Positions 1-38,096 of a DNA stretch of 38,096 nt are shown in pieces; within the stretch, counting starts at the first letter, position 1; every line of letters starts with the position of its first letter. Under the pieces are notes generated by a model. It saw only the letters and a program-made list of their open reading frames with translations, searched no databases and was not told the origin of the DNA. The stretch covers positions 1 through 38,096 of the forward strand of contig JAFGQG010000166.1 of NCBI GenBank assembly GCA_016935765.1, given 5' to 3'. The DNA is from a bacterium. GTDB lineage: Bacteria > UBP14 > UBA6098 > JAFGQG01. The translations under genes and the position numbers were made by a program.

Positions 1-13
1 ATGCGTATCTCAT
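1..13 (-). CDS. 5' start of a leftward gene cut by the window edge
   Basis: Only the first four codons are inside the window (ATG at 13-11, reading M-R-Y-A). The start is proposed because the minus strand carries a strong Shine-Dalgarno sequence, GAAGGAG (27-21), exactly seven bases upstream of this ATG. The gene would be divergent from the ABC exporter at 200, with the two sharing the AT-rich interval 14-199. No product can be named from four residues. A chance SD/ATG pair is possible. Confidence 0.4.
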
Positions 14-74
14 TAAAAATCTCCTTCTTTTTCCCAAAAACTTGTATTTGAAGCTAATATAAGATGCCAATTAT

Positions 75-90
75 ATTTTGTAAACAAAAT
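75..90. promoter_or_regulatory. perfect inverted repeat in a divergent intergenic region
   Basis: The 16-base sequence ATTTTGTAAACAAAAT has two perfect 7-base arms around an AA spacer. It lies between the putative leftward gene at the edge and the ABC exporter, where an operator would be expected. A TATAAT box occurs just downstream at 107-112, but no well-spaced -35 could be paired with it. The regulator is unknown, and AT-rich DNA produces such palindromes by chance fairly often. Confidence 0.25.
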
Positions 91-199
91 TTTCCTTGCA
101 TTTAATTATAATTAATGTAAGTTGGATTGTTTATTATTTAATTTAATATTATAACATAATATCAAAAAATGGATTTATCTAGTAAAAACGGTATAGGAA

Positions 200-2335
200 A
201 TGCGCTATCATAGTTATCATCATGAAACTGAAATGGGGAAAGTGTACGATTCCCGTTTGATAAAAAGACTTTTTCATTACGCTAAGCCCTATAAGAAATT
301 CATTGTCCTGGCGATATTCATACTATTACTAACCGCAGGCGGAGATATATTTCTACCATACCTGTCAAAGATGGGTATCGACAACTACATCGTTTTTAAT
401 AAAAAACAGCTTAATTTTGAAGGTAAATCGTCTTTGAAGCAGGAGATCATCGATAAATATTCCTCAAAGATAATTACCACAGACGATGGTCTCATATTCA
501 TAGATATTGAAGACATGGATATGTCTGATTCCAAAAAGCTGGAGGCTGACAGCGTATTCAGCAATGAAAAATATTATATCATAAATACTGATGATTTGTC
601 AAGTGAAACTGTTGCTGAAGTTGAGAAGGTCATAGATGATAACCGGGAGAAGTTCCACTCATCCGGGAAATATCACGTAATTTCGTTAGAGGACCTATCG
701 AAACTAAAAACTAGTGAAACAGGGGTCATCCGTCAATCCGACCTGAGGGGTGTGCTTATCATAGGGCTTGTATATTTAGGGATCCTGCTTCTGAATTTTG
801 TACTCGGTTTCGCGCACATTTACATCACCACGTACACCGGTCAGAAGGTGATGTATGATATCCGCGTGAAATTATTCGAACATGTGGAGCACCTTTCCCT
901 GGCATTTTTCGATAAGAATCCCATAGGCAGGCTGGTCACGAGAGTCACCAACGACATCGAGGTTCTCAACGAGATGTTCACCGCGGTACTTATAAACATT
1001 TTCAAGGATGTGTTCATACTGGTGGGTATCGTTGTGATAATGCTGATAATGAACTGGCAGCTTGCGCTGGTCTGTTTTGCAATTCTACCGCTGATCGTGG
1101 TGGTGACTATTTATTTCAAGATAAAAGTCAGGGATGCTTTCAGGACTGTTCGAATAAAGATCGCCAGGATCAATGCCACACTTGCCGAATACATAAATGG
1201 GATCAGGATAATCAAGATATTCGCGAGGGAGCTTAAAAACCTGAAGCATTTTAAGCTTATAAACCAGGAGCATTATGAAGCAAACATGCGACAGCTTTTA
1301 ATTCATGCCATTTTCTCACCGCTGACCCACATAATCAGTTCTCTGGGAATGGCTCTCATCATCTGGTATGGTGGCGGCAAGGTTATCCAGAATATGTTGA
1401 CATTAGGGTCGTTGGTGGCTTTTCTGCAATTGATAGAGATGTTTTTCCGTCCCATCAGGGACATCAGTGAGAAATATCATCTGATGCAATCATCAATGGC
1501 TTCCTCCGAGAGAATATTCGACCTGATGGATCAGAAAATGAAGATCGAAAATCCTCCGCAATCCATTGTCCTGAAAAACATTAAAGGCTCAATCAAGTTT
1601 GAAAACGTTTGGTTCAGCTATGAGGACGACGAGTATGTTCTAAGGGACGTTAGTTTCAATATTGAACCAGGCGAAAGGATTGCTTTGGTTGGAGCGACTG
1701 GCTCCGGGAAAACCACGATAATTAACCTGATCAGCCGTTTTTACGATATACAAAAAGGCAAGATATACATTGATGGTCATGATATAAAGGACATAGACAA
1801 GTTCTCATTGAGGACTCATATCGGAGTAGTGCTCCAGGATGTTTTTCTCTTCGCTACCGACATCGAAAAGAATATCACTTTGAACAAAGATGATCTATCT
1901 TCCGACCAGATTAAGGAGATCGCTGAATTCGTCAACGCTCACCATTTCATCGAGAAATTGCCAAACAAGTACAGTGAGCAGGTTAAGGAGAGAGGCGTGA
2001 CTCTATCCATGGGTCAGAGACAGCTTTTAGCATTCGCGAGGGCTCTGGCTTATGATCCCAAGATACTTGTACTGGACGAAGCGACCTCTAACATCGATAC
2101 AGAAACCGAGCAACTCATACAGAAAGCGCTCGAGAGGCTGCTCGAAAACCGCACTTCAATTATTATTGCTCACAGACTATCCACTATTCAGAAAGCGAAC
2201 AAGATAATGGTCATTCACAAGGGAAAGATCCGCGAAATTGGCACTCATCAGGAATTGCTGGCGGAGAAAGGTTTATACTATAACCTGTATTTGCTGCAAT
2301 ACAAGGACCAAATTCAAAACATGAAAGCTGTTTGA
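200..2335 (+). CDS. MsbA-like ABC exporter (fused permease and ATPase)
   Basis: A 711-residue half-transporter of the lipid/multidrug exporter type, expected to work as a homodimer in the inner membrane. The membrane domain spans about residues 30-420 and the nucleotide-binding domain about 465-700. Walker A is GATGSGKTT (498-506), the Q-loop Gln is 546, the signature is LSMGQ (602-606), Walker B is ILVLDEA (622-628) and the switch His is 658. The signature has Met where LSGGQ has Gly, a variant I know from related exporters. Between the first and second membrane segments lies an unusually long hydrophilic loop (about 66-180), probably extracytoplasmic. ATG 200 was kept because its N-terminus (His-rich, then MGKVYDSRLIKRL) looks like relatives; ATG 233 is an alternative, and neither has an ideal SD. 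The VWA gene begins 24 bases downstream, probably in one transcript. The substrate is not predictable from sequence. Confidence 0.93.
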   Translation: MRYHSYHHETEMGKVYDSRLIKRLFHYAKPYKKFIVLAIFILLLTAGGDIFLPYLSKMGIDNYIVFNKKQLNFEGKSSLKQEIIDKYSSKIITTDDGLIFIDIEDMDMSDSKKLEADSVFSNEKYYIINTDDLSSETVAEVEKVIDDNREKFHSSGKYHVISLEDLSKLKTSETGVIRQSDLRGVLIIGLVYLGILLLNFVLGFAHIYITTYTGQKVMYDIRVKLFEHVEHLSLAFFDKNPIGRLVTRVTNDIEVLNEMFTAVLINIFKDVFILVGIVVIMLIMNWQLALVCFAILPLIVVVTIYFKIKVRDAFRTVRIKIARINATLAEYINGIRIIKIFARELKNLKHFKLINQEHYEANMRQLLIHAIFSPLTHIISSLGMALIIWYGGGKVIQNMLTLGSLVAFLQLIEMFFRPIRDISEKYHLMQSSMASSERIFDLMDQKMKIENPPQSIVLKNIKGSIKFENVWFSYEDDEYVLRDVSFNIEPGERIALVGATGSGKTTIINLISRFYDIQKGKIYIDGHDIKDIDKFSLRTHIGVVLQDVFLFATDIEKNITLNKDDLSSDQIKEIAEFVNAHHFIEKLPNKYSEQVKERGVTLSMGQRQLLAFARALAYDPKILVLDEATSNIDTETEQLIQKALERLLENRTSIIIAHRLSTIQKANKIMVIHKGKIREIGTHQELLAEKGLYYNLYLLQYKDQIQNMKAV

Positions 2336-2359
2336 ACAAGAACACAAGAATTGAGATAA

Positions 2360-4558
2360 ATGGATTTTTTTGACTTTGAAAAGATAAACCTGGTATTCCA
2401 AAGCAAGTATCTAGCGCTGATTATTCTCGCTTTTTTAGCTGCTGCAGGATTCTCGATACTTTCATATAGAATAACTAATCCGCCTATGTCGAAGCGGCGG
2501 AAGAGACTGCTTACGGCCTTGCGGATCGCAGCATTCTTTTTTCTGTTCTTATCGATTTTTGAGCCTCTGCTGGTTGGCATAAAAAAGCTAATAATAGAAC
2601 CCAGGCTGATTTTTTTAATTGACACTTCGAAAAGCATGGAGCTTGAGGACAGTTACGGAAAGAGAGCTGAAACCCTCGAGAATTTCCTTGCAAGTGATGA
2701 GGTCAGGGATCTGGAACAAAGCTACAAGACCGAGTTCTTCGAGTTCGGGGATACTATTGTTCCCATGGGTGACGCGCTTGAGTTTAAATATAACGCGACA
2801 GCTATTGGTGAAGTTTTGATCGACCTTTATAAATCCCATTCGAAAGATGCCATTGGCAATGTTGTTCTAGTTTCAGACGGTCAATCAAACCTGGGCATCA
2901 CGCCTCTGCAGGTAACCGAAGATCTTCCATTCCCAATACATACAGTTGGCATCGGGGATCCATCCGCTCCTAAAGATATCGGTATAAAGAGAATAGTTGC
3001 GAACGAGGTAGCCTATCAGGAAACCCCATTCCCGGTAAGGGTTTATGTTGAAAGCTGGGGAATGGCGAACGAAAAGGCTGAGGTCATAATTTCATTAAAG
3101 AAAGAGACACTTGAGAAAAAGCAGATCACGCTCGGGCAAAAGGGCGAACTGAACGAAGTGGAATTCGAAGTAACACCTCTCGAAACCGGTATGCAGAATT
3201 TAATAGTATCAGTACCATCACAGGAGGGGGAATTCTCCAGGAAAAACAATTCGAGGTACTTCTCTGTTAACGTTCTCGCCTCAAAGCGGAAAGTACTGTT
3301 GATTAGTAAGAATCTTAATTGGGAATATACTTTTTTGAAGAGGACATTAGAGGAAGACGATAATATCCAATTGGTTGAACATGTTTTGGGTAAAGGAGCT
3401 GTTCCCGGGCAAATTGCAAGGCTTCCTTCTGATTTGGAGCAGCTTCAAGAATATGAATGCGTGATAATCCTGGGTGCGATCAACCAAATTTCAAGGGCTG
3501 GACCCGGAGGGCTATTTAGGGAATACGTAGGTAGTGGCGGTTCTGTTTTGTATTTCGTTCAACAGGATATCGACATTAGTCCGGGGCGGGAGGACTATTG
3601 GGCAGACATTTTGCCGTTCACGCTTACCAAGGGCTCCAATCAGGTCACCATGAACGAATTCAATGCCGTATTGACCGTTGAAGGAAGGTACCACTCCATA
3701 ACCAATATAGAAACAAGCGATAATTTACCACCTGAGCAAGCTTTTGCTTCGCTTCCCCCGCTGGAGGGATTCATCATGGTAGGCGGTTTGAAGGAGGGCG
3801 CAAAAAGCCTTCTTGTACATCCGAAGCTGAGGGAGATTCCGATTCTCGCCATTGGAAATTATAAAGCGGGTAAAATTGTATCTGTTACCGGCTTCCCTTT
3901 ATGGAGATGGAATTTCGTGCCGGTCGGCTTTGGAAAAACCACGGAGGTTTATACTAAACTCATACATAATACGATACAGTGGCTGCTTGTGAAAGATGAA
4001 CTCGAACCCTTCGTGCTGAAAACCGACAAGAACGTTTACAAAACTGGGGAGAGGGTTAATGTTTTAGCATTTCTAAGGAACGAAAACAATCAGCCGATCG
4101 ACGGCGCGGCTATCGAAGCCGAACTCTCCAGAACTTCCGTTGAGGATTCCCTGGAATTCAACCCTTTAAGCATTCTTTTGGATGAATACGAAAAAGGTGT
4201 GTATGAACAGAGAATTCCTTCACTGCCGCCCGGCGATTATCTTCTGGATGCAAAGGCATCACTTCGAGATAAAGTGGTCGCCGAGAAAAAGAAAAAGTTT
4301 ATCGTTGAAGAGTATAGCCTGGAATTCCAAAATGTTCGAATGGACAGAAACAACCTGCTCAAATTAGCCCAATTGACAGGCGGGAAATTCTTCACCGCCT
4401 CTGATTATACTGGACTTCCGGATGCAGTCAAAATAGAAGAAAAATCCGAAAGGATAAAACTCGAAAAAAACCTTTGGGATAATCCTATATTCCTCATCCT
4501 TTTCATAATATTCCTTGCAATCGAATGGATATTAAGAAAGCGCTCTGATCTTCTATAA
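2360..4558 (+). CDS. membrane-anchored VWA-domain protein with a glutamine-amidotransferase-like region
   Basis: A 732-residue protein with two N-terminal membrane segments (about 17-37 and 50-75) followed by a von Willebrand A domain. The MIDAS motif LIDTSKSM is intact (D88, S90, S92), and a second VWA segment, LVSDGQSN, lies near 170. A class-I glutamine-amidotransferase-like fold probably covers about 308-400 (starting KVLLISKNLNWEY, with a later VIILGAI strand). A beta-rich region follows, and a final membrane helix (about 706-724) ends in a basic tail. This layout is known from large VWA proteins often found near MoxR/Bat-type genes. Here it sits outside the Bat cluster, between an exporter and the M50/enolase fusion. 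No catalytic Cys of an active amidotransferase is evident, so that region is probably structural. The metal-dependent partner is unknown. Confidence 0.85.
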   Translation: MDFFDFEKINLVFQSKYLALIILAFLAAAGFSILSYRITNPPMSKRRKRLLTALRIAAFFFLFLSIFEPLLVGIKKLIIEPRLIFLIDTSKSMELEDSYGKRAETLENFLASDEVRDLEQSYKTEFFEFGDTIVPMGDALEFKYNATAIGEVLIDLYKSHSKDAIGNVVLVSDGQSNLGITPLQVTEDLPFPIHTVGIGDPSAPKDIGIKRIVANEVAYQETPFPVRVYVESWGMANEKAEVIISLKKETLEKKQITLGQKGELNEVEFEVTPLETGMQNLIVSVPSQEGEFSRKNNSRYFSVNVLASKRKVLLISKNLNWEYTFLKRTLEEDDNIQLVEHVLGKGAVPGQIARLPSDLEQLQEYECVIILGAINQISRAGPGGLFREYVGSGGSVLYFVQQDIDISPGREDYWADILPFTLTKGSNQVTMNEFNAVLTVEGRYHSITNIETSDNLPPEQAFASLPPLEGFIMVGGLKEGAKSLLVHPKLREIPILAIGNYKAGKIVSVTGFPLWRWNFVPVGFGKTTEVYTKLIHNTIQWLLVKDELEPFVLKTDKNVYKTGERVNVLAFLRNENNQPIDGAAIEAELSRTSVEDSLEFNPLSILLDEYEKGVYEQRIPSLPPGDYLLDAKASLRDKVVAEKKKKFIVEEYSLEFQNVRMDRNNLLKLAQLTGGKFFTASDYTGLPDAVKIEEKSERIKLEKNLWDNPIFLILFIIFLAIEWILRKRSDLL

Positions 4559-4600
4559 TATTAAAAAATAGGAAAATAGAAATTAAGCTATTGAGTATAT

Positions 4601-7429
4601 ATGAACAAATTGACCAAGTTTCTACTGCAAATATTCACAAATAACCAAGAAGCTCATTTAGATAAAGGTTGGGTTATAGCTAATCATATATTGGTATCCT
4701 TTCATGTTGCCTTTATTTCCTCCGTGTTGTCGATATCGTCTTCTATTGAATGCAGAAGTGAAGTGCTGCAGTTCATGTTCACAAGCTATGAAACCTTGAT
4801 ATCACTTGCGTTTTTATATATTACTTTTCACACAGGTATCGCCATTCACGAAATGGGACATTACCTGAAAGCCGTGAGATTAAGCGCGCTTAACGAGACT
4901 TTACTGCCGGAAGCTCAGGCTAAAATGGAGCAGGGGACTTTTAAAAAGCTAGTGTGGTATATCGGGATGTTTCTTAAGATACCTTATGGCGCATTTGAAG
5001 GCGTAACAAAGACGGGTTTGGATTATCATCCGGACGCTCCTTACAATTTAGCTGTATCCGCTGCTGGACCACGGGCCAGCAGGAATCTCGCAATCTTAGC
5101 ATTGCCAGTTGCTATAATACTGCTGATCATTGGATTAGTGGTAGGTTTTGCGATGCCTGTTTATATTGGGAGGCTTTTTCTTGGGATCGGGCTTGTAAGC
5201 TTGCTCGATTTTCATCTAGCTGATCCCGGTAAATACAAGGAATTCAAAGCCCGTGAAAAAGCTGCTGTTGATGCTGCTAAAACTGCTTGTGAAATTGTTG
5301 CTAAAAAAAAGCAAACATGGTCAGGAACAGTTAAAAATGTCAAAGAGATAATGACGTATGCAAGGATCCAGAAAGAAAAAATGCCTGATGGTTCACAGAA
5401 GTGGGTTCCTTGGCAGTTTAGAAATTGTGGTATGGGAGGAAGGCATACGGAGAAGGAATTCCCGGAAAGCAATATCAATCTCCAGGAGAGCATGTTCATA
5501 CCGTTAAGTGTGGAAAGTTATGAAGACGCGCAGGAAATGACTGTGAATTTACAAACCAGGTTGAAGGAAATCATTGAAAACGCGGAAGGCTGTACCGTTA
5601 AAGGAATTGGCACCGAAGGGGGTATTGCGGCGTACATCAAGAAGGAGAAAGGTGACATTTTACCAGCGCAGAGGCTTTGGAGAATGCAAAAACAGGCGAT
5701 ACTCGATTGCGGGTATGTTCCCGGCAAGGATGTAGCCATGGCTCTTGACCCCGCAGCAACCGAGTTGGAAAATGCATACAGGGAAGAAAAAGCACTTTCC
5801 GGAAGTGAAACAGTAGGTATGTATCTCGCCTGGCGGGACAAAGATAAAACCGTATTAAGCCGCGATGAACTCCTCCAGATTTATAAAAATGCTATCGAGG
5901 AAGAGGACTTGCCGATAATATCTATCGAAGACGGTTTTGCTGAAGACGATGACGAAGGCTGGAGAATCTTGATGAGGGAACTCGGAGAAAAGATACACGT
6001 CGTAGGGGATGACAATATCACTACCAAGGATTCCTCTATCGAGGAAAAAGCGGAAAAGGGATTGATAAACGCAGCCTTGATAAAGCTCAATCAGATCGGC
6101 TCAGTAACAGAAGGCATTTTGGCTATGCTCACTGCGATGGGCAAGGGGATTCACACGATTGTTTCTCACCGTTCCAAATCACCTATTGAGGATTTCGAAG
6201 CTCAGGTAGCGTTAGCCGCCAATTCCCTTGGCTTGAAAGCAGGTGGTGGCTCAAACTCTGAAAGGCTGTTTAAATATGAAGCGGTTGTCAAAGTCATCGG
6301 CGAGACCGTTAAGAACGACTTTCGTGCAAAAGAAAAAGCTGAAATTACTTCCGGGCAAATCGATGAAGCAACTAATGAATTCATGAATAAACTTACAATC
6401 ACGGGCATTGTTGCCAGGGAGGCTTCGACAAACGCCGGGATTCCAACAGTGGGTGTGGATATCGAAGTCGGGATCCCCGGCAATGAAAAATACAAAAAAA
6501 TGCTGACCTTCGAGGGCGCTACCCCGCTTGGTACTTCGGCTGGAACCGACGAAGCAATACACCTTATCGACAGTATTATCCCTGCAGATTCACCATTAGC
6601 CCAAAAATTTCCGGAGTTTTTCAAGCTCCAAAATGATGACCACACATACCGCTTCAAGAAGGATGTCACGACCAGAAAGATCAATGGAAAAAATGACGCT
6701 GAACTTACTAGAGCATGGCATCGGGCGAAAAGGTATAACGGCAAAGGCTGCCTTAATGCCGTAGATAACGTTAAAGAGACCATTGCGCGCAAGTTCCTTG
6801 GGAAAAAAATCACTGAGCTTGGCGATTTGGTGGAACTGGATAACACCTTGTTATTAATGGAGAGGGATCTCGCTATAGAACGCGGTACGCTCCAGACCGA
6901 TTCTGATACCAGTGAACAGATCAATGTGATGCAAAGGAAAATGAACCTGGGCATGAATGCCATATTATCCGTTTCATTGGCTATGGCAAGATTGAAGGGA
7001 GCCCTTGAGGGCAAACAACTCTGTGACATTGTCAGGGACCAGATGGCTTCAACAATGGCAAAAACCATTGCGGCTAACGGCGGATTAACTCTCATCGAAA
7101 CCTTGAAAGAGAAAATGCTTGAATTCAGAAAGAAAACATTGAAATATGACAGGCTTGCAGCATCGGAATTCAAAAAACCATTAGTGGATCCGGGATTTGA
7201 AGCTGAGGTCACCGCAGATGAAGAGAAGTCGATAACTGAAGAGGTAAACCAGATTATAAAAAGCATAGACACCGCTGTTGCTTGTGATGATAGGGAATTA
7301 TGGAAGATACTGATGGATGAGTTTGATTTTGAGGACCTTATTATGGGACTCCAGATCGTCAACGATAGAATCGGGAATGTTCCGCTTTACGAATTGCTTA
7401 GAAAGCAGTTATCTGTTTATAAGAATTGA
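4601..7429 (+). CDS. M50-like membrane protease domain fused to a circularly permuted enolase
   Basis: A 942-residue two-part protein. Residues 1-215 hold four hydrophobic segments (about 28-46, 66-82, 162-184, 187-205), a zinc-protease motif HEMGH (83-87), and SAAGPRASRNL (153-163), which resembles the AGPxxN motif of site-2 proteases. D203 or D208 could be the third zinc ligand. After a helical linker the enolase TIM barrel runs about 268-560: H282, E296, E339, metal ligands D383, E443 and D470, then K495, H523 and K546. The spacings E443-D470-K495-H523-K546 (27, 25, 28, 23) equal those in the normal enolase downstream. The enolase capping domain follows the barrel (about 598-815): ITGIVARE, the S646 loop, RYNGKGCLNAVDNV and NLGMNAIL align with the N-terminus of ordinary enolase. 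A tail (about 820-942) is unassigned. Phosphopyruvate hydratase activity is plausible but inferred. The SD before ATG 4601 is weak; the VWA gene ends 42 bases upstream. Confidence 0.88.
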   Translation: MNKLTKFLLQIFTNNQEAHLDKGWVIANHILVSFHVAFISSVLSISSSIECRSEVLQFMFTSYETLISLAFLYITFHTGIAIHEMGHYLKAVRLSALNETLLPEAQAKMEQGTFKKLVWYIGMFLKIPYGAFEGVTKTGLDYHPDAPYNLAVSAAGPRASRNLAILALPVAIILLIIGLVVGFAMPVYIGRLFLGIGLVSLLDFHLADPGKYKEFKAREKAAVDAAKTACEIVAKKKQTWSGTVKNVKEIMTYARIQKEKMPDGSQKWVPWQFRNCGMGGRHTEKEFPESNINLQESMFIPLSVESYEDAQEMTVNLQTRLKEIIENAEGCTVKGIGTEGGIAAYIKKEKGDILPAQRLWRMQKQAILDCGYVPGKDVAMALDPAATELENAYREEKALSGSETVGMYLAWRDKDKTVLSRDELLQIYKNAIEEEDLPIISIEDGFAEDDDEGWRILMRELGEKIHVVGDDNITTKDSSIEEKAEKGLINAALIKLNQIGSVTEGILAMLTAMGKGIHTIVSHRSKSPIEDFEAQVALAANSLGLKAGGGSNSERLFKYEAVVKVIGETVKNDFRAKEKAEITSGQIDEATNEFMNKLTITGIVAREASTNAGIPTVGVDIEVGIPGNEKYKKMLTFEGATPLGTSAGTDEAIHLIDSIIPADSPLAQKFPEFFKLQNDDHTYRFKKDVTTRKINGKNDAELTRAWHRAKRYNGKGCLNAVDNVKETIARKFLGKKITELGDLVELDNTLLLMERDLAIERGTLQTDSDTSEQINVMQRKMNLGMNAILSVSLAMARLKGALEGKQLCDIVRDQMASTMAKTIAANGGLTLIETLKEKMLEFRKKTLKYDRLAASEFKKPLVDPGFEAEVTADEEKSITEEVNQIIKSIDTAVACDDRELWKILMDEFDFEDLIMGLQIVNDRIGNVPLYELLRKQLSVYKN

Positions 7430-7642
7430 AAATATTTATTAAATACTTGCATTGTTTTCAAAGTTTTATACCTTATTAAAAATGTAGATTTTAGATAAGT
7501 CACTTTATTTTGGTGAATTAACAGAAAAACTGAAACTGGAAAATGTTTTAAATATCAAATTCAATATGCTTATAACATATCACGATTTTACATGAGAATT
7601 GATATTATAATATAAACCCGAAGATAAGAGGAGAAAGAAAAG
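7430..7642 (+). promoter_or_regulatory. intergenic region likely carrying the eno promoter
   Basis: This 213-base AT-rich gap separates the fusion gene from enolase. A TATAAT sequence lies at 7606-7611, suitably close to the eno start, but no convincing -35 is found 16-18 bases upstream. No hairpin with a T-tract marks a terminator for the preceding gene, so read-through into eno is possible. A strong SD (GAGGAGAAAG, about 7628-7637) precedes the eno ATG. Confidence 0.3.
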
Positions 7643-8941
7643 ATGAGTATTATAACTGGATGTTGGGCGCGAGAGGTACTGGATTCAAGGGGGATACCAA
7701 CTGTAGAGGTTGAGATAGAACTGAATTCGGGAATAATAGGAAGAGCAATTGTTCCTTCCGGGTCTTCCAAGGGAACCCACGAAGTCCTGGAGTTAAGGGA
7801 CGGAGATGAAAGTCGGTACAATGGAAAAGGTGTGTTGAAAGCGGTTGAGAATGTGAACAGTGTAATCGCACCGGAAATCCTTGAACTGGATGCCCGTGAT
7901 CAAGCTGGTTTAGACCAGATATTGATTGAGCTTGACGGCACCAAGGATAAATCAAAGTTAGGAGCTAACGCGATCCTTGGGGTGTCAGCGGCTACAGTCA
8001 GAGCCGCTTCGATATTCCTGGGCTTGCCTTTATACCAATACATCGGTGGCATTGGAGCAAAAGTGATGCCTATACCGCACGTAAATGTAATCAATGGCGG
8101 AGCTCACGCTCCAAACAGGCTTGATCTGCAGGAGTTTACATTGGTGCCTGCAGGCGCTAAATCCTTCAGGGAAGCCATCAGGATGTCCTCGGAGATATTC
8201 CATGCTTTGAAAAAATATCTAATCAGCAAGGGTCATATAACTTCTGTTGGTGACGAAGGAGGCTTCGCCCCCAACATCGCTTCAACAGAAGAGGCATTCC
8301 AAGCATTGATAACCGGTATTGAACTTGCTAGATATATTCCGGGTGACGATGTTTATGTCGGTCTGGACGCCGCCATAAGCGACCTTCATGTCGATGGAAT
8401 CTACAATCTCCCCGGTGAAAACAAGAAGTTCGACACGGACTCCATTATCGAATTCTACTCGGACCTTCTGCACAAGTATCCGATAATATCCATCGAAGAC
8501 CCGCTTGCAGAAGACGATTGGAATGGCTGGGTCAAGATAAACAAAGAACTGGGCGATAAGGTACAAATAGTCGGTGATGACATATTTGTAACTGATATTG
8601 TCCGGATACAGAAGGGCATAACCCTCGGTGTTTCCAACGCAGCGCTGATAAAGCTGAACCAGATCGGAACGGTCAGTGAAACTCTCGATGCTATCGAACT
8701 GGCTCAAAGAGCAGCCTGGGGCACAGTCATCTCGCATAGAAGCGGAGAAACCGAGGACGATTTCATTGCCGACCTTGCAGTCAGCACTAACACCGGGCAG
8801 ATAAAAACCGGCTCCGTCCAGAGATCGGAGAGAATCGTAAAATACAACCGCTTATTCAGAATAGAAGAACAATTAGAAGGAATATCGGTTTTCCCGAAGG
8901 CGAAGGATGTATTTCCGCATCTGAAGTTTAAAAATACATGA
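7643..8941 (+). CDS. eno: enolase (phosphopyruvate hydratase)
   Basis: A 432-residue enolase of normal length and normal domain order that interconverts 2-phosphoglycerate and phosphoenolpyruvate in glycolysis and gluconeogenesis. The capping domain is 1-140 and the barrel 141-432. Visible active-site residues are H155, E164, E205 (GDEGGF), metal ligands D242, E285 and D312, then K337, H365 (SHRSGETED) and K388. The mobile substrate loop reads SGSSKG rather than the near-universal SGASTG: the serine matching yeast Ser39 is S42, but the following Thr is replaced by Lys43. The start has a good SD and matches the usual enolase N-terminus. Its ATGA end overlaps the ftsB-like gene by four bases, an eno-ftsB linkage also seen in other bacteria. 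It is the likely housekeeping copy beside the permuted paralogue upstream. Confidence 0.96.
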
Positions 8942-9300
8942 ACAAGAAAGACGACTTAAAATACCTGCGCGTTACCCGAGACAATAAAGAAAAACTGAAA
9001 CAGAACATCAGGAGAATATTATATATTGGAATATGTCTGATAATCCTATACCTGCTCCTACTGGGAGAAAACGGATTGATAGCGGTCACTAAATACCACA
9101 AGCTGAAAAAAGAGCTTCAGGGAGAGCTTGAAGCGAAAAGAGCTGAAGAGGATTCTCTCAGAATCGAAATAGAAAAACTGCAAAGCGATTCGACTTATAT
9201 AGAAAAGATCGCGCGCGAAGATTACGGTCTGATAAGGGATAACGAGAAAATACTGCATTTTAAAGATAGCAATGAAAGAGAGCCTGGGCAAAAAGATTAA
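8938..9300 (+). CDS. FtsB/DivIC-type septum formation initiator
   Basis: A 120-residue bitopic protein with a basic N-terminus, one membrane helix (about 25-43) and a coiled coil (about 50-85, rich in K, E and L heptads). A conserved C-terminal segment follows: [19 protein letters not shown], which matches the FtsB/DivIC family (typical form IE..AR..LG....GE.v). In that family it forms a complex with FtsL and FtsQ/DivIB at the division septum and helps activate septal cell-wall synthesis. The start codon overlaps the eno stop (ATGA), so the two are translationally coupled. The end overlaps the DUF502 gene by 29 bases. FtsB and DivIC cannot be told apart from sequence alone. Confidence 0.85.
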
Positions 9301-9928
9301 AAGGTATTTCATAACCGGGGTACTGGTATCCGCTCCTACTTTTGTGACAATAGTAGTATTCTGGTTTGTTTTCAGCAGGTTGGATAATTTTCTTGGCGGA
9401 CTGCTTGCCAGGTGGGTAACCCTCCCCAGCGGCGATAGAATTCCAGGATTAGGCATTCTCGCTTTTATCATAGTGATGTTCCTCATCGGGATTCTAACCC
9501 GAAACTACATTGGCAGAAAGTTTTTGCAGCTCACCGAGAAGGTCTTCGGCACCCTGCCAGTCCTCAGAACGGTATATTCAGCGGTTCAGAAATTGAGTGA
9601 CGTAATGATAACCAACAGGCAGGAAATGTTCAAATCGCCCGTCCTGGTTAAGTTCCCGCATCCCAACGCGTATAGTGTAGGATTTATCACATCGCGACCG
9701 AACGTTCCCTTACCCGACGGCAGGAACACTGTCGTTGTTTACGTGCCCACCACTCCAAATCCGACTTCGGGGTACATGCTCCTTTTCCCTGAGGATGAAA
9801 TTTACCCCCTCAATATTTCTGTTGAGGATGCGGTTCGCATGATAATCTCTGCCGGTGTAACCGCGCCTGACATCCTGCCCGAGAAGCAATTGGAGAAAAT
9901 AAGCAAGGAAGAAAGCGCAGAGCTTTAG
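9272..9928 (+). CDS. DUF502 family membrane protein
   Basis: A 218-residue protein with two membrane segments (about 13-35 and 58-80). The soluble C-terminal part carries the family pattern: IPGLGILAF, GTLPVLRTVYSAVQKL, VVVYVPTTPNPTSGYML and a final acidic/proline region. These are hallmarks of DUF502, whose biochemical role is unknown to me. The ATG chosen lies inside the 3' end of the ftsB-like gene (29-base overlap) and gives the usual short basic N-terminus ([10 protein letters not shown]) before the first helix. Co-translation with the division gene suggests the same transcript but does not prove a division role. Confidence 0.88.
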   Translation: MKESLGKKIKRYFITGVLVSAPTFVTIVVFWFVFSRLDNFLGGLLARWVTLPSGDRIPGLGILAFIIVMFLIGILTRNYIGRKFLQLTEKVFGTLPVLRTVYSAVQKLSDVMITNRQEMFKSPVLVKFPHPNAYSVGFITSRPNVPLPDGRNTVVVYVPTTPNPTSGYMLLFPEDEIYPLNISVEDAVRMIISAGVTAPDILPEKQLEKISKEESAEL

Positions 9929-9964
9929 GTGTTCGAAGGTTAATAATGTGTTATTCGGTTTACC

Positions 9965-10504
9965 ATGAACAATAGAACCGAAATCAAATCTTCCAGTAAT
10001 AGGTTTTATGATCTCCATCCCTTATTACTCTCCTCGATCGCTACGGGATTGACAGTTGCTCAAATCATTCTCGCATTCTTCCTGCACGGGAATCCACCTG
10101 CAGGGATCAAGCTTGCTGGCTGGATATGCATTTGGATTTCAGGAATATTCGGAACCATCCCGATAATATCATTTCGGCTCAAAGGCGGCGTCCCCAAGGG
10201 GAAAAGCTACATGAAGACCACTGCCCTGGTCAAAACCGGTATCTACTCAATAGTCCGGCATCCACAGGGGGGAACCGCATGGCTGTTGATAAACTTCGGG
10301 ATCATACTCATCGCGTGGCATTGGAGTAGCTTGATTCTCGGCGCTGCTTCAATGACGCTTGCCTATGCCGATACTTTCAAAGCGGACCAAGCCTGCATCG
10401 AAAAATTCGGTGATGACTATAAGCGATATATGCGGAAAGTTCCGAGGGTTAATTTTATTTTGGGTATGATACGCTTGTTTTTGCACCTTGAAAGGAAAGA
10501 GTAG
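9965..10504 (+). CDS. isoprenylcysteine/phospholipid methyltransferase-like membrane protein
   Basis: A 179-residue integral membrane protein with about four hydrophobic segments (about 19-41, 48-67, 101-117, 119-138). The C-terminal half has the ICMT/PEMT pattern: KTGIYSIVRHPQ (about 88-99), in which the RHP motif contributes to the S-adenosylmethionine pocket, and a later acidic/basic stretch, EKFGDDYKRYMRKVPR, matching the family's E..L...fg..Y..Y...vpr. It would methylate a membrane-embedded or lipid-linked substrate, which cannot be specified. It is the last rightward gene; the outer-membrane gene on the other strand ends seven bases away with no clear terminator between them. Confidence 0.75.
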   Translation: MNNRTEIKSSSNRFYDLHPLLLSSIATGLTVAQIILAFFLHGNPPAGIKLAGWICIWISGIFGTIPIISFRLKGGVPKGKSYMKTTALVKTGIYSIVRHPQGGTAWLLINFGIILIAWHWSSLILGAASMTLAYADTFKADQACIEKFGDDYKRYMRKVPRVNFILGMIRLFLHLERKE

Positions 10505-10511
10505 TTTGGGA

Positions 10512-12311
10512 TTAAAAAACCAGCGACGAACTCAACGAAACCGTCGTGTAATTCTCTGAATCATCGGTTCTTGGGTAGCGGTCGTTCCTGTAATTCCAAT
10601 TCAGGCTGAAGGTCGCATATCTGCTTGGTGACAAAGCCAATCCCGTATCAATTTCCTTTCGTTCCAGCTTACTTGAAAACTGCTTTTCGATATTGCCCGT
10701 TCCTTCGTTCTCTTTCCATTCCCACTCATTTTTAATTTCGCCAATGACGGCGGCATTCCATTCCAAACCCGGCAGTATTTCCCATACAATCCCCAGCCTT
10801 CCCTGGTGGGAGATCCTTTCCCAACTCAGCCATTCAACCCACTGCTCCTTCCAAACGAGCCTGCCATAATCCTTCATATTAGGCGAGTAAAACACCTCCC
10901 ACGAGAACCGGTCGTACTCCCCCCTGATGGTCGTTGTCCACCTCCCTTCGCGCAATAAACGATGCGGAGGGTCCTCAGTCTCGTTCTTTTCAAAATCGTA
11001 GAGTAAATAGGTCGCTCTTATCGGGAACTCCTGTGACACGATGATCCCGTTAGCTGTTCGGAAGATAAGTTTCGGAGTCAATAAATATGTGATCTCCTCG
11101 CTATTACTTCCCGAAAGACTGGAGTGGATATAATACTTATGTATGGATTTCCAGAAGAAGTCCGCCCTGAACAGCAGGAATCTCGAGAAAGCGTGAGCAT
11201 AACCCGTCCTTATCAACTGCGATTGAATATCACGGCTACCCGAAAACGATTCGTCCCTCTTGTCATCGAACCTGGTAAGGTCTATCGACCAATCCAGATT
11301 CAGGGTGTCATTCTTGAATTTCAGGAGGTTTGACAGGAGCAATTCCCCCCTTCGCTTATCTTCATCCCTATTATCATCACCATAATCCGATTCCCTCAAC
11401 TCATAAACATACCCGAGTTTTGTGTTCAACCATTGCCTCAATATCGAGATCGAATATTCACTGTAAAGCGAGGTAAGGACAGAAGAATAATCTGTCAGGC
11501 GCTGCAGCCTGGCAGAATCAGCGTCTTCAGCCAAATAGTCTATCTCCTTGTACCTTGCGCCAACTATTAATAATGGTTCAAGCCAATCAAAAAATGAATT
11601 AACAGCTTCTACTGTCACAAAATTATCAGAGGTGATCTTGTTGTTTATCTGCTCCTCCGATATTGATGGAACGAAATAGTTTTCATCGGAATAACTCCTG
11701 CCAGCTTCGAAGTTGAACTGGCTTTTAAGCGCTTCTAATTCCGGACTTGTCACCAGGCTGAATGAATATTCTTTCTTAGGTATTACTGATAATCCTTCGA
11801 TAGAGCCTTCAAGATTAGCTATGATATTATCATGGTTGTATTCCATTTCCCCCTCAGCCAGATAACCAGTCTGTTTCGAGGATAGACCATCCCTGAAGCG
11901 GTCATAATATTGAGCCCCTACTCCGAGCTCAATATCAAATTTTCCAACAGGAAATTCATTAAAAAGCATAGCATTAATTTCGTTAGTGTGTTCTTCCTCG
12001 AACACATCAGTAACCCCGGTAAAGAGCAATTTCATATCTGAAAACTTAGTATCTTTCTGAAGATCCAGGGTAAGATTCCCTATGTAGTTCATTTGATGCT
12101 TATCGTTGTTAATATAAGATGGGTGCAGATTTGATACGAAGTTAGCTTCCAGAGAGATGGATTTTAAGCTCGAAGGATAAACCTGGTATCTCAAATCGTG
12201 GAGTAAAGAATATGTATTAATGTTTTGAAGGTAATCTACGTTATAATTAAATGACAGAACGTTTGATGTAATTAACAGTAAAAAGAATGGAACTAGTAGG
12301 ATTTTCTTCAA
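10512..12311 (-). CDS. predicted outer-membrane beta-barrel protein, last gene of the Bat operon
   Basis: A 599-residue protein of no family I recognise. A signal peptide is clear (MKKILLVPFFLLLITSNVLS, cleavage near residue 20). The rest is rich in alternating polar/aromatic strands (many W, Y, F at two-residue spacing, e.g. the region around 470-560) and ends in SSSLVF. A terminal Phe after a beta strand is the classical signal for insertion by the BAM machinery. There is no plug, TonB box or OmpA domain. It follows batE by 12 bases on the same strand, so it probably shares the transcript. Its position at the end of the chaperone/VWA block suggests a client or outer-membrane partner, which is inference. 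Confidence 0.7.
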   Translation of the reverse strand: MKKILLVPFFLLLITSNVLSFNYNVDYLQNINTYSLLHDLRYQVYPSSLKSISLEANFVSNLHPSYINNDKHQMNYIGNLTLDLQKDTKFSDMKLLFTGVTDVFEEEHTNEINAMLFNEFPVGKFDIELGVGAQYYDRFRDGLSSKQTGYLAEGEMEYNHDNIIANLEGSIEGLSVIPKKEYSFSLVTSPELEALKSQFNFEAGRSYSDENYFVPSISEEQINNKITSDNFVTVEAVNSFFDWLEPLLIVGARYKEIDYLAEDADSARLQRLTDYSSVLTSLYSEYSISILRQWLNTKLGYVYELRESDYGDDNRDEDKRRGELLLSNLLKFKNDTLNLDWSIDLTRFDDKRDESFSGSRDIQSQLIRTGYAHAFSRFLLFRADFFWKSIHKYYIHSSLSGSNSEEITYLLTPKLIFRTANGIIVSQEFPIRATYLLYDFEKNETEDPPHRLLREGRWTTTIRGEYDRFSWEVFYSPNMKDYGRLVWKEQWVEWLSWERISHQGRLGIVWEILPGLEWNAAVIGEIKNEWEWKENEGTGNIEKQFSSKLERKEIDTGLALSPSRYATFSLNWNYRNDRYPRTDDSENYTTVSLSSSLVF

Positions 12312-12323
12312 TTTCGAGATTGG

Positions 12324-13106
12324 TTAAAAAGTTTTGATATAAGATATGTTTTCGGCAGGAACCCAACCGTGTCTTCCATCCTCAAGTAGGATTTTTACCC
12401 AGTCCGCTCTTGATTCATCCACTGCGACCCTGGTACCTTCGTGGATAGTGAATAGCAATTCGGAATCTGAGCCTGGTGCGCTGGTTACATCCAGCTTAGA
12501 TACCATAACCACCGCCGCTGAATTTTGCCAGATGTCATTGGACTTCAACACAAAAACAGCTATCACCAGAAATTCAATTATGCAGAAAATCAATAGCAAT
12601 CTAAGGAAAGTCCTTCTTAATGCCCTTCGGTTCCCTAGTATTACTATTATAAGGACGATTGTGATCAATATCGATAGTATAAAAATAAACATATATAGTT
12701 CTTTGAAGTTAAAGAACAGAAGGAATTTTCTATAAAACTTGAGCAGGAAATGCTTATCATAAATAGAATCAATCTTATCGAAAGTCATAAGTTTAGCATA
12801 TTCCAGGTTATTTTTAACGGCTTCATCCCTTGGGGCAAGGAGAAGGGCTCTATTATAGTATAGTATCGCATTGCCAATTTGATTCGCTTTGAAGTAAGCG
12901 TTGCCCAGATTGTAGAATAACGCTTCGTTCACTGCCCCGCTCTGAATTGCTTCCTGGTAATATTCGATAGCTTCGAAGTAATCACCGTTTCTATAAGCTT
13001 CATTACCCTGGTTATAGAGCTCGGTGAACGTGCCAGAGTACGCATATCCGCAGATAAACAGAATTCCAACCGCAAACAATGTAGCTACTAGCCTTTCGCG
13101 CTTCAT
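12324..13106 (-). CDS. batE: BatE-like protein (TPR, membrane and SH3 domains)
   Basis: A 260-residue protein with an N-terminal signal/anchor (about 7-24) and at least two tetratricopeptide repeats (about 27-95; YNQGNEAYRNGDYFEAIEYY, then FYNLGNAYFKANQIGNAILY). Two membrane helices follow (about 139-157 and 167-187), and the C-terminus is a bacterial SH3 domain (about 195-256, with SAPGSDSELLFTIHEGTRV and WVKILLEDGRHGWVP). This combination is typical of BatE at the end of Bat (Bacteroides aerotolerance) operons. Its start overlaps the batD stop by four bases. It is probably a periplasmic scaffold working with BatA-D. Confidence 0.85.
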   Translation of the reverse strand: MKRERLVATLFAVGILFICGYAYSGTFTELYNQGNEAYRNGDYFEAIEYYQEAIQSGAVNEALFYNLGNAYFKANQIGNAILYYNRALLLAPRDEAVKNNLEYAKLMTFDKIDSIYDKHFLLKFYRKFLLFFNFKELYMFIFILSILITIVLIIVILGNRRALRRTFLRLLLIFCIIEFLVIAVFVLKSNDIWQNSAAVVMVSKLDVTSAPGSDSELLFTIHEGTRVAVDESRADWVKILLEDGRHGWVPAENISYIKTF

Positions 13107-14935
13107 CGTAATTTCCTGTCCAATTGTTTCAATATCCCGGATGCTTCTTTAATAAGATCATTGAACTCGAATTCAATCTGTCCGGGGGCATATCTTGCTA
13201 AATTGCAGGTGTCGATCAGCTTATCGGTTCTCAAAATCAAATCTTCAGCCACACCTTTTTCGACCAATTGAGGCACGATGTCTCTGAATATCAATCCTGC
13301 GGGGGGAAGGTTCAGTCTATCCGCAATGTAACCTGTTACAGAGCTCGTAACCGCGGATAATGCTTCTCCGGGATTATCCTTGTATCTTTTACCGGCTTTT
13401 TTCAACTTCTGTTTGGCTTCACGCAGGGCTTTGATATTTCTCGCGTAAACCTCATCCTCAATAATTCTCACTTTCCTTTGCTTATAAATAACCGCGATCA
13501 ATATAGCTAGAAGCTCGATGGGCAGCCAGAAAAACCTCTTCCACTGGTTCTCATTTGAAAAGTCAAATGTATTCATCTGCTGCATATCCGGTTTTATATA
13601 TCCGATATCCTTGCCAACATTTATAACTTCACCCTTAGATACAACTTTCACTCCGGGTTCCGTTCCGCCCTCCCCCGGAGAAACTTCGATTTTTAGGGAA
13701 TCGGTCTTCAATGAGCGGTAGGCTTCTTTGACCGGGTCGAAATACGAAAATTCGATGGGAGGAATAACGTAACTACCTGCAACTCTTGGCACTACAACAT
13801 ATTCGAACGTCTTTTTGCCGGAAATTTTATTGTTATCCTTAGATTGTGATTCGTTCACCTGGGTTTCGTATTTCTCAAAATCCGCGGGAAGGTTGATCTC
13901 AGGCTCACCAATAGCGTAGGTATTTCCGGTGCCGGCGATCTCGATTTTTATCGTGAGCGCTTCATTCGCTGCTATCTGGTCCTTGTCTTTGTATGCTCGA
14001 ATAGTGAAATTCCCAACAGCTCCGTTAAAAGAAGCCGGTTTCCCCTGAGTTGGAAGGGGCATAACATCTATAGTCACTGGTTTACCTGTAAGGTCAATTA
14101 TTTCTTTTCTGCCAAAGAATCCAAAAAAATCGCGGGAATCAACCTGTATCCCAGCTTTCAATTCCATAGGTTCGATCGTTTTTTTGCCTGGAGCTAGAGG
14201 AAAAAGCGCTACCTTCTGGAGTAGGGCTGCGTTGTATGCTTTGCCATTTATCACCTTCCTGGTATAATCCAGTCTCTTCGCGCTGAAGATGTCCTCCGTC
14301 CAGAAGCCCTCAAAAGACGGGCTCTTAGATGGATGAAGCTCCAGGACCGCTAACCTCGTAAATAGAGTCTGATCGAGTGTTATCTGTTCCCCAACGTACG
14401 CTTTTCTCTTATCAGGATAGGTTGAAAGAAATATGTTCTCCTTTACATCTTGAGGATCCAGGTTTACATCACCGGAACTCTGCCTGGGGGAGGCAGTCCG
14501 ACCGCCCCCACCTGTAACTGAACCTTTTACAACCTCAACATTTATTGGCGAAGTAGTATAGGTTTTCCCGCCATGTTTTAACTCTATAGCTCCAATTACA
14601 AGGGTTCCCTCTTTTTGCGGAGCTAGTGTGTACTCGTAGGTCTTTACACTTGACGAAACGGATTTCCCGCCCATCCCGAAACTGAAACTGTGCGATTGAG
14701 AAGTACTAGAGCTTAATATCGCAAAGTCCTCAAGCTCCGGAAGTTCTGGTTTGTTCACTCCCTTTAGATTACTACTCTCTACCTTTACCGACAATGCCAA
14801 TTCATCATCTATCCCAATCTTGTTCCTGTTCACTGACGCAGTGATGTTTATATCTTCAGCAAATACATTTCCCAACAAGACTAAAAGAAGGGCAACCAAT
14901 GCTGTCAACACTAAATTTCTTGATTTATATATCAT
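13103..14935 (-). CDS. batD: BatD, large periplasmic protein of the aerotolerance operon
   Basis: About 610 residues. A signal peptide is followed by repeated beta-sandwich regions (the family pattern is visible in DDELALSVKVESSNLKGV and VGEQITLDQTLFTRL). A Gly/Ser-rich stretch occurs near 140-155, one membrane helix lies near 475-492, and a cytoplasmic helical domain ends the protein (about 500-614). ATG 14935 is preferred because GGAAC lies eight bases upstream; an ATG at 14947 adds four residues but has no SD. BatD is a known partner of BatA/BatB in Bacteroidetes and spirochaetes, with unsettled molecular function. It is separated from batC by 271 to 283 bases containing a duplicated hairpin repeat, the largest gap inside the operon. 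Confidence 0.9.
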   Translation of the reverse strand: MIYKSRNLVLTALVALLLVLLGNVFAEDINITASVNRNKIGIDDELALSVKVESSNLKGVNKPELPELEDFAILSSSTSQSHSFSFGMGGKSVSSSVKTYEYTLAPQKEGTLVIGAIELKHGGKTYTTSPINVEVVKGSVTGGGGRTASPRQSSGDVNLDPQDVKENIFLSTYPDKRKAYVGEQITLDQTLFTRLAVLELHPSKSPSFEGFWTEDIFSAKRLDYTRKVINGKAYNAALLQKVALFPLAPGKKTIEPMELKAGIQVDSRDFFGFFGRKEIIDLTGKPVTIDVMPLPTQGKPASFNGAVGNFTIRAYKDKDQIAANEALTIKIEIAGTGNTYAIGEPEINLPADFEKYETQVNESQSKDNNKISGKKTFEYVVVPRVAGSYVIPPIEFSYFDPVKEAYRSLKTDSLKIEVSPGEGGTEPGVKVVSKGEVINVGKDIGYIKPDMQQMNTFDFSNENQWKRFFWLPIELLAILIAVIYKQRKVRIIEDEVYARNIKALREAKQKLKKAGKRYKDNPGEALSAVTSSVTGYIADRLNLPPAGLIFRDIVPQLVEKGVAEDLILRTDKLIDTCNLARYAPGQIEFEFNDLIKEASGILKQLDRKLR

Positions 14936-15060
14936 TCTAAGTTCCATTTTTTATTTTCAATACAGTTCTTCAGTTCGAATTTTAATATTTACAGCCTCGG
15001 GCTTCACCAATTTCTAATTTTTCAATTTTTATTTTCGCAATTTCTATTTTCTATTTTCTA

Positions 15061-15104
15061 TTTTCTGATAATTTACAAGCGCAGGCTGAAGACCTGCGGC
15101 TACA
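15061..15104. repeat. 44-base direct repeat with hairpin, copy 1
   Basis: It runs from TTTTCTGATAATTTACAAGC to GCGGCTACA and is matched by copy 2 at 15145-15188 with one visible mismatch (G/A at the loop). Inside is an inverted repeat, CGCAGG-CTGAAGA-CCTGCG, able to form a six-base-pair stem. The GC-rich core in AT-rich surroundings resembles dispersed intergenic repeats found in other uncultured bacterial genomes. Confidence 0.8.
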
Positions 15105-15144
15105 AAGACTTCCCGATTTTCTGTTTTCAAATTTCAATCTTCAA

Positions 15145-15188
15145 TTTTCTGATAATTTACAAGCGCAGGCTAAAGACCTGCGGCTACA
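15145..15188. repeat. 44-base direct repeat with hairpin, copy 2
   Basis: The second copy of the element at 15061-15104, 40 bases beyond its end. The loop has CTAAAGA instead of CTGAAGA; the stem CGCAGG/CCTGCG is preserved. It lies 30 bases downstream of the batC stop on the transcribed strand, so the hairpin could stabilise or attenuate the batC-batD message. Confidence 0.8.
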
Positions 15189-15218
15189 GCGTTTTTATAA
15201 TTTCCTTTTTCTACTTCT

Positions 15219-15998
15219 TTACCAATCCTTCTCATGGTAGGATTTTCCACCTGCTCGTTTCTTCATTTTTTCTTCCTGCATCTCTTTGTCTTCGTCTTTG
15301 AGAGCGTTCAGGATTCTTTCAGCCTCCTCCTTGGAAATCTCCTTTTCCTGTGGCTGGGGCTGTCCTTGTTCCTCCTTGTCCTCTTCATCTTGATCTTCAT
15401 CACCTTGCTGTTGCTGAGCTTGTTGCTCTTCCTGCTCCTGTTCCTGGTCTTGCTGTTGTTGTTGCTGTTCCTGATTCTGGTTCTGCTGTTCTTCCTGATC
15501 CTGTTGCTGTTGTTGCTGCTGCTGAGGCTGCTCCTGTTTTTCAGATAATTCCTTGAGAAGCGCTCTCGCTAGCTCCAGATTGTATTTCGCGTCCTGGTCA
15601 TCCGGATTCAACTCAAGTGCTTTTTTATAAAGCTGTATGCTCTGAAGAAGACTGTCTTGCTTAAAGAAGCAATTGCCGATGTTGTAGTATAGTTTCGATT
15701 CCACTAAAGGATCCTTGGCATACTGCAATCCCTTCACGAATTCCTCTGTAGCTTTGTCGTATCTTTTTTGCTTGTAGAGTGAAATTCCTATATTATGATT
15801 CAGTTCCGGTGAATCAGGAAGATCGAGTTGGGCATCGCGAAAATCGGACAGCGCTTCCTCGTATTTATCCATCTTGTAAAGCTCAGCTCCCTCTTCATTC
15901 TTTTTAACGGGAGATGCCGCAGACACTAATGATATTGAACACAATACCAGAATAAAACCAATTGAAATTTCTTTTATCTTTAAGTAAAACATCATCAA
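15219..15998 (-). CDS. batC: BatC-like TPR protein with a glutamine-rich tail
   Basis: A 259-residue protein with a signal peptide (about 8-27) and three to four TPR units (about 34-150, e.g. NEEGAELYKMDKYEEALSDF and LYYNIGNCFFKQDSLLQSIQ). A long low-complexity region follows (about 155-220), dominated by Gln with Glu and Asp, then a charged helix with EAERILNAL (about 228-236) that recurs in BatC proteins. Low-complexity E/Q tracts are usual in this family, but this one is long. The ATG region overlaps the stop of the YihY gene by four bases. A TPR protein in this position is thought to assemble the Bat complex on the periplasmic face. Confidence 0.85.
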   Translation of the reverse strand: MMMFYLKIKEISIGFILVLCSISLVSAASPVKKNEEGAELYKMDKYEEALSDFRDAQLDLPDSPELNHNIGISLYKQKRYDKATEEFVKGLQYAKDPLVESKLYYNIGNCFFKQDSLLQSIQLYKKALELNPDDQDAKYNLELARALLKELSEKQEQPQQQQQQQQDQEEQQNQNQEQQQQQQDQEQEQEEQQAQQQQGDEDQDEEDKEEQGQPQPQEKEISKEEAERILNALKDEDKEMQEEKMKKRAGGKSYHEKDW

Positions 15999-16855
15999 AC
16001 CTCTGCTTTTAGCAGCTTTAGATCAGCGCTTTTCCACTTCATTCTCGTTGCTATTATTTCAGCTCCGAACAATAATATAATGGACGAATAGTAAATCCAC
16101 AACATAATTGCGATTAAAGCGCCGAGTGTTCCATAAATTTTACTGTATTGCACCACGTTCGTAACGAACCACCCGAAAATCCACTTCGCTACTCCCCAGA
16201 GAACGCCGGCAAAGATACCTCCAAGAATACTGTATTTAAATGGTATATGTTTGTATGGCAATACATTATATATAAAAACAAACACGATAATAACCAACAC
16301 AAGGGGTACTATGAACATGAAAGCGTTCCACAGGAACTGGTTTTGAAAAATCTTAATGTTAAATATCTCCAGCTCCAGGGACCTTAGGACCTTGCTTGCT
16401 GAGGATATGAATATCGAAACGAGCGCGCAAACCGAAATCAGTATCATGACCAGGTAGGTTATACCTCTTCTGTGCCAGAATCCCCGAATCTTTTCAATAC
16501 CCCAGACGTGATTTATGGCTTTCTCGATAACATCGAACACAAATCCTGAAAACCATAGAAGCAGTATTATTCCAACTCCTCCAAAGAATTCTTTCGCTCC
16601 TATTACCGAATTTATTGTGGTCCTGAAATCTAATATCAGAGCTCTTGGAAATAATCCATCTATGTTATCCAATGCCAGGGAGATCGCCTCTTCTGATGAA
16701 CCGATGATAAATCCCAGGACGGAAATGGACACGAGAAGGAATGGTATCAGTGAGAGAATAGAGTAGTATGAAATCGCTCCAGCCAGTATCCAGCAATCAT
16801 CCTTGAAAAAATTCTGGAACAGGGCTTTTAAATATTTTATTATGGTTTTTATCAT
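15995..16855 (-). CDS. YihY/BrkB family inner-membrane protein
   Basis: A 286-residue polytopic protein with about six membrane segments. Family motifs are visible: LAGAISYYSILSLIPFLLV (about 25-43), INHVWGIEKIRGFWHRRG (about 113-130), a central YNVLPYKHIPFKYSILGGIFAGVLW region, and WIYYSSIILLFGAEI near the C-terminus. Many members were once called ribonuclease BN; that was a misassignment and the true function is uncertain (envelope transport has been suggested). It lies between batB (15 bases upstream) and batC (four-base overlap), so it is clearly part of the operon, which is not the usual Bat composition I know. Confidence 0.88.
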   Translation of the reverse strand: MIKTIIKYLKALFQNFFKDDCWILAGAISYYSILSLIPFLLVSISVLGFIIGSSEEAISLALDNIDGLFPRALILDFRTTINSVIGAKEFFGGVGIILLLWFSGFVFDVIEKAINHVWGIEKIRGFWHRRGITYLVMILISVCALVSIFISSASKVLRSLELEIFNIKIFQNQFLWNAFMFIVPLVLVIIVFVFIYNVLPYKHIPFKYSILGGIFAGVLWGVAKWIFGWFVTNVVQYSKIYGTLGALIAIMLWIYYSSIILLFGAEIIATRMKWKSADLKLLKAEV

Positions 16856-16870
16856 CGCACTTATAGTGAA

Positions 16871-17899
16871 TTAAGGTATTATGGGGCTTTTAGTTCTCTT
16901 TCTTTCAGGTATGAAGGTTTCAGCCAGCAACAGCAGGATTGCTACCGCAAGGAAATACTGAAATCTATCCTCGAACTGCGTGAATTTTTTCTGCTCGAAT
17001 TCCTTCTTTTCCATTTTAGAAATAGCATCATAGATATCGTCGAGTTCAGCTTGTCCGGGAGTTGCCCTGTAATATTTCCCTTCGGTCATGAGAGCTATCT
17101 TCTCTAAAGTAAGCTCGTCTAATCTCGTGGTTACAACTTCGCCTTTCCTGTTTTTCTTGAAGCCTGTTTGATTGCCGTATTCATTATAGATGGGGATTGG
17201 CACTCCTTTTGTCGAGCCAATGCCTACCGTGAAGATCTTGATACCTTCCTTGCCCATCTCTTCGGCAATCTTCTGTGGCTCAGTTTCATGGTCCTCGCCA
17301 TCAGTGATCAACAGAAGGACTTTGTGTTTACGTTCTTTCTCAACGAAAGCTTTGTGGGCTACCTCCAGAGCTCGTCCGATCGAGGTCCCCTGCTCGGGGA
17401 TAATTTTGGTGTCCACTGCATCGAGAAGCATGAGAGCCGCGCCGTAATCTGTGGTTAACGGGCAAAGCAGGAACGCGTCACCCGCAAAAGTTACAATACC
17501 GATACGGTCACCTTCGAGCTTGTTAATTATCGAAGCTACTTCGTACTTGGCTTTGGACATCCTGTTAGGTTTTACATCTTCAGCGAGCATCGATTCGGAG
17601 ACATCCAGCGCGATCACCAGGTCGATCCCTTCCCTCTTGACCTTTTCCAGCTTGGTTCCGATTTGAGGTCTCGCAAGTGCCAGGATCAGGAACATAAATG
17701 CCAGGACGATCAAAGCCATTTTCCAGTGTCTCTGCTTGGGACTCACTCCCGGCATTAACCTGGAAAGTAACTCAAAATTTCCGAATAACTGTAAAATTCT
17801 CCTTCGCTGCTTTTCCAGTAATACAAATAACAGTATCAACAGCGGTATTCCGATCAGGAGATAAAATATTTGTACATTTGCGAATCTTACCATTTTCAA
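16871..17899 (-). CDS. batB: BatB, membrane-anchored VWA protein
   Basis: A 342-residue protein with two N-terminal helices (about 11-28 and 61-77), a VWA domain and one C-terminal helix (about 314-330). MIDAS residues D99, S101 and S103 (ALDVSESM) are intact, and the later ITDGEDHE motif supplies the third metal-site region. ALARPQIGTKLEKVKREG before the domain is characteristic of BatA/BatB. The protein ends in a short basic tail. It lies 12 bases after batA. Within the family, BatA and BatB form complexes in the periplasm or on the membrane and are thought to be driven by the MoxR ATPase. Confidence 0.92.
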   Translation of the reverse strand: MKMVRFANVQIFYLLIGIPLLILLFVLLEKQRRRILQLFGNFELLSRLMPGVSPKQRHWKMALIVLAFMFLILALARPQIGTKLEKVKREGIDLVIALDVSESMLAEDVKPNRMSKAKYEVASIINKLEGDRIGIVTFAGDAFLLCPLTTDYGAALMLLDAVDTKIIPEQGTSIGRALEVAHKAFVEKERKHKVLLLITDGEDHETEPQKIAEEMGKEGIKIFTVGIGSTKGVPIPIYNEYGNQTGFKKNRKGEVVTTRLDELTLEKIALMTEGKYYRATPGQAELDDIYDAISKMEKKEFEQKKFTQFEDRFQYFLAVAILLLLAETFIPERKRTKSPIIP

Positions 17900-17911
17900 C
17901 CTTTAATTATT

Positions 17912-18928
17912 TTAAGGTATTTTCTTAAATACTATATATCTAAGCCAGATATCCAGGAGCAGAAACAAACCGGCAATTACCAGGAAAATAGTGAACAGCT
18001 CTTTGTATCTCATGAAATTCTTCACTTCGATTTTGGTTTTTTCCATGCTGTCAATTTCCTTATAGATGCCCCTCAACTTTTCAGTATCCGTTGCCCGGAA
18101 ATATTTACCGCCAGTTATACGTGCAACTTCTCTAAGGGTTTCTTCATCGATCTCCACGGGCATTCTCTGGTACTGCTTACCGAAGAAGGGATGATCTACA
18201 GGGTAAAGCGCATAGCCTCTTTTCCCCGCTCCGATGGAATATATCTTGATATCGAAAGTATTTGCCAGTTTTGCCGCCGTTACGGGATCGATCTCTCCAC
18301 GGTTATTTCTGCCGTCAGTCAGGAGTATTATGACCTTGCTTTTAGCCTTGGAATCCTTTAACCTGTTAACCGCATTAGCGATAGCCATACCGATTGCCGT
18401 ACCATCTTCAATCATTCCAATTTCGGTCTGGTCGATAAAATTCAGGATGATCCCATAATCCAGAGTCAGTGGGCACTGAGTGAAGCTCTTCCCCGCGAAT
18501 ACGACCAGCCCTATCCTGTCATTCTCACGTCCCTGCACAAATTCCTTTGCTACCATCTTCGCCGCGCCCAATCTGTTTTGGGGTTTAAAATCCTCAGCCC
18601 TCATACTGGTAGAGGTATCCAATATCAGTATAATATCCACACCCTCAGTATATACCTTCTGCTCCTCCCTACCAGCTTGTGGTCTCGCCATTGCAATCGA
18701 CAGGAATACGATAACGAACGCTCGAACAAACGGGAGAATCTTTCTCCATTGGGTTCGCCAGCTCGGTTTAATATCCCCAAGGAGGTCCAGCGATGAGAAT
18801 TTAACACGCCCTCCGTAATCCTTCCTGAGTCCCCAATACACTATGTAGGGTGCCAATAACATTAATAATAGAAATTCAGGGTTCACGAAACGAAGATTGC
18901 TCAACCCTAATGTACTAAGCAGATTCAT
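17912..18928 (-). CDS. batA: BatA, membrane-anchored VWA protein
   Basis: A 338-residue paralogue of the next gene in the operon: N-terminal helices (about 17-33 and 64-80), ARPQAGREEQ before the domain, and MIDAS residues D104, S106 and S108 (LDTSTSM). The second loop is LTDGRNNRGEIDP, a sequence typical of BatA and distinct from the BatB DGEDHE version, which is why the names are assigned this way round. A C-terminal helix lies near 313-329. The start overlaps the stop of the upstream BatD-like gene by 14 bases. Confidence 0.92.
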   Translation of the reverse strand: MNLLSTLGLSNLRFVNPEFLLLMLLAPYIVYWGLRKDYGGRVKFSSLDLLGDIKPSWRTQWRKILPFVRAFVIVFLSIAMARPQAGREEQKVYTEGVDIILILDTSTSMRAEDFKPQNRLGAAKMVAKEFVQGRENDRIGLVVFAGKSFTQCPLTLDYGIILNFIDQTEIGMIEDGTAIGMAIANAVNRLKDSKAKSKVIILLTDGRNNRGEIDPVTAAKLANTFDIKIYSIGAGKRGYALYPVDHPFFGKQYQRMPVEIDEETLREVARITGGKYFRATDTEKLRGIYKEIDSMEKTKIEVKNFMRYKELFTIFLVIAGLFLLLDIWLRYIVFKKIP

Positions 18929-19928
18929 CTTCTACATCCTCTGTAGTTGAAGTTTCAAGAGACTCATCTTCCTGGGAAAATTCATCTTCAGTTTCTACGT
19001 TTTCTACCGTTATTTCTTCCACCAACCTGGTTTCCTCTATTATATCATAAACTCCCTGCCAGGTTTTTTCGTGATATTCCTTTGGCGGAATATACTTTGA
19101 GAATTTTACCAGATCACATAATTCAAGGGACTTTCTAATCTTCTCTTTAACGTTCTCATCTATTCCAACTTCGGGACAAAGCTGCAATATCTCAAAGGTA
19201 GTAAGCTCTAAAGCGTCGAATCCATACCTTCCTTCGAAGTATTCCCTGAGAATAAAAGACAACGATGTGTAAAATATTTTGACCATCAGGTCATCATCGA
19301 GCGCTTCATAATCGAGGCTTTTTAATCTCTGCATTGCGAGGTCATAGGGTGGTATCTTTGGTTTTTCAGGTTCGAACAATCCCAGACCTTTAGCGCGCTT
19401 TTTCCGCCAGTAGATTATTAAAGCTATTAAAAAAGCAATGAATAGGATCGCGCCGCCCAGGATGTAAAGCCACTTATAACTCCTTGGAAGCATGATCGGC
19501 TCTTTAACATCCTTGATCTCCGGAGGTGCGCCAGGTTCAAGGATGCTTTCAACATTGATCTTTATCGGTTGTGTTTTCAGTATGCCTCCCTGTCCCGACG
19601 AATCCCTGTACGCTATACCAGTCGGAGGTATTTCCCATTCACCTGTATCATAAGTCGATATGATGTATGTAAAACTTTGTGAAATCCTGCCGTCTTTTTC
19701 AACTTCATCCCCGATTGAAAAATCCTGGATCTCAAACTGACCAAGGTTTGCGCCTAATCCTGGGGTTAATATTTCCAATCCCTTATCATATTCGATATGG
19801 ATCTTGTATGTTATTCTGTCACCGATAGTTATATTAGTACGATCTACTTCCGAGCTTACCTCAGCCTGGCTATAGACCAGTGCCGGCAACGCGAAGAAAA
19901 GAAATAGTATGGCTATCATCCTGTTCAC
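18915..19928 (-). CDS. short BatD-like membrane protein 1
   Basis: About 337 residues. A signal peptide (MIAILFLFFALPALVYS), a beta-sandwich domain (about 20-140 of the mature frame; VDRTNITIGDRITYKIHIEY), one membrane helix followed by a basic stretch (YWRKKRAK), a cytoplasmic helical domain (YTSLSFILREYFEGRYGFDA through LCDLVKFSKYIPP) and an acidic tail. The helical domain resembles the C-terminus of full-length BatD. The frame is open to 20024, but that start would lie deep inside the preceding gene. GTG 19928 is chosen because AGAGG lies seven bases upstream; ATG 19919 is possible. The preceding gene stops at 19942, so the spacing suits coupling. Confidence 0.8.
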   Translation of the reverse strand: MNRMIAILFLFFALPALVYSQAEVSSEVDRTNITIGDRITYKIHIEYDKGLEILTPGLGANLGQFEIQDFSIGDEVEKDGRISQSFTYIISTYDTGEWEIPPTGIAYRDSSGQGGILKTQPIKINVESILEPGAPPEIKDVKEPIMLPRSYKWLYILGGAILFIAFLIALIIYWRKKRAKGLGLFEPEKPKIPPYDLAMQRLKSLDYEALDDDLMVKIFYTSLSFILREYFEGRYGFDALELTTFEILQLCPEVGIDENVKEKIRKSLELCDLVKFSKYIPPKEYHEKTWQGVYDIIEETRLVEEITVENVETEDEFSQEDESLETSTTEDVEDESA

Positions 19929-19941
19929 AGTTAGACCTCTA

Positions 19942-20943
19942 TCATTGGTTTCCTGATATTTCCTGTTCCAATTTATCCGGATCAACACCCAGGCTTTCGG
20001 GGAAGAACCTGACACCTTCGGCATCCATCATTTTCCTGATTAGTTCCTGCTCCAGGATCTGCATCTTCTGCATCTGCAATTTCTTCTGGATCTCCTGAAC
20101 AGCTTCATCCATGGTTTTATCAGCATATTCATCCTTATGCTGTTCGTAGTAAAACTTTATATCTTCGTCCTTGATCTCGAGTTTTCCACCAATCTCATCC
20201 TGGTAGATCTTGCGTATCAGTATCTGCCTTGTTACCTCGTGAAGATCGTCGATCACTTCCTGGTTCTTATCATAGCCTCGTCGAAGAGCCATATCGTACA
20301 TCAATTCCTGACCCACATATTGATTTAAGAAATTGTATTTACCGGTTGGTCCCTTGAATTCTTCGAGTAAATAATCCGGCAGCCTGTTCAATGCCGCGTT
20401 CAATTCCCTCATTGTAATGTCCCGCGAGCCGATCTTAGCGACAACCTTGCCCCCCTTCGGAGTAGCGCTTTTCTCCCCCAGTACCACCGACTCCTCAAGT
20501 GTTTGCTGTGCTTGAGCCGATCTTCCCAGATAATCGAGACAAGAAACGATCTTTTTATTAGCCTCCATAAGTAGTGGACTGTCAGGATAAAGGGTTTTCA
20601 ATTTCAAGTATTGCTTTAAAGCGCCCTTAAAATCCCTCAAATCAGCATAGTAAATGTTCCCCGTCGTGTATATTATGTTAGCCGCTTTTTGGGCATCAGG
20701 AGCATAAACCCTCAATATTTCTTCAAATTCAAATATGGCTTCATTATATAATTCGTTGTTCAATAATGAATTGGCATATTCTATCGCATGATCCAGGTCG
20801 GAAATGTTCCCCTTGTTAGCATAACCACCACTTAGCAATATGATGACAATAACTATCCCCAGAGCCAAAAGGACACCGTTCAGTGCAACCGAAATAAGTG
20901 GGATCAGTTTGCTTGTATGCGTTTTATTTAATGTATCGTTCAT
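19942..20943 (-). CDS. membrane-anchored TPR and SurA-like chaperone without a parvulin domain
   Basis: A 333-residue protein with an N-terminal membrane anchor (about 15-40), a TPR region (about 50-150, e.g. NELYNEAIFEFEEIL, IIYTTGNIYYADLRDFKGAL) and a SurA/PpiC-type chaperone region (about 165-310: KVVAKIGSRDITMRELNAAL, then QYVGQELMYDMALRRGYDKN). In ordinary SurA/PpiC the parvulin prolyl isomerase would follow IKFYYEQHKDEYA; here the chain passes directly into the closing helix (TMDEAVQEIQKKLQMQKMQ), so no isomerase domain is present. It probably holds unfolded envelope proteins on the periplasmic side. Its place in the Bat operon between DUF58 and the BatD-like gene supports an envelope-folding role. 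Confidence 0.72.
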   Translation of the reverse strand: MNDTLNKTHTSKLIPLISVALNGVLLALGIVIVIILLSGGYANKGNISDLDHAIEYANSLLNNELYNEAIFEFEEILRVYAPDAQKAANIIYTTGNIYYADLRDFKGALKQYLKLKTLYPDSPLLMEANKKIVSCLDYLGRSAQAQQTLEESVVLGEKSATPKGGKVVAKIGSRDITMRELNAALNRLPDYLLEEFKGPTGKYNFLNQYVGQELMYDMALRRGYDKNQEVIDDLHEVTRQILIRKIYQDEIGGKLEIKDEDIKFYYEQHKDEYADKTMDEAVQEIQKKLQMQKMQILEQELIRKMMDAEGVRFFPESLGVDPDKLEQEISGNQ

Positions 20944-20980
20944 TTTGACCTGCCATTTTTATTTATTGACATGTTTGGCA

Positions 20981-21973
20981 TCAGTATCTCTTTGCCCTTT
21001 GCTTGAAAAAGGCAACAAGTGGATCAATGTAAGGTTTATCGGTATAAACATCAATAGTATCCAGCCCGATTGATTTAAATATTTTCTCCCTCTTCAATTT
21101 ATTCTCGGCAATGTTCTTGGTGAATTTCTTACGTAACTGGTAGTCAGATGAATCCAACAGCATCCTTTCACCTGTTTCAGCATCTTCGAGTTCGATAAAT
21201 CCAACTTTGGGAAATGATTCCTCTCTAGGATCGGTGATTATAATTGGCACGAGGTCATGTCTCTGGGATGCAATAGCCAGTGGTTTTTTATAGTCCTCCG
21301 CAATGAAGTCCGATACCAGGAATACGATCCCTTTCCGGGTCAAAACCCTGTTCATATAATCCAATGCTTCAGCTATATTGGTTTCCCTGTCCTTTGGTTG
21401 ATTATAGAGAAGCTCTCTGAGCAGCCTGAGTACATGTGTTTTACCCTTCTTTGGCGGGACGAATTTTTCGACAATGTCAGTGAACATAATTAATCCGACC
21501 TTATCGTTATTCTGGATAGCTGAAAACGCTAAAAGCGCGCATATCTCAAGAGCTATCTCTCTCTTCATCTGGCTCACTGTCCCAAATTCACCTGAGGAAG
21601 AAATGTCAACAAGCAGCATAACGGTCAGTTCCCTCTCCTCTTCGAATATCTTGATGTATGGTTTTCCCATTCGGGCGGTCACGTTCCAGTCGATAGCTCT
21701 GATATCATCACCAACCTGGTACTCCCGGACTTCCGCGAACTCCATACCCCTCCCCTTGAACACGCTGTGATATTCACCCGAGAAGACATCGTTCACCCAT
21801 CTTCGAGTCATTATATCCAGCTTTCTTATCCTTCGAAGTATATCCTTGGGTATGCCTACAAACCCATGTTCACGTGCCTCGCGAAGCTTCCTGCGACTCC
21901 TGAATAAAAAGAAAACCGTCAGCGCTAAAGCTATGGTTAATACTATTAATGATATAAGTAATATAATATTCAT
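20981..21973 (-). CDS. DUF58 protein of the MoxR/Bat system
   Basis: A 330-residue protein with one N-terminal membrane helix (about 3-23) and the DUF58 core: GRGMEFAEVREYQVGDDIRA (about 75-94), IDWNVTARMGKPYIKIF (about 95-111) and then a degenerate VWA fold starting LLVDISSSGEFG (about 120-131). The DxSxS-like motif is present (D123, S125, S127). DUF58 proteins nearly always sit directly after a MoxR gene, as here (55-base gap). They are thought to be the membrane-side partner of the ATPase. The start has only a weak SD. Confidence 0.92.
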   Translation of the reverse strand: MNIILLISLIVLTIALALTVFFLFRSRRKLREAREHGFVGIPKDILRRIRKLDIMTRRWVNDVFSGEYHSVFKGRGMEFAEVREYQVGDDIRAIDWNVTARMGKPYIKIFEEERELTVMLLVDISSSGEFGTVSQMKREIALEICALLAFSAIQNNDKVGLIMFTDIVEKFVPPKKGKTHVLRLLRELLYNQPKDRETNIAEALDYMNRVLTRKGIVFLVSDFIAEDYKKPLAIASQRHDLVPIIITDPREESFPKVGFIELEDAETGERMLLDSSDYQLRKKFTKNIAENKLKREKIFKSIGLDTIDVYTDKPYIDPLVAFFKQRAKRY

Positions 21974-22028
21974 TTTACTTCAAATATATAAGTTAAAACA
22001 TCACCTGTGTTTCATTCTTTACTTGTCT

Positions 22029-23018
22029 TTACGGTACTTCTATCTTACCGAGTATTCGTCTGATAATATCTTCCGAACTGACTTCTTCTGCTTCAGCTTC
22101 GTACGATACTATAACCCTATGTCTCAGAACATCCATCGCCATTGCCCTGACATCCTCCGGAGTAACGTAACCCCGTCCCATAAGGAACGCATGAGCGCAG
22201 GAGGTGGTTTTCATATATAAAGACGCTCTTGGAGAAGCGCCGTAACTAACCAGGTCCTTTATTTCCTCCAAACCGTACTTTTCTGGGTACCTGGTCGCGA
22301 AGATTATATCAAGTATGTAATTCTCTATCTTCTCGTCCACATAGACCTCTCTTACGACTTTCCTGGCTTTCAATATCGCTTCGGGATCAATGCAAGGGGA
22401 CGCAACGGGAGGGTTGATCGGGGAATGCAATTCCATTATCTTCTTTTCTTCCTCCTTATTGGGATAACCGATGACTACCTTCAGCATAAAACGATCCACC
22501 TGAGCCTCAGGAAGCGGATAAGTTCCATGCTGCTCTATCGGGTTTTGAGTAGCAAGCACCATAAAAGGTTCATCCATCTTGAAAGTATTCTCACCAATTG
22601 TCACCTGCCGCTCCTGCATACATTCCAGTAGAGCCGATTGCACTTTGGCAGGCGCGCGGTTGATCTCGTCCGCTAATATCAGGTTTGAAAAAATAGGACC
22701 CTTCTTCGTTGTGAAACAAGCCTCCTGCTGGTTGTAAATAAGAGTTCCAACCAGATCCGCGGGAAGTAGATCCGGAGTAAATTGAATCCGCTGAAATTTA
22801 GTTTTAATAATTGTGGATAGCGTACTGATAGCTAACGTTTTTGCCAATCCAGGCACACCCTCCAGCAGTAAGTGCCCATCAGAAAGCAGCGCAATCAACA
22901 ATCTTTCCACCATGTTCTTCTGACCTACTATCACCTTCTCAATCTCATTGGTAATATCCTTTATGAATTGGCTTTCCTTTTTTATTTTCTCGTTCAGGGC
23001 TTGAATGTCCTCGTGCAT
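22029..23018 (-). CDS. MoxR-family AAA+ ATPase
   Basis: A 329-residue cytoplasmic ATPase. Walker A is GVPGLAKT (54-61), Walker B is LILADE (113-118) followed by INRAPAKVQSALLECMQE, the sensor-1 region is LATQNPIEQHGTYPLPEAQ, and an arginine-containing DRFML follows. The C-terminal lid has YGASPRASL, typical of MoxR. In known systems MoxR proteins act as chaperones that load or remodel VWA-domain partners; here BatA, BatB and DUF58 are encoded downstream. A perfect AGGAGG SD lies five bases before the ATG, the best ribosome site in the operon, so this protein may be made in excess. Confidence 0.96.
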   Translation of the reverse strand: MHEDIQALNEKIKKESQFIKDITNEIEKVIVGQKNMVERLLIALLSDGHLLLEGVPGLAKTLAISTLSTIIKTKFQRIQFTPDLLPADLVGTLIYNQQEACFTTKKGPIFSNLILADEINRAPAKVQSALLECMQERQVTIGENTFKMDEPFMVLATQNPIEQHGTYPLPEAQVDRFMLKVVIGYPNKEEEKKIMELHSPINPPVASPCIDPEAILKARKVVREVYVDEKIENYILDIIFATRYPEKYGLEEIKDLVSYGASPRASLYMKTTSCAHAFLMGRGYVTPEDVRAMAMDVLRHRVIVSYEAEAEEVSSEDIIRRILGKIEVP

Positions 23019-23066
23019 TTTTCCTCCTGTTTTATTTAACAGTAAATTTTATATTTGTCAATAATA

Positions 23067-24056
23067 TTAAGTTTCATTTTTTCTGTTCTCATCCGATTTG
23101 TTCATAAGGCTTTCAGTTAAGACCATCTCCAGATTCATGTATACATCATCCTTTTCAAGCTGTGTAGCTTCATGCCTTGCAAATCTGACCATGTCGCATA
23201 CTGTCAGTACTCTCTGAGTTCTGTCAAGCAGTTTATCATCCACGTTCAACTCTTCCAATTTGCCTATCAACTCTTTTGTCGGAATGCCCATTGCTTCGAT
23301 CCCCAAAGCTTCTCGAAGATAGCGCCTGGTTATCTGAGAAATTGACCCGAAATAGTCAGAAATATCACCCGCTTCCAAAAGCTTTTTAGTCCCTTTAAGC
23401 TCGGTCAAAAGTTCCTCCTCCATGGGTTTGGATTCTTCCACTTCGATGGACTTCCGTTTTTTGTTTCTGAAATATACCCAAATCAGTATTGCCGCACCTG
23501 CGGTAAAAGCTACAACAATTAACATGATCAAAGGCAATATAGATTTATCATTGGGTATAAGCGGTTCTGTAACTTTAATACCGATACGCGAGGTTTGAAG
23601 AGTCCTGGTTTTATCCAGCGGTATATGCTTATATTTCAGGTTAACAGGATTTATATAAGCCATTCCCATCGATATCGGATTATAATAGAACAGGTACTCC
23701 TTATACATTAAGGTCTTACCGTTCTTCACTTCGGATCTATTGCGTGATGCGCTGCTTATAAGGTCCAGGTGCGACACCTCAGGTGGTTCTACTTCCGAAA
23801 ACTCGTATATGTCAGGATTTCCGATTAACTCCACCTGCACGGTTAACAAGAGGGTATCGTTCTCAGGAAGGGAATCCTTATTAACGAAGGCTTTAATCGT
23901 AAGATCCTCCCAAACGGGAACTGAAGCAAGCATGGATGAATCTTCAGGAGTACTTAATCCCACCGCCTGGCTATCCGTTCCTTCATTTAGAGTATCCTGC
24001 GAAAATCCAAGTGAAAACATCAATAATAATATTGTAATAACCAATAATTTTTTCAT
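23067..24056 (-). CDS. short BatD-like membrane protein 2
   Basis: About 329 residues with a signal peptide (MKKLLVITILLLMFSLGFSQ), a beta-sandwich domain (about 45-160), one membrane helix (about 170-192), a basic stretch (FRNKKRKS) and a cytoplasmic helical domain (about 205-315; YFGSISQITRRYLREALGIE ... VCDMVRFARHEAT). The same cytoplasmic domain recurs in the 18915-19928 protein and at the end of BatD. ATG 24056 is chosen over an in-frame ATG at 24098 because it begins the signal peptide and has AGGTG eight bases upstream. It lies between htrA and moxR. Confidence 0.75.
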   Translation of the reverse strand: MKKLLVITILLLMFSLGFSQDTLNEGTDSQAVGLSTPEDSSMLASVPVWEDLTIKAFVNKDSLPENDTLLLTVQVELIGNPDIYEFSEVEPPEVSHLDLISSASRNRSEVKNGKTLMYKEYLFYYNPISMGMAYINPVNLKYKHIPLDKTRTLQTSRIGIKVTEPLIPNDKSILPLIMLIVVAFTAGAAILIWVYFRNKKRKSIEVEESKPMEEELLTELKGTKKLLEAGDISDYFGSISQITRRYLREALGIEAMGIPTKELIGKLEELNVDDKLLDRTQRVLTVCDMVRFARHEATQLEKDDVYMNLEMVLTESLMNKSDENRKNET

Positions 24057-24142
24057 ACTATTCACACCTTTTTTATAGATAATTATATATTGCTGCATAT
24101 CACAAAAACCTATGAATATTAAAGGCTATTAATTCCATTTTC

Positions 24143-25615
24143 TTATTCTTTTTCAGGAACTCTAAGCGCTACAAAGAAAGTTTTATCTTCTCTTCGAACA
24201 AGCAGAAGTACAACTTCTCCGGGTCTAGCTTCTTCTATTGCGGCTTCGTATTCTTTCACCGTTGTAATTGTGTTTTGGTTCACTTCTTTGATAAGATCAC
24301 CTTTTTTCAAACCCGCTTCAGCGGCAGGTGAACCTGCATCGACTGAGAAAATAACAACGCCCTCTTCATCTTGGTAACCCATTTTTTCAGCCAGAGTCTC
24401 AGTTAATTTTTCTGCAACTATACCAAGTTTTTTAGCGCTTTCTGTTTTTTCTTCCTTGATGACTTCCTCATCTTCCGGGAGTGTTCCCAATTCGATCGTA
24501 ACAGTTTTTTCCTTGCCCTTCCTGACGATGGTTAATTCTACCTCGGTTCCCGGTTTTGTTGCAGCTATTTTATTCCTGAGAGTGTAAGTATTTTCCATTT
24601 CCGCGCCGTTCATTTCAATTATGACGTCACCAACTTTTAAACCAGCCTTTTCAGCTGGAGTATCCTCAAGAACCTGACCTACAAGAACTCCCTTCGTTGA
24701 TTCCAGGTTAAGACCCTTAGCCATATCCTCATCGATGTTCTGTATCATTATTCCCAGCCAGCCTCTTACAACATGTCCTTCTTCAATTAGCGATTCGGTA
24801 ACTAACTTAGCCATATTGACAGGGATTGCGAAACCCACTCCCTGATATCCTCCGGTTCGCGAGGCGATCGCGGTGTTGATACCTATTACTTCACCGCGGA
24901 GGTTGACCAGAGCTCCACCGGAGTTGCCCGGGTTTATAGCGGCATCCGTCTGAATAAAATCCTCATAATCCGCGAGGTTGATGTTTGCTCTGCCAACCGC
25001 GCTTATAATGCCTGCTGTAACACTGTGTTCCAATCCAAAGGGGGCACCTACTGCCAATACCCATTCTCCCACTTTAATCTCATCAGAATTACCAAGTTTG
25101 GCTGTTGGAAATGGCTCTTCAGCCTCTATCTTGATTACCGCAAGATCTGTTTTTTTATCGCTTCCTTTAACTTCGGCATCATATTTTTTATCATTAAACC
25201 TTACCGTAATAACCTCTGCCTGGGAGATAACATGATAATTCGTTAATATATACCCATCAGCAGTTATTATGACCCCTGAGCCAAGCCCCTTTTCTTTCAA
25301 TTCTTCCTCAGGAACGTTAAAAAATTTCTCCCAGAAACCTTCGTCATCGAACGGAAGACCAAAATCGAACTGCTTTATCTTAACGGACTTTTCGCTGGTT
25401 ATAGATACTATCCACGCTTTAGCTTCTTCAGCGACTTCCACGAATGTTTTTGATGAGGGTATTCCATTAGTAGAATTCTCAATCGCGTTAGATGCTTTTT
25501 CCTCAGCCCCGCTGAATTTCATCAGATCAAATGAACCAGTAAAAATTATTCCACAAACAAAGCCTATTAATATAAGAACTATACTTATTGAGGTTATGTT
25601 CTTTGCTCTTGTCAT
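24143..25615 (-). CDS. HtrA/DegP-type periplasmic serine protease with two PDZ domains
   Basis: A 490-residue protein of the Do/HtrA family that degrades and holds misfolded envelope proteins. The N-terminus is a signal anchor (about 10-27). The protease domain has the triad H128 (ILTNYHV), D157 (KKTDLAVI) and S232 (NPGNSGGAL). PDZ1 is about 285-378 and PDZ2 about 395-487, the usual DegP layout and length. GGAG lies nine bases before ATG 25615. It is the first large gene of the Bat-type operon, and the 86-base gap to the next gene has no obvious terminator, so protease and chaperone genes probably share a transcript. Regulation is likely from the 25616-26112 leader. Confidence 0.93.
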   Translation of the reverse strand: MTRAKNITSISIVLILIGFVCGIIFTGSFDLMKFSGAEEKASNAIENSTNGIPSSKTFVEVAEEAKAWIVSITSEKSVKIKQFDFGLPFDDEGFWEKFFNVPEEELKEKGLGSGVIITADGYILTNYHVISQAEVITVRFNDKKYDAEVKGSDKKTDLAVIKIEAEEPFPTAKLGNSDEIKVGEWVLAVGAPFGLEHSVTAGIISAVGRANINLADYEDFIQTDAAINPGNSGGALVNLRGEVIGINTAIASRTGGYQGVGFAIPVNMAKLVTESLIEEGHVVRGWLGIMIQNIDEDMAKGLNLESTKGVLVGQVLEDTPAEKAGLKVGDVIIEMNGAEMENTYTLRNKIAATKPGTEVELTIVRKGKEKTVTIELGTLPEDEEVIKEEKTESAKKLGIVAEKLTETLAEKMGYQDEEGVVIFSVDAGSPAAEAGLKKGDLIKEVNQNTITTVKEYEAAIEEARPGEVVLLLVRREDKTFFVALRVPEKE

Positions 25616-25676
25616 TTTATTTGTCTCCTTAATCTGTAAATTGTTAAGTCTATTAATAAAACACTAAAAAATTATT

Positions 25677-25808
25677 TTACAATAATTTCATTAAAATAAC
25701 AGTAAAAAATTTAATAAAAGAGATACCTGTTGATGACGAAAATCCTGAAAAGGAGTCTTTTTTCACCTTAGAAAATGCATTTATTATTCTTCTTGAATAG
25801 GTCATCAT
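25677..25808 (-). CDS. possible small protein or leader peptide upstream of htrA (43 aa)
   Basis: An ORF starting with tandem ATGs at 25808 and 25805, preceded by AGGTGA (25820-25815) six bases upstream, and ending TAA about 60 bases before the htrA start. The product would be basic in the first half (RR, KVKK), Ser/Gly-rich in the middle and hydrophobic at the end (GISFIKFFTVILMKLL), so a small membrane-associated peptide is possible. I know no family. The SD and position support translation; the short length and AT-rich context make chance a real alternative. Confidence 0.3.
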   Translation of the reverse strand: MMTYSRRIINAFSKVKKDSFSGFSSSTGISFIKFFTVILMKLL

Positions 25809-25918
25809 GACAAATCACCTTTCTTCCTTCATTCAAACCTTTTCAATAATTAAATGCATTCACCTCCTGTTCAGTTTAAAATATAGATAACAATTTAATA
25901 ACCACAATTCCAATGTCA

Positions 25919-25940
25919 ATATTTTTTTACAAAAAAATAT
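25919..25940. repeat. perfect AT palindrome (10-base arms, AC loop)
   Basis: ATATTTTTTT-AC-AAAAAAATAT. It could be a bidirectional site, a weak terminator-like structure or a curved-DNA element between the divergent genes. The stem has no G-C pair, so it is weak as an RNA hairpin. Confidence 0.5.
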
Positions 25941-26112
25941 CGATTGAGTCTTTTATATTGAACGATGTTCCGCCGGTCCTGTATATTGAAACCCCCTGAA
26001 ATTCAATTTTCATTTTCAATTCTTGGAGAAAATATCCTTGCGTATTTCTGCGAATTATATAAATTATCAAGCAAGAATAGAAAAACAAGTAACGTAATAG
26101 AATGGAGGTAAA

Positions 26113-26880
26113 GTGAAAAAAGTAGCGTCGTTGTCAGTAATCGTTTTGATTCTTTGTGCTGCATTCTCGTACGCTCAAAAGAACCAGGCTGATGATGTTC
26201 ATATTTTTCAAACTTATTTGAAGGATGCTGTCGTTTTCCCTTCCCCTTATGGTGAAGCAGGACTGATCTTCAGCACTTATGAGTACTTCAAATCTTTTCA
26301 GTTTGGTATTCAGGGCGGTTTCCCGATAACTGAAGCCATTGAGGTTGCGGGTCAGATCGGATTTTTAAGTTGGAGTCCGGATGAAGGCGATGGAGAATCA
26401 GGGCTTACGGACTTAACTGTTTCCGGACGTTACAATTTTCTCCCCGGGATTACTAAAGTATCCGCCGGCGGTTATGTCACTCTCCCCATTGGAGAAGAGA
26501 AAATTGGGCAAAGCAGATTGAACTTCGGAGCTTTTGGCGCTTTAAGACATTCGTTTACGGGTGGTATCCAAGTATCAGGAACTCTCGGATTGGACTTTTT
26601 TGAAACTACTACTTATGAAATCGAGGGATATGAGCTTAAGGAGAAAACCGAATACGAAACATCTTTTCTTCTTGGAGGCGGCGGGATTTTCCCGATAAAT
26701 GAACAAATAAGTGTCGTCAGCGAGTTAAATATCTGGACTGAAGGCGATTATATGCTTCTCACAGGCGGAGTAGATTATAAGCTGAGCATGGGAGGCAGAT
26801 TGAGAGGCGCTTTAGGTATCGGGCTTGATGACGGCGCACCGGATTTCCTGCTTTCTGCAGGTTTTCTGTATCCGTTTTAA
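26113..26880 (+). CDS. predicted secreted outer-membrane barrel protein
   Basis: A 255-residue protein with a GTG start at 26113, chosen because GGAGG lies seven bases upstream and the reading frame opens with a good signal peptide (KKVASLSVIVLILCAAFSYAQ). The rest alternates glycine-rich strands and turns (FGIQGGFPITEAIEVAGQIG, FGAFGALRHSFTGGIQVSG) and ends in SAGFLYPF, with a terminal Phe as in BAM substrates. It looks like a small eight- to ten-stranded barrel, similar in style to transporter-like outer-membrane proteins of unknown function. It is divergent from htrA and convergent with the next gene. No specific family is claimed. Confidence 0.75.
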   Translation: MKKVASLSVIVLILCAAFSYAQKNQADDVHIFQTYLKDAVVFPSPYGEAGLIFSTYEYFKSFQFGIQGGFPITEAIEVAGQIGFLSWSPDEGDGESGLTDLTVSGRYNFLPGITKVSAGGYVTLPIGEEKIGQSRLNFGAFGALRHSFTGGIQVSGTLGLDFFETTTYEIEGYELKEKTEYETSFLLGGGGIFPINEQISVVSELNIWTEGDYMLLTGGVDYKLSMGGRLRGALGIGLDDGAPDFLLSAGFLYPF

Positions 26881-26892
26881 AACCGTCCGGTT

Positions 26893-27294
26893 CTACCGAG
26901 AATCTTCAATAATTTTATCGACGTTTTTGATCAATTCTTCGATCTCTTCGTCAGTTACAAGATTATCTGCCTGAATCTGTTCCATTTTGTCAGATAGTAT
27001 CAAAATGTCGCTTAGTTTGACTTTTCCATTGTCATTCAGTCTTTCAAGCTCATCAAAGGACAGATCGTAAATATCCATGTACGTGGAGTCAGAAAGATTA
27101 TTCATCACGAGCAGTCTCATCTCAGAGATTGTCATACCTTTTCCTACATCGACCAGGTCTGAACAGCCCTTGTACGCAAAGACGATCACTAAAACGATAA
27201 TAACAATAATAACACCGCATCCAATACCTAAACCGACCAGCCAGGGTTTGGCTTTGTTTTTCTTCTCGGGAACAATGCTTTCCGTTCCATTCAT
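26893..27294 (-). CDS. small single-pass membrane protein of unknown function
   Basis: A 133-residue protein with a short charged N-terminus (about 1-16), one strongly hydrophobic helix (about 18-41, WLVGLGIGCGVIIVIIVLVI) and an acidic helical C-terminal part (about 50-133). The Gly/Cys pattern of the helix followed by an acidic soluble domain occurs in many unrelated hypothetical proteins, so no family is assigned. It ends 12 bases from the convergent barrel gene and begins about 70 bases after the end of otsB, so it may be the last gene of the translation operon or separately transcribed. Confidence 0.6.
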   Translation of the reverse strand: MNGTESIVPEKKNKAKPWLVGLGIGCGVIIVIIVLVIVFAYKGCSDLVDVGKGMTISEMRLLVMNNLSDSTYMDIYDLSFDELERLNDNGKVKLSDILILSDKMEQIQADNLVTDEEIEELIKNVDKIIEDSR

Positions 27295-27363
27295 AGACTT
27301 CCCCTTTGTTTTAAAACACTGTAGACAAACGGCTTATTGAATTTTTCAATTATCAATTATGAG

Positions 27364-28149
27364 TTATTCAAGGTCATCGGCAACGTTTTTTAAAAGCTCC
27401 ACAACATCGTCGGGATTCTCGATCCTGTATTGAGCTGAGGTGGGTCTCTCCACATCAGACACGAGGATGGTCAACCCCCTTTTCTTCAACACTTTAAAAG
27501 CATCTTCATCAGTTGTATCGTCACCGATATAAACCGGATAATCGTTCTTCTTACAGAAGTTCTCTATAATGTAATTAACTGCAACCCCTTTATCAGCGCC
27601 CTGTGGTCTGACTTCAGCCACTTTTTTGCCATAATGCAGCTCTAATTTGTTCTTTTTAAGCAAGGGTTTAATTTCATTTTTCCAGTTAGTAAGTACGGCT
27701 TCGGCTTCTTTATCATCAGCTAAACGGAAATGCAAAGCTACTGATACTTTCTTGTCTTCTATCAGGAAACCTGATTTACCATCAGTAAATTTTACTGCAC
27801 TTTTGTGAACCTCAGTAATAGAGGGATTTACTTCAGCTACATCAACAATCGACGTTAGATCACCCCTGTTAGTCTCTATAAACGCACCATGCGCTCCAAC
27901 GAAAATGATCCCATCGATCGGTATGAATTTTTTTAGCTCTTTGAGAGGACGACCGCTAATTATACCCAGAACAGCTTCCTTCTTTCCAACCAAATTTTCC
28001 AGGACATCAACCGCCCCGTCAGCGGGAACCGCTTCATCGGGAGTAGGCGCAATATGGGATAGTGTACCATCATAATCCAGTAAGAAAAGCAAAGGTTTTT
28101 TACAAACGATTAAGGAATGCAATTCAATAATGGATAACTTTTTTGCCAT
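27364..28149 (-). CDS. otsB: trehalose-6-phosphate phosphatase
   Basis: A 261-residue HAD-superfamily phosphatase that removes phosphate from trehalose 6-phosphate. The catalytic motif is LLDYDGTL (D25 nucleophile, D27 acid/base), motif II is IISGRP, and the metal-site motif is YIGDDTTDEDAF (about 212-223). Family markers GAHGAFIE and KGVAVNYI are also visible, with a normal length of about 260. The partner synthase OtsA is not in the window. It follows pnp by 11 bases, so it probably rides on the translation transcript, an unusual neighbour for that operon. Confidence 0.92.
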   Translation of the reverse strand: MAKKLSIIELHSLIVCKKPLLFLLDYDGTLSHIAPTPDEAVPADGAVDVLENLVGKKEAVLGIISGRPLKELKKFIPIDGIIFVGAHGAFIETNRGDLTSIVDVAEVNPSITEVHKSAVKFTDGKSGFLIEDKKVSVALHFRLADDKEAEAVLTNWKNEIKPLLKKNKLELHYGKKVAEVRPQGADKGVAVNYIIENFCKKNDYPVYIGDDTTDEDAFKVLKKRGLTILVSDVERPTSAQYRIENPDDVVELLKNVADDLE

Positions 28150-28160
28150 CTCTCTGGATT

Positions 28161-30242
28161 TTATTGATCTTTTTTAAGAAGTGCTTTCCTGCTTAATCTG
28201 ATTTTCCCATTATCATCCATACCGATTACCTTGACATCGACCTGTTGTCCGACTTTTAAAACGCTTTCAACCGATGTGGTTCTCTTGTGTTCGATTTCGG
28301 AAATATGCAGCAAGCCTTCATATCCTGGCAAAATTTCAACGAACGCGCCAAAGTTCGTTATGGTTTTTACAACGCCGGAATAGACTTTGTTCAGTTCGGG
28401 TTCCTCAGTAGCGTCCTTTATCAGTTGAATAGCTTTATTAAGGTCTTCTTTTGTTTTTGCTGAAACAGTAAGTGTACCGTCATCCTCGATGGCGATATTA
28501 CTGTTGCTGTCTTCCTGGATAGCCCTGATGACTTTTCCGCCTGTCCCGATCAGTCCGCCTATTTTTTCCGGGTTGATCTTCATCGTTTGGATTCTCGGGG
28601 CGTACATGGAGATGTCGTCTCGAGGCTTCTGAATCGCACTGTTCATGATATCCAGGATCTTCATTCTACCCTCTTGAGCTTGATAAAGAGCTTTCTCCAT
28701 TATATCGAAGTCCAAACCGGTTATCTTTATATCCATCTGGAAAGCGGTTATACCATCCTTGGTGCCTGCCACTTTAAAGTCCATATCACCGTGGTGGTCT
28801 TCCTCACCCATGATATCCGACAGGATTACGACTTCTTTTTCGCCCTTTATCAATCCCAGCGCGAGGCCAGCTACTGCGGTTTTAATTGGAACCGCGGCAT
28901 CCATAAGCGCCAGACTTCCCGCACATACTGTAGCCATTGAGGATGAACCATTTGATTCGAGTATGTCTGAAACGATCCTGATCGTGTAGGGGAAAACGTC
29001 CTCTTTGGGCAGAATGCCTTGAAGGGCTCTTTCTGCTAAAACCCCGTGTCCGATCTCTCTTCTGCCTGGACCACGGTTTGGTTTTATCTCCCCAACGCTG
29101 AAAGCAGGGAAATTATAATGAAGCATAAAGCTCTTCCAGGATTCTCCTTCAAGATCCTCGATTCTCTTCTCATCCAGCTTGGTACCCAGAGTTACAACTG
29201 ACAGTGATTGTGTTTCGCCGCGCGTGAACAGGGCAGAACCATGAGTACGGGGAAGAAGCCCGATCTCACAGCTAATATCCCTTATCTCATTGAACTTCCT
29301 TCCATCTATTCTCTCATTGTTCTTGAAAATATGCTCTCTCATAAGTATGCCTTCAATCTCATATACAATGTCGGAGATCTGTTGTTCACTCTCGGGAAAA
29401 TCCTCTGCAAGTTTTTCGATCACGTCATTCACTATCTGTTTTAAACTAGCGCCCCTTTCAATTTTCGAACGAATTTTCAAGCATTTTTCTATATCCTTTT
29501 CAGCTTTCTTCTCAACAGCTTTATACAATTCCTTAGGAACCTCCACCGGTTCGTATTTCATTTGCCTGGCTTTCGTTTTTTTCACAAGTTCTTCCTGAAT
29601 ATTCACCAATTCCTTCAGATATGGCATGGCGAACTTGAGAGCCCCGAGTATAGTTTCTTCCGATACTTCTCTGGCTTCCCCTTCAACCATGATTATATCA
29701 GTTCCATTGCCTGCGATCACCAACTCCAGCTCGCTTTCTTCCTTTTCGCTGAGTGTTGGATTAAGTATATAATTGTCGCCGATCTTCCCAATTCTAACAC
29801 CACCAATAGGTCCTTCAAAGGGAATCCCTGCAACTAATAAGGCTGCAGATGCGCCTGTTATACCCAGTATGTCTGCATCATTCTCCTGATCAAATGAGAT
29901 CACACCTATATCAACCTGTACCTCGTACCTGAAATCATCAGGGAACAGTGGTCTGATAGACCTGTCAGTTATTCTTGCGGAAATAATTTCCCTTGTTTGT
30001 GGTCTTCCTTCCCTCTTGAAGAATCCACCTGGTATCTTCCCAGCCGCGTATGCCTTCTCCCTGTAGTCAACTGTGAGTGGGAAAAAATTATAATCCGTTT
30101 TGGGTTCATCACTTACGCACGCGGTCACAATTAGCATCGTATCTCCATAGCGGATCAGTATCGATCCGTCCGCTTGCTTCGCAAACCGGCCAGTTTCCAT
30201 AGAGAATAACCTGCCACTGAATTCAACTTCTACTGACTGCAT
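28161..30242 (-). CDS. pnp: polyribonucleotide nucleotidyltransferase (PNPase)
   Basis: A 693-residue 3'-5' exoribonuclease/polymerase, of normal length. It has two RNase PH-like domains (about 1-140 and 310-545, the second holding GDMDFKVAG with D486 and D488), a helical linker between them, a KH domain with GLIGTGGK (563-570) and an S1 domain (about 617-687, VYSGVVKTITNFGAFVEILP). It degrades mRNA using phosphate and acts as a trimer. GGAGG lies five to six bases before the ATG. It directly follows rpsO, the same order as in many bacteria, where the intergenic region is a known site of PNPase autoregulation; no comparable long hairpin is evident in the short gap here. Confidence 0.98.
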   Translation of the reverse strand: MQSVEVEFSGRLFSMETGRFAKQADGSILIRYGDTMLIVTACVSDEPKTDYNFFPLTVDYREKAYAAGKIPGGFFKREGRPQTREIISARITDRSIRPLFPDDFRYEVQVDIGVISFDQENDADILGITGASAALLVAGIPFEGPIGGVRIGKIGDNYILNPTLSEKEESELELVIAGNGTDIIMVEGEAREVSEETILGALKFAMPYLKELVNIQEELVKKTKARQMKYEPVEVPKELYKAVEKKAEKDIEKCLKIRSKIERGASLKQIVNDVIEKLAEDFPESEQQISDIVYEIEGILMREHIFKNNERIDGRKFNEIRDISCEIGLLPRTHGSALFTRGETQSLSVVTLGTKLDEKRIEDLEGESWKSFMLHYNFPAFSVGEIKPNRGPGRREIGHGVLAERALQGILPKEDVFPYTIRIVSDILESNGSSSMATVCAGSLALMDAAVPIKTAVAGLALGLIKGEKEVVILSDIMGEEDHHGDMDFKVAGTKDGITAFQMDIKITGLDFDIMEKALYQAQEGRMKILDIMNSAIQKPRDDISMYAPRIQTMKINPEKIGGLIGTGGKVIRAIQEDSNSNIAIEDDGTLTVSAKTKEDLNKAIQLIKDATEEPELNKVYSGVVKTITNFGAFVEILPGYEGLLHISEIEHKRTTSVESVLKVGQQVDVKVIGMDDNGKIRLSRKALLKKDQ

Positions 30243-30295
30243 TTTTCCTCCAATAAGATGTATGATTTTTCATCATCTTTTTCATTAAGCTTTTT

Positions 30296-30565
30296 CTATT
30301 TCCTTATACCCAGTCTACTGATCGTTTCAAGGTATTTTTCATTATCTGTGTCTTTAAGGTATTTGAGAAGGCGTTTCCGCTTCCCGATCAACCTCAGCAA
30401 GCCTCGCTTAGAGGTATTATCATGTTTATGGACCTTAAAGTGTTCAGTCAAGGTGTTGATCCTATCGGTAAGTAAGGCAATTTGTACCTCCGAAGAACCA
30501 CAATCTTTACCGTGTCTTTTGAAATCATCTATGATTTCATGCTTTCTTTCTTTTACCTGTGCCAA
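30296..30565 (-). CDS. rpsO: 30S ribosomal protein S15
   Basis: An 89-residue protein that fits the family exactly in length and sequence: a DCGSSEVQIALLTDRINTLT helix, LTEHFKVHKHDNTSKRGLL and RKRLLKYLKDTD. It binds the central domain of 16S rRNA early in 30S assembly. The start codon is TTG (30565-30563): translation from it gives the standard MAQVKERK-type N-terminus and AGGAGG (30579-30574) stands eight bases upstream, whereas no ATG fits. Confidence 0.97.
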   Translation of the reverse strand: MAQVKERKHEIIDDFKRHGKDCGSSEVQIALLTDRINTLTEHFKVHKHDNTSKRGLLRLIGKRKRLLKYLKDTDNEKYLETISRLGIRK

Positions 30566-30573
30566 ATCTACAA

Positions 30574-30579
30574 CCTCCT
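30574..30579 (-). promoter_or_regulatory. ribosome binding site that fixes the TTG start of rpsO
   Basis: A perfect AGGAGG on the minus strand, eight bases before the TTG. It decides the otherwise ambiguous start; a strong SD with a weak initiation codon is a common arrangement for a regulated ribosomal protein gene. Confidence 0.75.
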
Positions 30580-30598
30580 ATGGTTTATTTAATAGGTT

Positions 30599-31534
30599 TT
30601 ATAATTCTTCACTAATCATTTGCTGCGCTAATTTCTTGTCTTCAGCAAGCTGGAATTTTAGCGCTTCAATTGAAGGGAATACAACATCATCTCTTAGCCA
30701 TTTATGAAATTTATAGGTTATCCTGTCTGGTGTATGTGTATCAATGAAATCAAAGTAATGAATTTCACCGTGTCTTTCAACGGAACCGACGGTTGGACTC
30801 GTTCCTATATACATCATACCGTATTTCTTCCTTCCGTCAAAAACCGAAGAAACCAAATAGACACCGTTTCGCGGAACGCATTTCTCTGAATTCAGTTCAA
30901 CATTAACCGTAGGATAACCGATCTTGCCTCCTATTTTCCTTCCACCTGTCACTTTTGAAGTCATTTTGTAACTATATCCAAGCATTGTGTTAGCCGATTT
31001 TATATTGCCTTCCTTCAATAATCTTCTTATTTCGCTGCTTTTAACAGGTTCATCACCAACGACAACCGGTTCGATTACGGAAACAGCAAAACCGTATTTT
31101 TTGCCCAGAACCCGCAAACTATCAATATTACCTTCTGCATTTTTTCCAAAACTATGATCATATCCTACAACAATCTCTTCCGTGTTGAAAGTATTAACGA
31201 CATATTCATACACAAATTTTTCGTAACTCAAATTAGCAATCTTTTTATTAAAGGCAAGGAAAAATAGGTAGTCAAGGCTAAAATTATTATTAATTATATC
31301 AACCTTCTCGCTTTTTGTACTAAGCAACCGAATGGGATCCCCTTCCGAAAAAAAGGTTTTAGGTACCGGGTCGAACGTTACTATTCCGCTTTTCGTATTG
31401 TTCGATCTCGACTTATCCAATACTACTTCAATAAGTTTCTGATGCCCTAAATGGATACCGTCAAACCCACCTACAACCAACGTTAAATGGGGCAGCTTGC
31501 TTTTTAATTCGTCTTCAAATGATATTATCTTCAT
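30599..31534 (-). CDS. ribF: bifunctional riboflavin kinase / FAD synthetase
   Basis: A 311-residue enzyme that makes FMN and then FAD. The N-terminal adenylyltransferase domain (about 1-185) has GGFDGIHLGH (22-31, the nucleotide-binding motif) and GYDHSFGKNAEG. The C-terminal kinase domain (about 186-305) has GGKIGYPTVNVE, matching the family's G.PTAN region, and later GTSPTVGSVERHGEIHYFDF. The ATG has no clear SD. It lies between truB and rpsO, its usual place in many bacterial translation operons. Confidence 0.95.
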   Translation of the reverse strand: MKIISFEDELKSKLPHLTLVVGGFDGIHLGHQKLIEVVLDKSRSNNTKSGIVTFDPVPKTFFSEGDPIRLLSTKSEKVDIINNNFSLDYLFFLAFNKKIANLSYEKFVYEYVVNTFNTEEIVVGYDHSFGKNAEGNIDSLRVLGKKYGFAVSVIEPVVVGDEPVKSSEIRRLLKEGNIKSANTMLGYSYKMTSKVTGGRKIGGKIGYPTVNVELNSEKCVPRNGVYLVSSVFDGRKKYGMMYIGTSPTVGSVERHGEIHYFDFIDTHTPDRITYKFHKWLRDDVVFPSIEALKFQLAEDKKLAQQMISEEL

Positions 31535-31560
31535 AATGATATAAATCTATTACTCTATTA

Positions 31561-32508
31561 TTAAAGCCCGGTATTATCTTGCGGTGGAAACACCCTGATA
31601 TATTCGCAACAGCTATCTTTGTCTGTTTTCCGGGAAGAATCATTTCCAGTCCAACTTACTATTCCCAGGAGATTACCATTTCTGTTTTTCAGCGTAACCT
31701 TGGTTCCCTGAGGGAAATCAACAACATCATCCGAGAAAAACGGCTGGAATGAAGCACCATTATAAATCATCTCAACGTACTCATCCCTGACTGTTATTTC
31801 CGGCAGAAAATCAAGGGCTCTGTCAAAATCTAAAATGTGTTTATTAATATTTGAACTTTTTATCAATTCCTTCACTTCTTCCAGGGTTAGTGCTTCTTCT
31901 AGTAAATAACCCCCGACCCTTTTTCTTGTCAGTGCCGAGAGGTATGCCCCCACTCCCAATTTCTTGCCGAAATCGCTGACTATACTTCTCACGTAAACTC
32001 CTCTCGAGCAAACAATATTGAAGCTTATTTCATTTCCGGATATTTTCGTGGGAGTGATATCTTTCACATACACCTTTCTTGAAGGAAGCTGTTTATCTAT
32101 GCCTTTTGAAGCCCATTTATACGATGCTTTCCCATTAATTTTGATCGCAGAATATTTGGGTGGAACCTGTTGAATATACCCTATGAAGGATTCAAACGTT
32201 TTATTCACTTCCATTTTACTGATCTCCTTCACCGGAGCCGTTGAAATAGTATTGCCTTCACCATCCATCGTATCCCTTTCTTCTCCAAGAACCATAGTAC
32301 CCTCATATTCTTTTTCAAGCTTGATAAGAAAAGGCACCAGTTTGGTAGTTCTTCCTAAGAGTATTGGTAACAATCCTTCAGCCTGGGGATCAAGCGTGCC
32401 TAAATGTCCAACTTTCTTAAATTTTGTAAATCTTCGGATCGCTTGAGTTACATGAAATGAGGTTCTGCCTTTTTCTTTATTTATTAGTAATAACCCTTCT
32501 TCAATCAT
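31561..32508 (-). CDS. truB: tRNA pseudouridine-55 synthase
   Basis: A 315-residue TruB that converts U55 of the tRNA T-arm to pseudouridine. The start NKEKGRTSFHVTQAIRRF and the catalytic motif VGHLGTLDPQAEGLLPILLG (D40 nucleophile) are typical, as are KINGKASYKWA and CSRGVYVRSIVSDFGKKLG. A PUA-like domain is likely at the C-terminus (about 240-310). The ATG overlaps the stop of the nrnA gene by eight bases. Confidence 0.96.
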   Translation of the reverse strand: MIEEGLLLINKEKGRTSFHVTQAIRRFTKFKKVGHLGTLDPQAEGLLPILLGRTTKLVPFLIKLEKEYEGTMVLGEERDTMDGEGNTISTAPVKEISKMEVNKTFESFIGYIQQVPPKYSAIKINGKASYKWASKGIDKQLPSRKVYVKDITPTKISGNEISFNIVCSRGVYVRSIVSDFGKKLGVGAYLSALTRKRVGGYLLEEALTLEEVKELIKSSNINKHILDFDRALDFLPEITVRDEYVEMIYNGASFQPFFSDDVVDFPQGTKVTLKNRNGNLLGIVSWTGNDSSRKTDKDSCCEYIRVFPPQDNTGL

Positions 32509-33484
32509 GATTTTTAATCTGGTGCAGAATTTTATGTAAAATTATTTCTTGAGTTCCGATAAGATTATTATTGAACGTACATCCCGCTGCATTATGGTGA
32601 CCGCCTCCACCAAATTCCGCACAAATATGAGCAACGTCGATAGTGCCGTCAGACCGTAACGAAACCCTGATCAGATCGCTGTTGATCTCTTTGAATAAAA
32701 CACCGACTATAGCCCCTTTAACTCTAAGTGTAAAATCAACAATGCCCTCGGTTTCCCTGAATGATGAATGGAGTGCTTTCACTGAACTATTATCGAGTGT
32801 CAGAAATATTATTTTACCCTCGGCGTAGAACCTAAGATTATTAAGCGCGATGCCCATATTCTTAAGGTAATTCATCGAATGGTTCAGATAGAGTTGTCCT
32901 GCGATGTACCCTGGTTGGGCTCCTTTTTTCGTGAGAAAGGCGGCTATCTCGAGTACTTCCGGAGTAGTGTTGCTGAACATGAAACCGCCTGTGTCCGTCA
33001 ACACGGTAGTATAAAGATTCGTTGAGATATCAGGTGTAAAATCCGCTCCTAATTCATTAAGCAAATTATATATTAACACCCCAACAGCCGGGCTATGGGA
33101 TTCAACCCAGTTAAAATCCCCGAAATAGATATTGTCGCTGTGATGATCAATATTTACCACATAAGCGTCCGGATGATCATATATTGAGAATCCGCTATCT
33201 ATCCTTTCAGGGGAAGAAGTGTCCAGCACGAAAATCACGTCTGGTCGGTTAGGCATCTTATTCAACTCATTCATTCTCCCGACCAGGAAATTATACTTTG
33301 CGGGAAATCCGTTCCTCAGGTGTACAGCTACGTCTTTATCCCGCTGCTCCTTCAAGTATAGCCCCAAAGCCATCAAGGAACCAATGGCATCTCCATCCTG
33401 GTCATTGTGCGAGACCAAAATAAAAGCATTATTCTTCTCGATTATCTCCGCTATCTTCTGAATCGTCTCTTTCTGTGTCTCCAA
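32501..33484 (-). CDS. nrnA: DHH/DHHA1 phosphoesterase (NrnA-like oligoribonuclease / pAp phosphatase)
   Basis: A 327-residue enzyme of the NrnA family that degrades very short RNAs and dephosphorylates 3'-phosphoadenosine 5'-phosphate. The DHH domain has SHNDQDGDAIGS (about 25-36), VLDTSSPERIDSG and NIDHHSDN. The DHHA1 substrate-binding domain ends with FGGGGHHNAAG, the hallmark GGGH motif. The frame has no ATG near its N-terminus; TTG 33484 gives a protein of standard length but overlaps rbfA by 56 bases, with a GAGGG only three bases before it. A rare ATT or ATA start inside the overlap is possible. Location between rbfA and truB is usual. Confidence 0.93.
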   Translation of the reverse strand: METQKETIQKIAEIIEKNNAFILVSHNDQDGDAIGSLMALGLYLKEQRDKDVAVHLRNGFPAKYNFLVGRMNELNKMPNRPDVIFVLDTSSPERIDSGFSIYDHPDAYVVNIDHHSDNIYFGDFNWVESHSPAVGVLIYNLLNELGADFTPDISTNLYTTVLTDTGGFMFSNTTPEVLEIAAFLTKKGAQPGYIAGQLYLNHSMNYLKNMGIALNNLRFYAEGKIIFLTLDNSSVKALHSSFRETEGIVDFTLRVKGAIVGVLFKEINSDLIRVSLRSDGTIDVAHICAEFGGGGHHNAAGCTFNNNLIGTQEIILHKILHQIKNHD

Positions 33485-33815
33485 TTTCCCTCAGCATTTC
33501 TTCAATTTTAAAACCGTGTTCAACAGACTCATCGTGCATGAACACTATATGTGGTGTATATCTTAACCCAGCAATGTTTGCCAGTTTTAGTTGAATATAT
33601 TTTACTGCTCTTGTCAAAACTATCTCTGTACTTTTCAGGTCTCTGTCGGAACCCAGTACCGAATAGTATATTTTAGCGAATTTCGCGTCCGGGCTCAACT
33701 CAACCCCGGTAAGTGAAATCAATCCCAATCGAGGATCGGACATATCCTCGCTTAGAATCCTGCTTATCTTGTCCAGTAAAATATGCTCCAACTGCTTTAT
33801 TCTTTTCTTTGCCAT
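33429..33815 (-). CDS. rbfA: ribosome-binding factor A
   Basis: About 128 residues, of normal length. The start MAKKRIKQLEHILLDKISRI and the central segment DPRLGLISLTGVELSPDAKFAKIYYSVLG match the family KH-like fold, and the tail is highly acidic (DTERDDSEDSGDNREE). RbfA binds 30S subunits during late 16S maturation. The frame also opens at a TTG (33833) inside the preceding gene, but the ATG at 33815 follows the upstream stop and gives the usual N-terminus, so it is preferred. Its 3' end overlaps nrnA. Confidence 0.93.
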   Translation of the reverse strand: MAKKRIKQLEHILLDKISRILSEDMSDPRLGLISLTGVELSPDAKFAKIYYSVLGSDRDLKSTEIVLTRAVKYIQLKLANIAGLRYTPHIVFMHDESVEHGFKIEEMLREIGDTERDDSEDSGDNREE

Positions 33816-33819
33816 AATA

Positions 33820-34101
33820 TCATATAGTCTCAATGTCGATATCGGTTATTTGTATCCTATGGTTCTTTTTTATAAAGTTTTCAACCTGACTCAGTACTTC
33901 TGATGTTCTTTTCGAATCTTTGGATACCGTAACGATCGCCAATGTTGATCTCTGCCATAGATCGTTATGTTTTATCTCCGCGACGGATACGTTGTACCTG
34001 TTTTTTATATTTGTCAGAAGGCTTTTCAAGACCATTCTCTTCCCCTTTAATGAATTCACAGAAGGTATATGCAGCTCAATAGTGCAAATTCCTATTTTCA
34101 T
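33820..34101 (-). CDS. ylxP: DUF503 (YlxP-like) small protein
   Basis: A 93-residue protein with the DUF503 pattern: MKIGICTIELHIPSVNSLKG, then KRMVLKSLLTNIKNRYNVSV, AEIKHNDLWQRSTLAIVTVS and a C-terminal NHRIQITD. In many bacteria it lies in this operon between infB and rbfA and is thought to help ribosome maturation, without a settled biochemical role. Its stop is four bases before the rbfA ATG. The ylxP symbol follows the Bacillus name for this position. Confidence 0.85.
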   Translation of the reverse strand: MKIGICTIELHIPSVNSLKGKRMVLKSLLTNIKNRYNVSVAEIKHNDLWQRSTLAIVTVSKDSKRTSEVLSQVENFIKKNHRIQITDIDIETI

Positions 34102-34245
34102 CTTTCTATTCTTCGCTACTACATCAATCTGGTCTTTGGGTTATCAATCCTTAAAATTTTAAAGGTTTCTCTCTAAATAGTATAAAAAAACAACATTTAC
34201 TTCACATTGATGGATTAGGGATTTAAAAAAGTATTACGAAGTGAA

Positions 34246-36411
34246 TTACTCTAATTTTTGCTTTATTTCCTTCTCCTCGTAAGCTTCAATAATATCACCT
34301 TCCCGAATGTCACTAAAACTTCCCATGTTTATACCGCATTCAAAGCCTTGCTTCACTTCCGAAACGTCATCCTTAAAGTGCTTGAGAGAAGAAATTTCTC
34401 CCTCCGCTACATACTCCTCATCTCTCTTAATTTTAAACTTCGTCCTTCTTCTCACCACTCCATCTGTCACATAACAGCCAGCGATTCTCCCCTGACCCGA
34501 TATCTTGAAAACCTGTCTGACTTCAGCAGCCCCAATGTATTCTTCCTGTTTTTTAGGTTCAAGCATACCTTCCAGTGCGCTTATGATTTCCTGCTTGAGT
34601 TCATAAATAACTTCATAGCTTTTAACTTCGATGTTTTCTCGTCGCATTGCTTTTTCCGCCCTGTTGTCCGGAAAAACATTAAACCCTATAACAACAGCGT
34701 TTGAAGCCGAGGCAAGCAATATATCGGCTTCGGTAATAGCCCCCACACTCGAGTGGATTATCTCGAGTTTTATCTTGCTGGACTGGATACTTTCGAGAAC
34801 ATCTTTCACCGCTCCAAGGGAACCTTTAACGTCCGCTTTAAGCACAAGCTTCAAAGACTCGGTTTCACCCATTTCAAACTGGGTTTTCAAATCCTCGAGC
34901 ATTATCTTTTTCGGGGGATTCGAAGTTATTTCTTGCCTTTTCAGCGTTCTTCTTGTTTCACTTATTTCTCGAGATTCCTGCTCCGTATCGGTAACGAAAA
35001 ATGTGTCGCCCACTTCCGGTATGCCGGATATTCCCATTATTCTCACCGGGGTAGATGGAGTTGCCACATCTATCGTTTCACCCTGGGCATCGAACATTTG
35101 TCTCACCTTGCCGAATTCGAGACCCACCACGAAAGGATCGCCATTACGAAGTGAACCTTCACGTACAAGTATAGTAGCGATAGGGCCTTTTCCCTTGTCG
35201 ATTTTGGCTTCCAATGTAACCCCTACAGCGTTTTTATTGGGGTTCGCTGTAAGTTCAAGGAGTTCTGATTGCAGGCTTATTAATTCCAGCAGATGATCCA
35301 CACCTTTGCCTTTAAGGGCGCTTATCTCCGCGCATAGTATTTCTCCGCCTAATTCCTCTACCAAAAGATCGTTTTCCGCAAGCTGGTGCTTTACATTAGA
35401 TGCATTTGCGCTGGGCAGGTCGGTTTTATTGATAGCAATAATGATGGGCACACCGGCAGCCTTAGCGTGATCTATAGCTTCAATAGTCTGGGGCATAATG
35501 CCGTCATCGGCACCGATAATAATCACCACTATATCAGTGGCTTGTGAACCTCTTGCGCGCATTGCCGTAAAAGCTTCGTGACCGGGAGTATCGATGAAGG
35601 TTATTCTCCCAAAGTCGGTTTCAATATTATAAGCTCCTATGTGTTGAGTTATACCTCCCTTTTCGCCAGCAACTACGTTTGATTTTCTGATATAGTCAAG
35701 GAGGGTCGTCTTGCCGTGGTCAACGTGCCCCATCACGGTCACTACTGGAGGACGGACTGCTAACTCGGACTCCTTTTCCTCTAATTCAGCTCCAGGGAAA
35801 AATTCGTCAAGTTTTTCTACTCCATACCCATATTCCCCGGCTATCAAAGCCATTGTTTCGAAATCCAAGCCCTGGTTGACAGTAACCATGTATCCCAGAT
35901 CAAGACATTTCTTTATGATTTCGTTGGGTGATTCTCCCAATTGTTGAGCGATTTCTCTGACTGTAAGACTTTCAGGTACTTTCAGAATTCTGCTTCTATC
36001 TTTGTCACTTTCCCTGACCTGTTTCTTTTTATATCTTTTTCCTCGAGCACCGAATTCCATCTTCGCTAGAGTTTGCTTGACAGTCGCCTCGACTTTTTCC
36101 TGTGTTATGCTTTCAAGTATCTCTTTATGTCTCTTCTGCTTCAGGTCTTCCTTTTCTTTAGGACGTGGCGCGGGTTTTGCCTTTTTTGTTCCCTCTTTTT
36201 CTTCAACAACAGGTTCTGGCGCTTTCCCTTTCTTCTGCTGTTCCTTTTTCTCAATCTCAAGGGATTTATAAACTTTCGTCAACATACTGGGGCTGGCAAC
36301 TTCCATGTGGTTTTTTACCTTGTAGCCCAGCTTTTGAAGAAGAGCAATTAGCTCTTTACTGGACATTTTCAATTCTTTTGCCGCTTGATATATTCTTTTA
36401 TTTTCAGCCAC
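34246..36411 (-). CDS. infB: translation initiation factor IF-2
   Basis: A 721-residue GTPase that delivers initiator tRNA to the 30S subunit. The IF2-N helical motif is at the start (about 5-50) and again at about 147-200 ([20 protein letters not shown]), with a lysine-rich linker between. The G domain has GHVDHGKT (228-235), DTPGHEA (273-279) and NKTD (327-330). Domains II, III and IV (C1/C2) follow to the end, with ending [12 protein letters not shown] typical. The linker is short for a Gram-negative IF-2. It follows nusA by 16 bases; no YlxR or L7Ae-like gene lies between them. Confidence 0.98.
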
Positions 36412-36427
36412 AGTAAGAAACCTCCAA

Positions 36428-37711
36428 TCAAGTCTTTGTCACAAATGCGTGCTCATCGTTTATTTTATCCACCAGCTTATTAGCTTCTGAGATCAGTTGA
36501 TCTACTTCTTCATCCGAAAGTTCCGGGATACTCTCGAACATTTTTCTTTCTACTCTGGCTAGCTTCTGAACAGTGTTTATCTCAAATTTTCTGAGTTTCT
36601 CAACCAGGTCGGGTGAAACCCCTTCCATTTCACTAATATCAAGAAGGACCTGGGGATATTGGCTTTTTCCATAAATGGTAATTTTCCAACCGGTCAATCT
36701 TGCTGCTAATCGCGCGTTCTGGCCTCCCTTTCCAATTGCCAGGGAAAGTTCGTCATCGCTTACCACCACGGTTATTTTCTTCTCCTGGGGATAGAGAATA
36801 CAGTCTATGACAACTGCAGGAGCGAGTGCGCGGGAAACGAAGGTTTCAGGATCAGGATTAAACCGAATAACATCGATCTTCTCATTGTTCAATTCTTTAA
36901 CAATGCTTTGAACTCTAACACCCTTAAGACCAACACACGCTCCAACCGGGTCTATCTTCGTATCTATGGATGACACCGCTATCTTGGATCTTTTTCCGGG
37001 ATCCCGCGCTATAACGTTAAGCGCAACCCTGCCTTCGTATATCTCGGGCACCTCAAATTCGAACAGTTTCTTTAAAAATTCAGGGGCTGTCCTGGATAAT
37101 ATGATCTGGGGTCCTTTAGTCTCCTTCTTCACTTCCTTTACGTATGCCCTAACGGTTCGACCCCTTTGGTAAAACTCATTTGGCAGCTGCTCTTTCTTCG
37201 GAATCACACCCTCCGCTTTTCCAAGGTTAACCACAACACTTCCACCTTCGAATCTCTGAACGCTTCCTGTAACAACCTCACCCACTTTGTGTTGATAATC
37301 GCCGTAAATTCTCTCCCTTTCAGCTTCGTATATTTTTTGAATGAGTCTCTGTTTAGCGGCAAGTATAGCGTTTCTTCCGAAAGTGGAGGGATCCAGTTTT
37401 ATTTTTACCGTTTTCCCCAACTTAGCTTTGGGATTTATTTCCGTTGCATCCTCCAGCGATATCTCAAGAGCATCATTTTCAACCTTCTCTACAATTTCCT
37501 TTTCAGCGCTTACTTCCAAAAGACCTAAATCCGGGTCTATCTCCACCAAAATATTCTCACTGTAACCATACTTATTCTTTATCGCTATTTTTATAGCCTC
37601 TTCCAGTGTTTCAAGAACGACCTCTTTTTCAAGACCTTTCTCAGTTATTATGTCCTCAAAGGCGTCCACAAAATGCATGTTTGTTAGTTCCTCAGCCATG
37701 ATCCTTTCCAT
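36428..37711 (-). CDS. nusA: transcription termination/antitermination factor NusA
   Basis: A 427-residue NusA. The N-terminal RNA-polymerase-binding domain is about 1-125 (FVDAFEDIITEKGLEKEVVL), S1 about 143-207 (GEVVTGSVQRFEGGSVVVNL), and two KH domains follow (about 225-290 with DPVGACVGLKGVRVQSIVKE, and about 295-350 with AIGKGGQNARLAARLTGWK). A helix-hairpin-helix-like region at about 363-412 ends the protein (ISEMEGVSPDLVEKLRKFEI and IPELSDEEVDQLISEANKLV). It lacks long acidic repeats. ATG 37711 lies one base after the rimP stop; an internal ATG (residue 5) is an alternative. Confidence 0.97.
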   Translation of the reverse strand: MERIMAEELTNMHFVDAFEDIITEKGLEKEVVLETLEEAIKIAIKNKYGYSENILVEIDPDLGLLEVSAEKEIVEKVENDALEISLEDATEINPKAKLGKTVKIKLDPSTFGRNAILAAKQRLIQKIYEAERERIYGDYQHKVGEVVTGSVQRFEGGSVVVNLGKAEGVIPKKEQLPNEFYQRGRTVRAYVKEVKKETKGPQIILSRTAPEFLKKLFEFEVPEIYEGRVALNVIARDPGKRSKIAVSSIDTKIDPVGACVGLKGVRVQSIVKELNNEKIDVIRFNPDPETFVSRALAPAVVIDCILYPQEKKITVVVSDDELSLAIGKGGQNARLAARLTGWKITIYGKSQYPQVLLDISEMEGVSPDLVEKLRKFEINTVQKLARVERKMFESIPELSDEEVDQLISEANKLVDKINDEHAFVTKT

Positions 37712-37712
37712 T

Positions 37713-38096
37713 CTAAATAGTTATTTTACCATAAGAAATTTCGTTCATAGGTATTAGTATCTTTTCATCATCAACGATTAGAATCAGGTGCTTATCCTTT
37801 TCTCCAATAAGCTTACCTTCAAGATTTTTTCCATCCTTTTTGAATACTGTCATGGTCTCGCCGATATTTCTGGTAAAATCTCTAAGGGTTTCCAACTTTC
37901 TATCCAGACCGGGTGACGATACTTCCAGGAAATATCTTGTCTTTATTATGTCTTCCGTGTCCAGAAGATCTGATATTCTCCTGCTTAGCCTGGCGCAATC
38001 GCCGATACTAAATCCATTCGGATGGTAAAGGAAAATACTCAATTTCCTTGACCGCCCATGTCCGGTTTCTTTTAATTCAACCAGTTCGTAACCTTC
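37713..38096 (-). CDS. rimP: ribosome maturation factor RimP, 5' end off the window
   Basis: At least 128 residues in frame to the right edge, reading from EGYELVELKETGHGRSRKLS through IFLYHPNGFSIGDCARLSRR, TRYFLEVSSPGLDRKLE and the SH3-like C-terminus GKLIGEKDKHLILIVDDEKI. These match RimP, which is about 150 residues long and helps 30S maturation. The true start lies beyond the window: TTG 38042 could be read as a start but would remove conserved RimP residues, so the CDS is left open. It is the first gene seen of the rimP-nusA-infB operon. Confidence 0.95.
   Translation of the reverse strand, partial: EGYELVELKETGHGRSRKLSIFLYHPNGFSIGDCARLSRRISDLLDTEDIIKTRYFLEVSSPGLDRKLETLRDFTRNIGETMTVFKKDGKNLEGKLIGEKDKHLILIVDDEKILIPMNEISYGKITI

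What the first reader, a model, noticed from the sequence alone, without database searches (positions are those of the whole stretch)
4601..7429. Circularly permuted enolase inside a membrane protein
In the 942-residue product the enolase TIM barrel (about 268-560) precedes the enolase capping domain (about 598-815). Seen directly: barrel landmarks H282, E296, E339, D383, E443, D470, K495, H523 and K546, then cap landmarks ITGIVARE, S646 in the mobile loop, RYNGKGCLNAVDNV and NLGMNAIL. The order is the reverse of the intact enolase downstream, while spacings E443-D470-K495-H523-K546 are identical to it. All these residues belong to the known enolase mechanism and metal sites, so an active enzyme is plausible. 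I know of no described natural circular permutation of enolase.
Basis: partly seen in the sequence, partly recalled or inferred. Interest (0 to 1): 0.95.

Follow-up and report, generated by a model that had tools for sequence, protein, structure and literature searches.

The report
Swapped-domain enolase on a membrane protease
This bacterial gene encodes enolase, a core enzyme of sugar metabolism, with its two domains in reversed order and attached to a membrane part that is likely a protease; every catalytic residue that was checked is kept, and in ten related genomes it is the only enolase found, so it is likely a working enzyme.

Summary
The 942-residue ORF at 4601-7429 reads membrane domain (about 1-262), enolase TIM barrel (268-570), enolase cap (598-815), helical tail. 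Profiles built only from ordinary enolases find barrel before cap in 224 of 365 collected proteins: a large natural family, not a misassembly. Twelve catalytic and metal positions show no substitution in 233 permuted proteins. AlphaFold2 gives one confident body (pTM 0.91) whose barrel overlays solved enolases; cap docking was not overlaid. The membrane domain is site-2-protease-like: HExxH in 120 of 120 short-form proteins; the structural match (M. jannaschii S2P) is suggestive only. Of 19 genomes of one phylum with the gene, 10 have it as their only Enolase_C match; in the 8 that also have an ordinary enolase, this lies just downstream, as in the window, which suggests replacement of the housekeeping enzyme. 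In other lineages it is fused to, or lies beside, a pyruvate-phosphate-dikinase-like module; the fused form lacks the PEP/pyruvate barrel. Most likely an active membrane-anchored enolase coupled to an intramembrane protease; activity and coupling are untested. Six open-access full-text searches found no description.

The parts
4601..7429 (+). whole gene, 942 aa: membrane domain, enolase barrel, enolase cap, helical tail
4601..5386 (+). site-2-protease-like (Pfam M50) membrane domain, residues 1-262
4847..4861 (+). HEMGH, residues 83-87, the HExxH zinc-protease motif
   Evidence: H83, E84, H87 in 120 of 120 short-form and 96 of 97 dikinase-fused relatives, one gap
5222..5224 (+). D208 of ADPG, possible third metal ligand
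   Evidence: D in 120 of 120 and 97 of 97 relatives; assignment as ligand is inferred, D203 is equally conserved
5402..6310 (+). enolase TIM barrel, residues about 268-570, with H282, E296, E339, D383, E443, D470, K495, H523-R524-S525, K546
6311..6391 (+). linker that joins barrel end to cap start, residues 571-597 (the permutation junction)
   Evidence: continuous frame; same order in independent relatives
6392..7045 (+). enolase capping domain, residues about 598-815, with inserts
   Evidence: PF03952 E 2.4e-12; profile-profile E 5e-21 to the ordinary N-terminal domain
6536..6538 (+). S646 in the mobile loop PLGTSAG, counterpart of yeast enolase Ser39 (numbering recalled)
   Evidence: S in 120 of 120 short-form and 101 of 103 fused relatives, two gaps
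7046..7426 (+). C-terminal helical tail, residues 816-942, beyond the part that aligns with ordinary enolase
   Evidence: helices in the model
7643..8941 (+). ordinary enolase, 432 aa, 213 bases downstream
   Evidence: TIGR01060 603.7 bits against a cut-off of 300
8938..9300 (+). DivIC/FtsB-like gene; its counterpart follows the permuted gene directly in genome G001, where no enolase lies between
   Evidence: PF04977 E 4.1e-18

Best explanation
The ORF encodes a circularly permuted enolase (TIM barrel first, capping domain second) joined to the C-terminal side of a site-2-protease-like membrane domain, and it is likely an active enzyme that interconverts 2-phosphoglycerate and phosphoenolpyruvate at the cytosolic face of the membrane. 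Shown: domain order, family size, conserved catalytic residues, adjacency to an ordinary enolase, and genomes in which it is the only enolase detected. Predicted: the soluble half folds as one body, with the cap likely closing over the barrel so that the mobile-loop serine reaches the metals as in ordinary enolase. Inferred: the HExxH membrane domain is a working intramembrane protease, and binding or turnover in the enolase half is coupled to its cleavage, so that flux at the 2PG/PEP step is read at the membrane. In the window's bacterium it would act beside the ordinary enolase encoded next door; in relatives that lack the ordinary gene it would be the housekeeping enolase.
Confidence: 0.6

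Rival explanations
1. A metabolite-gated site-2 protease: the enolase half binds 2PG or PEP and controls cleavage, and its catalysis is incidental.
For: HExxH is as invariant as the enolase site; an M48 protease gene follows in G743 and, by ORF similarity, in G741 and G744, and a rhomboid gene precedes it in G390 and, by similarity, in G812.
Against: Full catalytic set without exception where aligned; sole Enolase_C match in ten genomes; in G203 the membrane protein has lost HExxH while the enolase residues stay.
Confidence: 0.2
2. The enolase half supplies PEP to a phosphohistidine machine: the dikinase-like module found fused or adjacent in other lineages is the ancestral partner, and the short form in this window works with a free partner or has lost it.
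For: 101 of the 120 listed relatives of the module carry an enolase barrel in the same chain; three neighbouring genes in G203; a match to the module (E 2.2e-6) inside an Omnitrophota polyprotein; swivel motif in 115 of 120 and ATP-grasp motif in 116 of 120.
Against: In G000, G001, G011 and G390 only PPDK-like frames of ordinary size match, over the ATP and swivel parts, none over the module's first part; the fused module lacks the PEP/pyruvate barrel; in the Omnitrophota chain Pfam finds no PPDK domain.
Confidence: 0.15
3. A degenerate or mis-assembled enolase paralogue without function.
For: Only that the ordinary enolase is next door in this window.
Against: Strict conservation over 233 proteins and independent assemblies on contigs up to 4.35 Mb.
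Confidence: 0.02

Closest known systems
Enolase (phosphopyruvate hydratase, TIGR01060; PF03952 + PF00113)
   Same: Both domains, all catalytic and metal residues checked, identical spacing from E443 to K546, barrel fold.
   Different: Domain order reversed; cap with inserts; helical tail; membrane domain in front; NCBIfam score 198.8 against the cut-off of 300.
Site-2 proteases, peptidase family M50 (M. jannaschii S2P, 3b4r); some members carry C-terminal CBS domains (recalled)
   Different: Carries an enolase in place of a CBS or PDZ domain; Pfam score of the window's protein below the cut-off.
Pyruvate, phosphate dikinase (TIGR01828), in relatives only
   Same: ATP-grasp and phosphohistidine swivel domains.
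   Different: PEP/pyruvate-binding C-terminal barrel (PF02896) not found; a permuted enolase barrel in the same chain instead. Not fused in the window's protein.

Membership tests
Enolase | C-terminal-type TIM barrel | tested here: met
Enolase | N-terminal capping domain | tested here: met
   PF03952 47.6 bits, cut-off 35; profile-profile E 5e-21
Enolase | catalytic and metal residues plus mobile-loop serine | tested here: met
   residue roles recalled
Enolase | cap precedes barrel | tested here: not met
   barrel precedes cap
Enolase | equivalog score of TIGR01060 | tested here: not met
   198.8 bits, cut-off 300
Enolase | cap docked over the barrel mouth | tested here: inconclusive
   pTM 0.91 for the whole soluble part, but no overlay of the cap (one search covers the barrel)
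Enolase | 2PG/PEP interconversion | not testable with these tools
   needs an assay
Peptidase M50 (site-2 protease) | HExxH in a membrane helix | tested here: met
   residues 83-87, invariant, in model helix 63-93; hydrophobic window 64-84
Peptidase M50 (site-2 protease) | Pfam PF02163 above cut-off | tested here: not met
   19.4 bits against 27.2 for the window's protein; 5 of the 120 listed relatives carry it in the precomputed column
Peptidase M50 (site-2 protease) | S2P fold | tested here: inconclusive
Peptidase M50 (site-2 protease) | third metal ligand, Asp | tested here: inconclusive
   D203 and D208 both invariant; which one binds metal is unknown
Peptidase M50 (site-2 protease) | intramembrane cleavage | not testable with these tools
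   needs an assay
Pyruvate phosphate dikinase (fused relatives) | PEP/pyruvate-binding barrel PF02896 | tested here: not met
   not found in P0196 or P0135 at E<=0.05

The most novel reading that the evidence does not exclude
A previously undescribed membrane machine built round a permuted enolase: it has displaced the ordinary enolase as the housekeeping enzyme in one bacterial lineage, and in others it forms the carbon-binding barrel of a chimeric dikinase whose own PEP/pyruvate barrel is gone, so that 2PG/PEP chemistry, phosphohistidine transfer and intramembrane proteolysis sit in one chain and PEP flux directly sets proteolysis at the membrane.
Probability: 0.25. Interest if true: 0.96.

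Novelty: new variant of a known kind. Interest (0 to 1): 0.9.

Why it matters
Enolase is among the most conserved enzymes of central metabolism and is normally read as a fixed two-domain chain. A natural family with the order reversed, anchored to a protease-like membrane domain, and likely standing in for the ordinary enzyme in some bacteria, would show that this order is not required. It gives a direct test of how folding and domain closure depend on connectivity, and of whether a glycolytic step is wired to intramembrane proteolysis. Such genes now stand in databases as hypothetical protein or enolase (names seen), so the architecture is easily overlooked.

Tried and rejected
Misassembly of the barrel-cap junction: rejected. 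Decayed paralogue: rejected. Tandem duplication hiding an ordinary order: P0035 (named partial in its record) shows an extra cap in front, and the Omnitrophota chain L023 carries two barrel-cap units; in both, the barrel-cap unit itself keeps the reversed order. Dikinase-like partner in the window's genome: only an 881-aa frame of ordinary PPDK size, matched over the ATP and swivel parts, its C-terminal part not checked; the genome is 89.85% complete. Distribution: the membrane domain occurs in 5 of 386 genomes sampled around the window's, one of them the divergent G203, 2 of 5 in G222's phylum, 1 of 2 in G203's, 6 of 285 in G389's and 19 of 147 in G390's, so it is patchy. A barrel tree of 86 rows (38 ordinary, 24 short, 16 fused, 8 stand-alone; a choice from the sequences held) puts ordinary, short plus fused, and stand-alone permuted sequences on separate sides (99, 99 and 100 percent SH-aLRT), but long branches meet, so a single origin of the permutation is not shown. 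Foldseek on the membrane model: nothing significant. Literature: six searches of open-access full texts; passages seen in PMC2575518, PMC4686048, PMC2876114 and PMC1570152 concern other proteins or general remarks; all other papers seen as search listings only. Subscription papers and preprints were not searched. Rest of glycolysis in G743: mutase, class II aldolase and PTS enzyme I found; PGK and GAPDH not found in 1.76 Mb by recalled motifs.

Full report
What was checked. The ORF at 4601-7429 is open over 942 codons. Pfam finds the enolase barrel at 271-568 and the enolase N-terminal domain after it, best stretch 695-751, with a weak Peptidase M50 match at 74-250. An ordinary 432-residue enolase follows at 7643-8941 and scores 603.7 bits on TIGR01060 (cut-off 300), where the permuted protein scores 198.8.

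More than chance. The database search returned 915 proteins at E<=1e-3 from 7997 scored candidates, 120 listed, the window's own included; the unlisted ones were not seen. Profile-profile comparison of the family's cap with the ordinary N-terminal domain gives E 5e-21 over nearly the whole domain; the cross-comparisons give probabilities of 0.3 and 0.1.

Catalytic residues. In the barrel, H282, E296, E339, D383, E443, D470, D471, K495, H523, R524, S525 and K546 occur without substitution in 120 short-form (window type), 101 dikinase-fused (0 to 4 gaps per position; 19 of the 120 fused-search hits gave no barrel segment) and 12 stand-alone permuted proteins; ordinary enolases carry the same letters in 107 or 108 of 108. 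S646 of the mobile loop is serine in 120 of 120 and in 101 of 103 fused (2 gaps). For the 12 stand-alone ones that alignment placed the serine in only 7, with gaps in 5, but the motif PAGTSTG lies after SHRS in 12 of 12. The correspondence to yeast numbering and the roles of the residues are recalled. Spacings E443-D470-K495-H523-K546 equal those of the neighbouring enolase.

Where it occurs and with what. The membrane domain was found in 5 of 386 genomes around the window's, 2 of 5 in G222's phylum, 1 of 2 in G203's, 6 of 285 in the phylum of G389, Omnitrophota by the title of L023's record, and 19 of 147 in the phylum of G390, whose record names only 'bacterium'. Enolase_C was then sought in 31 distinct genomes with a permuted gene (G388 gives the same places as G001 and is counted once): 19 also have an ordinary enolase, 11 have only the permuted one (G687, G688, G689, G740, G741, G742, G743, G744, G746, G754 and the fragmented G387), and 1 (G690) has no match, its gene being cut by a contig end. 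In the G390 group all eight genomes with both (G390, G749, G751, G752, G753, G755, G757, G812) have the two Enolase_C matches 1.4 to 1.6 kb apart on one contig and strand, the ordinary one downstream; in G390, G812, G751 and G755 the two open frames lie 20 to 40 bases apart. The window has the same pair, 213 bases apart. In G743, G741 and G744 the next conserved frame downstream is instead one that in G743 encodes an M48 protease. In G001, same family as the window's genome, the permuted gene abuts DivIC, where the window has the ordinary enolase in between, and the ordinary enolase sits on another contig. This pattern fits loss of the ordinary enzyme where the permuted one could do its job, at least in the ten genomes; it is inference, since completeness is not stated for them and they are related to each other.

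Check in one sole-enolase genome. In 1.76 Mb of G743 (about 2.5 Mb) I found phosphoglycerate mutase (PF10143, PF01676), class II aldolase (PF01116) and PTS enzyme I with its PEP-binding domain. Motif scans for PGK and GAPDH found none there; about 0.7 Mb was not seen, the motifs are recalled and had no positive control, so this neither supports nor refutes a full glycolysis.

The dikinase link. In G222 and G387 the chain continues for about 1200 residues, in G222 with Pfam PPDK_N and PEP-utilizers matches. Of the 120 listed relatives of that part, 101 gave an enolase barrel in the same chain, with names such as Acidobacteria, Aminicenantes, Krumholzibacteria, Gemmatimonadales, Deltaproteobacteria, Polyangiaceae and Planctomycetota among the few named; others are free proteins of about 1160 to 1310 residues. 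In the two examples scanned, P0196 (fused) and P0135 (free), the module matches TIGR01828 over the ATP part, PEP-utilizers over the swivel part, and no PEP/pyruvate barrel is found. In G203 three neighbouring genes encode a PPDK-like protein, a membrane protein without HExxH and a stand-alone permuted enolase; that PPDK-like protein is divergent: TIGR01828 E 1e-27 over positions 19-508 of 865, Pfam PPDK_N below its cut-off, not returned by the whole-genome searches with P0135 or PF01326, and its sequence holds undetermined residues. The Omnitrophota chain L023 holds two barrel-cap units and a match to the module at E 2.2e-6, though Pfam finds no PPDK domain there. In G000, G001, G011 and G390 only PPDK-like frames of ordinary size were matched. 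What the phosphohistidine would act on is unknown.

Interpretation. The parts common to the lineages seen are the permuted enolase and, where context is known, the membrane domain; the enolase site is kept even where HExxH is lost (G203). I therefore take enolase catalysis as the core function, anchored at the membrane, and coupling to proteolysis as likely but untested. The tree of barrels does not decide whether the permutation arose once.

Literature. Six searches of open-access full texts found no description of a permuted natural enolase or of an enolase fused to a site-2 protease (passages seen in four papers; the rest as listings).

Changes at the checking step: the structural evidence for a site-2 protease is now given as suggestive, the count of tandem gene pairs is eight of eight in the G390 group, and the divergence of G203's dikinase-like gene is told.

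Noticed in passing
L034:3962-10612 (-), L035:3560-9802 (-), P0127-P0246: About 2000-residue fusions of M50-like domain, permuted enolase and a pyruvate-phosphate-dikinase-like module; no PEP/pyruvate barrel in the two examples scanned.
   Followed up: partly
L040:1896-7110 (-): Three adjacent genes: divergent PPDK-like protein, membrane protein lacking HExxH, stand-alone permuted enolase.
   Followed up: partly
L142 / G410:C13:51002-52672: A permuted enolase inside an open frame reported as 10,304 aa in a genome of G389's phylum.
   Followed up: no
L023:3-6863 and P0035: Tandem barrel-cap units in one chain; P0035 has an extra cap in front of the membrane domain.
   Followed up: partly
L132:11615-13288; L024:7279-7944: M48 protease gene directly downstream of the permuted enolase in G743, with similar ORFs at the same place in G741 and G744; rhomboid gene upstream in L024.
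   Followed up: partly
window 6202-7362 (-): 386-aa antisense ORF opposite the cap and tail; similar antisense frames occur in relatives and may be by-products of codon structure.
   Followed up: no
L080 (G001) against window 7643-8941: The ordinary enolase of the same-family genome G001 does not group with the window's ordinary enolase in the barrel tree, which suggests replacement or old paralogy.
   Followed up: partly
window 12324-25615 (-): Bat-like genes (VWA/BatA, BatD, TPR proteins), a BrkB-like gene and an HtrA-like trypsin-PDZ gene; no tRNA or Rfam family found in the window.
   Followed up: no
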